Shown: positions 1-64,000 of the stretch, one piece after another
Layout: each line of letters starts with the position of its first letter
Numbering within the stretch: position 1 is the first letter of the stretch
From: Ancylobacter novellus DSM 506
GTDB taxonomy: Bacteria; Pseudomonadota; Alphaproteobacteria; Rhizobiales; Xanthobacteraceae
Direction of reading: 5' to 3'
Assembly: GCF_000092925.1 (NCBI RefSeq)
Contig: NC_014217.1
Location: 992,001-1,056,000, forward strand
Length of the DNA stretch: 64,000 bases
Translations under genes and position numbers: made by a program
The notes under the pieces: model-generated
Told to the model about the DNA's origin: nothing
What the model saw: only the letters and a program-made list of their open reading frames with translations
Database searches by the model: none

Positions 1-540
1 GGAGACGCCGCCGAAGGGACCGACCGGCGCGGTGGGGACGATGGGGAGGATGACGAAGGTGAGAGTGAGCAGGATGAGGGCGGAACGCAGCTCGGCCCAG
101 CGCAGCCGGCGTATCGCCGCGTGCAGGAATTCGCGGCTCGCCAGTATCGCCACCAACACCACGCCGCCCGCCGAGGCCAGGGTGAGGTCGCCGAGGACAG
201 CGAGGGCACCGAGCGCGAAGGTCATCATCTCGACCACGACGGCGGTGGCGCTGAACGAGTTCGCCGCCATCTCCTCGCGGTATTGGAACAGCACGAAGGC
301 CGCCGACAGGGTGACGAGGAAGCCGACCAGCACCAGGCCCGTCGGCGTGCCGGTCGGCGCGAGATAGCGCTCGATCAACGCGGCGACGCCGCCGAACATG
401 CCGATGAGCGTATAGGTGCGAATGCCGGCGGTGCGGGCGCCGTCCTCCTCGTCCCGCTCGCGCCAGTGACGCTCGACCCCGACCGCGGCACCGATCGCTA
501 TGGCCACGGCCATGCGCCGGAACATCTCCATCTCGTCCAT
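1..540 (-). CDS. MgtC/SapB-DUF4010 family membrane protein (3' end outside window)
   Basis: This is the N-terminal 180 codons of a leftward gene that runs off the window edge. Translation begins MDEMEMFRRMAVAIAIGA and continues with a GVERHWRERD motif and GIRTYTLIGM, the pattern of the MgtC-like N-terminal half of DUF4010 membrane proteins. At least four hydrophobic helices are visible. The ATG at 540 follows a GGAGGGGGC ribosome-binding site, which fixes the start. The substrate of this family is unknown; MgtC relatives are linked to magnesium or acid stress, but that cannot be transferred here. The C-terminal part is not visible. Confidence 0.8.
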   Translation of the reverse strand, partial: MDEMEMFRRMAVAIAIGAAVGVERHWRERDEEDGARTAGIRTYTLIGMFGGVAALIERYLAPTGTPTGLVLVGFLVTLSAAFVLFQYREEMAANSFSATAVVVEMMTFALGALAVLGDLTLASAGGVVLVAILASREFLHAAIRRLRWAELRSALILLTLTFVILPIVPTAPVGPFGGVS

Positions 541-680
541 GGCGCCCCCTCCGGCCGAGATCTCACGCAGCGTCATTCGAGCCGATCAGGCGTGATTCCT
601 GCGCCAATGGCAGCTCTCCCGCAAGTCGGGAACCGCGCGGATGGTGGGAGGGCGGAACGCAGGGCGGCCACTGCCGTCGC

Positions 681-1337
681 TCAGGGCGCCGCGTCCTCCG
701 GCGGCGCCTGCTTCTGGGAGCGGCGGGGGAAGTAGCGATAGACCGTCGCCGCCGACACGCCGAGTATGCGTGCCACGTCCGGCACGGTGAAGCCGCCGCC
801 GGCGAGCATGCGCCGCGCCTTGGCGATATCCTTCGGCGAGAGCGCCTGCGGTCGGCCGCGCCGGCGCGCCGGTCCCGTGAGCCCGGCGGGCGCCGGCTGG
901 TCCGGCACGATCAGCTCGGCAAGCTCGCGGCAGACCAGCGCCAGCGCCTCGCTCGGCGCGAGCCGGCCGTCCTCCGGCACTGCGCCCAAGCGAACCGATA
1001 CGTTGGCGAGGCGCAGCCGGTCCACCAGCAGCACGACGCTCTCGACGTCGCGCCCGAGATGACGCAAGGCAGGCACCAGCAGCACGTCGCCCGCCTGCAG
1101 GAATTCGAGCGCGGCACGCAGGCCAGGCCGTTCAGGGTGCCGCGTATCGTCCGTATCGCTGAAGACGCGCTCGCAGCCGAGCACGGCGAGAGCGTGCATT
1201 TCGGAACCCGCCGCGTCGGCCGGACCCTGCGGGGCGCCCGATGCGTGATCGGACGGCGCATAGGGCGTCGCCTCGGGTGCAGCCAAGCCTCCCGTCGGGC
1301 CATCGCGGCCCAACAGACAGTAACCGATCAGCATCAT
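681..1337 (-). CDS. Degenerate serine-recombinase (resolvase/invertase-like) protein, catalytic residues lost
   Basis: This 218-residue protein has the resolvase N-domain layout (start IGYCLLGRD, then RPGLRAALEFLQAGDVLLV and LRHLGRD) followed by a Hin-type helix-turn-helix (about residues 160-205, GFTVPDVARILGVSAATVYR). In active resolvases the first strand reads GYARVS, carrying the essential Arg and the nucleophilic Ser; here it reads GYCLLG, so both are absent. The D-R of the DRLGR motif is replaced by R-H, leaving only the second Arg. About 35 extra residues lie between the first strand and the next conserved segment. It therefore probably cannot cut DNA, and may persist as a DNA-binding protein. 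No inverted-repeat target or transposase neighbours it. Confidence 0.75.
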   Translation of the reverse strand: MMLIGYCLLGRDGPTGGLAAPEATPYAPSDHASGAPQGPADAAGSEMHALAVLGCERVFSDTDDTRHPERPGLRAALEFLQAGDVLLVPALRHLGRDVESVVLLVDRLRLANVSVRLGAVPEDGRLAPSEALALVCRELAELIVPDQPAPAGLTGPARRRGRPQALSPKDIAKARRMLAGGGFTVPDVARILGVSAATVYRYFPRRSQKQAPPEDAAP

Positions 1338-1772
1338 GTTCAGCAGGCCGCGCGCTTTCCGCGAAAGAACGCCCGGTCAAACGGACATCCAACCACTGCT
1401 GCAGCCTTCCCCCAAATTCGCAGGGTAGGACTAGCACAGGATAATACAACTTTCATGATATTCTTGCGGGTGCTTCACGTCCGCCCGAGGGTGCGGTCAA
1501 TTTTGAGAATTGTCTGACAATTTCGATAATATTCGTCTGTCGGAACGCTTGGGAAAGCGAGCGTTTTTCCTTGGCGTGCAAATGAAACCGGGCCGCGGGT
1601 CGGGCGGGAGCGGCTCCTCGCGGTCGCACAAATTCGCCACATCGGGTCCATTGTGTTTCGCGCGAGAGTGCGGCTCAATCCGCCGCACCGCCGGGCGAGG
1701 CTCCGGGGGCACATATCGTTTCCGCGCCGCGGCTGCCCCGCGTGCCCGTCCCGTATCCCGCCGGAGGTCAGA
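1338..1772. other. Intergenic region between divergent resolvase-like gene and ialB-like gene
   Basis: This stretch of about 435 bases holds no convincing gene. It is less GC-rich around 1440-1560 than its surroundings and includes a perfect 15-base inverted repeat at 1508-1522. The last 30 bases carry the ribosome-binding site of the downstream IalB-family gene (GGAGGTCAGA before the ATG at 1773). Promoters for both flanking genes should lie here. Confidence 0.5.
1508..1522. promoter_or_regulatory. Palindromic operator candidate, GntR/FCD type
   Basis: The sequence AATTGTCTGACAATT is a perfect 7-1-7 inverted repeat. Its core TTGTCTGACAA fits the T-N-G-T-N3-A-C-N-A pattern bound by many FadR-subfamily GntR regulators. 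It lies between divergent genes. No GntR/FCD gene is adjacent, so the cognate regulator is unknown. Confidence 0.4.
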
Positions 1773-2291
1773 ATGTCCGTTTCCGCCAAGCTCGCCGCGC
1801 CGCTGCTGCTCGCCTCCCTCGTCCTCGCGGGCGGGGCAGCCGCAGCGCAGACGGCGCCCGCCTCCGGCGCGATCACCTATGGCAACTGGATCGTCAATTG
1901 CCGCGACCGTAGCGAGGGCAAGAAGGCCTGCGTCGCCAGCCTGCGCATCAACGACGCCAAGACCAAGAAGGTGGCGCTGCTCTGGCAGATCGGCGAGAGC
2001 GCGGGCGGCAAGCCGACCTATGTCGTGCGCACCCCGCTCGGCGTGCGGCTCAAGGACGGCGTGCGGGTGGCGCTCGACGGCGGCAAGCCGCACCGCATCG
2101 GCTACCTCTCCTGCAATGAGCGCGGCTGCACGGCGGTGGGCAAGTTCGAGGAAGGCTTCGCCAAGGAACTGGCCGGCGCCAAGGAGGCGGTCACCAGCTT
2201 TACCCTGGTCGACGGGCAGGTGGTCAACGTGGCGCTGCCGCTCGACGGCATCGACAAGGCGCTGCCGGCGCTCAAGGCGCGCAAGGGCTGA
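1773..2291 (+). CDS. Invasion-associated locus B (IalB) family periplasmic protein
   Basis: A 172-residue protein with a Sec signal peptide (hydrophobic LLLASLVLAGGAAAAQ, predicted cleavage near residue 25). The mature part has the IalB pattern: YGNWIVNC near the start, paired cysteines (NCRD...KKACVAS; YLSCNERGC) and the C-terminal LPLDGIDKAL motif. IalB was named in Bartonella for erythrocyte invasion, but the family is widespread in free-living alphaproteobacteria, where its role is not established. The ATG at 1773 has a good GGAGG Shine-Dalgarno, and the reading frame open upstream of it lacks one. The gene stands alone and is followed by a hairpin. Confidence 0.85.
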   Translation: MSVSAKLAAPLLLASLVLAGGAAAAQTAPASGAITYGNWIVNCRDRSEGKKACVASLRINDAKTKKVALLWQIGESAGGKPTYVVRTPLGVRLKDGVRVALDGGKPHRIGYLSCNERGCTAVGKFEEGFAKELAGAKEAVTSFTLVDGQVVNVALPLDGIDKALPALKARKG

Positions 2292-2305
2292 GCGCGAAGC
2301 CGAGG

Positions 2306-2333
2306 CGGAGCTCCCCCGGCAGCTCCGTTCCCC
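2306..2333 (+). terminator. Possible hairpin terminator after the IalB-family gene
   Basis: A 7-bp perfect stem (CGGAGCT at 2306-2312, AGCTCCG at 2321-2327) with an 8-base loop lies 15 bases after the stop codon and is followed by TTCCCC. There is no strong U-tract, so termination strength is uncertain. Confidence 0.4.
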
Positions 2334-2393
2334 GCGCGCAGCAGGCATGAAGCCGATTGCGCCTTTGGCATCGAATGTTACATTTCATCCGAG

Positions 2394-3644
2394 ATGTTGA
2401 AAAATTCGATCCCGGTCGCCCCTCGTGCGGTGGTCGGGGCGGCGGCTTCGGCCGGGGAATCCGCGATGGTCGACGAGACCCAGAGCTGGGCGGGGGGACG
2501 GGCAACCGATAGGTCGGCCCGTGACGATCGCCCGCATATGCGCGCACGCCATCGCCACTGGCGCGGCCGCCGCAACGGGCCGTCGCGTCCGGAAGAGGGC
2601 GTTTCCGGCGGGGGCGCGCATCCGCGCAGCAACGATCCCTGCTACGCCGCGCTCGACCTCGGCACCAATAATTGCCGCCTCCTGATCGCCCGCCCGACCG
2701 CCAACGGCTTCCGTGTGGTGGACGCTTTCTCGCGCATCGTGCGGCTCGGCGAGGGCTTCATCTGCTCCGGCCGGCTCGGCGAGGCGGCGATGGACCGCGC
2801 GGTGGACGCGCTGAAGGTCTGCGCCGCCAAGATCGACGCGCGCAACATCGCCGACCGCCGGCTCATCGCCACCGAGGCCTGTCGCTCCGCCGCCAACGGC
2901 GCCGAGTTCATCCGCCGGGTGGAGCGCGAGACCGGGCTGGCGCTGGAGATCGTCGACCGGGAGACCGAGGCGCGGCTGGCCGCCTCCGGCTGCACGCCGC
3001 TGGTCGATCCGCATCTCGACGGCGCGGTGCTGTTCGACATCGGCGGCGGCTCGACGGAAGTCGTCTGGCTCGACCGGGTGGAGACCCGCGACGGCGGCCC
3101 GCCGGCGGCGGTGATCCGCGCCTGGGTGTCGGTACCGCTTGGTGTCGTCACCGTGGCCGAGCGCCATGGCGGCGTGAAAGTGACGCGCGACGATTTCGAG
3201 GCGATGGTCAACGAGTTCTCGCCGCACCTCGCCGGCTTCGTGAAGGCGGTCGGCCCGCATAATTGCGGCCGGCTGCACCTTCTCGGCACGTCCGGCACGG
3301 TCACCACCATCGCCGGCGTGCATCTCGACCTGCCGCGCTACGACCGCTCGCAGGTCGACGGCACCTGGCTCGGCGCTGAGCAGGTGCGCGTCGTCGTGGA
3401 CCGGCTGCTGGCCATGCCCTTCGCCGAGCGCGCGGCCAATCCCTGCATCGGCCACGAGCGCGCCGATCTCGTGCTCGCCGGCTGCGCCATCCTCGAAGCG
3501 GTGCGCCGGGCTTTCCCCTGCGACCGGCTGCGCGTCGCCGACCGCGGCCTGCGCGAGGGCATACTGGTCGAATTGATGCGCGCCGACGGCGTCTGGCGCC
3601 ATCGAGCGGCGCCCATTGAGGCACCCACCGGGGCTACGACGTGA
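2394..3644 (+). CDS. Ppx/GppA-family exopolyphosphatase / guanosine pentaphosphate phosphatase
   Basis: A 416-residue member of the ASKHA fold Ppx/GppA family. The N-terminal phosphate loop [16 protein letters not shown] appears near residue 85, followed by IVRLGEGF, the [11 protein letters not shown] segment, the second glycine loop FDIGGGSTE and the GTSGTVTT motif. It hydrolyses polyphosphate and/or the gamma-phosphate of pppGpp. The first 80 residues are polar, Arg-rich and not part of the fold; the start could be internal (ATG at 2466). The stop overlaps the GTG start of rlmE by four bases (GTGA), so the two are translationally coupled, an arrangement common in alphaproteobacteria. Confidence 0.9.
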
Positions 3645-4351
3645 TCGACAAGCCCCAGCCCCGCAAGGGGGGTGAGGCGCGCCCGCTGAAAGTCCGGCTG
3701 AAAAAAGCGCGCTCGCTCTCCTCCTCGTCGCAGAAATGGCTTCAGCGCCAGCTCAACGACCCCTATGTCGCGCGCGCCAAGCGCGAGGGCTGGCGCTCGC
3801 GCGCGGCCTTCAAGCTGCTCGAGATCGACGACAAGCTGAAGCTGCTCAAGCCCGGCCTGCGGGTGGTCGACCTCGGCGCGGCGCCGGGCGGCTGGAGCCA
3901 GGTCGCCGCCCAGCGGGTGAAGGCGACCGAGGGGCGCGGCAAGGTGGTCGCCATCGACCTCCTGGAGATCGATCCCATTCCCGCCGTCGACTTCGCCCAG
4001 CTCGACTTCCTCAAGGACGAGGCGCCCGACCGGCTGAAGGAGATGCTCGGCGGCGAGGCGGATGTCGTGCTCTCCGATATGGCGGCCAACACCACCGGCC
4101 ACAGGGCGACCGACCATCTGCGCATCGTCGGCCTGGTGGAGCTCGCCATCGACTTCGCCCGGCAGGTGCTCTCACCCGGCGGCGCCTTCGTCGCCAAGGT
4201 GTTCCAGGGCGGCACGGAGAACACGCTGCTGGCCGAGCTCAAGCGCGACTTCACCACGGTGCGGCACATCAAGCCGCAGGCGAGCCGGGCGGATTCCGCC
4301 GAGCTCTATGTGGTGGCGACCGGCTTTCGCGGCCGGCGGCACGAGGACTAG
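3641..4351 (+). CDS. rlmE: 23S rRNA (uridine(2552)-2'-O)-methyltransferase RlmE
   Basis: A 236-residue SAM-dependent RrmJ/FtsJ methyltransferase that modifies U2552 in the ribosomal A loop. The visible motifs are [11 protein letters not shown] with the first catalytic Lys, the SAM loop [15 protein letters not shown], the catalytic Asp in [12 protein letters not shown], and [10 protein letters not shown] with the third catalytic residue, a Lys. The basic N-terminal extension (about 45 residues) is usual in alphaproteobacterial members. The GTG start overlaps the ppx stop. Its stop codon overlaps that of the convergent transporter gene by four bases. Confidence 0.95.
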
Positions 4352-5799
4352 GCGGCGCTGCCCATCTCGTTGGGCGTCTCGGCCGGCACCGCGGCCTTCA
4401 CCCGCCGACCGGCGAGCGCCGCGCCGGCATCGTCCGGCAGCCGCAGGAAGAAGAACAGCGAGCACACCGCGATAAGCGACACGACGATGAAGGCGACGCT
4501 GAAGTCGGACAGAAGGATGGCGTCGGTGCCGCGCCAGGCGCGCATGCCGTCGAGCACCAGCGCCGCCACGGCGACGCCGGTGGAGATCGACACCTGCTGC
4601 GCCACGCTGGCGAAGCTGGTGGCGCGGCTCATCGCCTCGCTAGAGACGTCGGCATAGGACAGCGCATTGGTGCTGGTGAACTGGAGCGAGCGGAAGAAGC
4701 CGCCGAGCAGCAGTGCGCCGATCAGCACCAGATACGGCATGTCGGGCCGGAACACGGCGCCGATGGCGATGAAGGCCGAGGCGATCAGGCAGTTGACCAC
4801 CAGCACGCGGCGGAAGCCGAAGATGCGGATGATCGGCGCGGCGGTAAACTTCATCGTCATAGCCCCGGCGGCGGAGGCGAAGGTGATCATGCCGGAGGCG
4901 AAGGGCGTCAGCCCGAAACCCAGTTGCAGCATCAGGGGCAGCAGGAAGGGCAGGGCGCCGATGCCGACGCGGAACAGCGAGGCGCCGACCACGCCGGCAT
5001 AGAAGGTCGGGATCTTCAGGAGCTCGAGGTCGAGGATCGGCCGCTCCACATGCCGCGCATGGCGGACATAGAAGAACATCGCCACCGCGCCGACCACGAT
5101 GACGACGAGCGCGATCCACGGCTCCACCGCCTGCTGGCCGAGCAGCGCGAAGCCGAAGACGATGCCCGACAGCCCGATGCCCGACAGCACCATGCCGCGG
5201 AAGTCGAAGGGCGGCACGTCCTCCTCGCGTATGTCGGGGATGAAGCGGGTGGCGAGCGTGACGCCGATGAGGCCGATGGGGATGTTGAGGAAGAAGATGT
5301 AGCGCCAGTCGAAATAGGTGGTGATGAATCCGCCGAGCGGCGGGCCGAGCACCGGCCCCATCAGCGCCGGTATGGTCAGCCAGGCGAGCGCGGAGACGAT
5401 CTCCTCCTTCGGCACGGTGCGCAGGATCACGAGGCGCCCCACCGGCACCATCATCGCCCCGCCCATGCCCTGCAGGATACGGAAGGCGACGAAGTCGGGC
5501 AGCGAATGCGCGAGCCCGCACAGCAGGGAGCCGGTGGTGAAGATGACGATCGCCATGCGGAACACGGTGCGCGAGCCGAATCGGTCGGCGAACCAGCCGC
5601 TGGCGGGAATGAACACGGCGAGGCTGAGCAGGTAGGAGGTCAGCGCCAGCTTGAGCGAGATCGGGTCCTCGTGGAGGTCGGCGGCGATGGCCGGCAGCGA
5701 GGTGGCGATGACCGTCGAATCGAGCTGCTCCATGAACAGGGCGCAGGCGACGATGAGGGGGACGAGGCGTTCGGTGCGCACAGGGCATCCGTTCGGCAA
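4348..5799 (-). CDS. DHA2-family MFS multidrug exporter (14-TM, EmrB/QacA type)
   Basis: A 483-residue major facilitator protein. The first helix carries [18 protein letters not shown] (DHA2 motif D1). Motif A appears as [13 protein letters not shown] and motif C as [19 protein letters not shown], followed by [13 protein letters not shown], all typical of proton-driven drug exporters of the EmrB/HsrA group. Length and hydrophobicity fit about 14 helices. There is no adjacent EmrA-like adaptor or TetR regulator, so the substrate is unknown. A GTG six codons in (5781) has a slightly better ribosome-binding site than the first ATG. The gene converges with rlmE. Confidence 0.88.
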
Positions 5800-5954
5800 C
5801 GGGGGGCGACGTTCAGGCGGACGGTTGCGCTATAGCGCCGCAACCGAGGTCCGGCGAGGCTTCGCCGCGCACAAATCCGTCATCACGATCGGGTTACGTA
5901 GCGGCTCTGTGGCCGCACGGCCGCATTGCGTGCAGCACAGAGGTAAGTGCCTAG

Positions 5955-7583
<1,629 letters not shown>

Positions 7584-7619
7584 GGCGCGGTCGCGTGAGC
7601 CTGCAGGAGAGGGCCAGCC

Positions 7620-8051
7620 GTGAGCGTCACCGCGATATTGCTGCCGGTCTTCGTGCAGGTGGCGCTTACCTTCGCGGTGCTGTTCCGGCTCGGCTTCATG
7701 CGGGCGCGGGCGATCCGCGCGGGCCGGGTGCAGCGCGAGCGGGTGGCGATCGACGACACGGCCTGGCCGCTTTATGTGCGCAAGGCCGGCAACTGCCTGC
7801 GCAACCAGTTCGAACTGCCGGTGCTGTTCTATGCGGTGGTCGGCTTCGCGCTGGTGACGCGGCAGGCGGACCTACCCTTCGTGGTGTTGTCCTGGCTGTT
7901 CGTGCTGAGCCGCATCGTCCATGCCGGCGTGCATGTGACCTTCAACGACGTGGCGTGGCGCTTCGGCGCCTTCGCCTTCGGGGCGCTGGTGCTGCTGGCG
8001 CTGTGGATATTGTTCGCACTGGGGATCCTGTTGTCGCCGGTGCTGCCGTGA
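7620..8051 (+). CDS. MAPEG-family integral membrane protein
   Basis: A 143-residue membrane protein with four hydrophobic segments and the MAPEG-like pattern: an RLGFMRARAIR loop after helix 1, NCLRNQFELPVLFYA at the start of helix 2 and SRIVHAGVHVTFNDVAWRFGAF between helices 3 and 4. MAPEG proteins include membrane glutathione transferases, but bacterial members of this subgroup are uncharacterised. The start is GTG at 7620, after a GGAGAGGGCCAGCC ribosome-binding region. It sits between guaB and an rRNA methyltransferase gene, 10 bases before the latter. Confidence 0.8.
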   Translation: MSVTAILLPVFVQVALTFAVLFRLGFMRARAIRAGRVQRERVAIDDTAWPLYVRKAGNCLRNQFELPVLFYAVVGFALVTRQADLPFVVLSWLFVLSRIVHAGVHVTFNDVAWRFGAFAFGALVLLALWILFALGILLSPVLP

Positions 8052-8061
8052 CGGAGATGAA

Positions 8062-9372
8062 ATGACGCCGGCCGCCAGGCTTTCCGCCGCCATCGAGGTG
8101 ATCGGCACCATTCTGTCCGATCGCCGCCCGGCCGCCGACGTGCTGAAGGACTGGGGCCGCTCGCACCGCTTCGCCGGCTCCGGCGACCGCGCGGCGCTAT
8201 CCTCCCTCGTCTACGACGTGCTGCGCCGGCGCGCTTCCTCCGCCTTTATCATGGGGGAGGAGACGCCCCGCGCGCTCGCGCTGGGCATGCTGCGGCTCGG
8301 CCGCGGGCTCGACGTCGAGGCCGTCGCCGCGCTGTGTGACGGCTCCCGTTTCGCCCCGGCGCCGCTGAGCGGGGCCGAGACGGCACGGCTGACCAGTGCG
8401 ACGCTCGACGACGCGCCCGCTCACGTGCGCGGCGACTATCCCGAATGGCTCGACGCCTCGCTCGCCGCCGTGTTTGGCGAGGAGCGCGCGGCCGAGGGCG
8501 CGGCGCTGGCTGAGCGCGCGCCGCTCGACCTGCGAGTGAATTCGCTCAAAGGCGCCGTCGACAAGGCAGAGCAGCAGCTGGCGCACCTCAACCCGGTGCC
8601 CGGCCAATGGTCGCCGCTGGCGCTGCGCATCGCGCTGGAGGCCGACGGCAAGGCGCCGCCGCTCACCGCCGAGCCGGCCTATCTCAAGGGGCTGGTGGAG
8701 ATCCAGGACGAGGGCTCACAGATCGCCGCCATCCTCGCCGCCCCGCCGCGCGGCGGGCAGGTGCTCGATTTGTGCGCCGGCGGCGGCGGCAAGACGCTGG
8801 AACTCGCCGCGCTGATGGACGGCGCCGGCCAGCTCTACGCCTATGACGACGACCTGCGCCGCCTCGCGCCGATCCATGAGCGCGTTCAGCGCGCCGGCGC
8901 CCACAACGTCCAGGTCCGCTCGCCCAGGGGCAAGGCTGACGTGCTCGCCGACCTCGAGGGCCGCATGGACCTCGTCCTCGTCGACGCGCCGTGCACCGGC
9001 ACCGGCACCTGGCGCCGCAATCCCGACGCCAAATGGCGCATGCGCCCCGGCGCGCTGGCCGAGCGCATCAAGGAGCAGGCGGAGATCCTCGACAACGCCG
9101 CCCGCTTCGTGAAGCCGGGAGGGCGCCTCGCCTATATCACCTGCTCGCTGCTCGACGAGGAGAACGTCGCGCAGGTCCGCGCCTTCACCGGCCGTCATCC
9201 CGCCTTCCGCGCCCTGCCGCCGGCCGATACCGTGCTGGCGCTCGGCGAGCGCGGCATCGCCCTGCGCGAGGCCGCCATCGACCGCCCGGAGGGCCTGCTT
9301 CTCACCCCGCGTCGCACCCGGACCGACGGCTTCTTCGTCGCCGTCATGGTGCGCGCCGCCGCCGCCCGATAG
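8062..9372 (+). CDS. RsmB-type RNA (cytosine-5-)-methyltransferase
   Basis: A 436-residue protein with an N-terminal NusB-like helical domain, then a PUA-like linker and a Rossmann SAM domain. Motifs: [34 protein letters not shown] (SAM loop), [15 protein letters not shown] with Cys311, and [10 protein letters not shown] with the catalytic Cys361. These two cysteines define the NOL1/NOP2/Sun m5C family. E. coli RsmB methylates C967 of 16S rRNA, and this protein probably has a similar rRNA target. It lies between guaB and guaA, an arrangement I recall from other Hyphomicrobiales. Confidence 0.88.
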
Positions 9373-9403
9373 AACAAGACACCCGTCACAAGAGCCGCCG
9401 CCC

Positions 9404-11005
9404 ATGACCGACAGCGACACCGACACCGAGACCCTCGCCGCCACCGACGCCGCCGCGCAGCACGACACCATCCTCATCATCGACTTCGGCTCGCAGGTGA
9501 CCCAGCTCATCGCCCGCCGGGTGCGCGAGGAGGGCGTCTATTCGGAGATCGTGCCCTATCAGAGCGCGGCCGAGGCGGTGCGACGGCTCAATCCCGTCGG
9601 CATCATCTTCTCCGGCGGCCCGGCTTCGGTGACGGACGAGGGCAGCCCGCGCGCGCCGCAGGAGGCGTTCGACGCCGGCGTGCCGATCTTCGCCATCTGC
9701 TACGGCCAGCAGACCGCGGCGCTGCAGCTCGGCGGCGAGGTCGAGGGCGGCCATGCTGCCGAATTCGGCCGCGCCGAGGTGACGGTGAACAAGCCGAGCG
9801 CGCTTTATGACGGCGTGTGGGAGGTCGGCGGCCGCTATCCGGTATGGATGAGCCATGGCGACCGCGTCACCCGCCTGCCTGATGGCTTCGAGGTGGTCGC
9901 CACCTCCGAGAACGCGCCTTGTGCCGTCGCGGTGGACGAGGAACGGCGCATCTACACCACCATGTTCCATCCCGAGGTGGTGCACACCCCGCACGGCGCG
10001 GCGCTGATCCGCAACTTCGTGCGCCGCATCTCCGGCGCGCGTGGCGACTGGGGCATGAAGGCGTATCGCGAAGAGGCGATCCGCCGCATCCGCGAGCAGG
10101 TCGGCAATGAGAAGGTCATCTGCGGCCTGTCCGGCGGTGTGGATTCCTCCGTCGCCGCGGTGCTGATCCACGAGGCGATCGGCGACCAGCTCACCTGCGT
10201 CTTCGTCGACCACGGCCTGCTGCGCCTCGGCGAGGCCGAGAAGGTCGTCACCCTGTTCCGCGACGCCTACAACATCCCGCTCGTCCATGTCGACGCGGAG
10301 GAGTTGTTCCTGGGCGCGCTGGAAGGCGTCACCGACCCCGAGGTCAAGCGCAAGACCATCGGCAAGCTGTTCATCGACGTGTTCGAGGCCGAGGCGAAGA
10401 AGATCGGCGGCGCCGCCTTCCTCGCCCAGGGCACGCTCTATCCCGATGTGATTGAGAGCGTCAGCTTCACTGGCGGCCCGTCGGTGACGATCAAGAGCCA
10501 CCACAATGTCGGCGGCCTGCCCGAGCGCATGAACATGAAGCTCGTCGAGCCGCTGCGCGAGCTGTTCAAGGACGAGGTGCGCGCGCTCGGCCGCGAGCTC
10601 GGCCTGCCCGAGGTCTTCGTCGGCCGCCACCCCTTCCCGGGGCCGGGCCTGGCGATCCGCTGCCCCGGCGAGATCACCCGCGAGAAGCTCGACATATTGC
10701 GCCTCGCCGATGAGATCTACCTGGAGGAAATCCGCCGCCACGGCCTCTATGACGAGATCTGGCAGGCCTTCGCGGTGATCCTGCCGGTGAAGACGGTGGG
10801 CGTGATGGGCGACTACCGCACCTATGACTACGTGGTCGGCCTGCGCGCGGTGACGTCCGTGGACGGCATGACGGCGGACTTCTATCCCTTCGACATGGCC
10901 TTCCTCGGCCGCGTGGCGACCCGGATCGTCAACGAGGTGAAGGGCGTGAACCGGGTGGTCTACGACGTGACGTCGAAGCCGCCGGGAACGATCGAGTGGG
11001 AGTGA
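9404..11005 (+). CDS. guaA: GMP synthase (glutamine-hydrolysing)
   Basis: A 533-residue bifunctional enzyme that aminates XMP to GMP. The class I glutamine amidotransferase domain (residues about 22-215) has FAICYGQQ with Cys99 and FHPEV with His189/Glu191. The PP-loop ATPase domain starts with SGGVDSS near 243, and the dimerisation domain ends with the invariant PGTIEWE. The first 20 residues are acidic and not conserved. It completes the purine branch begun by guaB. Confidence 0.97.
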
Positions 11006-11591
11006 TCTGACCCATCCGACCATGTCAGCGTCGCCCATGTGCGGCGTCGAGACCGGGGTGGAGGGCGTCGACGCGCGGATGACGCCGTGAGGAGCGCGGC
11101 TGGGACAATGGCCCGGGAGGAGACGGGGCACGATCGGGCGAGGTTGGAAAGGTCGACATAGGGCAGGGACGGGAAGGTGGGCTCGGCGACGCGACCGTCG
11201 CCGGCATGGGCGACGAGAATCCAGCCGCCCGCCGCGCCGATGACGTCCGTGAGCGGGCACGGCAGGCCGCACGAAAAGGTCGCGAGCACCACGATCGCCA
11301 GCACGGCAAAGCCCAGGGTACAGCGCATATCCGCCGGCGCGCCGGCCCCTTCGCCGGAATCGCGCCAGCGGCGCCGGGATGGTCCGGCCGCGCGCCAACG
11401 GGGCTGATTGAGGCCGACGCGAGGGTTATCGCTATTATTATACCCTTTTGCGGACACGTTCTAGTTGCTGCTGGGTAGGATTCACCTCACCTCGCTATGT
11501 CTAAAGTCTCGGAGGTTGCGTATCGTGGTAGCCGATTTCGTCGTATTCTGAGAAAGAACGGGTCCGGTCCGCGTTCAGAGGCCAAGAAGCG
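11006..11591. other. Intergenic region between guaA and the REC-PAS-GGDEF-EAL gene
   Basis: About 585 bases without a well-supported gene. A leftward frame with an ATG at 11328 encodes a signal-peptide-like start (MRCTLGFAVLAIVVLATFSC) but degenerates into Pro/Arg-rich sequence and ends inside guaA on the opposite strand. It could be a small secreted protein or a decayed gene, and I do not call it. The last 150 bases are AT-richer (a run CTATTATTATACCC near 11431-11445) and probably hold the promoter of the downstream regulator. Confidence 0.4.
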
Positions 11592-13733
11592 ATGCCCGCA
11601 ATACTAATAATCGACGACAGTTCCACGAATCGGCGCATCTACTCGGTCCTTGCGCGGCGGCTTCAAGCGGATGTCTGGGTGCGGACGTTCGAGAATGGCC
11701 AGAAAGCGTTGGATTGGCTGTCGGACAACAGCGCCGATCTGATCATCACCGACTACAAGATGCCGCAGATGACCGGCGCCGAGCTGGTCGCGGCCGTGCG
11801 TGCGCTGCCGCGGCATCGCGACGTGCCGATCGTGGTCGTCACCGCCTATGACGACCGCAATTTCAGGGTCGCCTCGCTGGAGGCGGGCGCCACGGATTTC
11901 CTGCTCAGCCCGGTCGACCATGTCGAGTTCCTCGCCCGGGCGCGAAACCTCCTGAAGCTGCGCGCCCAACACCTGCTGATCGCCGAGAAGGCGGAGCTGC
12001 TGGAAATAAACCTGAACGCCAAGGACCTGCTGCTGCGCGAGAGCCGCGAGGCGCTGGCGCAGGTGATCGACACCGTTCCCGCCTTCATCAGCGCCGCCGA
12101 CCTCGAAGGCCGCTGCGTCCTCGTCAACGCGCAGCAGGCCGCCTCCATCGGCAGGCAGCCGGCCGACCTCGTCGGCCAACCCGTCGAGGCCCTGCTAGGA
12201 GAGGAGCGCGCGCTCATCAGCCGCCGGCTCGATCAACTGGTGCTCAGGACCAGCCACGCGCTGGCCCCGCGGGAGGAGGAGGTGACCACGCCGGCAGGCG
12301 AGCACCGCATCTACCTGACCAGCAAGGCGCCGCTCCATGATGGCGCGGGCCGCATCACCAGCATCCTCACCACCTCGATCGACATCACGCAGCGCCGCGA
12401 GGCCGAGAAGCGCCTCGAATATCTCGCCAGCCACGATTCCCTGACCGGGCTGCCGAACCGGCTGATGCTGCGCGATCACCTGCGCCGCGAACTCGCCCGC
12501 GGCCGCCGCGGTGACCAGAATTTCGCGCTGCACTTCATCGACCTCGATCGCTTCAAGGCGATCAACGACGCCCATGGCCATCACCGCGGCGACCGTCTGC
12601 TGCAGAACGTGGCCGACAGCCTCACGCGTCTGGTGGGCCCCAGCCATACGGTGGCGCGGCTCGGTGGCGACGAATTCGCGGTCCTCCAGCCGGATATAGA
12701 CGGGCCGGAGGATGCCGAGCGGCTGGCCCGCGCCATCCTGCATATGCTGACCGATGAGGACGCTGGTCCCTCGGCGCCGCGGATCGGCGCGAGCATCGGC
12801 ATCACCGTCGCTCCACTCGATGGCGCCGACCCGGACGAACTGCTGCGCAACTCCGATCAGGCGATGTATCTGGCGAAGTCGCTGGGCGGCAACACCGTGC
12901 GCTTCTTCGCCGCGGACATGGCGCCGCGCGCCACCCAGAGGGCGCAGATGGAGGGCGAACTGCGCGACGCGCTGAAGCGTCGCGACTTCGTTCTCTACTA
13001 CCAGCCGCTGATCGATTTGCGCCGCAATGCGGTCATCGGCGCGGAAGCGCTGCTGCGCTGGTCGCATCCGCAACGCGGCGTATTGGCGCCGGGCGCCTTT
13101 CTCGGCCTTGCGGAAGAGAGCGGCCTGATCGTGCCGATCAACGAATGGGTGCTGCGGGAAGCGTGCCGGCAGGGCGCGCAATGGCGCGGGGCAGGCCTCG
13201 GCCCGTTGCGCATCGCCGTCAACCTTTCGCCAATCCAGTTCCGGCGCCAGCAGGTCGGCGAACTGGTGCGCGACGTCCTCGAGGACAGCGGCTTCCCGCC
13301 CGATCTGCTCGATCTGGAGCTGACCGAGGGCATCCTCATCGACTATGACGAGACAGTCACCGAGCAGATGCATCTGTTGCGCTCGCTCGGGGTGAGCCTG
13401 TCAGTGGACGATTTCGGGACCGGCTACTCCTCGCTGAACTACATCCGCAATTTTCCGTTGCACCGTCTCAAGATCGATCGGTCCTTCGTGAAGGACCTTG
13501 CCAACGATCCGCGGGCTCTGGCCATCGTGCGGACCATCATCGATCTCGGTCATATCCTGAACTTGCAGGTCGTGGCCGAGGGTGTGGAGGAGGGCGCGCA
13601 GCTGGAAACCCTTCGCGCGGAAGGCTGCGACGAGGTGCAGGGCTACTATTTCAGCCCGCCGGTTCCCGCGGACGTCTTCGCCCGCTGGCTGGCGCAGCGT
13701 GACGGCGAGCGCGCCGTCGCCAGCGCCGACTAG
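11592..13733 (+). CDS. RpfG-like receiver fused to PAS-GGDEF-EAL (c-di-GMP response regulator)
   Basis: A 713-residue protein. Residues 1-125 form a CheY-type receiver with Asp54 in ITDYKMP. Its end, GATDFLLSPVDHVEFLARARNLL, resembles the receiver of RpfG, but the usual Lys before Pro is Ser106. A PAS domain follows (about 152-268), then GGDEF (RLGGDEFAV, 358-362, intact) and EAL (GAEALLRW, 484-486; DDFGTGYSS later), so it could both make and degrade c-di-GMP. In Xanthomonas the partner of RpfC carries HD-GYP instead. A membrane hybrid kinase follows 12 bases downstream and an RpfF-like synthase lies beyond, so the receiver is probably the target of that kinase. Confidence 0.88.
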   Translation: MPAILIIDDSSTNRRIYSVLARRLQADVWVRTFENGQKALDWLSDNSADLIITDYKMPQMTGAELVAAVRALPRHRDVPIVVVTAYDDRNFRVASLEAGATDFLLSPVDHVEFLARARNLLKLRAQHLLIAEKAELLEINLNAKDLLLRESREALAQVIDTVPAFISAADLEGRCVLVNAQQAASIGRQPADLVGQPVEALLGEERALISRRLDQLVLRTSHALAPREEEVTTPAGEHRIYLTSKAPLHDGAGRITSILTTSIDITQRREAEKRLEYLASHDSLTGLPNRLMLRDHLRRELARGRRGDQNFALHFIDLDRFKAINDAHGHHRGDRLLQNVADSLTRLVGPSHTVARLGGDEFAVLQPDIDGPEDAERLARAILHMLTDEDAGPSAPRIGASIGITVAPLDGADPDELLRNSDQAMYLAKSLGGNTVRFFAADMAPRATQRAQMEGELRDALKRRDFVLYYQPLIDLRRNAVIGAEALLRWSHPQRGVLAPGAFLGLAEESGLIVPINEWVLREACRQGAQWRGAGLGPLRIAVNLSPIQFRRQQVGELVRDVLEDSGFPPDLLDLELTEGILIDYDETVTEQMHLLRSLGVSLSVDDFGTGYSSLNYIRNFPLHRLKIDRSFVKDLANDPRALAIVRTIIDLGHILNLQVVAEGVEEGAQLETLRAEGCDEVQGYYFSPPVPADVFARWLAQRDGERAVASAD

Positions 13734-13745
13734 GCGGGGCGCGGT

Positions 13746-16247
13746 ATGCCGGAGCATACAGCCCCGCGGGGCCGGATGATGGCACCTCTCCGCTGGATGG
13801 CGAGCCGGCTGCGCAACCGGCCCGACAGCGAGCACGAGATGAGCTTCAACCGGCTCGTCTTCGCCTTCATCATCGTCATCGTGCTGCTGCTGAACCGCAG
13901 AAGCGGCGGGGTCGACAACGCGCTCGACGTGATGGCGCTCTACATCCCGCTGGCGCTCGGCGTGCTCGCCCACATCCTCGTGTGGCCGGGCGTGTCGCGC
14001 GGGCGGCGGATCTTCGCGCTGCTGCTCGATTGCGGCTTCCTGTCCTGGCAGCTCCATCTGGGCGGCGAGATCGCCGCGCTGTTCTTCCCCATCTATCTCT
14101 GGGTGATCTTCGGCAACGGCTTCCGCTTCGGCCTCGCCTCGCTGTTCACCGCCATACCCGTCGCGACCTTGTGCTTCGCCGCGGTGGTCTGGACGACGCC
14201 GTTCTGGCGCCAGCAGTGGCATCTCTCGCTCGGGCTGCTGATCGGCCTCGTCATCCTGCCCGCCTATGCCGGAACGCTGATCCGCAAGCTGTCGGCGGCC
14301 ACCAAGGTGGCCGAGGAGGCCAGCCAGGCCAAGAGCCTGTTCCTGGCGAGCGTCAGCCACGAGCTGCGCACGCCGCTGACCGCCATCGTCGGCATGACCG
14401 GCCTGCTGCGCACCACGTCGCTGGCGAGCGACCAGCGCGAGATGATCGAGACGGTGGAGGTCGCCACCCGTTCGCTGCGCTCGCTCATCGACGGTCTGCT
14501 CGACTTGTCCCGCATCGAGGCCGGCCGCATGCCGGTGCCGAACGAACCGTTCGATCTCGTCGCACTGCTTCTGGATGCGCGACGGCTGGTCGAAGGCCAG
14601 GCGCGCGAGCGTGGGCTGAGCTTCGACATCCATGTGACGCCGCGCACGCCGCTCGGTCTCGTCGGCAGCCGCCAGCATCTGCACGAGGCGCTGGTCAATC
14701 TCGTCGGCAACGCCGTGAAGTTCACCCAGCAGGGCGGTGTGACCCTGGCGGTGGACGCCGAGCCGGCCGAGGATGGGCGGCTGTCGCTTGTCATCGAGGT
14801 GAGCGACACCGGCATCGGCATCGCGCCAGGCGACCAGGAACGCATCTTCGAGGATTTCACACAGGCCGACGCCAGCATCCTCAACAGGTTCGGCGGTACG
14901 GGCCTCGGTCTTGCGATCACAAGGCGGCTGGTCGCCCTCATGGGCGGCACCATCTCGGTCGACAGCGCACCGGGCAAGGGCAGCACCTTCCGCTTCCACG
15001 TCCCCGTCGTGCCCGCGAGCGAGGAGCCCTTGATCGCGGAGGACAGGCTGGGCCGGGCCGGTGCCGTGCTGGTCTGCCGCGACACGGCCCGGCTCTCGGC
15101 CGTGCTTTCAGCGCTCGCGGCGCTGCGGATCGAGCCTCTCATCGCCGATCCGCGCCTCGGGCCGGCCCGCATGTTCCCACCGCGGGCGGGTAACGCCATC
15201 CGGCTGCTGCTCGAGCCCGATATCCGCAATCTGCCCCTGCTGCCACCCGTCGCCGACGGCGCGCCGCCAAAGGCGCTGCTGCTGCATCCCGAGGCTGTAC
15301 AGGGGCTGCCGTCGCTCGAGATGCGCCGCCGCTATGCCAGCGTGCTCGGTGCCAATCCGACGGCGCTCGAGCTGCGCCGGGCCATGACGCTGGCGATACG
15401 GGGCGCCGCCGCATCGTCCGGGGAGGCGGTTCCCGTCCCGCCACCGGCGCCGCGCCGGCCGCGCCGCCTGCTCCTCGCCGACGACAACCGGGTGAACCAG
15501 CGGGTCTTCCAGCGCATTCTCGAAGGCGCCGGCCATTCGGTGCGGGTCGTGGAAACGGGGGAGCAGGCGCTCGACCTCCTGACGGACGGTGCCGACGCCT
15601 TCGATCTCGTGCTGATGGACTTCAACATGCCCGACATGGATGGGCTGGAGGCCAGCAAGCTCTACCGGATGATGTCCACAGGCGAGGACCGGCTGCCCAT
15701 CGTCGGCCTCACCGCCGATGCCACCGCGCTACGCGACAGCCGGTGGCGCGATGCCGGCATGGATGATTGCCTGATCAAGCCGGTGGAGCCCGCCGTGCTG
15801 CTGGCGGCGATCGACCGCCTGGCGCGGGGTGGCGCGCCCGTGATCATCTCCGGGTCGCGCAGCGTTCCCCGGCCGAGGCCCGCCGCCGGGCTTCCGACGC
15901 TGGACGAGGACGCCATCGAGAGCTTACGCCGTCTCGGCGGGCCGCAATTCGCGAACGAGCTGATGGAGGATTATCTCCACGATGCGGAGGTGATTATCGG
16001 CCGGATCGTCGCGACCGCGCGGCGCGGCGACCTCGCGGCGTTTCGCAACGAGGCGCATGCGCTGCAGAGCAGTTCGGCAAATGTGGGCGCCGTCGCCCTC
16101 AGCGCTCTGTGCGGGCCGTGGCGCGAGCTGCGCGCCGACGAATTGCGCGCCGGCGCCGACGATCTCGAACGGCTGGCCCGCCATGAGCTGATGCGCACGC
16201 GGGCGGCCATGGCGACCTGTTCCGAGCGCCTGAAGGGGCTGGGCTGA
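13746..16247 (+). CDS. RpfC-like membrane hybrid sensor histidine kinase
   Basis: An 833-residue protein. The N-terminal 180 residues hold about five membrane helices with very short loops. Then come HisKA with the phospho-acceptor in SVSHELRTP (His205), HATPase (GNAVKF, DTGIGIA, GGTGLGL), an inactive receiver-like spacer (about 437-555), a receiver with Asp625 in LMDFNMPDMDG and a C-terminal Hpt-like domain (about 718-830, candidate His771 in EAHALQSSSANVGA). This is the domain order of RpfC, the DSF sensor. Position between the c-di-GMP regulator and the rpfF-like gene supports a DSF-sensing role. The Hpt is somewhat divergent (QSSSANVG). Confidence 0.85.
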   Translation: MPEHTAPRGRMMAPLRWMASRLRNRPDSEHEMSFNRLVFAFIIVIVLLLNRRSGGVDNALDVMALYIPLALGVLAHILVWPGVSRGRRIFALLLDCGFLSWQLHLGGEIAALFFPIYLWVIFGNGFRFGLASLFTAIPVATLCFAAVVWTTPFWRQQWHLSLGLLIGLVILPAYAGTLIRKLSAATKVAEEASQAKSLFLASVSHELRTPLTAIVGMTGLLRTTSLASDQREMIETVEVATRSLRSLIDGLLDLSRIEAGRMPVPNEPFDLVALLLDARRLVEGQARERGLSFDIHVTPRTPLGLVGSRQHLHEALVNLVGNAVKFTQQGGVTLAVDAEPAEDGRLSLVIEVSDTGIGIAPGDQERIFEDFTQADASILNRFGGTGLGLAITRRLVALMGGTISVDSAPGKGSTFRFHVPVVPASEEPLIAEDRLGRAGAVLVCRDTARLSAVLSALAALRIEPLIADPRLGPARMFPPRAGNAIRLLLEPDIRNLPLLPPVADGAPPKALLLHPEAVQGLPSLEMRRRYASVLGANPTALELRRAMTLAIRGAAASSGEAVPVPPPAPRRPRRLLLADDNRVNQRVFQRILEGAGHSVRVVETGEQALDLLTDGADAFDLVLMDFNMPDMDGLEASKLYRMMSTGEDRLPIVGLTADATALRDSRWRDAGMDDCLIKPVEPAVLLAAIDRLARGGAPVIISGSRSVPRPRPAAGLPTLDEDAIESLRRLGGPQFANELMEDYLHDAEVIIGRIVATARRGDLAAFRNEAHALQSSSANVGAVALSALCGPWRELRADELRAGADDLERLARHELMRTRAAMATCSERLKGLG

Positions 16248-16252
16248 AACAG

Positions 16253-16283
16253 GCCCTCGGCGGCCGCCAGGACCGCCGAGGGC
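16253..16283. terminator. Bidirectional hairpin between the kinase and the rpfF-like gene
   Basis: A perfect 11-bp stem (GCCCTCGGCGG at 16253-16263 and CCGCCGAGGGC at 16273-16283) with a 9-base loop lies exactly between two convergent stop codons. No U-tract is present on either side, so it may act mainly as an mRNA end stabiliser. Confidence 0.65.
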
Positions 16284-16292
16284 GCGGGAGCG

Positions 16293-17255
16293 TCATTCGG
16301 CGGCCGTGAGCATCGGCACGGGAGCCTCCAGGCCGGCTAGCCGCTTGTTCTGGGCGGCGCAGAGCCGGTCCATCTTGCGCAGGTCCGCCTCCGTCAGGTT
16401 CAGCGCGGCCTCGGCCCAGATGTCGACGACGTCGATCAGCTCTTCCAGCGTTACCGGATTCACCCGGCGGCGCGCCCGGTAGACCGCGAGATGGGCGTTA
16501 TGCTTGCGGCTGTGCCGGGCGATGTAGTCGATCGCCGCCTGCTGGCCCTGGCCGTCCTCGGCCAGCACGTCCACCACGCCCATTTCGTAGAGCTCCTCGG
16601 CGGTGTGGACCCGGCCGGAGAGGATCAGCGCCTCGGCCTTGGCCCGGTCCATCCGCCGCGACAGGAAGCTGTAGGCGCCCATGCCGGGGAACATGTTGAA
16701 CAGGATCTCCGGCAGGCCCATCTTCGCGCTGCGCTCGGCCACGATGAGGTCGAAGGAAAGGGCGTGCTCGAAGCCGCCGCCCAGCGCGTCGCCCTGCACG
16801 AGGGCCATCGTCACCACCGGCGAATCGAAGGCGACCGCGTTGCGGTGGATCGCCGTGACGGCGACATGGCCGTAATGGCGCATCGCGTCGAGGTCGCGGG
16901 TGCGGATGCGTTCCGCGAAATGGCCGAGGTCGCCGCCGAGATTGTAGATACCCGGCACGTCGGAGGCCATGACGAACCAGGAGAACGGCGCCGCCGCCAG
17001 CGGCAGGTCCGTGAAGCCGCGGGTGATCGCCGCCTGGAGCAGGCCGATGTCGCCCATCAACTCATGCGTGTAGGACGGCTTGCCGACCGGCCGCATGAAG
17101 CACCAGCAGATGGCGTTGATGGTATCTATATCCAGTCGGAGGTTGTCATAGCCGCTGGCGTGGATCGTACGCACCGCCTTCTCCCGAGCCAGGTCGCTGC
17201 AGTCGGTCGCAGCGTTGGCCTGAGAAGCGTCATTATTAAACGATATCAAAGACAT
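16293..17255 (-). CDS. rpfF: RpfF-like enoyl-CoA hydratase (DSF-family signal synthase)
   Basis: A 320-residue crotonase. From about residue 95 it follows RpfF closely: VMASDVPGIYNLGGDL, ALVQGDALGGGFEHALS, AERSAKMGLPEILFNMFPGMGAYSF. The two glutamates essential in Xanthomonas RpfF have counterparts Glu163 and Glu183, with the same 20-residue spacing. RpfF releases cis-2-unsaturated fatty acids (DSF) from acyl-ACP by combined dehydratase and thioesterase activity. The ATG at 17255 follows GGAGCGAGACT. It converges with the RpfC-like kinase. The product chain length cannot be read from sequence. An ordinary hydratase is less likely because of the NLGGDL and FPGMGAYSF signatures and the neighbours. 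Confidence 0.85.
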   Translation of the reverse strand: MSLISFNNDASQANAATDCSDLAREKAVRTIHASGYDNLRLDIDTINAICWCFMRPVGKPSYTHELMGDIGLLQAAITRGFTDLPLAAAPFSWFVMASDVPGIYNLGGDLGHFAERIRTRDLDAMRHYGHVAVTAIHRNAVAFDSPVVTMALVQGDALGGGFEHALSFDLIVAERSAKMGLPEILFNMFPGMGAYSFLSRRMDRAKAEALILSGRVHTAEELYEMGVVDVLAEDGQGQQAAIDYIARHSRKHNAHLAVYRARRRVNPVTLEELIDVVDIWAEAALNLTEADLRKMDRLCAAQNKRLAGLEAPVPMLTAAE

Positions 17256-17743
17256 AGTCTCGCTCCATGGGGGTGAGGTGAGGATAACCCTGCCCGGCGC
17301 ACGGCGGCGCGAGGGCAGTTCACCTCCCATTAGGCGCGGGCATGGGCGCGAGGGCCAGAAACTATTCCGGTCCGGCCCGTGGCAACTCGATAAATATTTT
17401 GGATGAGCCGTGTCCAAGTCGAGGAATAGAGGCGCCGATAACGCGCTCATGCATCAGGTCATGCGCGGGCTGGTTGATGTGCCCTTGGGACTTTCGACTC
17501 TGCGTCCAAGCGGTGCTGCGGCACTAGACTAGCTCTAGGGCGCGCATGCGGCGAGCAACTACTACACCTAGTGCGGGCATCTGGGTAGTGGCGTGCGGTC
17601 AGGTTGCACTGCACAAAAGCGCTTTCGCCGACCTGAAAAAATGGGCGCGGCCTAGGCCGCGCCCAATACCGCCTTGTCCCCGACAAGACGGACCCGGAAA
17701 ACTCCGGGATCGGAAGATGCGAGCCCATGCGAAGCCCGCGCGC
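17256..17743. other. Intergenic region upstream of the rpfF-like gene
   Basis: About 490 bases with no supportable gene. Part nearest rpfF (17370-17420) is AT-richer and probably holds its promoter. The far end carries the terminator of the CBS-domain gene. The short frames here lack ribosome-binding sites and protein-like composition. Confidence 0.45.
17636..17664 (-). terminator. Rho-independent terminator of the leftward CBS/sox operon
   Basis: A perfect 22-base palindrome at 17643-17664 (arms GGGCGCGGCCT and AGGCCGCGCCC) is followed, reading leftward, by ATTTTTTC. A G+C-rich stem plus U-tract is the classic intrinsic terminator. It lies about 80 bases after the stop of the CBS gene. Confidence 0.8.
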
Positions 17744-18139
17744 CTAGTGCGGCGGCGCGTCCCTGGTCGTCTCGAGAATGTCGATCAGGTCGAGAAAGCC
17801 GACGGCCTGGCCGCCCCTGGTCAACATCACCGTTTCGCAGTCGCTCGCGAGCGCGAGGCGCAGGATGGCGACGGGCGACGCCTCGCAATCGATCTGCGGA
17901 TAGGCGTCCATGCCGAGGCTCGCCTCGGCGAGCGCCGCGCGATGGTACGCCGCGCCGGCGATGGCCGTGATCAGCTGGGACCGGCCCAGCACGCCGACCG
18001 GGTGTCCTTCGGCACGCACGAGGATCACCGCGGGAAGGCCCGCGAAGCTCATAAGCGACGTGGCTTGCTCAACCGTCGCGTCCGCCGGCATCGTCACCGC
18101 TGGCGTTATTTCTTTCGGCCACAGGTCGAGTACGCTCAT
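17744..18139 (-). CDS. Tandem CBS-domain protein at the end of the sox operon
   Basis: A 131-residue protein made of two CBS motifs (residues about 5-60 and 72-125; SFAGLPAVILVRAEGHPVGVLGRSQLI and CETVMLTRGGQAVGFLDLIDILE). CBS pairs bind adenine nucleotides or related ligands and usually regulate a partner. It lies 40 bases after soxF on the same strand and is followed by a strong terminator, so it is probably co-transcribed with the sox genes. The ATG at 18139 is 7 bases from GGAGG, which is better than the TTG immediately before. Its function in sulfur oxidation is unknown. Confidence 0.8.
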   Translation of the reverse strand: MSVLDLWPKEITPAVTMPADATVEQATSLMSFAGLPAVILVRAEGHPVGVLGRSQLITAIAGAAYHRAALAEASLGMDAYPQIDCEASPVAILRLALASDCETVMLTRGGQAVGFLDLIDILETTRDAPPH

Positions 18140-18179
18140 CAACGTGCCTCCGCAGGAACATTGAATTCCTCAGTTCGCA

Positions 18180-19454
18180 CTATTGCTTAAATATACGACC
18201 CGTGACCTCATGGAACCATGCGTCATAATTGTCCGCGTTCTTATGACGCAGCTCGGATGTTTCCGTTTGACTTGAAACAAAGCTGGAGATTTCGGTCATA
18301 TTGCCCGCCGTGGCGGCATAGTCCCCCGAGGTCACGACGCTGTCGCCGGGGGCGAGGAGGCTCCAGCAGACGCTCGAATAGGCGCCGCCGGCGGGCTCCG
18401 TACCGAGCAGGCGGGCACGCAGCGCGGCCGCGACCACACCCGACTGGCTCACCGCGGCGGAAGCCGCTTTCGGGATCGGGCTCGCCTGCGCCGCATCGCC
18501 AAGCACATGGATGTCGCGAGCAAGGAGAGAGCCCATATCCTCGGGCCGGACGGGACAGAAGCCGCTCCGGTCGGCCAGCCCGGATTCCAGCGCGACGGTC
18601 CCGGCGGTCTGGGCGGGGATCACGTTCACCAGCGCGCAGTTGCGATAGGTCCCGAAGCCGGACCGGACCGTCATGGTGGCGGGATCGACCTCCTCGATCC
18701 CCTCATGGATCGAGGGCGGCAGCCACTCGATCATGCCGGGATAGTAGCGTTCCCATCCCTCGAGGAAGAGCGCCATCTTGGCGAACCGCTCCTTCGAATC
18801 GAGGATCACGATGCGGCAGCCGCCGCGTCCGGTGGCGCGCAACCGATGCGCCATCATCGAGGCGCGCTCATAGGGGGCCGGGGGGCAGCGCGAGGGATCG
18901 GGCGGTGGCAGGATGACGATCGTGCCGCCATCCGGCACGGTCGCGAGCTGGCGTTCGATCAGCGCGAACTGCGCGCGGCCGATCCAGCCGTGCGGCATGC
19001 GTTCGCTCGCTTCGCGGCTCCATCCGGGGACGCTGGCAAAGTCGAGGGCGATGCCGGGCGCCACGGCGGCCGCGTCGTAGGGCAGGGCGGTGCCGTCCTC
19101 CAGCTTGATGGTGCGGCGATCCGGGTCGATCCGTTTGGCGCGCGCCGGCACGAGGCGGATGCCGGCGCGGCGGGCGAGTTCGTCATAGCCGAACCAGATC
19201 GAATCCGCCGCGGCCATGCCGCCTAGCACCAGATTGGAGCGGCAGAGTGCGAAATATCCCGGCTCCGGCTCGACGAGCACGACGTCGAGCGCGCCACCCG
19301 GGCCCGCCGCCAACGCGCTCGCGAGCGCCGCACCGCCGAAGCCGGCTCCGACGATCGCCACCCTCGGCGGCGCGGCCCGCGCCACCGCCGGCATGGCGAC
19401 GACGCCCAGCGCGAGGCCGCCCAGCAGGGTGCGACGGCTGAGCGCCGTCGCCAT
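18180..19454 (-). CDS. soxF: SoxF, flavocytochrome c sulfide dehydrogenase-type flavoprotein
   Basis: A 424-residue FAD enzyme exported by Tat: LSRRTLLGGLALGVVA at the N-terminus. The dinucleotide fold VAIVGAGFGGAAL starts near residue 31, and CRSNLVLGG and SGFCPV contain the redox-active cysteine candidates of the FCSD family. C-terminal HVLGDAAQASPIPKAASAA is the second FAD motif. In Paracoccus SoxF stimulates thiosulfate oxidation and has sulfide dehydrogenase activity with a cytochrome partner; here no soxE cytochrome is adjacent. It lies 3 bases after the DsrE-like gene in the leftward sox operon. Confidence 0.9.
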   Translation of the reverse strand: MATALSRRTLLGGLALGVVAMPAVARAAPPRVAIVGAGFGGAALASALAAGPGGALDVVLVEPEPGYFALCRSNLVLGGMAAADSIWFGYDELARRAGIRLVPARAKRIDPDRRTIKLEDGTALPYDAAAVAPGIALDFASVPGWSREASERMPHGWIGRAQFALIERQLATVPDGGTIVILPPPDPSRCPPAPYERASMMAHRLRATGRGGCRIVILDSKERFAKMALFLEGWERYYPGMIEWLPPSIHEGIEEVDPATMTVRSGFGTYRNCALVNVIPAQTAGTVALESGLADRSGFCPVRPEDMGSLLARDIHVLGDAAQASPIPKAASAAVSQSGVVAAALRARLLGTEPAGGAYSSVCWSLLAPGDSVVTSGDYAATAGNMTEISSFVSSQTETSELRHKNADNYDAWFHEVTGRIFKQ

Positions 19455-19457
19455 CGC

Positions 19458-19979
19458 TCATCCGACCTTCATATAGGCGAAGCCCTTGCCCTGGAGAGCC
19501 GCGCAGGTGGCGACGCCCGAGGGAACGAAGGAGACGAAGTCCGCCTGCCTCGCGCGCGACAGGTCGAGCTGGTTCCGCTTGAAGGTGATCTCGCAGAGAT
19601 AGACCTTGAGCCCGTTCTTGGAGATCGCCTCGGCGCGCGCGAACAGCTCCGGCGGCAGCTTCTCGTCGGCCCACATCGTGCCCTCGAGATTGTCGAGGAA
19701 GAATTTGATGCCGCCAGCGTGCACCACGAGCACGATCTGCAGCGCGAACGGGTCCGCGCCATAGACCGAGTAGTGGTTGCCGATGTTGTTCAGCGTCTGG
19801 GCGAAGCGTTCGGGATCGCCATAGTCGCAATGGTAGAGACAGGCGACCTCGGCGTCCTTCTTGATGTCGTCGAGCGTCACTTGCGCGGGCGCAGCGGCGC
19901 TACGGTCGACGGCCAGTGCCGCGCCTCCGGCCGCCAGCCCCGCCATCACGGACCGGCGGTTGATCTCGATCATGGGCAT
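19458..19979 (-). CDS. Exported DsrE-like protein of the sox operon
   Basis: A 173-residue protein with a twin-arginine-like leader (INRRSVMAGLAAGGAALAV). The mature part has the DsrE/F-like alpha-beta pattern (FALQIVLVVHAGGIKFFLDN; LKVYLCEITFKR; FVSFVPSGVATCAALQGKGFAYMKVG). Candidate thiols are the Cys in KVYLCE and the Cys in VATCAALQG. DsrE-type proteins carry persulfide sulfur, so a role in handling sulfur released by Sox enzymes in the periplasm is reasonable, but this is inference. It sits between soxD and soxF. The start at 19979 has GGAGGAACGAC. Confidence 0.75.
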   Translation of the reverse strand: MPMIEINRRSVMAGLAAGGAALAVDRSAAAPAQVTLDDIKKDAEVACLYHCDYGDPERFAQTLNNIGNHYSVYGADPFALQIVLVVHAGGIKFFLDNLEGTMWADEKLPPELFARAEAISKNGLKVYLCEITFKRNQLDLSRARQADFVSFVPSGVATCAALQGKGFAYMKVG

Positions 19980-20030
19980 GTCGTTCCTCCTCTCGGCGGT
20001 TCCGGCTCGGGCGGCGTGCCGGCAGGCCGG

Positions 20031-20702
20031 TCACTCGACCGCGCCGGCCGGCTTGTCGTTCTCGCCGGCGCCATCAGGCGTCACGTCGAGCACCCGCGCG
20101 TGGCTGGTGATCTCGACCTTCGCCTTGCAGTCCTTCATGCACGGATTCTTGTTCCAGAAGGCCTTTTCCGTCGTCTCCCGGTCGTCGTCGTAGAAGTTGG
20201 CGCTGTTGGGCAGCTCGACCTTGGGGAAGTTCTCCTTCGACAGGACATAGTCTTCCGGAACGACGTCGTTGAGATAGAGCAGATAGGCGACGATGGCATA
20301 GACCTCGTCGGGCTGCAGCGTCTGCGCCGCGCCGAAGGGCATGGCGCGATGCACATAGTCGAAGACCGTCGAGGCGTAGGGCCAGAACGAGCCGATCGTC
20401 TTCTCCGGCCGCTCGGATTTCAGCGTTCCCTGTCCGCCCGCCAGCACCGGCCAGCGCCCGGCGCCTTCGCCGAACTCGCCGTGGCAGGCGGCGCAGTTGT
20501 TCTGGAACAGCTCCTCGCCCTGCGTCACCGAGCCCTTGCCTTCGGGAAGGCCGAGGCCGTCGGGCCGCACGTCGATGTCCCAGGCCTTGATCTCTTCCGG
20601 CAGCGCCGGCCGGCCGAGCTTCACCGTGTCCGCGGCGGCAACCGCGGTGAAGGCGAGGAAAAATGCGCCGGCGATGGCGCAGGACCTAGCTGACCTCGAC
20701 AT
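20031..20702 (-). CDS. soxD: SoxD, cytochrome c subunit of sulfane dehydrogenase (single CxxCH)
   Basis: A 223-residue secreted cytochrome c with a Sec signal (SCAIAGAFFLAFTAVAAA). It has one CAACH haem site near residue 72, an Ala-Met axial region around YVHRAMPFG, the VAYLLYLNDVVPEDYVL segment and the C-terminal NKNPCMKDCK motif typical of SoxD. Only one CxxCH is present, whereas Paracoccus SoxD is a longer dihaem protein. It passes electrons from SoxC to a small cytochrome. The ATG at 20702 overlaps the end of soxC by 17 bases, showing tight coupling; a longer frame upstream is antisense-like noise. Confidence 0.9.
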   Translation of the reverse strand: MSRSARSCAIAGAFFLAFTAVAAADTVKLGRPALPEEIKAWDIDVRPDGLGLPEGKGSVTQGEELFQNNCAACHGEFGEGAGRWPVLAGGQGTLKSERPEKTIGSFWPYASTVFDYVHRAMPFGAAQTLQPDEVYAIVAYLLYLNDVVPEDYVLSKENFPKVELPNSANFYDDDRETTEKAFWNKNPCMKDCKAKVEITSHARVLDVTPDGAGENDKPAGAVE

Positions 20703-21972
20703 TCTCGGCCTCCCCGTTGCTCCGCACCAGCCACGTCTGGATGCCGTTGTTGTGGTAGATCGAATTCTCGCCGCGCACGGCGCGCAGCTCGGCCTTGGTC
20801 GGCTGCAGATAGCCGCTATCGTCCATGGCACGGGACTGCAGCAGCAGTTCCTGGCCGTTCCAGTCGAAGTCGAGATAGAAGCGCGTCATGGAGCGCGGCA
20901 GCGCCGGCCCTTCGATGCGGGCCGTCGTCCAGTTCTTGCCGCCGTCCAGCGAGACGTCGACGCGGGTGATGGTGCCGCGCCCCGACCAGGCGATACCGGA
21001 GACCACGTTCGGTCCCTTGGCGCGCAGCGGTGCCTGCGGGCTCGGATTGGTCACCACCGACTTCGCGTCCATGAAGAAGGTGAAGCGGCGCGAGCGTCCA
21101 TCGGCCAGGAGGTCGGTGTATTTGGAGGTCTCTTCGCGCTGGCCCCAGGGCTGGTCGCCGATCTCGACGCGGCGCAGCCACTTGATCCACATGTTGCCTT
21201 CCCAGCCCGGCACGACGAGACGCAGCGGATAGCCCTGCTCGGGGCGCAGCGCCTCGCCGTTCATCGCCCATGCGACGAGGCAGTCGTCCATCGCCTTCTC
21301 GATCGGAATCGAGCGCGTCATGGCCGAGGCGTCGGCCCCCTCGGCCAGCACCCACTTGCCCTTGGGCTTCACGCCGGCGGCCTCCAGGAAGGCACGCAGC
21401 GGAACGCCGGTGTAGACGACGTTGTGGATCATGCCATGGGTGTACTGGCAGCCATTGAGCTGGGCGCCGCGCCACTCCATGCCGCTATTGGCGGCGCATT
21501 CCAGGAAGTAGGCCCGGTTGGTTCGGCCCGGCATGCGCTTGATGTCCTCCATGGTGAACACCAGCGGCTTGTCGACCATGCCGTGGATCATGAAGCGATG
21601 CCGGGCGGGGTCGATCTCCGCCTCGCCGCCATGATGGCGCACGAAGCAGAGCCCGTTGGGCGTGATGATGCCGTCGAGAGCGTAGAGCGGGGTGAAGCTC
21701 ACCGAACTCTCGCTGCTGGCGGTCAGCCAGGTCACCTCGCGGCGGACGACATCCTTCTCGAAGGGGGAGGGGATGCCATAGGGGTGGTTGTTCACCCCGG
21801 CGCCGAGGGACTGCGTCCATCCGGGGATGTTGACGATATCGGGATCCGGCGTCGCCCCGGCGGCGGCAGGCCGCACGCCGGCGGCCACGGCCCCCGCTCC
21901 CGCGCCGGCGAGGCCGACGAGATTGAGGAAGCGGCGGCGGTCGACCGGGGCCCTCGGTTTGCTATGGTTCAT
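20686..21972 (-). CDS. soxC: SoxC, molybdenum sulfane dehydrogenase subunit
   Basis: A 428-residue sulfite-oxidase-fold protein with a Tat leader (DRRRFLNLVGLAGAGAG). The molybdopterin-ligating Cys is Cys159 in YFLECAANSG. The C-terminal Mo-co dimerisation domain begins near residue 300. With SoxD it oxidises the sulfane sulfur on SoxY-bound intermediates, removing six electrons. Its presence means thiosulfate can be oxidised fully to sulfate without forming sulfur globules. A 72-base gap to soxB contains a candidate SoxR site, suggesting an internal promoter for soxCD and the genes after it. Confidence 0.95.
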   Translation of the reverse strand: MNHSKPRAPVDRRRFLNLVGLAGAGAGAVAAGVRPAAAGATPDPDIVNIPGWTQSLGAGVNNHPYGIPSPFEKDVVRREVTWLTASSESSVSFTPLYALDGIITPNGLCFVRHHGGEAEIDPARHRFMIHGMVDKPLVFTMEDIKRMPGRTNRAYFLECAANSGMEWRGAQLNGCQYTHGMIHNVVYTGVPLRAFLEAAGVKPKGKWVLAEGADASAMTRSIPIEKAMDDCLVAWAMNGEALRPEQGYPLRLVVPGWEGNMWIKWLRRVEIGDQPWGQREETSKYTDLLADGRSRRFTFFMDAKSVVTNPSPQAPLRAKGPNVVSGIAWSGRGTITRVDVSLDGGKNWTTARIEGPALPRSMTRFYLDFDWNGQELLLQSRAMDDSGYLQPTKAELRAVRGENSIYHNNGIQTWLVRSNGEAENVEVS

Positions 21973-21991
21973 CGCATCCTCCCGGATGGAT

Positions 21992-22016
21992 ATTTACATT
22001 CGAATTTATGAATAAG
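21992..22016. promoter_or_regulatory. Candidate SoxR operator upstream of soxC
   Basis: An AT-rich stretch in the soxB-soxC gap contains TTTACATTCGAA followed by TTTATGAATAA. The core CATTCGAAT plus a nearby ATGAAT recurs upstream of soxV/soxS, and TTTACATTC recurs upstream of soxY/soxA. A SoxR-type ArsR repressor is encoded at 28354-28641. Binding is inferred from recurrence only. Confidence 0.5.
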
Positions 22017-22044
22017 TCGGGCGTGCCTGTGTGCTGACGCGATC

Positions 22045-23751
22045 TCAGGCCCCGGTGACCTTTACCGAGCCTGTCGGCGCGATATTCACCGTCTTGGCCG
22101 CGGCGACGTAGCGTTCGACGAGCTCCCAGACCGGCGGGCCTTCGACATCCTTGTTGATGCTGGCCCAGCCGGCGACCGCATAGGTCTTGGCCGCGTCGAG
22201 CGGCTGGCCGGTCTTGAGCAGCACCAGATCGGAGATTCGCTTGCCCATCGGCTGGCCGACGTCGATCGAATAGCCGACGCCTCCGACACGCACCATGTCG
22301 CCACCACCCTGGAAATAGGGATCGGGGTTGAAGATGTTGTCGGCCACGTCTTCCAGCACGTCTTTGAGCTGCTGTCCGGTCATCATGTTGCGGTAGCAGG
22401 CCGGATAGGTGATGGCGGTGGCGTTGGAGATCGTCTCGAAGGTGATCGGATCTCCGGGCAGCAGCGTCCCGCCCCAGCGGAAGCCCGGCGACAGCGCGAT
22501 TTCCGCGTCCCGCTCGGCGAGCATGGCCTGGCAGATCATGTCGTCGAACGTGCCGTTGAAGTTGCCGCGGCGGTATAGAAGGCTCCCCGCTTGGCCAATC
22601 ACCCGGCCGAGATCGGCGGCGTAGGGCGCGCGCACCTCCTTCACCAGCGACGCCATCTCCGGATCGGGGGTGATGGCGTCCGAGAACACCGGCAGCAGCC
22701 CGTAGCGGAAGCCGGCGACCTTGCCGTCCTTCACGTCGAGATCGAGGCGGGAGACGAACTTGCCGTGCGAGCCCGTCGCGATCAGCACCGTGGAGCCGAC
22801 CATGACCGGCGCCGGCAGCGCGTCATGCGTATGCGCGGTGAGGATCACGTCGATCCCCTTAACGCGGCCGGCGAGCTTGCGGTCGACGTCGAAGCCGTTG
22901 TGCGAGAGCAGCACGACGACGCCCGCACCGGCGGCGCGTGCCTCGTCGACCTGCTTCTGGAGATCCTCCTCGCGCAGGCCGAATTCCCAGTCGGGAATCA
23001 TCCAGCGCGGGTTGGAGATGGGCGTGCGCGGGAAGGCCTGGCCGATGACGGCCACCTTGGTGCCGCCCCGCTCGAACATCTTGCGGCCCTCGAAGACGGG
23101 CTCCTGCCATTCGACGCTGCGGATGTTCTGCGCCAGGAAGGCGAAGGGAGCCTTCTCGACGATCTCCTGCATGCGCTCGGCGCCGTAGGTGAACTCCCAG
23201 TGGCCGACCATCGCGTCGAGGCCGAGCGCGTTGAAGACGCGGACCATGTCCTCGGCGCGCGTCTGCAGGGAGCTCCAGCTGCCCTGGAGACCGTCGCCGC
23301 CATCGAGCAACAGGACATTGCCTTGCCCGCGTTCGGCGCGGATGGCCTTCACCAGCGTGGCGATGCGGTCGACGCCGCCCATGCGGCCATAGTTCCTGGC
23401 CAGCGCGTCGAAGTCGAGGCTGGTGAGGGCGTAGGCGTCCCGCCCGCCGGCGGCGAGCTTGAAATAGGCGAGGAAGGCTTCGTCGACGAGGTGCGGCGGC
23501 AGGCCGCGCGCCTCGCCTACGCCGATATTGACGGAAGGCTCACGGAAATAGATCGGCTCGAGCTGCGCGTGCAGGTCGGTGGTGTGAAGGATGGTCAGCG
23601 TGCCGACCGGGTCGAAGCGCAGAATGTCGTCCTGCGTCATCTTGCCGGTGCCGGCCGCCTGGGCGAAGGCGCCGCGGGCGCCGGCGGCAAGCGTGCCGGC
23701 AGCCATGGCGGCGATCACGAAATCGCGGCGTGAGATCATCGAAAGCAGCAT
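22045..23751 (-). CDS. soxB: SoxB, S-sulfosulfanyl-L-cysteine sulfohydrolase
   Basis: A 568-residue calcineurin-like dimetal phosphoesterase-fold enzyme that hydrolytically releases sulfate from SoxY-bound thiosulfonate. It has a Tat leader (ISRRDFVIAAMAAGTLAAG), metal motif LTILHTTDLHAQLEP near residue 53, DGGDGLQGSW, the SoxB-diagnostic GHWEFTYG near 188, VLLSHNGFDVD and LTAHTHDALP, and the C-terminal 5'-nucleotidase-like domain. ATG at 23751 and 23739 are both possible starts. It lies 35 bases after soxZ. Confidence 0.96.
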   Translation of the reverse strand: MLLSMISRRDFVIAAMAAGTLAAGARGAFAQAAGTGKMTQDDILRFDPVGTLTILHTTDLHAQLEPIYFREPSVNIGVGEARGLPPHLVDEAFLAYFKLAAGGRDAYALTSLDFDALARNYGRMGGVDRIATLVKAIRAERGQGNVLLLDGGDGLQGSWSSLQTRAEDMVRVFNALGLDAMVGHWEFTYGAERMQEIVEKAPFAFLAQNIRSVEWQEPVFEGRKMFERGGTKVAVIGQAFPRTPISNPRWMIPDWEFGLREEDLQKQVDEARAAGAGVVVLLSHNGFDVDRKLAGRVKGIDVILTAHTHDALPAPVMVGSTVLIATGSHGKFVSRLDLDVKDGKVAGFRYGLLPVFSDAITPDPEMASLVKEVRAPYAADLGRVIGQAGSLLYRRGNFNGTFDDMICQAMLAERDAEIALSPGFRWGGTLLPGDPITFETISNATAITYPACYRNMMTGQQLKDVLEDVADNIFNPDPYFQGGGDMVRVGGVGYSIDVGQPMGKRISDLVLLKTGQPLDAAKTYAVAGWASINKDVEGPPVWELVERYVAAAKTVNIAPTGSVKVTGA

Positions 23752-23786
23752 CCCTGTTGGACGCCGGCGCTACGCCGGCGCGGACG

Positions 23787-24116
23787 TCAGGCGACGGTGA
23801 GCTTGGCGGTTGCGCTCTGCTCGGAGCCGTCGTCGTCCTTCCAGGTAAAGGTGAACTCCCCCGATTCGGACGCCTTGTAGAAGAACGCCTGGTACGGATT
23901 GGCCGAGACGGCCGTGAACCAGTTCGCCTCGAAGAAGGGTTTGCCGTTAAAGCTGGCGGTGAAGGTGTTGATGATGGCGCGCGGAATGGTCTTTCCGGAC
24001 GAATCCTTGCGCTGACCGCTTTCCATCTCGTGCGAGATGAGGGTCTTGATCTCGATGATCTCGCCGGCCTTGGCCTCGGACGGGACCTTGACGCGTGGCT
24101 TGGACTTGATGGCCAT
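23787..24116 (-). CDS. soxZ: SoxZ, sulfur-carrier subunit
   Basis: A 109-residue immunoglobulin-like protein without signal peptide (MAIKSKPRVKVP), exported as a complex with Tat-targeted SoxY. Conserved features are LISHEMESGQRKDSSGK near the N-terminus, NTFTASFNGKPFFEANWF and FTWKDDDGS. It forms the SoxYZ heterodimer that carries covalent sulfur intermediates between SoxAX, SoxB and SoxCD. The length is normal for the family. Confidence 0.95.
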   Translation of the reverse strand: MAIKSKPRVKVPSEAKAGEIIEIKTLISHEMESGQRKDSSGKTIPRAIINTFTASFNGKPFFEANWFTAVSANPYQAFFYKASESGEFTFTWKDDDGSEQSATAKLTVA

Positions 24117-24181
24117 GATGGCGTTTCCTTGTCGTTTCCCCGGTTGTCGTTGCGCGCGGTCTCAAGGACCGGACGCGCCGC

Positions 24182-24646
24182 TCAGCCGCCGCAGCCGCCG
24201 ATGGTGACTTTCACCTGCGCCTTGGTCGTGTAGAGCGCGCCGTTGGACATCTCGGCCACGGCGATCACGTTCTGCGTCTGGGCGAGGCGCATGCGGATGG
24301 AGGCCGCCGCTTTCCCGGACTGCGGGGTGAACTTGTAGGTCACGACCTGGGGGAGGGGATTGCCGTCCGCGAAGACGTGCACCGCCTTCACGTAATCCTG
24401 CTCGGTCATCGGGCTGTCGACGTCGATGTTGAGCGGCACGACGAGGCCGTTCTCGGCGATCTCGGGCAGGTCCAGCTTGATCTTGCCGTCCGCCATCGAC
24501 TTGTCGCCATAGAGCTTCTTCAGCTCGGCCGCGACCATCTCCTCGGTCGCCATGACAAGGCGCGGAGCCAGCGCCGCCGCCAGCATGGCGGTCAGGCCAA
24601 GGCCCATTGTTTCCCGTCGCGACGGAGTCCAACTGCGAAGTTGCAT
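24182..24646 (-). CDS. soxY: SoxY, covalent sulfur-carrier subunit
   Basis: A 154-residue protein with a Tat-like leader ([18 protein letters not shown]) and the diagnostic C-terminal swinging arm ending VTIGGCGG; the arm cysteine carries thiosulfate-derived sulfane groups. The start ATG at 24646 was chosen because the signal peptide begins there and AGGAGGACGCC precedes it. It is the first gene of the leftward sox block and is divergent from soxA. Confidence 0.95.
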
Positions 24647-24730
24647 CAGGCGTCCTCCTGTTGGCGTCGAGCGCCAACGGCTTGTTTTTGCTTGGATTAG
24701 AGCGCCGGCGAACATTCTTGTCCGGCGGCG

Positions 24731-24769
24731 AACATACATATTGTGATATTAAATTTTTTGAATGTAAAG
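24731..24769. promoter_or_regulatory. Divergent soxY/soxA promoter region with candidate SoxR site
   Basis: This is the most AT-rich stretch between soxY and soxA. On the minus strand it reads CTTTACATTCAAAAAATTTA, sharing TTTACATTC(G/A)AA with the box upstream of soxC. A nearby ACATACATATTGTGATATT has a loosely symmetric arrangement. It is suitably placed to control both divergent transcripts. Confidence 0.45.
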
Positions 24770-24873
24770 TAAGCCATCGGGCGATTGTAGAAACCTATCA
24801 TCGCTCGCCATGGAGAGCGGTTCAACGTCCTCGCCAGAAGGGCGCAGCCGCAGCTCAACAGCCGGGGAAACAC

Positions 24874-25743
24874 ATGCCCAAGGAACAGATCAGACCCAAG
24901 GAATACCCGCAGCCGATGCGACGCTTCGCCGCCGGCTGCCTCGCCCTCGCCCTCCTGGTGCTGCCTTTCGTGCTCACAGGCGCTCGCGCCGCCGAGGATG
25001 AGAGCGAGAAGGAGATCGAACGCTACCGCCAGATGATCGAGGACCCGATGGCCAATCCGGGCTTCCTCAACGTCGACCGGGGCGAAGTGCTGTGGAGCGA
25101 GCCGCGCGGGACGAGGAACGTCTCGCTGGAGACCTGCGATCTCGGCGAGGGACCGGGCAAGCTGGAAGGTGCCTACGCCCATCTGCCGCGCTACTTCGCC
25201 GACACCGGCAAGGTGATGGACCTCGAACAGCGCCTGCTCTGGTGCATGGAGACTATCCAGGGGCGCGACACCAAGCCTCTCGTCGCCAAGCCGTTCTCCG
25301 GTCCGGGGCGCACCTCGGACATGGAGGATCTCGTCGCCTTCATCGCCAACAAGTCGGACGGCGTGAAGATCAAGGTCGCGCTGGCGACGCCGCAGGAAAA
25401 GGAGATGTACGCGATCGGCGAGGCGCTGTTCTTCCGGCGCTCCTCGATCAACGACTTCTCCTGCTCGACCTGCCACGGCGCCGCCGGCAAGCGCATCCGT
25501 CTGCAGGCGCTGCCGCAGCTCGACGTTCCCGGCAAGGACGCCCAGCTCACCATGGCGACCTGGCCGACCTACCGCGTCTCGCAGAGCGCCCTGCGCACGA
25601 TGCAGCACCGCATGTGGGACTGCTACCGCCAGATGCGCATGCCGGCGCCCGACTACGCGTCGGAGGCCGTAACGGCCCTCACCCTCTACCTGACCAAGCA
25701 GGCCGAGGGCGGTGAGCTCAAAGTGCCGTCGATCAAGCGTTGA
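24874..25743 (+). CDS. soxA: SoxA, L-cysteine S-thiosulfotransferase cytochrome subunit (monohaem)
   Basis: A 289-residue secreted cytochrome with one haem site, CSTCH at 197-201. The active-site cysteine that takes up the thiosulfate conjugate is Cys250 in RMWDCYRQM. The N-terminal half has lost the first CxxCH of dihaem SoxA; only Cys88 and Cys124 remain, as in the monohaem type described for Starkeya novella SoxAX. With SoxX it conjugates thiosulfate to SoxY. The start at 24874 follows CCGGGGAAACAC; an internal ATG at 24916 just before the hydrophobic leader is an alternative. Confidence 0.93.
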
Positions 25744-25754
25744 GGGAGGCACAG

Positions 25755-26381
25755 ATGAGATTCGAGACATTGCTGAAGCGCGCCGCGCAGGTCGGCGCCC
25801 TTGTCCTCCTGCCACTGGCCGCCCACGCGCAGGAAGCCTCCGCCGTCGACCCGGCCCGCGTCGATGCGGTCGTCAAGACGAGCTTCACCAAGCTGCCCGA
25901 GGGCTGGGAGTCGCGCCTCCAGCAGGACGAGACGCAGCGCATCTGCTCGGTGACGCGCAACAATCCGTCGCCCGAGCAGGCGGCGGCGATCATGAAGGCC
26001 GAGGAGGTCCGCATCAAATTCCCGGCGGGGCCCGTTCTCGGCAGCTGGAAGGACGGCGCGAAGGTCGCCCAGAACGGGCGGGGCGGTCAGTTCAGCGATC
26101 CGCCCGGCACGGTCAGCGGCGGCAATTGCTATGCCTGCCACCAGCTCGATCCCAAGGAGGTGAGCTATGGCACGCTCGGGCCGAGCCTCGTCGGCTACGG
26201 GCGCGAGCGCAACTTCAGCGCGGAAGACGCCAAGATCGCCTTCGCCAAGGTCTATGACGCGCAGGCCTCGCTCGCCTGCTCCAGCATGCCGCGCTTCGGC
26301 GTCAACGGCGTGCTGACCGAGCAGCAGATCAAGGACGTCGTCGCCTATCTGTTCGACCCGGAATCCCCGGTCAACAAATAG
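25755..26381 (+). CDS. soxX: SoxX, cytochrome c subunit of SoxAX
   Basis: A 208-residue secreted monohaem cytochrome c. The Sec signal ends near AAHAQ (residue 26), the haem site is CYACH at 125-129 and the Met axial ligand lies in SSMPRFGVNGVL. A long insert before the haem domain (about residues 60-110) is typical of the larger SoxX type. The ATG at 25755 is preceded by GAGGGAGGCACAG and lies 11 bases after soxA, so the two are co-transcribed. It converges with soxW nine bases on. Confidence 0.94.
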   Translation: MRFETLLKRAAQVGALVLLPLAAHAQEASAVDPARVDAVVKTSFTKLPEGWESRLQQDETQRICSVTRNNPSPEQAAAIMKAEEVRIKFPAGPVLGSWKDGAKVAQNGRGGQFSDPPGTVSGGNCYACHQLDPKEVSYGTLGPSLVGYGRERNFSAEDAKIAFAKVYDAQASLACSSMPRFGVNGVLTEQQIKDVVAYLFDPESPVNK

Positions 26382-26390
26382 GCCGCCGGC

Positions 26391-26948
26391 CTAGAGCGCC
26401 TTCTGCGCTGCCATCCAGGCCTCGAAGCCGGCGCTCTCATAGGCGCCGGCTTCGACATATCGGAACATCGCCAGGAATTCCGGCTTCGGCAGCAGGCCAG
26501 GCATGCGGGCCACCTCGGCCACCTTGCCGTCGCGCGCGGCGAAGAACTGGAAGGTCGGCGTGGCGCGCACCGCATAGCGGCCGGCCAGCGCCTTTTCCGA
26601 CAGGGTCTGCCCGCCGAAATCCGTCACCTCGCGCGAGCCGTAGATGTCGAGATGCACAACATCGAAATGCTCGCGCACATAAGCTTCGATGGCCGCATCG
26701 GCGAAATAGTCCGTGTGCAGCCGCTTGCAGAGCGGACAGCCGCGCTGGCTCCATTGCAGGGCGAGGATCTTTCGCTTCGCCTTCGCCGCCGCCTCGTCCT
26801 CCGCGAGGTCGAGGAAGCTCTCCACATACCAGTCCTGCACATAGAGCCCGTCATCTCCAAGGCGGGTGGCTGCGCGGGCGCGCCCAAGGGGCAGCAGGGC
26901 CGCGCTCGCACCGAGCGCGAGCGAACGACGGGTCAGGCGCATATCCAT
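26391..26948 (-). CDS. soxW: SoxW-like periplasmic thioredoxin
   Basis: A thioredoxin-fold protein of about 185 residues with a twin-arginine leader (MRLTRRSLALGASAALL). The redox motif is CPLC in QWSQRGCPLCKRLH, and the cis-proline region is VRATPTFQFF. SoxW receives electrons from the membrane protein SoxV and keeps periplasmic Sox thiols reduced. ATGs at 26960, 26948 and 26942 are in frame; 26948 has GGAG six bases upstream. It follows soxV by a short gap on the same strand. Confidence 0.85.
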   Translation of the reverse strand: MDMRLTRRSLALGASAALLPLGRARAATRLGDDGLYVQDWYVESFLDLAEDEAAAKAKRKILALQWSQRGCPLCKRLHTDYFADAAIEAYVREHFDVVHLDIYGSREVTDFGGQTLSEKALAGRYAVRATPTFQFFAARDGKVAEVARMPGLLPKPEFLAMFRYVEAGAYESAGFEAWMAAQKAL

Positions 26949-26990
26949 GACCGGCTCCATATCCGGGGTTTCAAAGCCATAGGGGGCGCC

Positions 26991-27725
26991 TCATCCGATC
27001 GCGCCCAGCAGGGGGAAGGTGTCGAGCAGCCAGGCGGCGAGTTGCGGCATCCATCCCCCCATGAAGACGATGCCGGTCGCCACCAAGAGCACGCCGGACA
27101 GCTTCTCGATCAGCCCGAGGCGCGAGCGTATCGCCGCCGACCAGCGCAGGAAGCCGGTGGAGAAGGCCGCCGCCGCGATGAAGGGCAGCCCGATGCCCGC
27201 GGCATAGGCGGCGAGCAGCAGGACGCCCTTGCCGAGCGAATCCTCGGTTCCCGCGATGATGAGGATCATCGACAGGATCGGCCCGACGCAGGGTGTCCAG
27301 CCGAAGCCGAAGGCGAGCCCGATGAGATACGCCCCGGTAAGTCCGGCCGGCGCGCGCGCCACATCGGGCGCCACCCGCCGGTAGAGCAGGGGAATACGCA
27401 GCAGGCCGAGGAAATGCAGGCCGAACAGGACGAGGACCGCCCCGGCGACCATGGTGAGCGCCGGCGCGTGCACGGCGAGCCACTGGCCGATCTGCGAGGC
27501 CGTGGCGCCGAGCAGGATGAAGACGCTGGAAAAGCCGCCGACGAAGGCGATGGAAAGCGCGATAAGACGCCGGCGCGTCGTGCCGGCTCCGGACTGCTCC
27601 GCCAGTCCGCGCCCCGCCCCGCCGAGGAAGCCGAGATAGGCCGGCACGAGCGGCAGTACGCAGGGCGACGCAAAGGAGAGAAGGCCCGCCCCGAAGGCCC
27701 CGGGCAGTGTGATGTCCAGCGACAC
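26991..27725 (-). CDS. soxV: SoxV, CcdA-type thiol electron transporter
   Basis: A 244-residue CcdA/DsbD-core membrane protein with six hydrophobic helices. The redox cysteines are in FASPCVLPLVPAYLG (helix 1) and FGWTPCVGPILS (helix 4). It moves reducing equivalents from cytoplasmic thioredoxin to SoxW/SoxS in the periplasm. No ATG lies in frame at the expected place. The GTG at 27725, preceded by GGGGAAACGCC, gives a protein beginning with SLDITLPGAFGAGLLSFASPC, which matches family N-termini. It diverges from soxS. Confidence 0.9.
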   Translation of the reverse strand: MSLDITLPGAFGAGLLSFASPCVLPLVPAYLGFLGGAGRGLAEQSGAGTTRRRLIALSIAFVGGFSSVFILLGATASQIGQWLAVHAPALTMVAGAVLVLFGLHFLGLLRIPLLYRRVAPDVARAPAGLTGAYLIGLAFGFGWTPCVGPILSMILIIAGTEDSLGKGVLLLAAYAAGIGLPFIAAAAFSTGFLRWSAAIRSRLGLIEKLSGVLLVATGIVFMGGWMPQLAAWLLDTFPLLGAIG

Positions 27726-27774
27726 GGCGTTTCCCCATGATCGACATTCCCGCTCTGCGGCGGATTGGCTGTCG

Positions 27775-27792
27775 TATTCATATTCGAATGCG
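27775..27792. promoter_or_regulatory. Candidate SoxR operator between soxV and soxS
   Basis: The sequence TATTCATATTCGAATGCG contains the palindrome ATTCGAAT. On the minus strand it reads CATTCGAATATGAATA, nearly the same as the soxC upstream box CATTCGAATTTATGAATA with two fewer spacer bases. It is located in the short divergent promoter region. Confidence 0.5.
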
Positions 27793-27833
27793 TATATATA
27801 ACAAATGAAGCACAACGTCATCGGGCGAAAGCG

Positions 27834-28223
27834 ATGCTGAGCCGACTTCACGACAAGATGAGCGCGAGGCGCGGCCTCGCCGCCCTGGCTGTTCTCGGTG
27901 CCCTGATCGGCGCGAGCCCGGCAGGCGCGGCAGAGCTTCTGGTGTTCGAGCGCCAGGGCTGCGTCTGGTGCCTGCGCTTCGACAGGGAGATCGTTCCCGT
28001 CTATGCGAAGACCGAGGAAGGGCGCCTCGCGCCGCTGCGCCGGCTCGATATCGACGAAGGCGACGCGCCGCGCGTCGCGTTGGCCGCGCCGGTGCGTTAC
28101 GCGCCGACCTTCGTGCTGGTCGACGAGGGACGCGAAGTGGGGCGCATCCCCGGCTATGTGGGGGAGGACGCCTTCTGGGGCCTGCTGGCTAACCTGACAA
28201 AGAAACTGCCTGCGAACCCGTGA
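27834..28223 (+). CDS. soxS: SoxS-like periplasmic thioredoxin
   Basis: A 129-residue thioredoxin-like protein with a Sec signal (LAALAVLGALIGASPAGA). The redox site is CVWC in FERQGCVWCLRFD and the cis-proline is in YAPTFVLVD. In Paracoccus SoxS is a periplasmic thiol protein needed to reactivate SoxYZ. It is divergent from soxV and upstream of soxR. An alternative ATG at 27858 lies closer to the hydrophobic stretch; neither start has a strong ribosome-binding site. Confidence 0.85.
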   Translation: MLSRLHDKMSARRGLAALAVLGALIGASPAGAAELLVFERQGCVWCLRFDREIVPVYAKTEEGRLAPLRRLDIDEGDAPRVALAAPVRYAPTFVLVDEGREVGRIPGYVGEDAFWGLLANLTKKLPANP

Positions 28224-28353
28224 CGCTTTTGCAGGAGCGGCGAGTTCGGTAAGCTGGAGTTGAAAGCGACGTGATGATGGCGGGAATCGTTTCGAAACGC
28301 ATAGAGGACGAGTTGCGCGACGGGCCGGAGGTCTCCCCGAGCTCGACCGCCTC

Positions 28354-28641
28354 ATGCGCAATGCAAGGGAAGCCAGCGACTTCCTCAAGGCGGTCTCGCA
28401 CGAGAACCGCCTGCTTCTGCTGTGCCTGCTCGCCGAGCGCGAGCGTTCCGTCACCGAGCTCGAGAACATCCTGTCGCTGCGCCAGCCGACGGTGTCGCAG
28501 CAGCTCGCGAGGCTCCGGCTCGACGATCTCGTCACCACGCGCCGGGACGGCAAGACCGTCTACTACAGCCTCGCCGACGAGGATGTGCGCCGGCTGATCG
28601 GCGTGATCTACGACATCTTCTGCGGAAGCAAGGAAGACTGA
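28354..28641 (+). CDS. soxR: SoxR, ArsR-family persulfide-responsive repressor
   Basis: A 95-residue winged-helix protein: LKAVSHENRLLLLCLLAERERSVTELE, recognition helix LRQPTVSQQLARLR, then the wing TRRDGKTVYYSL. Cys24 and Cys90 (in DIFCGSKED) correspond in position to the two cysteines that form polysulfide bridges in SqrR/BigR-type sensors. SoxR represses sox genes until sulfur compounds are present. The AT-rich boxes upstream of soxC, soxY/soxA and soxV/soxS are its likely targets. The start might lie slightly upstream because LPELDR in front of the ATG is protein-like, but no better start codon is seen. Confidence 0.88.
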   Translation: MRNAREASDFLKAVSHENRLLLLCLLAERERSVTELENILSLRQPTVSQQLARLRLDDLVTTRRDGKTVYYSLADEDVRRLIGVIYDIFCGSKED

Positions 28642-28710
28642 GCCACATACGCGCCGGCCGAGACGGGCAACAATGCCCGCGAGTGCCAGGTTACGGGAGG
28701 ACCGGGCGCA

Positions 28711-29838
28711 ATGGACGACCTCAATGCGTGGTGGGTGGCCCTTGCCGGCCTCGCCATCGGCGCGGCCGTTGGATTCACCACCCGGCGCGCGCGCCTGTGC
28801 AGCTTCGGTGCCATAGAGGATGCGCTGGTGGGATTCGATACCCGCCGGCTGCGCATCTTCGGCCTCGCGCTCGGCATCGCCATCGCCGGCACGCAGTTCC
28901 TCGTCCTGACCGGCTTCCTCGATCCACGCACGACCTCCTATGTGCCCGACGCGCTGCCGTGGATCGGCATCGGGCTCGGTGGCCTCATGTTCGGCCTCGG
29001 CATGGCGCTGGTCGGCACCTGCGCCTTCGGAAGCTGCGTGCGGCTCGGCTCGGGTGACCTACGCAGCCTCGTCGTGCTGCTGGTCTTCGCGGCGACCGCC
29101 TACGCCATGCTCAGGGGTACGCTGGCTGCTTATCGCATCACCTTCGGCGAGGCCATGGCGTTCACCGTGCCACTCTCCGGACAGGCGGATCTGCCCGGCT
29201 TGATCGACCCGATCCTCGGTGTGTCGAGCCGTGCAATCCTGGCGGCCGGCGTCGCCGCCATCCTCATCGCTTTGGCGGTGACCGATGTGCGCCTGCGCAA
29301 GGCGCGGCGCCTGCTGGCGGCCGGCACCGTGCTGGGCCTTGGCGTGATCGGCGGCTGGCTGGCGACGCAGTACCTGGTCGATGAGTTCGTGCAGGCGGCC
29401 CGGCCGCAGAGCCTCACCTTCGTGGCCCCCGCGGCCGTCACGCTCCACGGCCTGCTGCTCGACGGCGCCAAGCTGATCAATTTCGGGACCGCCTCGATCC
29501 TCGGCGTGATCCTCGGTGCCTTCGCTGCCGCGCGGGTGGGTGACGAGTTTCGCTGGGAGGCCTTCGACGATGCCCGCGAGATGAGACGGCATTTGTCGGG
29601 AGCGGTGCTGATGGGCGTAGGCGGCGTGCTGTGCGGCGGCTGCACGATCGGGCAGGGGATCACGGCCGGATCGCTGCTCGCTCTGTCCTTCCCGCTCGCG
29701 GTGGCGAGCATGGTGCTCGGCGCCCGCCTCGGCATCGCCTTCCTGATGGAGGGGCGGGCCTTCTTCTTTCTCCGCGCGAGCCCGCCGTCGGCGGCGGGCC
29801 GTTCGCGCCTGGCGGGCGGGCGGCGCTCGCGCTCCTGA
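28711..29838 (+). CDS. SoxT-like YeeE/YedE thiosulfate/sulfur-compound transporter
   Basis: A 375-residue membrane protein with about nine hydrophobic helices and internal duplication. The family's cysteine motifs are visible: TRRARLCSFGA near residue 25, VGTCAFGSCVRLGSGDLRSL near 100 and GGVLCGGCTIGQGITAGS near 308. YeeE (TsuA) takes up thiosulfate by cysteine-mediated relay. Located after soxR in a sox cluster, this one matches SoxT-type transporters. The C-terminus has an Arg/Ser-rich tail after the last helix. It converges with the half-size YeeE pair 15 bases downstream. Confidence 0.87.
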   Translation: MDDLNAWWVALAGLAIGAAVGFTTRRARLCSFGAIEDALVGFDTRRLRIFGLALGIAIAGTQFLVLTGFLDPRTTSYVPDALPWIGIGLGGLMFGLGMALVGTCAFGSCVRLGSGDLRSLVVLLVFAATAYAMLRGTLAAYRITFGEAMAFTVPLSGQADLPGLIDPILGVSSRAILAAGVAAILIALAVTDVRLRKARRLLAAGTVLGLGVIGGWLATQYLVDEFVQAARPQSLTFVAPAAVTLHGLLLDGAKLINFGTASILGVILGAFAAARVGDEFRWEAFDDAREMRRHLSGAVLMGVGGVLCGGCTIGQGITAGSLLALSFPLAVASMVLGARLGIAFLMEGRAFFFLRASPPSAAGRSRLAGGRRSRS

Positions 29839-29853
29839 CGCGGCCGCTGCCCG

Positions 29854-30267
29854 CTAGGTCCGTTCGGCCAGCATCCGTGCTGCCCACATGCCGGCAAGCA
29901 TGGCCGGCACGAAGACGAGCGTGCCCGCCGCCCCGAGCCCGAGCGCGGTGAGGGCCGGGCCGGGGCAGAAGCCGCCGAGCCCCCAGCCGATACCGAACAG
30001 CGCCGGCCCGACGATAAGCCGCGCGTCGATGTCGCGCCGCGTCGGCAGCTGGAAGGCTGCGGCGAGCACGGGCTTCGCCCGCATCCGCGCCAGCCGGAAG
30101 CCGATGAAGGCGACGATCACGGCGCCGCCCATGACGAAGGCGAGCGAGGGATCGAAACTGCCGAAGAGATCAAGGAAGTTGAGCACCTTGGCGGGATTGC
30201 TCATGCCCGAGACGACCAGCCCGACGCCGAACAGCAGGCCGAGCGCGAGATTGACGAGGATCGGCAT
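29854..30267 (-). CDS. Half-size YeeE/YedE-like membrane protein (second subunit)
   Basis: A 137-residue protein with about four hydrophobic helices and the motifs GLVVSGMSNPAKVLNFLD near residue 15 and GWGLGGFCPGPALTALG near 95, characteristic of the short DUF6691/YeeE partner. It lies 3 bases after the other half-size gene. Together they resemble one full YeeE channel split in two and probably move a reduced sulfur species. The Cys in GGFCPGPA is the candidate relay residue. Confidence 0.85.
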   Translation of the reverse strand: MPILVNLALGLLFGVGLVVSGMSNPAKVLNFLDLFGSFDPSLAFVMGGAVIVAFIGFRLARMRAKPVLAAAFQLPTRRDIDARLIVGPALFGIGWGLGGFCPGPALTALGLGAAGTLVFVPAMLAGMWAARMLAERT

Positions 30268-30270
30268 GGT

Positions 30271-30699
30271 TCAGCCCCCGATGACGTGGCGCATGACGAA
30301 CACGGTGAGGAATCCCGTGCCCATGAAGACGAGTGTCGCCACGACCGAGCGCGGCGAGAGGCGCGCCAGGCCGCATACGCCGTGGCCGGAGGTGCAGCCG
30401 CCGCCCCATACGGAGCCGAAGCCGACTAGCAGCCCGGCCACCGCCATGAGCGCGAGGTCGGCCGAGACCGTCTGCGTGACCGGCGTGCCGGTCGCAGCGC
30501 CGACGAGGAAGGGGGCCGCGACGAGGCCGGCGACGAAGGCCAGCCGCTGCGCGAACAGGCTGTCGCGCCAGGGCGGGAGCAGCCGGCCGGCGATGCCGCT
30601 GATCCCGGCGATGCGCCCTTCCAGAAGCACCAGCAAGGCGGCACTGAGGCCGATCAGCATGCCGCCGACGAGCGAGGCGATGGGAGTGAATTCGGTCAT
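30271..30699 (-). CDS. Half-size YeeE/YedE-like membrane protein (first subunit)
   Basis: A 142-residue protein with about four hydrophobic helices. Its motifs are LEGRIAGISGIAGRLL near residue 27 and VGFGSVWGGGCTSGHGVCGLARLSPRS near 95, the YeeE first-half signature with two cysteines. The start overlaps the stop of the upstream ArsR gene by four bases, so it is coupled to that regulator. Function inferred as transport of sulfur compounds together with the next gene. Confidence 0.86.
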   Translation of the reverse strand: MTEFTPIASLVGGMLIGLSAALLVLLEGRIAGISGIAGRLLPPWRDSLFAQRLAFVAGLVAAPFLVGAATGTPVTQTVSADLALMAVAGLLVGFGSVWGGGCTSGHGVCGLARLSPRSVVATLVFMGTGFLTVFVMRHVIGG

Positions 30700-31052
30700 G
30701 ACAAGGTCTCGCGCACATTCGCCGTCGGTGCGCCTGGCGCACAGAACAGCGCATGCATGGTGGTGATGAAGGTTTCGACGCGCGGATCGGCGAGCCGGTA
30801 AAAGACCTGCTTGCCTTCCTTTCGGCCGATGATCAGCCCGGCGGCGCGCAGGCCGGCGAGCTGCTGGGAAAGGCCGGGCTGGCGGATGCCGAGCATGTCT
30901 TCCAGCTCCCGCACCGAATGCTCGCCGTCGACCAACGCACAGGCCACCAGCAGCCGGTCGGGGTTCGCCAGCGTCTTGAGGAAGGCGGAGGCCTCGTCGA
31001 CCTTCGCCTTCATGGCGACCGCATCGGAAACGGGAGCCAGTGTCTCGGTCAT
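30696..31052 (-). CDS. BigR/SqrR-type ArsR repressor
   Basis: A 118-residue winged-helix regulator: LKTLANPDRLLVACALVDGEHSVRELE, recognition helix IRQPGLSQQLAGLR, wing GRKEGKQVFYRLAD. Cys38 and Cys104 (ALFCAPG) are positioned as the persulfide-sensing pair of BigR/SqrR. It sits in an operon with an ETHE1-type protein and YeeE halves, the classic BigR regulon for sulfide detoxification. The near-palindrome at 32251-32266 upstream of the operon is a probable operator. Confidence 0.88.
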   Translation of the reverse strand: MTETLAPVSDAVAMKAKVDEASAFLKTLANPDRLLVACALVDGEHSVRELEDMLGIRQPGLSQQLAGLRAAGLIIGRKEGKQVFYRLADPRVETFITTMHALFCAPGAPTANVRETLS

Positions 31053-31073
31053 CGTTCCAGTCCAGTCATCGTC

Positions 31074-31955
31074 TCAGTCCCAGGCCGCTCCCGTGAGCAG
31101 GTCGAGCGGGATCTTGAGGTAGCGGATCCCGTTCGATTCCGGTTCGGGCAGCCGCCCGCCATTGGTGTTGATCTGCAGCGACTGCAGGATGAGCTTGGGC
31201 ATGGCGAGGCTGCGGTCGCGCGCCTCGCGGACCGCGACGAACTCCTCCTCGGTCCTGCAGTGCGCCATGTGGATGTTCGTCGCCTTCTGCTCGCCGACCG
31301 TCGATTCCCACCGGGGCTCGCGTCCGTCCGGCTGGTAGTCATGGCCGGTGAAGATGCGGGTCTCGTCGGGAAGCGCCAGGATGGCCTGGATCGACCGCCA
31401 CAACACACGGGCGCTGCCGCCGGGAAAGTCGGCACGCGCGGTGCCGCTGTCAGGCATGAACAGCGTGTCGTGGACGAAGGCGGCGTCGCCGATCACATAG
31501 GTGATCGAGGCCAGCGTGTGTCCCGGCGAGAACATCACCTTGGCGTCGATGCCGCCGACCTTGAACGTGTCGCCGTCGGCGAAGAGATGGTCCCATTGCG
31601 AACCATCGGCGGGAAAGTCCGGCCAGTTGTAGAAGCCCTTCCAGAGCTTCTGCACGTCCTTCACCCGTTCGCCGATGGCGGTCGGTGCGCCGGTCTTTTG
31701 CTTGAGGTAATGCGCCGCCGAGAAATGATCGGCATGGGGATGGGTGTCGAGGATCCACTCGACCTCGTAGCCCTTGGCCCGGATGAAACCGAGCAGACGG
31801 TCCGCATTTGCCGTGCCGGTCTGGCCGGACTTCTCGTCGAAATCATAGACCGGATCGACGATGGCGCAGCGCTTCGTCGCCGGGTCGGCGACGACATACT
31901 GGACCGACCAGGTACGCGGGTCGAAGAAGCCGGTGACTTCGGGCTTGAGGGTCAT
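31074..31955 (-). CDS. ETHE1/Blh-type metallo-beta-lactamase-fold persulfide dioxygenase (copy 1)
   Basis: A 293-residue metal hydrolase-fold protein with DTHPHADHFSAAHYL (the H-x-H-x-D-H signature), SPGHTLASITYVIGD and TGHDYQPDGREPRWESTVGEQKATN near the C-terminus. The last motif is typical of the Blh subgroup, mononuclear iron enzymes that oxidise glutathione persulfide to sulfite. It lies 21 bases upstream of the BigR-like gene and 4 bases after the DUF2892 gene. A second homolog is at 33448-34371. Confidence 0.88.
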   Translation of the reverse strand: MTLKPEVTGFFDPRTWSVQYVVADPATKRCAIVDPVYDFDEKSGQTGTANADRLLGFIRAKGYEVEWILDTHPHADHFSAAHYLKQKTGAPTAIGERVKDVQKLWKGFYNWPDFPADGSQWDHLFADGDTFKVGGIDAKVMFSPGHTLASITYVIGDAAFVHDTLFMPDSGTARADFPGGSARVLWRSIQAILALPDETRIFTGHDYQPDGREPRWESTVGEQKATNIHMAHCRTEEEFVAVREARDRSLAMPKLILQSLQINTNGGRLPEPESNGIRYLKIPLDLLTGAAWD

Positions 31956-31959
31956 GGCG

Positions 31960-32178
31960 TCAGCCCCGGGCGCGGTCGTTGCGCGTGCGCAGCGGGCAAG
32001 TCAACAGGCCGAAGATGGAATAGAGCGGGCAGTTGCCGGCCGCCGCGGTCAGCAGCGGCACCAGGCCGACGAGGCCGATCCAGCGCAGGCCGCCGTCCAG
32101 CACGAAGAGCAGCGACAGCAGGGCGATGCCAATGACGACGCGCAGGGCGCGGTCGAGATTTCCGAGATTGCGAGCCAT
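31960..32178 (-). CDS. DUF2892 (YgaP-like) small membrane protein
   Basis: A 72-residue protein starting MARNLGNLDRALRVVIGIAL, with two hydrophobic helices and GNCPLYSIFGLLTCPLRTR at the C-terminus. This is the DUF2892 inner-membrane domain that in YgaP is attached to a rhodanese; here it stands alone. The two cysteines (GNCPLY, LTCPLR) are conserved in the family. GGGAGTGAACCC precedes the ATG. It is the first gene of the leftward sulfide operon. Confidence 0.85.
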   Translation of the reverse strand: MARNLGNLDRALRVVIGIALLSLLFVLDGGLRWIGLVGLVPLLTAAAGNCPLYSIFGLLTCPLRTRNDRARG

Positions 32179-32231
32179 GGGTTCACTCCCAATGCGCGGC
32201 AGGTTCGACGCGCTTCCAACGATGTATATCA

Positions 32232-32266
32232 ATTGCGAAAAAATGCAATCATAAATACGTAATTAT
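32232..32266. promoter_or_regulatory. Operator/promoter region of the leftward BigR-type operon
   Basis: Between the DUF2892 gene and the next ArsR gene lies an AT-rich island in otherwise GC-rich DNA. It contains ATAAATACGTAATTAT at 32251-32266, a near-perfect 16-base palindrome with one mismatched pair, and an ATTGC/GCAAT repeat at 32232-32249. An AT-rich dyad in this position is what is expected for an ArsR-family operator. Confidence 0.5.
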
Positions 32267-32297
32267 TCGGACGTGAGAGCAGGTATCGCGTGCGGCC

Positions 32298-32687
32298 TTA
32301 GGACACGATCCGGGCGAAGACGGCGGCTTCCCGGTTGGAGCGCCGTCCGCCGGCGGGCGGCGCCGGCGGCTGGGGAGCGGCAGGGCTGGCGGCGGGCATC
32401 GCCCCGCCGAACTGCGCCTCAATGCTGTGCACGCACTGCTCCACGCCGGCGTCGGCCAGCCGGTAGAAAACCTGTTTCGAGGCCCGCCGGGTGGCGACGA
32501 GCCCGCCCTTCCGCAGTCCGGCAAGCTGCTGGCTGAGCGCCGGCTGGCCGATGCCGGTGGCGGCGTCGATCTCGCCGACGGTCATCTCGCCAGCCTGCAG
32601 ATAGGAGAGGATCATGAGCCGCTGCGGCTGGCTGTAGATGCGCAGCTTCTCGACGGCCTTCTCGGCTTCCTCGCGGGTCAGAGGCAT
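32298..32687 (-). CDS. ArsR-family regulator with Pro/Ala-rich tail
   Basis: A 129-residue regulator with the ArsR fold (LRIYSQPQRLMILSYLQAGEMTVGEID; recognition helix IGQPALSQQLAGLR; wing TRRASKQVFYRLAD). Unlike its neighbours it lacks a cysteine at the first sensor position (SYLQ in place of C-x-L) and keeps only the Cys in VEQCVHS, so its signal may differ. A Pro/Ala-rich, basic tail of about 35 residues follows the domain. The ATG at 32687 is preceded by GAGGTGAGCC; a GTG three codons earlier is inside that ribosome-binding site. It directly follows the peroxiredoxin gene. Confidence 0.85.
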   Translation of the reverse strand: MPLTREEAEKAVEKLRIYSQPQRLMILSYLQAGEMTVGEIDAATGIGQPALSQQLAGLRKGGLVATRRASKQVFYRLADAGVEQCVHSIEAQFGGAMPAASPAAPQPPAPPAGGRRSNREAAVFARIVS

Positions 32688-32692
32688 GAGGC

Positions 32693-33346
32693 TCACCTCG
32701 GCTCGATGGTGCGGCAGAACCAGGCGGGATCGTCGTCGGACAGCAGCGTCTCGTCGCTGAGCGGGCGGAGCACGGGGTCGCCCGGCTGCCAGCCTTCCGG
32801 CGTCACGGCGTCGCCTTTCTCGACGCGCTTCAGCGCGATGGCGAGGCGCAGCATCTCCTGCGCCGAACGCCCGACCGACATCGGATACCAGCTGAGGGCA
32901 CGGACGATGCCGTCCGGGTCGATGAAGAAGCTCGCCCGCACGGTCGAGGAATCCTGGGCCGTCTCGTCGAGCATGCCATAGGCGCGGCTGATGACGAGCG
33001 AGGTGTCCTCGACCACCGGGAAGGGCACCTCGACATTGAAGGCGCCGCGGATCGCCCGCAGCCAGCCCATATGGGAGAACAGGCTGTCCACCGAGAGGCC
33101 GAGCAGGGCGAAGCCCGCGGCCTCGAACTGCGGCGCCAACCGGGCGAGCGCGATGAACTCGCTGGTGCAGACCGGGGTGAAGTCCGCCGGATGCGAGAAG
33201 AACAGCAGCCAGCGGCCCCGATAGTCGCTCAGCCGGATCTGGCCCTGCGTCGAGCGTGCGCTGAACACCGGGGCGGCGTCGCCGATCCGCAGCGGGCGCG
33301 GGGCAGACCGCGCGGAATCGGCCCCGGAGATGAGTTGCTCTGTCAT
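32693..33346 (-). CDS. 1-Cys-type (Prx6-like) peroxiredoxin
   Basis: A 217-residue AhpC/TSA protein. The peroxidatic cysteine is in SHPADFTPVCTSEFIAL, and the C-terminal part (FFIDPDGIVRALSWYPMSVGRS, GWQPGDPV) is of the Prx6 group. The conserved second cysteine of 2-Cys enzymes is not evident; Cys in PAWFCRTIEP near the C-terminus could resolve instead. Here, in a persulfide operon, it may reduce peroxides or oxidised sulfur species. The ATG at 33346 is preceded by AGAGGAC; a longer frame upstream overlaps the operator and is unlikely to be used. Confidence 0.87.
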   Translation of the reverse strand: MTEQLISGADSARSAPRPLRIGDAAPVFSARSTQGQIRLSDYRGRWLLFFSHPADFTPVCTSEFIALARLAPQFEAAGFALLGLSVDSLFSHMGWLRAIRGAFNVEVPFPVVEDTSLVISRAYGMLDETAQDSSTVRASFFIDPDGIVRALSWYPMSVGRSAQEMLRLAIALKRVEKGDAVTPEGWQPGDPVLRPLSDETLLSDDDPAWFCRTIEPR

Positions 33347-33393
33347 GTCCTCTGATTGCCCCTTGCGGGAAAGTGACGCAATCCGCATTTACA

Positions 33394-33412
33394 ATTACAT
33401 ATATTATGTAAT
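33394..33412. promoter_or_regulatory. ArsR-type operator palindrome between peroxiredoxin and ETHE1-like gene
   Basis: ATTACATATATTATGTAAT is a perfect inverted repeat of two 8-base arms around TAT. It lies in the divergent promoter region of the peroxiredoxin-ArsR genes (left) and the ETHE1-SQR-TauE operon (right), in an AT-rich island. Length, symmetry and base content fit BigR-type operators. Confidence 0.65.
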
Positions 33413-33447
33413 CATGAAATTAATGATCGCAATCGGAGGATCCGCTC

Positions 33448-34371
33448 ATGTCCGACCTGCCTCTCGAAAGGGCCGCCGACCAAATCCGCGCCGCCCGCAC
33501 GGCTGCCAACCGCCTCGCCGTGGAAGCCTTCTTCGACGAGCCGACCAACACCGCGAGCTACGTCATCCATGACCCCGCCACGAAGCGGGCGGCCGTCGTC
33601 GACAGCGTGCTCGATTTCGATGCCGCTTCCGGCCGCACCTCCACCGCCTCGGCGGACGCGATCATCGCTTTCGTGAAGCGCGAAGGCCTGACGGTGGACT
33701 GGCTGCTGGAGACCCATGCCCATGCCGACCATCTGTCGGCCGCGCCCTACATCCAGCGCGAGATCGGCGGCAAGCTCGCCATCGGCCGCGAGATCATCAC
33801 CGTCCAGAGCGTCTTCGGTAAGATCTTCAACTTCGGCACCGAATTCGCCCGCGACGGCTCCGAATTCGACCGACTGTTCGAGGATGGCGACACGTTCAGC
33901 GTCGGCTCTATCCCGGCGAGCGTGCTGCACGTCCCCGGCCATACGCCGGCCGACATGGCCTATGTGATCGGCGATGTCGTCTTCGCCGGCGACACCATCT
34001 TCATGCCCGACTTCGGCACGGCGCGGGCCGACTTCCCCGGAGGCGACGCCCACCAGCTCTACCACTCGATTCGGCGGCTTCTGTCGCTGCCGGACGAGAC
34101 GCGGCTGTTCCTGTGCCACGACTACAAGGCGCCGGGCCGTGACACCTATGCGTGGGAGACCACCGTCGGTGCCGAGCGTGCCGGCAACATCCACGTGCGC
34201 GACGGCGTGGACGAGGATGATTTCGTCGACATGCGCACGCGGCGCGACGCCACCCTCGCCATGCCCAAGCTGATCCTGCCCTCGGTGCAGGTGAACATCC
34301 GTGCCGGCAATCTTCCCGAGCCGGAAGAGAACGGCCGCCGCTACCTCAAGCTGCCGCTCGACACGCTCTGA
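33448..34371 (+). CDS. ETHE1/Blh-type metallo-beta-lactamase-fold persulfide dioxygenase (copy 2)
   Basis: A 307-residue protein with ETHAHADHLSAAPYIQ, VPGHTPADMAYVIGD and LCHDYKAPGRDTYAWETTVG, the same metal and substrate motifs as the homolog at 31074-31955 plus an N-terminal extension of about 20 residues. AATCGGAGGATCCGCTC before the ATG is a strong ribosome-binding site. It heads an operon with the DUF442-SQR fusion and the TauE exporter. Together the three would oxidise sulfide to persulfide, persulfide to sulfite, and export the sulfite. Confidence 0.9.
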   Translation: MSDLPLERAADQIRAARTAANRLAVEAFFDEPTNTASYVIHDPATKRAAVVDSVLDFDAASGRTSTASADAIIAFVKREGLTVDWLLETHAHADHLSAAPYIQREIGGKLAIGREIITVQSVFGKIFNFGTEFARDGSEFDRLFEDGDTFSVGSIPASVLHVPGHTPADMAYVIGDVVFAGDTIFMPDFGTARADFPGGDAHQLYHSIRRLLSLPDETRLFLCHDYKAPGRDTYAWETTVGAERAGNIHVRDGVDEDDFVDMRTRRDATLAMPKLILPSVQVNIRAGNLPEPEENGRRYLKLPLDTL

Positions 34372-34442
34372 CACGCATCACCCCGACAAGGCGGGCGTCG
34401 GCCAACCCACGACCGCCCGCCCAGAGATTTGAGGAAACGTCC

Positions 34443-36134
34443 ATGACGCCAAAGCAGATCACGCCGGACTTTCATGTCACCGGCCAGGTGGACCATGCCG
34501 GCCTCGCCGCGGCCGCCGCGGCGGGCTTCCGTACCGTCATATGTACGCGGCCGGACGATGAGGAGCCGAACCAGCTCAACGCCGCCGAGGCCGGTGGCCT
34601 CGCCGAGGCGCTCGGCATGGCCTTCGTCCACATCCCCGTGACGCCCGGCACTTACGTCGATGAAGATGTGGCCTCGATGCGAGCCATGCTCGACCGGCTG
34701 TCTGGTCCCGTGCTGGGCTATTGCCGCAGCGGTGCGCGTGCGGCGACCCTCTGGGCTCTCGCCGAGGCAGGACGGCGGACCCCGGCGGAGATCCTCGCCC
34801 TGACCGACGCCGCCGGCATCGACGTCTCCGGCCAGCGCGCACGCCTCGCCGCCCGCGCTGGCGACGCCCGGGGCATGGCGCCGAAGATCTTCGACGTCGT
34901 GATCGTCGGCGGCGGCGCCGCGGGCATCGCGACGGCGTCGAGCCTGCTCAAGCGCCGCCCCTCGCTCGACATCGCCATCGTCGAGCCGGCGGAGTGCCAC
35001 TACTACCAGCCGGGCTGGACCATGGTCGGCGCCGGCGTGTTCCAGCCGGACACCACCCGCGTTCCCATGGGCGCTGTGATGCCCGACCGCGTCACCTGGA
35101 TCCGGCAGGCGGCGGCCGGCTTCGCTCCGGAGACGAAGGAGGTCACCCTCGCCGATGGTTCGTCGGTGCGCTACCGCGCGTTGGTGGCGGCGCCGGGCCT
35201 GCGGCTGGCCTGGGAGGCGATACAGGGCCTTCCGGAGGCACTCGGCCGCAACGGCGTCACCTCGAACTACCGCTTCGACCTCGCACCCTACACCTTCCGC
35301 ACCGCCAGCTCGGTGAAGCCGGGGAGGGCGCTCTTCACCCAGCCGGCCATGCCGATCAAATGCGCCGGCGCGCCGCAGAAGGCGATGTACCTCTCCTGCG
35401 ACATCTGGCGCGAGGCCGGCCTCCTGCCGCGCATGGAGGTGGAGTTCCACAATGCCGGCGGCGTCCTCTTCGGCGTGCCGTCCTATGTGCCGGCGCTGAT
35501 GGAATATGTCGAGCGCTACGGCATCGACCTCAATTTCGGTTCCACCCTCGTGGCCGTCGACGGCGACGCGCGGGTCGCGACCTTCGAGCGCAAAGCGACC
35601 GATGGCACCGTCGAGCGGGTGGAGCGTGGGTTCGAGATGCTCCACGCCGTGCCGCCGCAGAAGCCGCTCGATTTCGTCGCCGCCAGTCCGCTGGCCGGCG
35701 CCGGCGGCTGGATCGACGTCGATCCGGCAACCCTGCGCCATATGCGCTATCCGGACGTCTTCGCCCTGGGCGACGCCACCAATACCACGAACGCCAAGAC
35801 CGCCGCTGCCGCGCGCAAGCAGGCGCCGGTGGTGGCGGTAAACGTGCTCGCGGCGCTGGAGGGGAAGGCGCCCGCCGCCCAGTATGACGGCTACGGCTCC
35901 TGCCCGCTCACCGTCGAGCGCGGCAAGATCGTGCTGGCGGAGTTCGGCTATGGCGGCGTGCTGCTGCCGACCTTCCCGAAATGGATCCTCGACGGCACGC
36001 GTCCCACCCGTCTCGCCTGGTTCCTCAAGGACCGCATGCTGCCACCGATCTACTGGCACGCCATGCTGAAGGGGCGCGAATGGCTCTGCGGGCCGGAGCC
36101 GATCCCCGCTCCGGCCCGTAACGAGGTGGCCTGA
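34443..36134 (+). CDS. DUF442 phosphatase-like/sulfurtransferase domain fused to sulfide:quinone oxidoreductase
   Basis: A 563-residue fusion. Residues 1-135 are the DUF442 (TIGR01244) domain with an active-site loop YCRSGARAATLWAL (Cys94, Arg99). From 150 onward it is an SQR-type flavoprotein: FAD loop VVIVGGGAAGIATA, Cys185 in EPAECHYYQPGW, the conserved region PIKCAGAPQKAMYLSCD (Cys307, Cys319), ALGDATNTTNAKTAAAARKQAP, and YDGYGSCPL near 480. Residues and motif order resemble the mitochondrial-type SQR. It oxidises sulfide at the membrane, feeding quinone, with the DUF442 domain possibly accepting persulfide. The stop overlaps the start of the TauE gene. Confidence 0.9.
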   Translation: MTPKQITPDFHVTGQVDHAGLAAAAAAGFRTVICTRPDDEEPNQLNAAEAGGLAEALGMAFVHIPVTPGTYVDEDVASMRAMLDRLSGPVLGYCRSGARAATLWALAEAGRRTPAEILALTDAAGIDVSGQRARLAARAGDARGMAPKIFDVVIVGGGAAGIATASSLLKRRPSLDIAIVEPAECHYYQPGWTMVGAGVFQPDTTRVPMGAVMPDRVTWIRQAAAGFAPETKEVTLADGSSVRYRALVAAPGLRLAWEAIQGLPEALGRNGVTSNYRFDLAPYTFRTASSVKPGRALFTQPAMPIKCAGAPQKAMYLSCDIWREAGLLPRMEVEFHNAGGVLFGVPSYVPALMEYVERYGIDLNFGSTLVAVDGDARVATFERKATDGTVERVERGFEMLHAVPPQKPLDFVAASPLAGAGGWIDVDPATLRHMRYPDVFALGDATNTTNAKTAAAARKQAPVVAVNVLAALEGKAPAAQYDGYGSCPLTVERGKIVLAEFGYGGVLLPTFPKWILDGTRPTRLAWFLKDRMLPPIYWHAMLKGREWLCGPEPIPAPARNEVA

Positions 36135-36919
36135 TGCTCGAGCCGATCCAGTACGCGTTGGGGGGCGGAGCCGGCGTGCTCGTCGGCTTCACCCTCGGCC
36201 TCGTCGGCGGCGGCGGCTCGATCCTCGCCGTGCCGCTGATGGTCTATCTGGTCGGCGTAGGCAATCCGCATGTCGCCATCGGCACCAGCGCTTTCGCGGT
36301 GGCGATCAACGCCGCGGTGGGTCTCTTCAATCATGCGCGGACCGGCACGGTGAAATGGCGCTGCGGCGGCATGTACGCCGCGGCCGGCGTCGTCGGCGCC
36401 TTCGCCGGATCGAGCCTCGGCAAGATGGTGGGCGGCGAAAAGCTGCTCTTCCTCTTCGCCCTCCTCATGCTCGCCATCGGCGTGCTGATGCTGCGCGGGC
36501 GCGGCAATCCGGGGGAGCCGGGCGCCGAATGCACCCGCGAGAAGGCGCCGAAAGTGCTCGGCTTCGGCCTCGGCACCGGTGCCTTTTCCGGCTTCTTCGG
36601 CATTGGCGGCGGCTTCCTCATCGTGCCGGGCCTGATCGGCTCGACCGGCATGCCCATCCTCAATGCCGTCGGCACCTCGCTCGTCGCCGTGACCGCGTTC
36701 GGCCTGACCACGGCGATCAACTACGCATTCTCGGGTCTGGTGAACTGGCCGCTGGCCTTCGTGTTCATCATCGGCGGCGCGCTCGGCAGCGTCGGCGGCA
36801 TGAAGCTCGCCCACCACCTCGCCGGCCGCACCGGCCGTCTTTCGACCATCTTTGCCGGACTGATCTTCGTTGTGGCGACCTATATGCTGTTCAAAAGCGC
36901 ATCGGCCCTGCTCGCGTGA
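36134..36919 (+). CDS. TauE/SafE-family sulfite/anion exporter
   Basis: A 261-residue membrane protein with about eight hydrophobic helices and internal duplication: GFTLGLVGGGGSILAVPLMVYLVG near residue 18 and GFFGIGGGFLIVPGL near 150, the glycine-rich repeats of the TauE/SafE family. Family members move sulfite, sulfoacetate and similar anions. Being coupled to SQR and ETHE1-type genes, sulfite export is the reasonable assignment. Its ATG overlaps the SQR stop (ATGA-type junction). Confidence 0.88.
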   Translation: MLEPIQYALGGGAGVLVGFTLGLVGGGGSILAVPLMVYLVGVGNPHVAIGTSAFAVAINAAVGLFNHARTGTVKWRCGGMYAAAGVVGAFAGSSLGKMVGGEKLLFLFALLMLAIGVLMLRGRGNPGEPGAECTREKAPKVLGFGLGTGAFSGFFGIGGGFLIVPGLIGSTGMPILNAVGTSLVAVTAFGLTTAINYAFSGLVNWPLAFVFIIGGALGSVGGMKLAHHLAGRTGRLSTIFAGLIFVVATYMLFKSASALLA

Positions 36920-36925
36920 GCCGAC

Positions 36926-36953
36926 GTCCGTGCGGCGCGATGGCCGCACGGAC
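36926..36953. terminator. Bidirectional hairpin between the TauE gene and the SnoaL-like gene
   Basis: A perfect 11-bp stem (GTCCGTGCGGC at 36926-36936, GCCGCACGGAC at 36943-36953) with a 6-base loop lies 6 bases after the tauE-like stop and 12 before the stop of the convergent gene. There is no U-tract. It probably separates the two convergent transcripts. Confidence 0.65.
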
Positions 36954-36965
36954 AGGATCGGTCGC

Positions 36966-37391
36966 TCAGTATTTCGCCGCCGGATTGACCTGCCAGATCT
37001 CGTCGACGAGCTTGCCGTCGCGATACAGCAGCACGTAGCGCACCTTGACCGTGTTCTTGCCGGCGAAGGTGACGTCGGCTGTCACGGTGCCGCCCTTGGG
37101 ATTGGCGGCCTCGGTCGTCGCGGCGATGGTCGCCTTCTGGCCGCCCTGGGCGGCGAAGAACTTCGACCAGACTTCCTTGATCTTGTTCGGCCGGCTGTAG
37201 CTGCCGTCGAGCGGGCCGCCGACCCAGTGCAGCATCGCGGCGGGCGCGTAGGCGGAGGTGACGGCGGCGAGGTCGCCGCCGGCGATGGCGTCTATGCGGG
37301 ACCTGGCGAGGTCTTCCGCCGGTCCCGCCAGAGCGGCGGAGCCGGAGGCAGCGAGAAGGGCGAGGCTGGCGGCAAGGATGGGAAGGCGCAT
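36966..37391 (-). CDS. Secreted SnoaL/NTF2-like protein
   Basis: A 141-residue protein with a Sec signal (MRLPILAASLALLAASGSAALA). The mature part has the cone-fold NTF2-like pattern: EDLARSRIDAIAGGDLAAVTSAYAP, AMLHWVGGPLDGSY, and KVRYVLLYRDGKLVDEIWQVNP. Such proteins are often ketosteroid-isomerase-like and have no universal reaction. Its leftward promoter carries the same GGAATAA-N15-GTCC element as the divergent DUF305 operon, so it is probably part of the ECF regulon encoded next door. Confidence 0.75.
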   Translation of the reverse strand: MRLPILAASLALLAASGSAALAGPAEDLARSRIDAIAGGDLAAVTSAYAPAAMLHWVGGPLDGSYSRPNKIKEVWSKFFAAQGGQKATIAATTEAANPKGGTVTADVTFAGKNTVKVRYVLLYRDGKLVDEIWQVNPAAKY

Positions 37392-37426
37392 GTGCGGGTG
37401 TCTCCTGATGTGACCTGCACAGGCGG

Positions 37427-37452
37427 GGACTCACCTGACGCCGGTTTATTCC
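37427..37452 (-). promoter_or_regulatory. ECF-type promoter of the SnoaL-like gene
   Basis: On the minus strand GGAATAA (37452-37446) is followed after exactly 15 bases by GTCC (37430-37427), 36 bases before the start codon. The divergent promoter at 37545-37570 has the same two elements and spacing. GGAA-type -35 elements are characteristic of ECF sigma factors. Confidence 0.6.
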
Positions 37453-37544
37453 GCCCGGCGGATGGGGATCGCGAATTTTCCTCGCGCGGCACGCCGACGC
37501 GGGGCCGGTCCGGCGAAGCGCCGGAGAAAAATCCGTGCGGCGCC

Positions 37545-37572
37545 GGAATAATCCGGCCGGCGCGGTGTCCAA
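37545..37572 (+). promoter_or_regulatory. ECF-type promoter of the DUF305 operon
   Basis: GGAATAA (37545-37551), 15 bases, then GTCCAA (37567-37572), 39 bases upstream of the DUF305 ATG. It mirrors the promoter of the divergent SnoaL-like gene. The operon it drives includes the ECF sigma factor itself, so autoregulation is expected. Confidence 0.6.
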
Positions 37573-37611
37573 CCTCCTGAAGGCGCCACTGCGCCCGAAG
37601 GAGAAAAGCCC

Positions 37612-38112
37612 ATGCGACAACGACATCTCGCCTGTGCCGGCGTGCTGCTCGCGGCGTGCTTGGCCGGCGCGGCGGCGCAGGCCCATGACCATGCTCACGG
37701 CGCGGACAGTGCCTCCGCCACGAGCGAGGAAGCGCCCTTCCTCACCGAGAACGCCGCCGCCATGGACAAGATGATGGCGGACATGGAGGTGAAGCCGACC
37801 GACGACATCGACGCCGATTTCACGGCGATGATGATCCCGCATCATCAGGGCGCCATCGACATGGCCGTCGCCTATCTGCGCTACGGCAAGAATCCGCAGC
37901 TGCGGCGCCTCGCGCAGGAGATCGTCGTCGAGCAGCAGCAGGAGATCGCCGCGATGCGCCTCGCGCTCGGCCAGGCGCTGCCGCCCTCCGCCCCGGCGCC
38001 GACCCAGCCGCTTCCCGCTCACGACAATTCGGCCAAGGCCCACGACGCGATGTCCCACGACGCGATGTCCCACGGTGCCATGGCGATGCAGCCGGCCGTT
38101 TCGGCGAAATAG
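37612..38112 (+). CDS. Secreted DUF305 protein with His/Met-rich tail
   Basis: A 166-residue protein with a Sec signal (HLACAGVLLAACLAGAAAQA) and a DUF305 domain: DADFTAMMIPHHQGAIDMAVAYLRYG and LRRLAQEIVVEQQQEIAAMRLAL. DUF305 proteins are ferritin-like helical bundles, some of which bind copper or silver. The C-terminus carries a short repeat (DAMSHDAMSHGAMAM) and the N-terminus AHDHAHG, both plausible metal-binding segments. An ECF-type promoter precedes it, and the propeller gene follows after 8 bases. Confidence 0.85.
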   Translation: MRQRHLACAGVLLAACLAGAAAQAHDHAHGADSASATSEEAPFLTENAAAMDKMMADMEVKPTDDIDADFTAMMIPHHQGAIDMAVAYLRYGKNPQLRRLAQEIVVEQQQEIAAMRLALGQALPPSAPAPTQPLPAHDNSAKAHDAMSHDAMSHGAMAMQPAVSAK

Positions 38113-38120
38113 GAACACAG

Positions 38121-39581
38121 ATGATGAAGAACCGTATCCTGCCCGGCCTGCTCGCCGGCGGTCTGCTCGCCTGCGCCACCCCCGCTTTCGCGGGACAGGC
38201 GCCGTTCGCCACCTCGGTGCCGGACATTCCGGTGAGCAGCCATGACCGCGTCTATGCCGCCGAGCAATTCTCCAACACCGTCTCTGTCACCGATCCCGCC
38301 ACCAACAAGCTGGTCGGTGTCATCCGGCTCGGCGATCCGCAGCCGATGAACTTCAGCCCGCTCTACAAGGGGCAGGTGCTGGTGCACGGCATGGGCTTCT
38401 CGCCGGACCGCAAGACCATCGCGGTGGTGTCGATCGGCTCGAACTCCGTCACCTTCATCGACACCGCGACCAACGCGGTGAAGCACACCACCTATGTCGG
38501 TCGCTCGCCGCACGAGGCCTTCTTCACGCCGGACGGCAAGGAGGTGTGGGTGACGGTGCGCGGGGAGGACTACATCGCCGTGCTCGACGGGGCGACCTAT
38601 GAGGAGAAGGCCCGCATCAAGGCGCCGAACGGGCCGGGCATGCAGATCTTCTCGCCCGACGGCAAATACGGCTATGTCTGCTCCTCCTTCATGCCCGAGA
38701 CGGTGGTGATCTCCGTCGCCGACCACGAGATCGTCGGCCGTGTGAAGCAGGCGAGCCCCTTCTGCCCGGACATCGCCGCCACGCCCGACGGCAAGCAGGT
38801 TTGGTTCACGCTGAAGGACATCGGCAAGACGCAGGTGTTCAATGCGCAACCGCCCTTCGACGTGATCAAGACGATCGACACCGGCCCGATCACCAACCAC
38901 GTCAATATCGCCCATAACGCCAACGGCACCTTTGCCAATGTGACGGTCGGCGGCCTCAACGAGATCAAGGTGTTCCGCACCGATGACTTCTCGCAGGTGG
39001 CGACCATCCCTGTCGGCAAGCTGCCGCATGGCTTGTGGCCGTCGGGCGACGGCTCACGGATCTATGTCGGGCTGGAGAACGCGGATGCGCTCGCCGCCAT
39101 CGACACGCTGACCAACAAGGTGATCGCCACCATCCCGATCGGCCAGGCGCCGCAGGCAGTGACCTACGTCCCTGGCGCCGTGCCGGAGGGCGACGGCACG
39201 CAGAACCTCCAGCCGCTTGGCGTCGCCGGGCAGGCCGTCCATCTCAGCCTCGCCGGGGACGGCAAGGCCGCGGACAAGACGCCGACCAGCGTCTCGCTGT
39301 TCGACCAGGGGCTGATCCAGGTCCTGCAGGCCTCGGTGACCGGCCTCGCGCCGAAGAAGCCTTATGTGCTGGCGCTGGCCAGCCAGCCCGACGGCAAGGG
39401 CGCGCTGGAACCGCTCTCGGCCTTCATGACCAATCCTGCCGGTTCGGCGATCGTCAACGCGGCCGGGCCGATCCGCCAGATCGTGCAGAACGAGGCGAAG
39501 GCGCAGCGCCGCTATCTCGTCATCGCCGAGGGCACGGTCGCGCAGCCCGGCGCGATCGTCCAGCGCCAGACGCTGGATTGA
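38121..39581 (+). CDS. Secreted YVTN-type beta-propeller protein
   Basis: A 486-residue protein with a Sec signal (LPGLLAGGLLACATPAFA). The mature part is built of YVTN-like repeats (NTVSVTDPATNKLVGVIRLG, NSVTFIDTATNAVKHTTYVG, DALAAIDTLTNKVIATIPIG), ending in a separate domain of about 120 residues. Such propellers bind proteins or metals, or carry dehydrogenase-like activity; no catalytic motif is recognised here. It is followed by the ECF sigma gene and is probably one of its targets or a sensor of the same stress. Confidence 0.8.
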   Translation: MMKNRILPGLLAGGLLACATPAFAGQAPFATSVPDIPVSSHDRVYAAEQFSNTVSVTDPATNKLVGVIRLGDPQPMNFSPLYKGQVLVHGMGFSPDRKTIAVVSIGSNSVTFIDTATNAVKHTTYVGRSPHEAFFTPDGKEVWVTVRGEDYIAVLDGATYEEKARIKAPNGPGMQIFSPDGKYGYVCSSFMPETVVISVADHEIVGRVKQASPFCPDIAATPDGKQVWFTLKDIGKTQVFNAQPPFDVIKTIDTGPITNHVNIAHNANGTFANVTVGGLNEIKVFRTDDFSQVATIPVGKLPHGLWPSGDGSRIYVGLENADALAAIDTLTNKVIATIPIGQAPQAVTYVPGAVPEGDGTQNLQPLGVAGQAVHLSLAGDGKAADKTPTSVSLFDQGLIQVLQASVTGLAPKKPYVLALASQPDGKGALEPLSAFMTNPAGSAIVNAAGPIRQIVQNEAKAQRRYLVIAEGTVAQPGAIVQRQTLD

Positions 39582-39648
39582 CGGGCCACCGCCTCCGCCA
39601 GGAGAGTAGCTCATGGCGGAGGCTCGCCTCTCCTCGAAAGGAGCCACC

Positions 39649-40179
39649 GTGAACCACGAGATGGTGCGCCTCATCGAGCCGCTGATCCCCGCATTGCGGC
39701 GCTATGCGCGCGCGCTGATGCGCGAGCGGGCGGCGGCGGACGATCTGGTGCAGGACTGCCTGGAGCGTGCCATCAGCCGCTGGCACCAGCGACGTCCGAC
39801 CGACGATGCGCGGGCCTGGGTGTTCACCATCCTGCATAATCTCGCCATGACGCGACTGCGCCGGGCGGCGCAGCGCCCGGTCCATGTCGCGCTCGACGAC
39901 GCCGATGCGGCGAACCTCGCCTCCGCGGCGCCGCAGGAGCAGAGCCTGCGCCATCGCGACCTCCTGAACGCGCTGGCGCAGCTGCCGGATGAGCAGCGCA
40001 CCGTGCTGCTGCTGGTCACCGTCGAGGAACTCTCCTATGCCGATGCGGCGCGGGTGCTGGACGTGCCGATCGGCACGATCATGTCGCGCCTGTCGCGCGC
40101 CCGCGAACGCCTTGCCAAGCTGATGTCCGCCGAACCGCGGGCCTATGTTTCTCCGCCTTATTTCCGGAGCGTGAAATGA
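39649..40179 (+). CDS. ECF-family RNA polymerase sigma factor
   Basis: A 176-residue sigma-70 family protein with region 2 (RRYARALMRERAAADDLVQDCLERAI, ARAWVFTILHNLAM) and region 4 (QLPDEQRTVLLLVTVEELSYADAARVLDVPIGTIMSRLSRARERL). No further domain is present. The GTG at 39649 is used because AAAGGAG lies 5 bases upstream; an ATG at 39613 has no such site. Its stop overlaps the anti-sigma start, the usual arrangement for a controlled ECF pair. Likely targets have GGAATAA-N15-GTCC promoters. Confidence 0.92.
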   Translation: MNHEMVRLIEPLIPALRRYARALMRERAAADDLVQDCLERAISRWHQRRPTDDARAWVFTILHNLAMTRLRRAAQRPVHVALDDADAANLASAAPQEQSLRHRDLLNALAQLPDEQRTVLLLVTVEELSYADAARVLDVPIGTIMSRLSRARERLAKLMSAEPRAYVSPPYFRSVK

Positions 40180-40955
40180 GCTCTCGCCCCATCACCGAAG
40201 ACGATCTCAACGGCTTCATAGACGGCACGCTCAATCCCGATCGCCACGCCGAAGTGAGTGCCTATCTGGACGCGCATCCCGACGTCGCCGGCCGCATCGC
40301 GGCCTATGGCGAGCAGCGCGACATGCTGCGCGCGGCCTTCGCGCCGGTGATCGAGGAGCCGGTGCCGACCGAACTCGACCTGTCGCGCATGATCGAGGAA
40401 CGCCGCCGCCCACGGCAGGCACCGCGCTGGGCCATGGCCGCGGCGGCCGTCCTGCTGGTCTGCGCCGGCGGTGTCAGCGGCTGGTCGCTGCGCGGGATCG
40501 CGGTCCCGCCTTCTGAGGGCGTGCAGGCGCTCGCCCGCGAGGCGGCGGCGAGCTATGCCGCCTATGCGCCCGACCAGGTCCGCCCGGTCGAGATCCGCGC
40601 GAGTGACCGCGACACGCTCGCCGCCTGGACCACCAAGCGCGTCGGCCGTCCGGTCGCCATCCCGGACCTGACGGTGGCCGGCTATCGGCTCATGGGCGGG
40701 CGCGTAGTGCCGACCGAGCACGGACCGGCCGCCTTGTTCATGTATGACGACGACCGCGGGACGCGGCTGGTGATGCTGGCGCGCCCGATGCGGAGCGAGC
40801 GCGACATGCCGATGTCGCCCCACGCACAAGGCGACCTCAACGGCCTCGCCTGGGCCGACCATGGCCTCGGCTACAGCCTCGTCGGGGCGGTGGCGCCGGA
40901 TAGATTGCACCCGCTGGCGGACGAGGTACGGCGCCAGATCCGCAGCGAGGCCTGA
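40176..40955 (+). CDS. Membrane anti-sigma factor
   Basis: A 259-residue protein with an N-terminal cytoplasmic anti-sigma segment (TEDDLNGFIDGTLNPDRHAEVSAYLDAHPDVAGRIAAY), a single transmembrane helix (about residues 86-106, WAMAAAAVLLVCAGGVSGWSL) and a periplasmic domain of about 150 residues. The zinc-binding HxxxCxxC motif of ZAS-type anti-sigmas is not present. It overlaps the sigma gene by four bases and would hold the sigma factor at the membrane until a periplasmic signal arrives. Confidence 0.85.
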   Translation: MSSRPITEDDLNGFIDGTLNPDRHAEVSAYLDAHPDVAGRIAAYGEQRDMLRAAFAPVIEEPVPTELDLSRMIEERRRPRQAPRWAMAAAAVLLVCAGGVSGWSLRGIAVPPSEGVQALAREAAASYAAYAPDQVRPVEIRASDRDTLAAWTTKRVGRPVAIPDLTVAGYRLMGGRVVPTEHGPAALFMYDDDRGTRLVMLARPMRSERDMPMSPHAQGDLNGLAWADHGLGYSLVGAVAPDRLHPLADEVRRQIRSEA

Positions 40956-40960
40956 CGACG

Positions 40961-41428
40961 ATGATTTACGGCTATGCGAGGGCACTGCTGGCCGGCCTGG
41001 TTGCGCTGGCGGTCAATTTCTCCCTGCTTGGCCTCGCCGACCGGGTCGGCATCGTCACCGCGCGTGGCGGTTTCCAGCGGCTGGTGAAGCTGTGGGCCGC
41101 GCCCCTGCTGCAAAGGCTGGGCGTCGATCGCGCCTGGGCGGCACTGCATCTCCCCGATCCGGGCGGCGCCCTCTTCACCAACGGCTTCAAGGTCGTGGTG
41201 GGGCTCGTGATGGCGGTGATCTATCTCAGGATCAAGCCGCTGCTGCCGGGATCCTGGCTGGAGAAGGGGCTCGCCTACGCGCTGCTGGTCTGGCTGATCA
41301 ATGCCGGCGTCGTGCTGCCGGCTCTCGGCCAGGGCTTCGCCGGCATCAGGACGCTGAGCGCGGCCGGGATCCTCGCCTTCGCGATCGCCCACACCGCTTT
41401 CTTCCTCGTACTGGCGGCATTGGTCTAG
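40961..41428 (+). CDS. Membrane protein of unknown function
   Basis: A 155-residue protein with about four hydrophobic segments (residues 8-28, 72-90, 100-120, 135-155) and no recognised family motif. It lies 5 bases after the anti-sigma gene on the same strand and is therefore likely co-transcribed. It may be an accessory membrane component of the ECF system. It converges with the next gene 5 bases on. Confidence 0.65.
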   Translation: MIYGYARALLAGLVALAVNFSLLGLADRVGIVTARGGFQRLVKLWAAPLLQRLGVDRAWAALHLPDPGGALFTNGFKVVVGLVMAVIYLRIKPLLPGSWLEKGLAYALLVWLINAGVVLPALGQGFAGIRTLSAAGILAFAIAHTAFFLVLAALV

Positions 41429-41433
41429 GTGCT

Positions 41434-42069
41434 TCAGGTCGCCCGCCGCGGACGGCGGATGGCGCGCACCCTGCCGCTGTTGCCGCCGCCGCAGAAGAAG
41501 CGGTCAGCGCCGTCGGTTTCGAGGCCGGATACGCCGACGCCGTCCGGCATCTGCAGCCGCTCCAGCACCTCTCCCGTCGCGGGATCGATGTGCCTGACCT
41601 CGCTCTCCTCGCCTTCCCAGGTGCCGTGCCAGAGTTCGCCGTCGACCCAGGTGACGCCGGTCACCATCCGGTCGGAATCGATGGTGCGCAGCACGGCGCC
41701 GGTTTCCGGGTCGATCTGGTGGATACGGCGGTCCCGGTACTGGCCGAGCCAGAGGGTGCCTTCCGCCCAGGCGAGGCCCGAGCCGCCGCCCGGGGCGGGG
41801 ATGGTCGAGAGCACGCGGCCTGTCGCCGGATCGATCTTCTGGATGCGGTCCTCGATGAGCTGGAACAGATGCGTGCCGTCGAAGGCGGTGCCGGCATCGG
41901 CGGCGACGTCGTGCCAGCGCACGATGTCACCGGTGGCCGGATCGAGGACATTCAGCCTGTCACCGGAGGCGAACCAGACGTGGCGTCCGTCGAACGTCAC
42001 GCCGCCGACCTGGTCGACGTCCGGGAAGGGTCCGTATTCGTGGAGGATGTCGGCTGTCGATGTTTTCAT
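41434..42069 (-). CDS. Cytoplasmic beta-propeller (Vgb/glutaminyl-cyclotransferase-like) protein
   Basis: A 211-residue protein without signal peptide. It contains four or five propeller-like repeats of the form DGRHVWFASGDRLNVLDPATGDIV, DRRIHQIDPETGAVLRTI and SEVRHIDPATGEVLERL. It may be a glutamine-cyclotransferase- or Vgb-like propeller, but no catalytic motif can be assigned. It is close (9 bases) to the downstream end of the leftward HTH gene and probably belongs to that transcript. Confidence 0.65.
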   Translation of the reverse strand: MKTSTADILHEYGPFPDVDQVGGVTFDGRHVWFASGDRLNVLDPATGDIVRWHDVAADAGTAFDGTHLFQLIEDRIQKIDPATGRVLSTIPAPGGGSGLAWAEGTLWLGQYRDRRIHQIDPETGAVLRTIDSDRMVTGVTWVDGELWHGTWEGEESEVRHIDPATGEVLERLQMPDGVGVSGLETDGADRFFCGGGNSGRVRAIRRPRRAT

Positions 42070-42078
42070 GGCTTGAGC

Positions 42079-43299
42079 CTAGCCGCCCGGCAGCGGGCCG
42101 GGGAGTAACAAGGTTGTCGTGAAACCGGCCAGTGGTGGCGTGGTCCAGCGGCGCGCCCGCCCGAGGCCATAAGGCTGCACCTTGCCTGCCGCGGCAAGCT
42201 CCTCCAAGGCCCGCTGCACGGTGCGCTGGCTGGCGCCGAGCGCGAGCGCCAGCGCCGAGCTCGACCAGGATTCGCCATCGGCGAGGAAGGCGAGCACATC
42301 GGCGTGGCTCTCTTCCACGGGCGGCGCCATCACCGCGACCGGGCGCTTATCAGCCGGGACCAGTGCGAAGCCCTGCTTCGTCGCGACGATGTCCGCGAAG
42401 GGGCGGAGCTCCGCGCGGAGCCGCCCCATTTCCACCCGCAGGCGGGCGCGATGCGATTCATCCGCCTCCTTCGCTCGGAAGGCGGATTTCACCAGCGCAT
42501 CGCGTCCCATATCGTCCGGCCAGGCCTCGCCGAGCGCGCGCAGCAGCGCGAACAGGACCGGGCGCGTCGCGAGCGAGGTCGTCCTCCGGCCGTCGCGCAC
42601 GGCGTAGCGGCAGGCATCGATGACGACGGCACCGGAGGCGAGCAGAGCTTCGACATCCTTGAGCTTGAGGAGGCGCTCCCCGCTGCCGCCGACAAGGCGC
42701 GCCGCCGGCGCCTCAAGGACGCGGAAGGCTGTTTCGACCTCCGCCGTCAGCGCCGGGATGTCGGCGTCACCGGCGGCCTGCCCGGCACGCGCGAGTGCCG
42801 CGCGCGCCTCCTCGGTCCTGACGCGCCTTATGGCGATGCCGACGGCGGCCAGCTCGTGCGCGGTCCTCAGCGCCGGCGGCAATGTGGCGGGATCGACGGC
42901 GGCGAGGGCGGCTTCGGCGTCGTCGAGACGCCCGATAAGCAGGAGGCGGCGGCCTTCGAGATGGCGCGCATGCGCGGCGTTCAGCCGGTCGCCATGGCGT
43001 TCCAGCGTCGCCCGTGCGGCATCGAGCGCCTTTGCCGGCGTAGCGAGGTCGCGCGAGACGAGGGCGATCTCCGCCTCGGCGAGGAGGCAGCGGGCGCGGG
43101 CCACCGCCTCCTTCGGGCCGAAGGCGCGCGCAGCGTTCTTGAGCAGGGTCTTCGCTCGGGCAAAGTCGCCGAGCCGCGCCATGGCGATGCCGCGCAGCGC
43201 CAGCGCCGGGGCGTCGTCGCGCAGCGCCACCCGGTTCAGCGCGCCGAGAAGGTCACCCGCGGCGAGCGCGCGGGCCGCGGCGGCGATCAGCGAGTCCAT
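42079..43299 (-). CDS. Helix-turn-helix protein with TPR-like repeats and C-terminal winged-helix domain
   Basis: A 406-residue protein. Residues 1-200 are alanine-rich helical repeats (LALRGIAMARLGDFARAKTLLKNAARAFG, ARCLLAEAEIALVSRDLATPAKAL), probably TPR-like. Residues 210-320 resemble a winged-helix output domain (GSGERLLKLKDVEALL, TSLATRPVLFALLRALGEAWP, LRVEMGRLRAELR), and a further HTH follows near 345-380 (SSSALALALGASQRTVQRALEELAAAGKV). It is probably a transcription regulator of the divergent DUF899 gene, which starts 113 bases away. The specific ligand is unknown. Confidence 0.7.
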   Translation of the reverse strand: MDSLIAAAARALAAGDLLGALNRVALRDDAPALALRGIAMARLGDFARAKTLLKNAARAFGPKEAVARARCLLAEAEIALVSRDLATPAKALDAARATLERHGDRLNAAHARHLEGRRLLLIGRLDDAEAALAAVDPATLPPALRTAHELAAVGIAIRRVRTEEARAALARAGQAAGDADIPALTAEVETAFRVLEAPAARLVGGSGERLLKLKDVEALLASGAVVIDACRYAVRDGRRTTSLATRPVLFALLRALGEAWPDDMGRDALVKSAFRAKEADESHRARLRVEMGRLRAELRPFADIVATKQGFALVPADKRPVAVMAPPVEESHADVLAFLADGESWSSSALALALGASQRTVQRALEELAAAGKVQPYGLGRARRWTTPPLAGFTTTLLLPGPLPGG

Positions 43300-43411
43300 C
43301 TAAAATCCCGACACACTTGTCACTCCCGCCGTGGCGACGGCCGGTCCTACGCTTTGCCCATCACCGCCCCGCCGAGCGCGGAGCGAGAGCGGAAAGACAA
43401 GGAGCGAAGCG

Positions 43412-44230
43412 ATGACCCATATGACTGACACCCCCGCCACCTCCGAGCCGGGGCTGGCGAACCACCGCATCGTATCGAGGGACGAATGGCTTGCCGAGCG
43501 CAAGACGCTGCTGGCGCATGAGAAGGAGCTGACGCATCTGCGCGACCGCGTCGCGCAAGAGCGCCGCGCTCTACCCTGGGTGCGCATCGAAAAGGACTAT
43601 GTGTTCGACACGCCCGCGGGCCGGCGCACGCTGGCCGAGCTGTTCGACGGCCGCCGGCAACTGCTGATCCAGCACTTCATGTTCGGCCCGGGCTGGGACC
43701 AGGGCTGCCCGAGCTGCTCCTTCATGGCCGACCATGCCGACGCCATGAACATCCACCTCCGGCAGCGCGACGTCACCTTCGTGACCGTCTCGCGCGCGCC
43801 GCTGGCGCAGATCGAGCGCTTCAAGACGCGCATGGGCTGGCGGTTCGACTGGGTGTCATCGCACGGCAGCGACTTCAATTACGATTTCGGCGTCAGCTTC
43901 ACGCCGGAGCAGCTGGCCGAGGGGCGCATCCACTACAATTACGGCCCGTGGCCTTACGCCTTCGAGGAATGGCCCGGCATCAGCGTCTTCTACAGGGACG
44001 ACGCCGGCGACATCTTCCACACCTACTCGACCTATGGGCGCGGGGTGGAGGTGATGATGGGCACCTACAACATGCTTGACCTCGTGCCCAAGGGCCGCGA
44101 CGAGCGCGATGTCGAGAACAAGATGGAATGGGTGCGCCACCACGACCGCTACGAGGCGGCGCCGACCGAGCGGGCGACGGGTTCCGTCAAGGATCTGTTC
44201 GGCAGCGTCAAGCACAGCTGCTGCGAGTGA
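43412..44230 (+). CDS. DUF899-family thioredoxin-like protein
   Basis: A 272-residue protein of the DUF899 family: VSRDEWLAERKTLLAHEKELTHLRDRVAQERRALPWVRIEKDYVF at the N-terminus, QHFMFGPGWDQGCPSCSFMAD with a CPSC motif near 105, VTFVTVSRAPLAQIE, and FSVFYRDD-type ending (GISVFYRDDAGDIFHTYSTYGRG). The fold is thioredoxin-like; the reaction is unknown. The start at 43412 follows AAGGAGCGAAGCG. It is divergent from the HTH gene and followed by a small membrane protein. Confidence 0.88.
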   Translation: MTHMTDTPATSEPGLANHRIVSRDEWLAERKTLLAHEKELTHLRDRVAQERRALPWVRIEKDYVFDTPAGRRTLAELFDGRRQLLIQHFMFGPGWDQGCPSCSFMADHADAMNIHLRQRDVTFVTVSRAPLAQIERFKTRMGWRFDWVSSHGSDFNYDFGVSFTPEQLAEGRIHYNYGPWPYAFEEWPGISVFYRDDAGDIFHTYSTYGRGVEVMMGTYNMLDLVPKGRDERDVENKMEWVRHHDRYEAAPTERATGSVKDLFGSVKHSCCE

Positions 44231-44248
44231 CGGCGGCGGGAGGCTCAC

Positions 44249-44518
44249 ATGAGCGACACTCATCCGGGCGGAGGCGCCGGCGGCGCGCTCCGTCCGCGGG
44301 GCGGGCGGCCGGCCCGCCTGCGCGCCGCCGAATGGCTGGGTCTCGCCGCCGCCCCGACCTTCGCGGCGATGGCGCTGGCGAGCGCCACCGGCGGCGGGCC
44401 GCCCGACATGCTCTGCACGGCGGACGGTACGTCGCCGCTGAGCGGAATGACCGTGATGTATGTGCTGATGAGCGCCTTCCACCTGTCGCCATGGCTGAGG
44501 CTGCTCGCCGGGCGATGA
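44249..44518 (+). CDS. Small membrane protein
   Basis: An 89-residue protein with two hydrophobic segments (about residues 28-46 and 64-86) and a Gly/Arg-rich N-terminus. It begins 18 bases after DUF899 with a ribosome-binding site (GGGAGGCTCAC). The motif LSGMTVMYVLMSAFHLSPWLRLL ends the protein. I recognise no family beyond small proteins found next to DUF899 genes. Codon use is normal for the region. Confidence 0.6.
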   Translation: MSDTHPGGGAGGALRPRGGRPARLRAAEWLGLAAAPTFAAMALASATGGGPPDMLCTADGTSPLSGMTVMYVLMSAFHLSPWLRLLAGR

Positions 44519-44696
44519 CATCCGGCATCCGGCGAGCCTTCCGCTGCGCCGTGCCGGCGCGCGGTGAAGCTGAAATGACGCTTTACCGGCCGATTGGATA
44601 CAAGCGGTCGATTCATCCGCACAAACCGTCATATGGGCGTGCGGGGAGCCGGATAGGCTCGCGTGCTTCAGGGGCGCGAACGGGAAAAACCTGAAC

Positions 44697-45443
44697 ATGT
44701 CCGGGCACGAACCTTCATCCGGGGAGCGGTCCTCACGCGGCGCCGGTCCGCGCTGGCGGCAGGTGCAGATGGAGCTCGAGCGCGCCATCGAGAGCGGCCA
44801 GTTCCCGCGCGGCGCCCGCTTGCCGACCGAGGACGAGCTGGCGCGGCGCTTCGAAGTGCATCGCCACACCATCCGGCGGGCCATCGGCCGGCTGCGCGAG
44901 AAGCAGATGGTGCGGGTGGAGCAGGGCCGCGGTACCTTCGTGCGCGACCGTGACATCAGCTACCGCATGGAGCGTAATTCGCTGCTGCGCGTCGCGGCCA
45001 TGCGCGGCGAGCGCAAGGCGACGTGGAAGATCCTCGAAACGACGGAAACCAGGGCCGATCGGGAGGTTGCCGCCGGTCTCGCGCTGCCAGTCGGCCATCC
45101 CGTGCGGCAGATGTACATGCTGCGTGTCATCGACGAGGAGCCGATGAGCGTTTCGCTCAGCTGGTATCCTCTGCCGCGCTTCGCCGGCATCGAGGAGGCC
45201 ATCCGCGAGACCGGCTCGGTCACGGTGGCGATGCAGCGCTACGGCATTCCGGAGATTCCGAAGAAGAGCACCGCCGTGCGCGCGGTGATGCCGACGCTCC
45301 GCGAGGCGCGGCTGCTGAACCTGTCCCGGCACAAGCCCTTGCTGGAGCTCAGGATCATCAATGTCGACCGCAGCGGCGTGCCGGTCCAGTACCTGCGCTC
45401 GCGGCACAATTCGGACATGCTGAACCTGGTGTTCGAGTTCTAG
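44697..45443 (+). CDS. phnF: PhnF-like GntR-family (UTRA) transcriptional regulator
   Basis: A 248-residue regulator: a GntR winged helix (WRQVQMELERAIESGQFPRGARLPTEDELARRFEVHRHTIRRAIGRLREKQMVRVEQGRGTFV split over residues 20-80) and a UTRA ligand domain (residues 100-245). Adjacent phnM, phnD, phnC and phnE genes identify it as the phosphonate-operon regulator PhnF. In other bacteria PhnF represses phn genes until phosphonate or phosphate signals appear. Confidence 0.88.
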   Translation: MSGHEPSSGERSSRGAGPRWRQVQMELERAIESGQFPRGARLPTEDELARRFEVHRHTIRRAIGRLREKQMVRVEQGRGTFVRDRDISYRMERNSLLRVAAMRGERKATWKILETTETRADREVAAGLALPVGHPVRQMYMLRVIDEEPMSVSLSWYPLPRFAGIEEAIRETGSVTVAMQRYGIPEIPKKSTAVRAVMPTLREARLLNLSRHKPLLELRIINVDRSGVPVQYLRSRHNSDMLNLVFEF

Positions 45444-45575
45444 CGGCGACACAGCGGCCGCGGCGCATCCCCTAGATGAATGCCGCAGTCATCCCCCACG
45501 CGCGCCGTCCGCGTCACCGAAGCTTCGTCTTGCCGCCGCACGATCCCCTCCAGAAACGGAGCGACGTCGGGCGGA

Positions 45576-46712
45576 ATGACCCAGTACTTTCACAATGCGA
45601 GGATCGTGCTCGCCGACGAGGTGGTGCGCGGCTCGCTTGCCGTCGAGAACGGCGTGGTGGTCGGCATCGACGCCGGTGCGGCCGCTGCGCCGGGCGGGCT
45701 CGACTGTGAGGGCGATTACCTGCTCCCGGGCCTTGTCGACATCCACAGCGACGCGCTTGAGAAGTACATCGCCCCGCGCCCCAACGTGATCTGGCCGCCG
45801 GTCTCGGCGGCGGTGGCGCATGACGCGGCGGTGGTCGGGGTGGGCATCACCACCATTCTCGACGCGGTAGCGCTGGTCGGCGGCAAGAATGGCGACCGGG
45901 CGCAGATCCACCGCCTGATGATCGACGGCCTCGACGAGGCCCGCGACGCGGACGCGCTCGGCGCCGACCATCTGCTGCACATACGCTGCGAGGTGCCGGA
46001 TCAGCAGATCATCGAGCGCTTCGAGACCATACGCGGCCATGAGGCCATCCGCATGATTTCGCTGATGGACCATACCCCCGGTCAGCGCGTCTTCGCCGAT
46101 CTCGGCATGTGGCGCGACTATCGCCGCAAGAGCGACAATATGAGCGAGGCGGCGCTGGACGAGGCGCTGCTGCGCGGGCGCGATGCGCATGAGAAATACG
46201 CCTCCCGCAACCGCGCCGCGCTCGCCGCGCTGGCGGCGGAGGATGACCTTGTCATCGCCACGCATGACGATGCGACGCCGGCCAACATTCATGAGGGGGC
46301 CGGCCTCGGCAGCGCCATCGCCGAGTTCCCGACGACGCTGGAGGCGGCGCGCGCGGCCCGCGAGGGCGGCCTCTCCATCGTCATGGGCGGGCCGAACCTC
46401 GTGCGCGGCGGCTCGCATGTCGGCAACGTTTCGACCGCCGCCTGCGCCGGCGAAGGCCTGCTCGACATCATGTCGTCCGACTACATGCCGGTGAGCCTGC
46501 TGCACGCCGCCTTCCTGCTCACCCGCGAGCCGGTCGGCTACGCGCTGCCGCGCGCGGTGGCGACGGTGAGCGCCAACCCGGCGCGGGCGCTCGGCCTCGA
46601 CGACCGAGGCGTGATCGCCGTCGGCCGGCGGGCCGATCTGGTGCGGGTACACGAAGCAGACGGACTGCCGCTGGTTCGCTCGGTCTGGCGTACGGGCCAG
46701 CGCGTCCACTAG
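45576..46712 (+). CDS. phnM: PhnM, alpha-D-ribose 1-methylphosphonate 5-triphosphate diphosphatase
   Basis: A 378-residue amidohydrolase of the PhnM type: metal motif VDIHSDALEKYIAPRPN near 50, LLHIRCEVPD near 145, LVIATHDDATPANIHEGA near 235, MGGPNLVRGGSHVGN near 272 and LGLDDRGVIAVGRRADLV. PhnM removes pyrophosphate in the C-P lyase pathway. The start at 45576 follows GGGCGGA. No C-P lyase core genes (phnG to phnL) are in this window, so its partners must lie elsewhere or the gene has another role. Confidence 0.93.
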   Translation: MTQYFHNARIVLADEVVRGSLAVENGVVVGIDAGAAAAPGGLDCEGDYLLPGLVDIHSDALEKYIAPRPNVIWPPVSAAVAHDAAVVGVGITTILDAVALVGGKNGDRAQIHRLMIDGLDEARDADALGADHLLHIRCEVPDQQIIERFETIRGHEAIRMISLMDHTPGQRVFADLGMWRDYRRKSDNMSEAALDEALLRGRDAHEKYASRNRAALAALAAEDDLVIATHDDATPANIHEGAGLGSAIAEFPTTLEAARAAREGGLSIVMGGPNLVRGGSHVGNVSTAACAGEGLLDIMSSDYMPVSLLHAAFLLTREPVGYALPRAVATVSANPARALGLDDRGVIAVGRRADLVRVHEADGLPLVRSVWRTGQRVH

Positions 46713-46810
46713 CTCATGTGCAGATAATCGCGTCGCAATTCTTCCGGCAGCCTTGAGCCGCGCCGGTCATTTCTTTCGATAACGCTGATACAGCAAATGG
46801 AAGGTTCGAC

Positions 46811-47683
46811 ATGATACGCAAAACCTTGGCTGTCCTGGCCATGGCCGCCTGTTTCGCGGCCCCGGCCTTCGCCGAAACCTACAAGCTCGCCGTTACCGAC
46901 GTGGAGGGCATGGAGCGGCTGCAGACCGACTGGGGTCCGTTCAAGGCGCAACTGGAGAAGGCCACCGGCGACACCTTCGAGTTCTTCCCGGTAGCGAGCC
47001 GCACCGCCGCTGCCGAGGCGCTCAAGGCCAAGCGCGTCGACTTCGTCATCACCGGCCCGGCCGAATATGTCGTCATCAACAAGCTGACCAACGCCAAGGC
47101 CATCATCGGCCTGAGCCGCCCGGACTATTTCTGCGCCATCGTGGTGAAGGCCGATTCCGGCATCACCGCGCCGGTGCAGCTCAAGGGCAAGAAGGTCGGC
47201 ATGGACGACATCGGCTCGACCTCGGGCCATCTGTGCCCCTCGCAGCTTCTCGCCGACTACGGCGTCTCGGTCACCAAGGACCTCGGCGGCATCACCCACA
47301 CCTCGCGCCAGGTCGCCCATGAGGCGCTGAAGCGCGGCGACGTCGCCGCCATCGGCGTCAACTACAACAGCTGGCTGTCGGTGCGGAACAAGGACAAGAG
47401 CGTGCCGGCCGGCTCGTTCCGCGTCATCGCCCGCTCCGGCGACCTGCCGAACGACATGATCGTCGTCGGCGCCCATGTCGATCAGGAAGTCGCCGAGGCG
47501 CTGGTCGCCGCCATGATCAAGAACAAGGCGCAGATCATCGACGGCATCCTCTCGGCCGGCGATGAGCAGGAGAAGTACCGCGGCATGGACCTCGTGGCGC
47601 TGAAGGACAGCGACTACGACCGCGTGCGCGCCATGTACGTCACCATCGGCTACCCGCAGTTCGGCGAGTTCATCGGCAAATGA
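46811..47683 (+). CDS. phnD: PhnD, phosphonate/phosphite-binding periplasmic protein
   Basis: A 290-residue ABC substrate-binding protein with a Sec signal (TLAVLAMAACFAAPAFA). The PhnD pattern is visible: GMERLQTDWGPFKAQLEKATG, ALKAKRVDFVITGPAEYVV, the binding-loop region KVGMDDIGSTSGHLCPS and VGVNYNSWL-type segment. It delivers phosphonates or related phosphorus oxyanions to PhnC/PhnE. GGAAGGTTCGAC precedes the ATG; a 98-base gap to phnM may carry a promoter. Confidence 0.93.
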   Translation: MIRKTLAVLAMAACFAAPAFAETYKLAVTDVEGMERLQTDWGPFKAQLEKATGDTFEFFPVASRTAAAEALKAKRVDFVITGPAEYVVINKLTNAKAIIGLSRPDYFCAIVVKADSGITAPVQLKGKKVGMDDIGSTSGHLCPSQLLADYGVSVTKDLGGITHTSRQVAHEALKRGDVAAIGVNYNSWLSVRNKDKSVPAGSFRVIARSGDLPNDMIVVGAHVDQEVAEALVAAMIKNKAQIIDGILSAGDEQEKYRGMDLVALKDSDYDRVRAMYVTIGYPQFGEFIGK

Positions 47684-48480
47684 CGCTCACCCTGGCGCAC
47701 GGCGTCGAGACGCCGAAACTGGCAGCACGCAGCACTGCGGAAGGCCAGATCAGCGTGCGGGATCTCGCCGTGCGCCACGGTTCGAACCCGGTGGTGTTCT
47801 CCGGGGTCAGCTTCCACATCGAGCGCGGCGAGACCGTCGCGCTCATCGGTGCCAACGGCGCCGGCAAGTCCACCCTGCTCAAATGCTGCCTCGGCCTGAT
47901 GGCGCCCGCCAATGGGGAGGTGCGCATGTCCGGCCAGCCGATCGGCGGCCTCGGCACCGGCGCGCTGCGCCGCCTGCGCGGCACGGTCGGCTTCGTGGCG
48001 CAGAGGCATAATCTCGTGGTGCGTCTCTCGGTGCTGTCCAACGTCCTGCACGGCACGCTCGCCGCCAACCCCGGCCCCGGCGCCTGGCTGCACGCGCTGG
48101 CATCGAGCACGCAGCGCGAGCGCGCCATGGAGGCGCTGGAACGTGTCGGCCTCGCGCATCTGGCGCTGAAGCGTGCTGACCAGCTTTCCGGCGGCCAGTC
48201 GCAGCGCGTCGCCATCGCCCGCGCTCTGGTCGGCGGGCCGCGCTTTATCTTCGCCGACGAGCCGGCCGCCAGCCTCGATCCCGCGGCCGGCGAGGAGGTG
48301 ATGCAGGTGTTCATGCGGGTTGCCCGCGATACCCGCACCACGCTCGTCTTCACCACCCACAATCTCGACCATGCGCTCACCTATGCCGAGCGTGTGCTGG
48401 GGCTCTATGAGCGGCGCCTCGCCCTCGACGCCCCGGCGGTCAGCCTGCAGACCGGAGGCTTGCGTGACCTCTACAACTGA
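47680..48480 (+). CDS. phnC: PhnC, phosphonate ABC transporter ATPase
   Basis: A 266-residue ABC ATPase: Walker A GANGAGKST near residue 55, signature LSGGQSQRVAIARAL near 170, Walker B FIFADEPAASLDPAA and the switch His in FTTHNLDHAL. It powers the phosphonate importer with PhnE and PhnD. The start overlaps the phnD stop by four bases, and the end overlaps phnE. Confidence 0.93.
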   Translation: MTLTLAHGVETPKLAARSTAEGQISVRDLAVRHGSNPVVFSGVSFHIERGETVALIGANGAGKSTLLKCCLGLMAPANGEVRMSGQPIGGLGTGALRRLRGTVGFVAQRHNLVVRLSVLSNVLHGTLAANPGPGAWLHALASSTQRERAMEALERVGLAHLALKRADQLSGGQSQRVAIARALVGGPRFIFADEPAASLDPAAGEEVMQVFMRVARDTRTTLVFTTHNLDHALTYAERVLGLYERRLALDAPAVSLQTGGLRDLYN

Positions 48481-49282
48481 CGCCGCCTCGCGGGGCGGCC
48501 GCCCGCTGCCGCCACGCTTCGTCCGGCCCTCCATCACCACCTTCCTCGGCTATCTCATCGGCCTCGCCGTGCTGGTGTGGTCGATCCAAGGTTCGGGTTG
48601 GTCGATGACGGCGATGCTCGACGGCGTGCCGGCGCTGATGGACTTCCTCTCCCGTGCCTGGCCGCCGAGCCTGACCCGCATCGACACGCTGTCGCAGGCG
48701 CTGGTGCAGACCTTTCAGATGGCCATCGTCGGCACCGTGGCGGGCGTCGTCCTCTCCGTGCCGCTGGCGATCCTCGCCGCGCGCGGACTGCTGGCGGGGC
48801 GCATCGTCAACGGACTGGCGCGAGCGGTGATCGCCTTCTTCCGCACCGTGCCGGACCTCGTCTGGGCGCTGATCTTCGTCATCGCGGTCGGCCTCGGCCC
48901 CTTCGCCGGCACGCTCGCCATCGCGGTCGACACTGCCGGCTTCTGCGGCCGCTTCTTTGCCGAGGCGATGGAGGACACCGACAAGGGCCCGGTGGAATCG
49001 CTGCGCGCGCAGGGCGTGCGCCGGCTCGACACCATCTTCTGCGCGGTGATCCCCGCCGCCATGCCGGCCTTCATCACCACCACTTTGTTCGCGCTGGAGA
49101 AGTCGACCCGTTCCTCGGTGATCCTCGGCCTGGTCGGTGCCGGCGGCATCGGCCTGGAGCTGAAGGTGGCGATGGACATGTTCGACTACCCGACCGCGGC
49201 GACCGTCATCCTGATGGTGTTCGGGCTGGTGATGCTGGTCGAGCAGGCCGGCTCCTGGGCGCGCGGGCGGATCATCGGCTGA
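48464..49282 (+). CDS. phnE: PhnE, phosphonate ABC transporter permease
   Basis: A 272-residue membrane permease with about six hydrophobic helices and the EAA loop ESLRAQGVRRLDTIFCAVIPAAMPAF near residue 180. LVQTFQMAIVGTVAGVVLSVPLAI and RTVPDLVWALIF are typical of PhnE. The GTG at 48464 is 17 bases inside the end of phnC with GGAGG upstream, which explains the overlap. It completes the phnDCE importer. Confidence 0.93.
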   Translation: MTSTTDAASRGGRPLPPRFVRPSITTFLGYLIGLAVLVWSIQGSGWSMTAMLDGVPALMDFLSRAWPPSLTRIDTLSQALVQTFQMAIVGTVAGVVLSVPLAILAARGLLAGRIVNGLARAVIAFFRTVPDLVWALIFVIAVGLGPFAGTLAIAVDTAGFCGRFFAEAMEDTDKGPVESLRAQGVRRLDTIFCAVIPAAMPAFITTTLFALEKSTRSSVILGLVGAGGIGLELKVAMDMFDYPTAATVILMVFGLVMLVEQAGSWARGRIIG

Positions 49283-49310
49283 ATTTTTTCTGGAAGCTCA
49301 AGGTGCTGAA

Positions 49311-49994
49311 ATGAGAACGGATACCGCGCATATCGCCTGGAATTCCCGCTGGTCGACCGAGGACGGCCGTGCCGACTGGCTCGCCGCCGAGCCCGAGGTC
49401 GTCGCGCTGAGCGAGACCATCCGCGCGGGCGGCGAGGAAGTGCGGGCGCTCGACCTCGGCTGCGGCGTCGGCCGCCACGCGCTGCACTTCGCCCGCGTCG
49501 GCTTCGAGGCCCACGCCATCGACATGGCCGAGGCCGGCGTCGAGCAGGTGCGCCAGTCGGCGGCCGCGATGGGCGTGACGGTGGAGGCGTCGGTGGCGCC
49601 GATGACCGCGCTGCCCTTCCCGGACGGGCATTTCGACTATGTGCTGTCGTTCAACGTGATCTATCACGGCGACGGCGAGATCGTGCGTGCCGCCATCGCC
49701 GAGATCCGCCGCGTGCTCAAGCCCGGCGGCTATTTCCAGGGCACCATGCTCTCCAAGCGCAACGTCAATTACGGCGTCGGCGAGGAAGTGGCGCCGAACA
49801 CCTTCGTGCGTGAGAACCCGCCGGCCGAGGCGGGCGACGAGGGCGTGGCGAGCGACAAGGACCACCCGCACTTCTACTGCAACGCCAACGAGCTGACCGA
49901 GCTGTTCGAGGGCTTCGAGCTCTACCGGCTCGAAGACCGCCAGCAGAAGCCGGGCGGCTGGCACTGGCACTTCACCGCCGAACGGCTGGGCTGA
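49311..49994 (+). CDS. Class I SAM-dependent methyltransferase at the end of the phn operon
   Basis: A 227-residue methyltransferase: SAM loop ALDLGCGVGRHALHFARVG near residue 47, ID-type acidic residue in AHAIDMAE, LPFPDGHFDYVLSFNVIYHGD, and RRVLKPGGYFQGTML. It resembles TehB/UbiE-type small-molecule methyltransferases. It begins 28 bases after phnE, so it is probably co-transcribed with the transporter. No phosphonate-specific methylation is established for such proteins, so its substrate remains open. Confidence 0.82.
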   Translation: MRTDTAHIAWNSRWSTEDGRADWLAAEPEVVALSETIRAGGEEVRALDLGCGVGRHALHFARVGFEAHAIDMAEAGVEQVRQSAAAMGVTVEASVAPMTALPFPDGHFDYVLSFNVIYHGDGEIVRAAIAEIRRVLKPGGYFQGTMLSKRNVNYGVGEEVAPNTFVRENPPAEAGDEGVASDKDHPHFYCNANELTELFEGFELYRLEDRQQKPGGWHWHFTAERLG

Positions 49995-50036
49995 AGCGCC
50001 GGGGTCTGAACGGGTATCCCTCTTCCGCCATCCCCC

Positions 50037-50105
50037 GGGCCTGACCCGGCGATTCACGACTTCCGTTGGCTTGGCCTCGGCAAGTCGTGGATTCCGGGCC
50101 AAGCC
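50037..50105. repeat. Intergenic imperfect hairpin repeat (REP-like)
   Basis: A long imperfect inverted repeat in the gap between convergent genes. The inner arms are CACGACTT (50055-50062) and AAGTCGTG (50082-50089), and the outer arms GGGCCTGACCCGG and CCGGGCCAAGCCC extend it. The style of GGGCxTGACCCGG plus GATTCA recalls dispersed extragenic repeats of rhizobia-like genomes. Other copies were not found in this window. Confidence 0.55.
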
Positions 50106-50121
50106 CGCTCCTCCACTTGTT

Positions 50122-50151
50122 CCGACACTCGCGAGAGCGCGAACGTGTCGG
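50122..50151. terminator. Hairpin between the phn and thiocyanate-type operons
   Basis: A stem CCGACAC (50122-50128) / GTGTCGG (50145-50151) with a partly paired, G+C-rich interior. It follows the intergenic repeat and may terminate either convergent transcript. There is no U-tract. Confidence 0.35.
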
Positions 50152-50316
50152 CGGGTGATCAGGCGATCGTTTTTCGCGACGAGATGAGGTTCCCCCGGTC
50201 TGGGGCGATTATCAAACCGAGCTGTCCTGCAGAAGGTAAGTACGAGAGCGCGCAACATTCCCGGCTCGTCGTGGGTCCGGCTCCCTCCTCGTGTCCGCTG
50301 TCACCGGCACGGCGCC

Positions 50317-51168
50317 TCAGTGCGGTGGCATGGGGATGAAGACCGGGGGCGTACCGGGGAATCTGGAGCGGCGCATGATCTCGGCGTCGTCCGCCGTTCG
50401 TGGCTTCAGATAGAAATAGAACCGGTTGGCCCGCTCGACGATGTCGTCGGATGGGGTGCTGCTCTGGCTGATGAGCATGTCGGACTGCACCTGCACATGC
50501 ATATAGCCCGGGATGAGTTCGCTCCAATCATCGAGGTCGGCCTCGAAGAGCACCGAATAATCGGAAGCGCCGTCCAGCCGGACCACGCCCCAGGAGGTGC
50601 CCGCCGGCGCCTGTGCCGGGACCTCCTGCCATGTAAGCCCGGTCTGGATGAACACCCGCGGTTGGCTGAGCATGACGTAGAGCGCCGCATCCGGGCGCGT
50701 ATTCTGCATTCGCAGCGTCGCCCGGTACTTCGTGCCGTCCGGCTCATAGCCGACGCGCACGAGTTCGACGAACAGGCCGCCAAAGGCCCTGCTCGACAGC
50801 TGTTGCGCCGCCGCCTGCCGGGCCTCTGCCGCGCGGCGTTGATACCAGCCGATAGCGAAATCCACGAGGAAGCCGAGGCCGATGAGCAGGACCAGGATCT
50901 GCAGGGGCCGATAGTCGAGCCAGCGCGACACTCCGTGGCCACGGCTCGGTCGCGCGCTGACCGCGCGGGTCGAGCGCGGCGCGGCATCGATCCGCCGGCG
51001 CAATTCCCCGGTCCTGTCGGCCTGCGGATCGATGCCCCCGGAGGGGGCGCGGATCGGTGTGCTGTCCTCGCCTTCCAGCGCCAGCACCGTCTCCCACAGG
51101 CTGACGATCAGCGCGTCCTTTTCCGCCGGGTCGAGCCGAGAAAGATCGGGCAGGCCGGGGCGCTTCAT
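50317..51168 (-). CDS. Single-pass membrane protein of the ABC/thiocyanate-type operon
   Basis: A 283-residue protein with a soluble N-terminal part (about 85 residues, charged), one strong transmembrane helix (LQILVLLIGLGFLVDFAIGWY near 88-110) and a periplasmic domain of about 170 residues that looks like an Ig- or DUF-type sandwich. The start overlaps the LolD-like gene by four bases. The opening LDPAEKDALIVSLWETVLALE resembles the IS66 transposase N-terminus, but no other part does. It is the last gene of the leftward operon; the function is unknown but probably tied to the ABC pair. Confidence 0.65.
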   Translation of the reverse strand: MKRPGLPDLSRLDPAEKDALIVSLWETVLALEGEDSTPIRAPSGGIDPQADRTGELRRRIDAAPRSTRAVSARPSRGHGVSRWLDYRPLQILVLLIGLGFLVDFAIGWYQRRAAEARQAAAQQLSSRAFGGLFVELVRVGYEPDGTKYRATLRMQNTRPDAALYVMLSQPRVFIQTGLTWQEVPAQAPAGTSWGVVRLDGASDYSVLFEADLDDWSELIPGYMHVQVQSDMLISQSSTPSDDIVERANRFYFYLKPRTADDAEIMRRSRFPGTPPVFIPMPPH

Positions 51169-51833
51169 GGCGCGAGCGTTCCGTCGAGCATTTGGAAGAC
51201 CGGCTCCGCCTCGGCCGCGAGCGCCAAGCTGTGGGTGACCAGCAGCAGCGTGGTGCCACGGCGGCGGTTCAGGTCGAGGAGCAGCGCCATGATCTCGCGC
51301 TCGCTGCGCTCGTCGAGGTCCGATGTCGGCTCGTCGGCGAGCAGCAGCTTTGGCGCGTTCATCAGCGCGCGCGCAATCGCCACGCGCCGCTGCTCGCCGG
51401 AAGAGAGCTCGGAAGGCAGCGCATCGAAATGATTGTCCAGGCCGACATCGGCGAGCAACCCGGCCGCCGCATCCAGGATGTCGCCCTGCCTACGCACCCC
51501 GGCCAGGCGGGCGGGCAGTGCGACATTCTCGATGGCGTTGAGACTCGGCAGCAGGCTCGCGAACTGGAAGACGTAGCCGACCTGCGCACTGCGGAAGGCC
51601 GCAAGAGCTGAGTCCGAAAGCGCCCAGATGTCGGTGCCGTCGATCAGCACCTGGCCGGCGGTCGGCCGGCTCAGTCCGCCGATCATGGCGAGCAGCGAGG
51701 ACTTGCCTGAACCGGACCTGCCGACCAGCGCGGCGTAGCGGCCGCTGCCGACGTCGAGATCGATGCCGCGTATAGCGTCGACCGATCCGCGATCGGTCTC
51801 GTAACGCTTCATCAGGCCCCGGCAAGCGAGCAT
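51165..51833 (-). CDS. LolD/MacB-type ABC ATPase
   Basis: A 222-residue ABC ATPase with Walker A GRSGSGKSS near 41, Q-loop QFASLLPSLNAIENV, a variant signature LSSGEQRRVAIARAL (usual LSGGQ), Walker B LLLADEPTSDLDE and HSLALAAEAE after it. This belongs to the LolD/MacB/FtsE group that works with FtsX-fold permeases. The ATG at 51833 lies 2 bases after the permease stop. Its partner is the FtsX protein next door. Confidence 0.88.
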   Translation of the reverse strand: MLACRGLMKRYETDRGSVDAIRGIDLDVGSGRYAALVGRSGSGKSSLLAMIGGLSRPTAGQVLIDGTDIWALSDSALAAFRSAQVGYVFQFASLLPSLNAIENVALPARLAGVRRQGDILDAAAGLLADVGLDNHFDALPSELSSGEQRRVAIARALMNAPKLLLADEPTSDLDERSEREIMALLLDLNRRRGTTLLLVTHSLALAAEAEPVFQMLDGTLAP

Positions 51834-51835
51834 CT

Positions 51836-53068
51836 TCAGCCTTCTTTCCGGATGAGGTCGTAAGTCTCGCTGCGTCCGAGGCGCCAGGCCGGTACCCATG
51901 CGCCGACCACGCCGACGAGCGCGGCGCCGGATACGCACAGCGCAGCGATCAGGATGGTGGTCGGGCCGTCGAGCCAGAGAAAGGGAATACCCATCTCGCC
52001 GAGATGATGGACCAGCATGCGCTCGAACATCCTCAACAGCAGCACGCCGAAAAGGACGCCGATCACCGCGCCGCCCGCGGTCGCGATGGTCGCCTCGATG
52101 ATCGCCATGCCGACGATCTGGCCAATGCCGGCGCCGATCGCCTTCAGCAGGCCGAGTTCCCGGCGGCGCTCGGCCATGATGGCGGAGAACAGCACGCCGA
52201 CCATCACGGCGGTGCCGACCGATAATAGTCCGACGAGCACGACCAGTCCGCCGAGCAGCGCGACCAGTCCCTGCCGGATGCCAGTCATCAGCGAGCCGCC
52301 GGTGACCACCTTGACGCCGGGAACGCGCGACAGCAGCGCGAAGCGCGCCTGCAACTCGGTGGCCCCCGGTGCCATCTCGATCAGGAAGCCGGAAACCCTG
52401 TCCGGTTCCAGCATCCGCGGAACCGCCCCGGCGCGCTGGCGTACCGCCGGCGCAAGCGCGACGAGGGCTTCTGATTGCATGAACACGCCGCGCTCCTGCG
52501 TGCCCGACCCGGTGCGGGCGAGCTTGCCGTAGACACGGAAGGGCTGGCCGAAGAGGACCAACTGTGAGCCGAGAGGCAGGTCCCGCGCCGCACCGACGAT
52601 GACGTCGCTGGGCTGCATCGTGCCGGAGAGCCGCTCGGAGAGCCAGGGCTGCACGGTGAAATCGGTCCGCGGATCGAACCCGATCAGGTCCACCAGCTCA
52701 TCATTGCCGCCGAAGCCGGATTGGTCGGTCCGTAGCACGCGCTGCGCGGCCACTTTCGACATGCCGCCGATGCCGGCGCCGGAAATGGCGTCGGCCGGCA
52801 GCGTCTGGTCGGTCGGCTCGACGGTAAGCAGGGCGTTGCTGATGTTGGTGAGCGTGCTCTCGCTGACCACCATGAGATCGGCCCCCATACGGCTAAGGCC
52901 GACCTCCATGCTGGAGACCACGCTACGCATCACGACGATGCCGGCAAAGGTGACGGCGCTGCTGATCGCGATCGCAGCGATCAGCATGCAGGTGCGGGTC
53001 TGCCGGCGGCCGAGATTTTTGGCCGCCAGCTCGAGCAGCAGCCAGCGTGACGAGGCGAACGGCTTCAT
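51836..53068 (-). CDS. FtsX/MacB-like ABC permease
   Basis: A 410-residue permease with an N-terminal helix (TRTCMLIAAIAISSAVTFAGIVVM), a large periplasmic MacB-PCD-like domain (residues about 50-265) and three C-terminal helices (GLLSVGTAVMVGVLFSAIM, VGMAIIEATIATAGGAVIGVLFGV, ILIAALCVSGAALVGVVGA). This type carries out mechanotransmission or lipoprotein release rather than import. In this operon it may serve maturation or copper or sulfur handling for the exported propeller enzyme; that is inference. Confidence 0.87.
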   Translation of the reverse strand: MKPFASSRWLLLELAAKNLGRRQTRTCMLIAAIAISSAVTFAGIVVMRSVVSSMEVGLSRMGADLMVVSESTLTNISNALLTVEPTDQTLPADAISGAGIGGMSKVAAQRVLRTDQSGFGGNDELVDLIGFDPRTDFTVQPWLSERLSGTMQPSDVIVGAARDLPLGSQLVLFGQPFRVYGKLARTGSGTQERGVFMQSEALVALAPAVRQRAGAVPRMLEPDRVSGFLIEMAPGATELQARFALLSRVPGVKVVTGGSLMTGIRQGLVALLGGLVVLVGLLSVGTAVMVGVLFSAIMAERRRELGLLKAIGAGIGQIVGMAIIEATIATAGGAVIGVLFGVLLLRMFERMLVHHLGEMGIPFLWLDGPTTILIAALCVSGAALVGVVGAWVPAWRLGRSETYDLIRKEG

Positions 53069-53093
53069 CGGGCGGCGCGTCCCCCGCCGCCAG

Positions 53094-54938
53094 TCAGAGC
53101 GTGCAGGAACGCGTGTGCTTCATGTGCTCGAGCTCGGTGGGAATGATCACGCAGTCATGGTGGCCGCCGGTGCTCGGCAGGATGCCGATCAGATTGTCGG
53201 TCGCGGCGTCGATGATGGCGATCCCGCTCGACAGCCGCTGGAAGCCGCTGAACGGCACCACGACGAACTTGCCGTCATAGGTGATGGCCGGCGTCTGCAG
53301 GTCCGGGCCGATGCCCTGGATCTCCTTGCGGATGGTCCAGGTGTCGGTGTCGACCACCATCACGCCGCTCGCCGCCGGCGAGGGATGGAGCACGGAAAGG
53401 TAGAGCTTCTTCGAATCCAGCGAGAACACCATGTGGAACGGATTGGGGTATTTCCCCTTCCACAGCGGATCCTCGACATGGGCGATCTTCTTCCAGTTGC
53501 GCGGATCGGGATCCTCGCAGGAGAAGACCGAGCAATTATTCTCGCGCAGATTGTTCATCATGCAGAGGAACCGGCCATCCGGCGAAAAGCCGATCTCATG
53601 ACCGGGCGAGTGGATCTTGTCGAACGTGACCTCCCAATGGTCTTGGTCGAGCTTCACCACTTCGTACTGGTCGGGCGAGTCCACGTTGAACTGCAGGAAG
53701 GCGACCGGCTCGAAGCCGTTCTCCGCATCGAGAATGGCGATGCCGCCGCACAGCCGCACGACGGTCGCGGCCCAGCGTCCGGTCGGATGCCAGATGGTGC
53801 CGTCGGCGCCGGTGAGGCCCATCGGATCGTCGCCGGGCAAGGTGCCTTCCTCGACGAAGAGCTCGCCCATGGGCACCATCTCCCAGTCGATCTTCTGGCC
53901 CTTGGTGCCGAGATAATCGTACTTGCCGGTGGCGGCATCGGGATAGATCTTCGAGATCTTCAGCACCCCGCCGTCCTGCCACGCCCGATCGAGGCGGGTC
54001 GAATTCGCCTTCCAGTCGAATTTGAGCGCCGCCTTCACCTGCGAGGTGGTGCGGTCGAAGCAGGCGGCGATGTCCTTCTGCCCGTCGGTCACGAAATAGG
54101 ACTGCGCGTCCTTCGGGTTGACGCAGACATGCACGCCGAGACCGAGGCCTGTGGTCTCCGACACGTTCTCCATCAGCTGCATCTGCGCGCCGTCATAGCG
54201 CACGCGGTAGATATTGAAGCCCGGGCCCGGCTCGGTGATGTTGGTGGGGATACCGTAGATCAGCGAGTTCTTGCCGCCCTGCGTCGAGTTGACGAACTCG
54301 AAGCTGTGATACGGGTCGGCGCTCGGAAAGGCGCAGAGATGGTGGGAGATCGGGTTGAAGTCCCCGTAGTTCCAGTACCAGATCGAGGCGAGCACGCGGT
54401 TGGTGTTGAGGTCGAGCGCATAGGTGCCGCCGCCCATCTTGGTCGGCAGCAGGGCTACCCACTTGCCGAGGCCCTGGCCGTCGAAACTCGAGCGGGAGTC
54501 GATGAGCTCGCGGGCGATCGGCGCGCTCTGCGCCTGCGCGACGACCGAGGCGCCGGCTTGAGCGCTCCCGTCGCCGCCCGTCACACCGAGCGCGTTCAGC
54601 GCGCCGGAACCATAGGCGAACGCAGCGGTCTCGCCGACGATCGCCGTCGCGGCCGCAGCCTTGAAGATGTTGCGGCGGGTGAAACGGGTGGACGTCGCCT
54701 CGTCCGTCGGCGCCTCGTCCGCGGGCATTGGCGGCGGCAATATCTGGCGCGCCGCAAGCGCCCGGGCCTGCTTCTCGCGGAGATAGTCCTGGAACTCCTC
54801 GTGGTCCGAACGCGCTACCTCGTTGCGGCGGCTGAGATAGGCATCGATCTGCGCGCGCGGCGACGGTTCCGGCTGCGCGGCCACATCCGCACGGTGCTGC
54901 GCTTCCTCGTCCCGCCCAGTCTTGCCTAGCTCATCCAT
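53094..54938 (-). CDS. Tat-exported NosZ-like beta-propeller, probable thiocyanate dehydrogenase
   Basis: A 614-residue protein. A polar N-terminus of 85 residues precedes a Tat signal (TRRNIFKAAAATAIVGETAAF), then a propeller resembling nitrous oxide reductase without the CuA cupredoxin domain. Conserved histidines fall in NPISHHLCAF (about 199-200), LGVHVCVN (270), SPGHEIGFSPDG (447), NPFHMVFS (502) and GGHHDCVI (593-594), with DWEMVPM (Glu353) and GADG (Asp379). From memory this pattern of widely spaced His residues fits the trinuclear-copper thiocyanate dehydrogenases of Thioalkalivibrio. If so, it oxidises thiocyanate in the periplasm to cyanate and sulfur. The ATG follows AGGGAGGGGCG. 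Confidence 0.6.
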   Translation of the reverse strand: MDELGKTGRDEEAQHRADVAAQPEPSPRAQIDAYLSRRNEVARSDHEEFQDYLREKQARALAARQILPPPMPADEAPTDEATSTRFTRRNIFKAAAATAIVGETAAFAYGSGALNALGVTGGDGSAQAGASVVAQAQSAPIARELIDSRSSFDGQGLGKWVALLPTKMGGGTYALDLNTNRVLASIWYWNYGDFNPISHHLCAFPSADPYHSFEFVNSTQGGKNSLIYGIPTNITEPGPGFNIYRVRYDGAQMQLMENVSETTGLGLGVHVCVNPKDAQSYFVTDGQKDIAACFDRTTSQVKAALKFDWKANSTRLDRAWQDGGVLKISKIYPDAATGKYDYLGTKGQKIDWEMVPMGELFVEEGTLPGDDPMGLTGADGTIWHPTGRWAATVVRLCGGIAILDAENGFEPVAFLQFNVDSPDQYEVVKLDQDHWEVTFDKIHSPGHEIGFSPDGRFLCMMNNLRENNCSVFSCEDPDPRNWKKIAHVEDPLWKGKYPNPFHMVFSLDSKKLYLSVLHPSPAASGVMVVDTDTWTIRKEIQGIGPDLQTPAITYDGKFVVVPFSGFQRLSSGIAIIDAATDNLIGILPSTGGHHDCVIIPTELEHMKHTRSCTL

Positions 54939-54970
54939 TCGCCCCTCCCTCGTGTCATGTTCCTGGCCAT

Positions 54971-55684
54971 TCAGCCGCCTGCCTTGCCGGCATGCGTCGT
55001 GCGCGGGCTCTTCGCTGCGCGCGTCGCCCGTGCGCCAGCGGCACCGGCCGCCGTCGCAGACTTTCGGAGCAGGGCATCCTTGGCGCGGTTGATCTTCATG
55101 GCGAGATAGTCGGTCCCACCCCGGTCGGGGTGGACCAATTGCATGAGCCGGCGATGGGCCTTGCGCACCTCTGCTGCGTTCGCCCCATCGGCGAGGCCAA
55201 GCACCGCGCGGGCCTCCTCGGCGCTCATCGGGCCGCCGTCCGCCTCGATCTCGTCACTCGAATTTCGCGCGATCGCATCGTGGCGGCTCGCATGTGCGAT
55301 GTAATCCTGAAGAACGATAGCGGCCCGGCGCGCCAGCTCTGCATCGGGGACGGGCGGCTGGTAGTAGGGACGCACCTCGGCAGGCATTTCGCCCTCGACC
55401 CACATCGGCCGAAAGCGCGCGCGCGGCAGCAACATGCGCCACTTGACCACGACCAGCGCGAGCAGCATCGCCGCGCCGAGCAGCATGGCTCCTGTCCAAT
55501 TCTGGAGCGCGAGCAATGTCATCAGGCCGGGCACGGAGGCGACAGCGACGATAAGCAGGCCGAGCCGTCCCATGCGCATGACGACGCGCGGATCGGAATG
55601 CGAAATCCAGTCGATAAACTTGATGCCGCTGATGATGAGGGAGATGGCCAGGGCGATGGAACTGATCACCATTCCACTACTCAT
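54971..55684 (-). CDS. Membrane-anchored J-domain (DnaJ-like) protein
   Basis: A 237-residue protein with about three hydrophobic helices (residues 5-25, 40-60, 62-82) and a C-terminal J domain (AEEARAVLGLADGANAAEVRKAHRRLMQLVHPDRGGTDYLAMKINRAKDAL in pieces; HPD tripeptide about residue 190). The tail is Ala/Lys/Arg-rich. It resembles DjlA/Pam18-type proteins that recruit Hsp70 to a membrane. It is the first gene of the leftward operon that encodes the propeller enzyme and may assist its folding or export. Confidence 0.85.
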   Translation of the reverse strand: MSSGMVISSIALAISLIISGIKFIDWISHSDPRVVMRMGRLGLLIVAVASVPGLMTLLALQNWTGAMLLGAAMLLALVVVKWRMLLPRARFRPMWVEGEMPAEVRPYYQPPVPDAELARRAAIVLQDYIAHASRHDAIARNSSDEIEADGGPMSAEEARAVLGLADGANAAEVRKAHRRLMQLVHPDRGGTDYLAMKINRAKDALLRKSATAAGAAGARATRAAKSPRTTHAGKAGG

Positions 55685-55909
55685 CTACCGTATCTCCGGA
55701 GAATAGACGATTGGTTGGCTACTATGTTACCGTCTTAATATCCGATAAGTTGCAGCAATGCGCGCTTGATCGCGATATCGCCGAGATACCTGCCGTAATG
55801 TCGAGCATGATCTTTTAAGCGTTGTTTGTAGACGTCTCATTTGAGATGTGCAACATGGATATAGATAGATTGTCCAGAAAATAGTACTTGATGGATCGAC
55901 GGCTAAGCT

Positions 55910-55927
55910 AAAATTCGAATGAATTTT
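55910..55927. promoter_or_regulatory. Inverted-repeat operator candidate between the divergent genes
   Basis: AAAATTC-GAAT-GAATTTT is a perfect 7-4-7 inverted repeat immediately before the Spy-like gene. It contains ATTCGAAT, the palindrome seen in the candidate SoxR boxes at 21992-22016 and 27775-27792. A second dyad, ACGTCTCATTTGAGATGT, lies about 80 bases upstream. The region between the divergent operons is AT-rich. Confidence 0.45.
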
Positions 55928-55934
55928 TGAAATA

Positions 55935-56381
55935 ATGTCCACGTTCGTCAAGCTTGCCACGCTCGGTGTGGCCGCCGCCGCTATAGGCATTGCGCTCGCC
56001 GGTATGGACGACCGGCCGGGCTTCGGACGGGTGCGAGAAGCGGAGCCGGCAACAAAACCTGCCGCACAGCTTGACGTCTCGCGGCAGCTTGTGGGGTTGC
56101 ACGATGCAATGCGCATCCTCCCGGAGCAGGAAGGGGCGTGGCGCAGCTTCGTCGCCGCGATCATGGAACTCGACCGTTTGACGCGGGCCTTCACGGCGGA
56201 AGAGAGCATCGACAGCGCAAGCGCGGACGAAGAGCGGGCCCGGCATGCGCTCATGTTCGGCATCGCCCTCAGCGAGATTGAAGCCGCGCTCTCCGCCGAG
56301 CAGGCGGCCCTGTTGCAATCTCGCGCGACATCGCTGGGCCGCGCATTCGTCTGCTCCGGGGTTCAGGCCGGCACGTCCTGA
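55935..56381 (+). CDS. Small exported helical protein, Spy/LTXXQ-like
   Basis: A 148-residue protein with a hydrophobic leader (VKLATLGVAAAAIGIALAG). The mature helix-rich part includes VGLHDAMRILPEQEGAWRSFVAAIMEL and ALSEIEAALSAEQAALLQSRATSLGRAF, the LTxxQ-like repeat pattern of Spy/CpxP periplasmic chaperones. No good ribosome-binding site is seen before the ATG at 55935. It is divergent from the J-domain operon and shares its promoter region, so it may act in the same envelope or copper-related process. Confidence 0.6.
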   Translation: MSTFVKLATLGVAAAAIGIALAGMDDRPGFGRVREAEPATKPAAQLDVSRQLVGLHDAMRILPEQEGAWRSFVAAIMELDRLTRAFTAEESIDSASADEERARHALMFGIALSEIEAALSAEQAALLQSRATSLGRAFVCSGVQAGTS

Positions 56382-56402
56382 CGGCAGCCTATGCCCGCGC
56401 TT

Positions 56403-57377
56403 TCAGGCGAGGCAGGCGTCGAGGGCGAGCCTGAGCTCGTCGGCATTCATCTCTCTGCCGATCAGCACCAGCCGGTTGCCGTCGTGCGCCTGCTCGGCCG
56501 GTTCCAGGCTGAAACGTTCGCCCACCAGGTGAAAGACAAAGCGCTGGCCGGCGTCCGCTATGGACAGGAAGCCCTTGGCGCGGAACAGGCCCGCCGGACG
56601 CCCGCCGTCGAGGAAGCGCTGGAAGCGCGAAAGCGAGAAGGGGCGTTCGCTGGCGTAATAGAAGGCGGAGAAGCCTGCCTCATCCGCGACATGTGACGAT
56701 GCCGTCTCCCGCCACGCCGCGAAACCTTGCCCCGGCGTAAAGGCGTGCATGTCGAGAAGCGCGGCGAGAGGGGCAGCACTTCGCACGGTCTCCACTATCC
56801 GCGCGGGCGGGCTCAGTGCCCGTATGCTCTCGGCGACCTCCGCCAGCCGGGCGCTGTCCACGAGGTCGCATTTGTTGAGCAGGACCATATCGGCATGAGA
56901 GATCTGGTTCCGCGCCGTGTCATTGTCGGACACCCCCCGGCCGAACTGCTCCGCATCGACCACGGCAACAATCCCGTCGAGCCGCAGGGCCTCCCGGAAC
57001 GGCGCGCCGAGCACCGTCATCGCCACGGGCAGGGGATCCGCCACGCCCGAGGTCTCGATGATCAGATGATCGACCGGCTGCGGCCGCTCGAGGACCTGCA
57101 CGAGGCCATCCATCAGGTCGCCGTTGAGCGAGCAGCAGATGCAGCCATTGGACAGTTCCACCAGCCCGTCTCCGGTGGAGGCGATCAGCTCGGCATCGAT
57201 GTTCACGTCTCCGAGGTCGTTGACCAGCACGGCGGCCCGCACCTCCTGCCGGTTGGCGAGGACGTGGTTCACGAGCGTGGTCTTGCCGCTGCCGAGAAAG
57301 CCGGTGATCACGGTGACCGGCGTTCGCGCGCCGGGAAGCCGGGGCGGGACGCGAAAGGTTCGCGGCGCAGGAATCAC
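56403..57377 (-). CDS. CobW/COG0523-family metal GTPase
   Basis: A GTPase of about 324 residues with Walker A TGFLGSGKTTLVNHVLA, the CxCC metal motif GCICCSLNGDLMDGL near 80, DxxG-type VADPLPVAM, guanine-specificity NKCDLV and the C-terminal CobW domain (FHLVGERFSLEPAEQ). Such proteins are metallochaperones for zinc, cobalt or other metals. The upstream neighbour's stop lies 10 bases before a GTG at 57377, the likely start; an ATG at 57470 would overlap that gene. It forms an operon with the metallo-beta-lactamase protein. Confidence 0.85.
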   Translation of the reverse strand: MIPAPRTFRVPPRLPGARTPVTVITGFLGSGKTTLVNHVLANRQEVRAAVLVNDLGDVNIDAELIASTGDGLVELSNGCICCSLNGDLMDGLVQVLERPQPVDHLIIETSGVADPLPVAMTVLGAPFREALRLDGIVAVVDAEQFGRGVSDNDTARNQISHADMVLLNKCDLVDSARLAEVAESIRALSPPARIVETVRSAAPLAALLDMHAFTPGQGFAAWRETASSHVADEAGFSAFYYASERPFSLSRFQRFLDGGRPAGLFRAKGFLSIADAGQRFVFHLVGERFSLEPAEQAHDGNRLVLIGREMNADELRLALDACLA

Positions 57378-57387
57378 CGTCGCCGAC

Positions 57388-58407
57388 TCAATGCAGCTCT
57401 GCCCCGCCTGAAGCGTCCGCGGCGAATACGTAGCTGGTGCCGATGGCGGATTGGCTGACCCGATCGCCATAGGCGTCCGCGAGAGCGTGCAGCGCCCGCC
57501 ATCCGGTGCAATGGCCGGTGATCATGTAGCGGACGTCGAACGGCCGCAGACCTTCCACCGTGTCGGGAATGATCCGCTCCATGACGCCGCCCAGATGCAG
57601 GCCGCCCATGACGGCGTGGATCGGCACACCGGGGAAGAGACGCTGCACCTCGGTGCACACATTGACGATGCCGGCATGGGAGCAGGCGCTGAAAACGACG
57701 AGGCCGAGATCGCGCACATGAACTACCAGCATGCGCTCGTCCATCAGGAACGGGTCGGGTCGCCAGGCGTCGTTCGGGCCGGAACGGCAGAGATGATCGG
57801 TACGGCCCTTTTCGAAGCTGCTGACGCGCGGGATCTCGCCGCTGTAGTAGAAGTGCCCGTCCAACAGCAGTCGCTCGTTCCCGTCATTCACCACACGGGC
57901 TCCGATCGCTTCCATGTCCGCGGGAGTAGGAACATTCGCGACCGGAATGACGGCGCCGCTCTTCAGGAGCACGCCGCGTTCGTTGAACATGCCGGGATTG
58001 ACGTGGACGGCAAGGGAGGGGCGACCGGCCCGGATGGCGCCGATCGCCTCGGGCAACGCACCCATATGGTCCCAGTGGCCGTGGCTAACCGCGATCTCCT
58101 CCACCGCGCCGAGGTCGAGCGAGAGGTTCTTAGCGTTGCGCAGAAAGATCGCACCCTCCGGCCCGGCATCGAACAGAAGCGTGTGCTCGATGCCGTCCAG
58201 CTTCGAGCGCAGCAGCAGGCCATAGCCGAGATTGGCGGCCAGCAGGGTTTCGCCGGAGATGACGCTGGCGCCGGCATTCACGACATTGGTGAACTCGGAG
58301 ACGGCAAACAAGGTCTTGCTGACATAGGTGTCACTGACATTGTCCGTGACGACGTCGACGGTGAGCGCGTCGAGTGGTTTGAGGTGCCTGGCAGCTTCTT
58401 CTGTCAT
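57388..58407 (-). CDS. Metallo-beta-lactamase-fold protein (DHPMPT synthase-like)
   Basis: A 339-residue hydrolase-fold protein with VSHGHWDHMGALPEAIG, VVFSACSHAGIVNVC, AVMGGLHLGGVMERI and MITGHCTGWRA. The SHGHxDH plus SGCSHxGI-like pattern is typical of the group annotated as 7,8-dihydropterin-6-methyl-4-(beta-ribofuranosyl)-aminobenzene phosphate synthase, many members of which have other functions. It is the first gene of a leftward pair with the CobW GTPase, which could load its metal. The specific substrate is unknown. Confidence 0.82.
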   Translation of the reverse strand: MTEEAARHLKPLDALTVDVVTDNVSDTYVSKTLFAVSEFTNVVNAGASVISGETLLAANLGYGLLLRSKLDGIEHTLLFDAGPEGAIFLRNAKNLSLDLGAVEEIAVSHGHWDHMGALPEAIGAIRAGRPSLAVHVNPGMFNERGVLLKSGAVIPVANVPTPADMEAIGARVVNDGNERLLLDGHFYYSGEIPRVSSFEKGRTDHLCRSGPNDAWRPDPFLMDERMLVVHVRDLGLVVFSACSHAGIVNVCTEVQRLFPGVPIHAVMGGLHLGGVMERIIPDTVEGLRPFDVRYMITGHCTGWRALHALADAYGDRVSQSAIGTSYVFAADASGGAELH

Positions 58408-58555
58408 AGCGCAGCCCTCGCCCTGTACCCCCGCCGCGGGGAGGATGACGGATCACATGCTGGCAGGCAAGCCAATGGAGGCGACGAAAGTCATCGCGGT
58501 GCCGACTACACATCTGGCATGTCGACGTTCGAGCAGGACATCCGCGCCGCCGGCT

Positions 58556-58864
58556 TCAGAGCGAACCTCCCGGGTCATTCCCTCGATGTTCCGCGGCGGC
58601 CTGTAGTTCGTGGCGCAGGCGTTCATTCTCGCGCCGCAGCGCCGCGAGTTCGTCGCGCACGGGAATGAGCACGCCCTCGAGCTCGGCCTGGGTGAAGCGC
58701 GGCGTGATGTGCTGCGGACAGTTCCAGTCGAACGCCTGCACCGCGATGAGGACGAGGCGCTCGACGCGGCCGGGATAGCCCGGCACGGCCAGTCGCTCCG
58801 CAAGGGCGGGATCGTCCGCGGCGTCGATGATCCGCATATGGCCGAAGATCTTCAGGCGGCGCCG
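58556..58864 (-). pseudogene. 5'-truncated PNPOx-like flavin-nucleotide-binding protein
   Basis: The frame gives RRRLKIFGHMRIIDAADDPAL, then GYPGRVERLVLIAVQAFDW and CPQHITPRFTQAEL, the C-terminal half of COG3576 proteins related to pyridoxamine phosphate oxidase. A final coiled-coil-like LAALRRENERLRHEL is usual. The first 120 or so residues, including the FMN site, are missing: homology stops at RRR, about base 58864. It abuts a truncated LysR gene, so this looks like one side of a deletion. A fragment starting at the ATG at 58837 could still be translated. Confidence 0.7.
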
Positions 58865-59490
58865 GTGGCGGACTTCACGTGACCGCGCCGATCGCTTTCG
58901 GCGAGCGCCATGTGCTGCCGATCGCGCTGGAGTTCCTGAAGGAACATCCGGAAATCGATCTGCGCCTGACGCTCGCCGACCAACAGGTCAGGCTGGCCGA
59001 CGAGCATATCGATGTGGCGCTGCGGATCGGGCATCTGGAGGACAGCGCGTTGATTGCGACGCGCGTGGGCACGGTGCGCCGGGTGATCTGCGCAAGCCCG
59101 GCCTATCTCGCCCGCCGGGGCATCCCGCGCCGGCCCGATGATCTCGCCGAGCATGACGGCATCAGCTTCCAGGGATTTGCGACGGCGCCGGAGTGGCGCT
59201 ACCGAAGGGACAGTCCGGCCTTCGCCGTGGAGCCTCGTCCCAAATTCGCAGTCAATACGACGAATGCCGCCATTCAGGCGGCGCTGGCGGGTGTCGGCAT
59301 CATCCGCGTGCTGTCCTACCAGGTCTCGAAGCAGCTGCGCTCGGGCGCGTTGCAGGAGTTGCTCACGGAGTTCGCGGCCGAGCCGCTGCCGGTAAGCCTC
59401 ATGCATGCGCCAGCCGATCCCCTGGGACGGAAGGTGCGGAGCTTCCTCGACTGGACCGCACCCCGCCTGCGAGCGCGGCTGGCTCACTAG
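58864..59490 (+). pseudogene. 5'-truncated LysR-family regulator (effector domain only)
   Basis: The frame starts within GGGLHVTAPIAFGERHVLP and runs through the LysR substrate-binding domain (LADQQVRLADEHIDVALRIGHLEDSALIATRVG, VRRVICASPAYLARRGIPR, NTTNAAIQAALAGVGIIRVLSYQV) to a normal C-terminus. The N-terminal helix-turn-helix of about 85 residues is absent. A GTG at 58879 could start a fragment, but without DNA-binding domain it cannot act as a regulator. It lies head to head with the truncated PNPOx gene, at the presumed deletion point near 58864. Confidence 0.75.
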
Positions 59491-59761
59491 CACGCGCTGT
59501 GGGACGCGGTCCCGGCGGCCGGGTTGAAGCCGCTCATTCGAGGCCCGGCGCCCCGAATAAACCGGCGACAGATCTCCACGGGCATCGGTGGTGGTCCGTT
59601 CCCGGAACACATACCGCTCATCGGTCGTTCCGTCCCTGACGGAGGGAGACGATATGGATGACGGTCATCCTTGTGCCGGGCGCAGAGCCGGGAAGAACGG
59701 TGCACGGCGTCGAGGATTCCGGCAGCGTGCCCCGGTTGGTCCTGATTAGGCCGGCGGCGGC

Positions 59762-60751
59762 ATGAGCGAGGAGCCGGAGCGCGGGTGGCGCCCGCCGGAC
59801 GCCGTTCTGCGGGCGGCGTTTGCCGGGCTGCTGTGCGGTTCGTGCAGCGGCACCCAGTCGGCGCTCGACCCGGCCGGCCACGAGGCGGCGGAGGTGCTCA
59901 CCCTGTTCTGGGTGATGCTCGTCGGCGCCGCGCTGATCTGGACCGTCGTCATCGGAGCCGCCGTGTTCGGTGGGCGCTTCCAGAAGAAGCCTATCGACGA
60001 GAGGGCGGGGCTGCGCATCGTCCTGTGGGCGGGGGCGGTGTTCCCCACTGTGGTGCTGGCCGCGCTGCTGGTCTTCGGGCTGCGGCTGATGCCGGTGCTG
60101 CGCGCCGCCGAGCCGGCGCTGCGCATCGAAGTGTCGGGCGAGCAGTACTGGTGGCGCGTCACCTATCTCGGTCCTGACGACACCCGCATCGAGAGCGCCA
60201 ACGAACTGCGCCTGCCGGTCGGGCGCGCGGTCGAACTCATCCTCACCAGCGCCGACGTCATCCATTCTCTGTGGATTCCGACGCTGGCCGGCAAGATGGA
60301 CATGATCCCCGGCCGCACCAACCGGCTGGTGCTGCGGCCCGAGCGCACCGGCATCTATCGCGGCGCCTGCGCCGAGTTCTGCGGCCGCTCGCACGCGCTG
60401 ATGGCCTTCCCGGTCGTCGTCATGGAGCCTGCGGAGTTCGACGCCTGGCTCGCCCGCGAGACTGCCCCGGCGCCACCCGGCAGAGACCCCGGCGCCTTCC
60501 TCGCCAGCGGCTGCGGCGGCTGCCACACGGTGCGCGGGTCGGAGGCCGCCGGCACTATCGGCCCCGACCTCACCCATCTCGCCGACCGGCGCACGCTCGG
60601 CGCGGGGATCCTGCCCAACACGCCCGAGAACCTGAAGCGCTTCATCGCCGACACCGAGAGGGTGAAGCCGGGCGTGCGCATGCCTTCCTTCGGCATGCTG
60701 CCCGGCGCCGACATCGAGGCCATCGCCGCCTATCTGGGGAGCCTGAAATGA
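59762..60751 (+). CDS. coxB: Cytochrome c oxidase subunit II with fused cytochrome c domain (caa3 type)
   Basis: A 329-residue subunit. A lipoprotein-like leader (AAFAGLLCGSCSG) and two transmembrane helices precede the cupredoxin domain: QYWWRVTY, DVIHSLWIPTLAGKMDMIPG and the CuA centre CAEFCGRSHALM near 205. A C-terminal cytochrome c domain follows with CGGCH near 255 and RMPSFGML supplying the Met ligand. It accepts electrons from cytochrome c and passes them to subunit I. The stop overlaps the start of the next gene (ATGA). Confidence 0.93.
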   Translation: MSEEPERGWRPPDAVLRAAFAGLLCGSCSGTQSALDPAGHEAAEVLTLFWVMLVGAALIWTVVIGAAVFGGRFQKKPIDERAGLRIVLWAGAVFPTVVLAALLVFGLRLMPVLRAAEPALRIEVSGEQYWWRVTYLGPDDTRIESANELRLPVGRAVELILTSADVIHSLWIPTLAGKMDMIPGRTNRLVLRPERTGIYRGACAEFCGRSHALMAFPVVVMEPAEFDAWLARETAPAPPGRDPGAFLASGCGGCHTVRGSEAAGTIGPDLTHLADRRTLGAGILPNTPENLKRFIADTERVKPGVRMPSFGMLPGADIEAIAAYLGSLK

Positions 60752-63252
60752 AGGCGCGCGAGAGCGACATCGAACGCCGCCAGCACGAGGAGGAGGAGCT
60801 GCGCCGCACCTGGGCCTTCTCCACCGGCTGGCGCTACGTCTCCAACGTCAACAACCAGATCGTCGGCCTCTGGTACACCGGGGCGTCGTTCTTCTTCTTC
60901 CTCTTCGCCGGCGTGCTGGCGCTGATCATGCGCGCGCAGCTCGCCGTGCCCAACAACGACCTCGTCTCGGCCGGCACCTACAACCAGCTCTTCACGCTGC
61001 ACGGCACGATGATGATGTTCCTCTTCGCCGTGCCGATCTTCGAGGCGGTGGCGATCCTCATCCTGCCGCAGATGCTGGCGGCGCGGGACCTACCCTTTCC
61101 GCGGCTCTCCGCCTTCGGCTTCTGGTGCTTCCTCATCGGCGGCGCGTTCGTCGCCGGCTCGATCTTCTTCAATGCCGCGCCGGACGGCGGCTGGTTCATG
61201 TACCCGCCGCTCGCCACCGACACCACGCAGAGCGGCATCGGCGCCGATATCTGGCTGCTCGGGCTCTCCTTCATCGAGGTCGCCTCCATCGCTGCGGCGG
61301 TGGAGCTAATCGTCGGGGTACTGAAGTGCCGCCCGCCGGGCATGCGCATCAACCTGATGCCGCTCTACTGCTGGTATGTGCTGATCGTCGGCGGGATGAT
61401 CCTGTTCGCCTTCCCCCCGCTCATCGCCGGCGACATCCTGTTCGAGATGCAGCGGCTGTTCGACTGGCCGTTCTTCGACACCGAGCGCGGCGGCGACCCC
61501 GTGCTGTGGCAGCACCTGTTCTGGATCTTCGGCCATCCGGAGGTCTACATCATCTTCCTGCCCTCCATCGCGCTGCTCGCGATGATCGTGCCGACCTTCG
61601 CCCAAAGACCGATCCTCGGCTATGGCTGGATCGTGCTGGCGGCGGTGGGCACCGGCTTCCTCAGCTTCGGGCTGTGGGCGCACCACATGTTCACCATCGG
61701 CCTGCCGGCGCTGTCGCTCGGCTTCTTCTCGGCGGCGTCCGAGGCGGTGGCGATCCCGACTGGCGTGCAGATCTTCGTCTTCGTGGCGACGCTGCTGGCG
61801 GGACGGGTGATCTTCTCCATCCCAATGCTGTTCGCTACCGGCGCGCTCGCCATCTTCGTCTTCGGCGGGCTGACCGGCGTGATGGTGGCGCTCGCGCCCT
61901 TCGACTGGCAGGCGCATGACAGCTACTTCGTCGTCGCCCATCTGCACTACACGCTGATCGGCGGCATGTTCTTCCCGCTGATCGCCGGCGTGTACTACTT
62001 CCACCCCTTCATCACCGGGCGGATGCTGTCGGAACGGTTGGGGCGCTGGTCGTTCTGGCTGATGTTCGCCGGCTTCAATATCGCCTTCCTGCCGATGCAC
62101 ATTACCGGCCTGCGCGGCATGCCGCGGCGGGTCTTCACTTATCCCGACGGGCTCGGCTGGGACTGGCTGAACCTGATCTCGACGTTCGGCGCATTCACCA
62201 TGGCGGCGGGCATCGCCGTGCTGGTGGTCGACGTGCTGCGGCCGGGCAAGAAGCGCGCGCCGCAAAACCCATGGAACGCCGGCACGCTGGAATGGGCGGC
62301 GGGCGATCCTTCCGAACCCTGGGGCATACGCTCGGTGCCGCCGGTCTCCAGCCGCTACCCACTCTGGGACCAGAAGGGGCTGATGGAGGACATCGCCGCC
62401 GGCCGCTTCTACCTGCCGGGCGCCCCGGAGGGGAAACGCGAGACACTGGTCACCGACGTGCTCGACGCCACGCCCGAACAGGTGCTGCGCGTGCCTGGCG
62501 ACAGCTTCAAGCCGCTGATCGCCGCCGTCCTCATCGGCGGCAGCTTCATTGCCACCACCTTCCATTGGTGGATCACGGCGCTGGTGTCGGGTGCGCTCGG
62601 CATCGCCGCGATCATGATCTGGCTGTGGACCGGCACGGCCCGCATCCCTTCGACGCTGACCACCGATGCTGGCATGGGGCTGGAGCTGCCGCTCTACGCC
62701 TCCGGCTCCGCCTCGGTCGGCTGGTGGGCCATGTTCATCACCATGGTCGGCGACGGCACCGCCTTCCTCAGCCTGGTCTTCGCCTATTTCTACTACTGGA
62801 CCATCCATGCCGCCTTCCCGCCCGAGGGCATGGCGATGCCCGATGCCGGGCTGGCGCTGGGTGCCGGCGCGGCGACGCTCATCGCCTGGCTGCTGATGCT
62901 GCTCGCCCGGCGGGAGAATTGGCGCAACCGTCCCGGCATGGTGCGCGCATCGCTCGCTCTCTCGCTCCTGCTGGCACTCGCCGGGGCGGCGCTGCTGCTC
63001 CTCGCGTCCTGGCAGCTGGATCCGACGGAGCATGTCTACCCGGCGACGGTGTGGGTGCTGGCACTGTGGACGGCGCTGCACCTCGTCGTCGGCGTACTGA
63101 TGCAAGGCTACTGCCTGGCCGGGAGCTTCGCCGGCAAATTGACCGGAGCACACGACATCGACCTGCGCAACGTCGTGCTCTACTGGCACTTCGCCGCCCT
63201 CACCATGGCGACCACCCTGGCGGTGATCGTCCTCGCCCCGCTCGCGAGGTGA
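60748..63252 (+). CDS. Cytochrome c oxidase subunit I-III fusion
   Basis: An 834-residue fusion. Residues 1-570 are subunit I of haem-copper oxidase, with about 12 helices, TLHGTMMMFLF (haem ligand His), FGHPEVYIIFLP (CuB His, Glu and the cross-linked Tyr, A1 type), LWAHHMFTIG and SYFVVAHLHYTLIGG. After a linker of about 60 residues, a subunit III-like part begins near 640 (SASVGWWAMFITMVGDGTAFLSLVFAYFYYW, LWTALHLVVGVLMQGY). I+III fusions occur in several alphaproteobacterial caa3 operons. It reduces oxygen and pumps protons at the end of the respiratory chain. Confidence 0.92.
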   Translation: MKARESDIERRQHEEEELRRTWAFSTGWRYVSNVNNQIVGLWYTGASFFFFLFAGVLALIMRAQLAVPNNDLVSAGTYNQLFTLHGTMMMFLFAVPIFEAVAILILPQMLAARDLPFPRLSAFGFWCFLIGGAFVAGSIFFNAAPDGGWFMYPPLATDTTQSGIGADIWLLGLSFIEVASIAAAVELIVGVLKCRPPGMRINLMPLYCWYVLIVGGMILFAFPPLIAGDILFEMQRLFDWPFFDTERGGDPVLWQHLFWIFGHPEVYIIFLPSIALLAMIVPTFAQRPILGYGWIVLAAVGTGFLSFGLWAHHMFTIGLPALSLGFFSAASEAVAIPTGVQIFVFVATLLAGRVIFSIPMLFATGALAIFVFGGLTGVMVALAPFDWQAHDSYFVVAHLHYTLIGGMFFPLIAGVYYFHPFITGRMLSERLGRWSFWLMFAGFNIAFLPMHITGLRGMPRRVFTYPDGLGWDWLNLISTFGAFTMAAGIAVLVVDVLRPGKKRAPQNPWNAGTLEWAAGDPSEPWGIRSVPPVSSRYPLWDQKGLMEDIAAGRFYLPGAPEGKRETLVTDVLDATPEQVLRVPGDSFKPLIAAVLIGGSFIATTFHWWITALVSGALGIAAIMIWLWTGTARIPSTLTTDAGMGLELPLYASGSASVGWWAMFITMVGDGTAFLSLVFAYFYYWTIHAAFPPEGMAMPDAGLALGAGAATLIAWLLMLLARRENWRNRPGMVRASLALSLLLALAGAALLLLASWQLDPTEHVYPATVWVLALWTALHLVVGVLMQGYCLAGSFAGKLTGAHDIDLRNVVLYWHFAALTMATTLAVIVLAPLAR

Positions 63253-63261
63253 GGAGCCGCC

Positions 63262-63630
63262 ATGCTGTTCCGCCGCGAGACGCCGAACCTCTCGACGCTC
63301 CTCACTCCACCGGTGGTGTGGGCCTTCCACTTCCTGTTCTGCTACGTCGCCTCGGCCATCATCTGCGCCAAGGCGCCGGAGACACTCGGCACGCTGCGCC
63401 TCGCCATTGCCGCCGCGACTGCGCTTGCGCTGGGGCTGATCCTCCTCGCTGGCGTGCAGGCCTGGCGGCACTGGGGCTTCGGCTCCGACATGCCGCCACA
63501 CAACCAGGCGACGGACGAGGACCAGCAGCATTTCCTCGGCCTCGCCACACTGCTGCTCTGCGCGCTGAGCGCGGTCAGCGTGATCTTCGGCGCCCTGCCG
63601 GCGCTGTTCGTGACGGAGTGCGTGCGATGA
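63262..63630 (+). CDS. Small membrane protein of the caa3 oxidase operon
   Basis: A 122-residue protein with three hydrophobic helices (residues 12-35, 44-66, 88-112) and no recognised catalytic motif; VVWAFHFLFCYVASAIICAK is its most conserved-looking part. Proteins of this size and place occur in cox operons between subunit I/III and CtaG. It lies 9 bases after the fusion gene and overlaps ctaG by four bases. Confidence 0.7.
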   Translation: MLFRRETPNLSTLLTPPVVWAFHFLFCYVASAIICAKAPETLGTLRLAIAAATALALGLILLAGVQAWRHWGFGSDMPPHNQATDEDQQHFLGLATLLLCALSAVSVIFGALPALFVTECVR

Positions 63631-64000
63631 AGCCGCTCGCGCTCGCCGCCGGCCTCGCCATCCTCGCTTTCGTCTGGGGTGGGCCTCTGCCAGGCATGGC
63701 CGGGCATGCCTTCAGCGCCCACATGACCATGCACATGGCCGTGGTGGCGCTGGCCGCACCGCTGATCGCCGTCGGGCTCGCCGGCACACGCTTCGAGCCT
63801 ACGGGACGGCTACCGCTGCTGTTCTCGCCGCTGCTGGCGGCGATGCTGGAATTCGTCGTGGTGTGGGGGTGGCATTTGCCGGCGTTGCATGGCGCAGCGC
63901 GGGCGGGAGGCTTGCTGTTCGTCGTCGAGCAGGGCAGCTTCCTCGCCGTGGGCCTGCTGCTCTGGCTCGCCTGCCTCGGCCGCGCGGCCGGCGGCACCAT
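63627..64000 (+). CDS. ctaG: CtaG-like caa3 cytochrome oxidase assembly protein (3' end outside window)
   Basis: The first 124 codons of a membrane protein in the caa3-CtaG family: PLPGMAGHAFSAHMTMHMAVVALAAPLIAVGLAG with the HMTMHM segment, then VVVWGWHLPALHGAARAGGLLFVVEQGSFLAVGLLLW. This type differs from the copper chaperone CtaG/Cox11 and is needed for maturation of CuB/CuA oxidases. The ATG overlaps the preceding stop. The rest of the gene is outside the window. Confidence 0.85.
   Translation, partial: MKPLALAAGLAILAFVWGGPLPGMAGHAFSAHMTMHMAVVALAAPLIAVGLAGTRFEPTGRLPLLFSPLLAAMLEFVVVWGWHLPALHGAARAGGLLFVVEQGSFLAVGLLLWLACLGRAAGGT

Follow-up and report, generated by a model that had tools for sequence, protein, structure and literature searches.

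The window analysed here is a stretch of 64,000 nucleotides from the genome of the sulfur-oxidising bacterium Ancylobacter novellus DSM 506, a species of the genus in which Starkeya novella is now placed. As proposed in the initial annotation, it contains five closely spaced genes, all located on the minus strand (55684-50317). The first gene of this operon (54971-55684) encodes a J-domain membrane protein. Its DnaJ score lies under the curated cut-off (25.3 bits against 27.8, E 1.7e-5), and the HPD motif of the J-domain is present (MQLVHPDRGG). It is followed by the gene for a propeller protein of 614 amino acids (53094-54938), assigned by alignment to the family of thiocyanate dehydrogenase (TcDH), and by an FtsX-type ABC permease of 410 amino acids (51836-53068; Pfam FtsX, E 5e-15). 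The LolD-like ABC ATPase is located at 51165-51938 (Pfam ABC_tran, E 7e-32; NCBIfam LolD, 222.5 bits); its start lies more likely at about 51833, because the LolD match begins at residue 36. The last gene (50317-51168) encodes a single-pass membrane protein with a predicted beta-sandwich domain, a Tyr-Met-His (YMH) motif and the C-terminal residues Met-Pro-Pro-His (MPPH). No Pfam or NCBIfam family was matched by this protein.

Divergently from the operon, a small protein with an N-terminal hydrophobic stretch is encoded at 55935-56381 on the plus strand. It matched no Pfam family and is kept alongside the operon in near relatives, adjoining it in 7 of 15 loci. It might be a periplasmic regulator or chaperone, and we are unsure whether it belongs to the same system. 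The sulfur-oxidation genes noted earlier for this window, of which part of the genes are annotated, are indeed found at about 18-36 kb, though at least 14 kb away from the operon. They encode flavocytochrome c sulfide dehydrogenase-like, Blh-like and SQR-like proteins and a protein with a 5'-nucleotidase domain as in SoxB. At 31074-36134, a Blh-like sulfur dioxygenase is accompanied by a protein in which a TIGR01244 sulfur-transferase domain is fused to one that is SQR-like. Adjoining the operon, a PhnM-like protein and a phosphonate-type ABC transporter are encoded at 45480-49282.

Fold and active site of the propeller

The propeller is about 48-50% identical to TcDH and superposes closely on it, which bears out the suspected homology. 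The seven-bladed fold spans approximately residues 151-614. The alignment with TcDH reaches residue 612-613 of 614. Since it ends at most two residues from the C-terminus, there is no room for the C-terminal CuA cupredoxin domain of NosZ, whose absence had been correctly noted. The term NosZ-like thus applies to the fold and not to the sequence, where the relative is TcDH. The predicted Tat export is also supported, as the sequence contains the twin-arginine motif RFTRRNIFK with the arginines at 88-89.

Thirteen TcDH residues are named in the legend of Fig. 4 of PMC6504805; in the text of that paper they are described as binding copper or water or shaping the cavity. Twelve of them are identical in the window propeller (K167, H199, H200, Q220, H270, E353, D379, H447, H502, H594, D595 and R610). 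The histidines that had been singled out at about 200, 270, 447, 502 and 594 align, as H199/H200, H270, H447, H502 and H594, with His135/136, 206, 381, 437 and 528 of the Thioalkalivibrio enzyme. The expected superposition of the copper-ligand histidines therefore appears to hold at all positions but one, the alignment placing Gln548 at His482, the seventh of the listed histidines; this exchange had gone unnoticed in the initial annotation. In the 2020 paper on the TcDH structure, His482 is reportedly a copper ligand and not merely a cavity residue. The same replacement at the same place was engineered in two crystallised enzymes, as indicated by the PDB titles of 6SJI ("His 482 replaced by Gln") and of 8YU5 and 8YU6 ("H447Q"), whereas it is natural here.

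All 120 listed homologues of the window protein (best 120 of 646) carry Gln at 482. Together with the best 120 of 353 hits of the TcDH chain, 5F75 and three genome loci, and with 12 sequences common to both lists, they form a set of 232 different rows, which represents the best-listed hits and not a random sample. Among these best-listed hits, 154 rows show Gln and 77 show His at position 482, and one is a fragment. The other twelve sites are invariant in 231 rows, including all 154 Gln-type proteins. Of the listed active-site columns, only 482 distinguishes the His-type (75/75) from the Gln-type (154/154), while position 459 nearly does so (Asn in 74 of 75 His-type, Ser in 154 of 154 Gln-type proteins). 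A large clade naturally carries Gln at 482, and around the window protein this residue is under purifying selection. No published description of a natural Gln at this position was found in our literature search.

In a tree of 44 rows, the clade of the crystallised TcDHs is nested inside the Gln-types, with two His/Gln changes in all. A tree that keeps the Gln-types together is worse by 0.37 log units (AU p 0.483), which leaves both histories of the exchange possible. The Gln-type is not confined to Alphaproteobacteria, as one protein (P0190) is named from Tautonia, a planctomycete genus. A propeller with at least 68% identity occurs in 6 of 198 genomes of the family, always with Gln. In the genome G491 (C171:2062-3796) a Gln-type propeller matches as two pieces in different frames, due to a frameshift or an assembly error. 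In two of the 192 remaining genomes (G472, G497) there is a distantly related propeller of the His-type and no single-pass gene. Seven distant homologues (L038-L044), which share 31-34% identity with the window protein, show the same 13-site pattern except for His at 482 in 7/7. No match to the permease or the single-pass protein was detected in their seven flanks of 11-18 kb each. According to PMC8061750, thiocyanate use was predicted from a homologue of 489 amino acids in Afipia, 33.7% identical to 5F75. This "thiocyanate desulfurase" probably falls into the branch of L038-L044, apart from the window protein.

Linkage of the accessory genes

The permease (16 sequences aligned) is present next to the propeller in all 14 named loci, one copy (L011) being cut by a contig end. 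The ATPase was found in 13 and the single-pass protein in 12 of these loci; the missing ones (L011 for the former, L011 and L012 for the latter) are located beyond contig ends. In a further locus, L045, all five genes are present. In L009 and L037 a single open frame covers both ATPase and single-pass protein, and the ABC domain is also present in 7 of the 20 database hits of the L037 protein. MPPH forms the C-terminus of the single-pass protein in 15/15 loci, and in 17 of 21 proteins if the L037 query is taken with these 20 hits. Its YMH motif is invariant in 15 aligned rows. Met and His in an invariant tail suggest Cu(I) handling. Neither the fusion nor the MPPH tail was found described in the literature, which was searched by other terms than these names.

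The single-pass gene occurs in the same 6 of 198 genomes as the propeller with at least 68% identity and in only 1 of the other 192 (G456) (Fisher p 9e-11, not corrected for kinship among the genomes). In G456 it is broken, only a permease fragment is found beside it, and the propeller has no match in this genome. This remnant of the operon in a same-genus genome (L049, G456:C11:24000-42000, at approximately 8433-9634) comprises the permease fragment and pieces of the single-pass gene in two frames.

The J-protein has a relative in 13 of 14 named loci, and its absence in L007 is not due to a contig end. Ahead of the Tat motif of the propeller, a long helix is predicted with moderate confidence for residues 27-66. 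The 153 Gln-type database proteins include 139 with a long region before the propeller and 110 with a motif resembling V-x3-D-x3-F-Q-x-Y-L; none of 74 His-type proteins matches this motif. N-terminal extension and J-protein mostly occur together. L007 possesses the extension and no full-length J-protein; in L037, where the propeller is only 48% identical and is accompanied by permease, ATPase and single-pass part, neither the extension nor, within 18 kb, a J-protein was seen.

Comparison with known systems

TcDH (EC 1.8.2.7) of Thioalkalivibrio paradoxus (5F75) and Pelomicrobium methylotrophicum (8Q9X) shares the propeller fold, Tat export and the twelve active-site residues with the window protein. 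The system described here differs in Gln at His482, the long N-terminal extension and the J-protein. Downstream of tcdh in Thioalkalivibrio lie two permease/ATPase pairs and the gene of a hypothetical protein with one helix (G372_RS0106345), which are thiocyanate-induced; copper transport was the first hypothesis (PMC5744179, PMC5328954). An ABC system beside TcDH is therefore not new. The single pair directly downstream of the propeller here resembles them in position and type. The proposal that the accessory genes are undescribed maturation factors agrees with their tight linkage, from which a function in maturation is inferred, but it does not hold as regards novelty of the ABC pair. Other genes of the Thioalkalivibrio cluster (copCD, fccAB, a sigma-54 two-component system) are not located beside the window operon, and none was recognised among the named families in at least 3 of 15 loci.

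NosZ with NosDFY and NosL is likewise a copper propeller with an ABC system in its operon and with a Cu(I) chaperone of its own. Sulfide supply is ascribed to NosDFY and copper supply to NosL (PMC6530538). The window protein differs by the missing CuA domain, and no sequence relation to NosZ was seen; chaperone and ABC type differ as well.

Proposed function of the operon

The propeller is a relative of TcDH in fold and, as judged by alignment, in nearly the whole active site, and it probably works like TcDH on a substrate that we leave unnamed. It was not filed as a thiocyanate dehydrogenase, because His482 is absent and growth on thiocyanate was reported as negative for the Starkeya novella type strain ATCC 8093T in PMC3570799. 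The use of thiocyanate as electron and sulfur source, which had been inferred earlier, is not supported, in view of the same report and of the subfamily-wide Gln in our sample. Moreover, the families common to the compared neighbourhoods (at least 3 of 15 loci) included none that was recognised as a sulfur gene. Cyanase was not found in this genome. This is no argument against thiocyanate oxidation, since thiocyanate-oxidising Thioalkalivibrio likewise lacks it according to PMC6504805 and PMC6934394.

On balance, we favour the view that the operon serves the production and maturation of a copper oxidoreductase in the periplasm, which belongs to a Q-type TcDH subfamily, in which Gln replaces His482. 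It builds on the homology, fold, residue pattern and gene linkage described above, from which we infer the steps of the J-protein, copper delivery and catalysis. The membrane J-protein, together with DnaK, would hold or release the propeller precursor via the unusual N-terminal helical extension of the latter before Tat export, and the folded apo-propeller would be exported. Permease, ATPase and single-pass protein would form one complex, in which the YMH and C-terminal MPPH groups would hold copper and ATP would drive its transfer into the funnel of the propeller. The remaining histidines would then bind the copper, and one corner of the site would be occupied by Gln, a weaker or altered ligand. 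The enzyme may withdraw two electrons from a small anion, either a pseudohalide resembling thiocyanate or some other small sulfur compound, and pass them to a c-type cytochrome. Turnover of thiocyanate might persist without supporting growth.

A less probable, though quite conceivable, possibility is that the Gln-types form a separate enzyme class with its own substrate and that the TcDHs regained His482. Both would need a new FtsX-type copper-insertion machine with a Met/His-tipped membrane subunit, like the NosZ maturation system and unrelated to it. It is rather unlikely that the propeller is a true thiocyanate dehydrogenase, in which Gln takes over the role of His482 as ligand and thiocyanate is oxidised to cyanate and sulfur, whether to gain energy or to remove a toxic compound and obtain nitrogen or sulfur from it. 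The identity, the close superposition and the 12/13 sites kept would fit such an enzyme, several Gln-type proteins bear the similarity-based name thiocyanate desulfurase at JGI, and the negative growth test is compatible with turnover without growth. However, that test, and Gln throughout the sampled subfamily at the very residue chosen for mutation in two TcDHs, argue against it. We regard it as improbable that the ABC unit exports lipoproteins or small molecules in the manner of LolCDE/MacB and only happens to lie in the same operon. In favour of this view, LolD is the best-scoring family for the ATPase and FtsX for the permease. Against it, the ATPase misses the cut-off of NCBIfam TIGR02211 (LolD, 307.75 bits), the single-pass gene co-occurs with the propeller, joint decay is seen in G456, and Met/His motifs are conserved. 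A redox-inactive propeller acting as periplasmic copper store, chaperone or sensor would explain the loss of one listed histidine and is very improbable, as a store would hardly need the other twelve residues that are invariant in the 154 best-listed Gln-types.

The trinuclear copper centre of TcDH represents rare chemistry, and the residue mutated in the two crystallised enzymes is naturally Gln here. A bacterium that can be cultured is thereby available in which to test what residue 482 does, which substrates the family accepts and how such a copper cluster is assembled. For many alphaproteobacteria, thiocyanate use may be overstated by similarity-based gene names such as thiocyanate desulfurase.

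The whole operon is also carried by plasmid 2 of Methylocella tundrae (L036, NZ_LR536451.1, 304 kb), where its genes are annotated as hypothetical or as generic ABC transporter. Three of 15 loci (L001, L003, L005) have a chloride-channel-like gene, of a type whose annotation comes from this plasmid, at a distance of no more than 10 kb from the operon.
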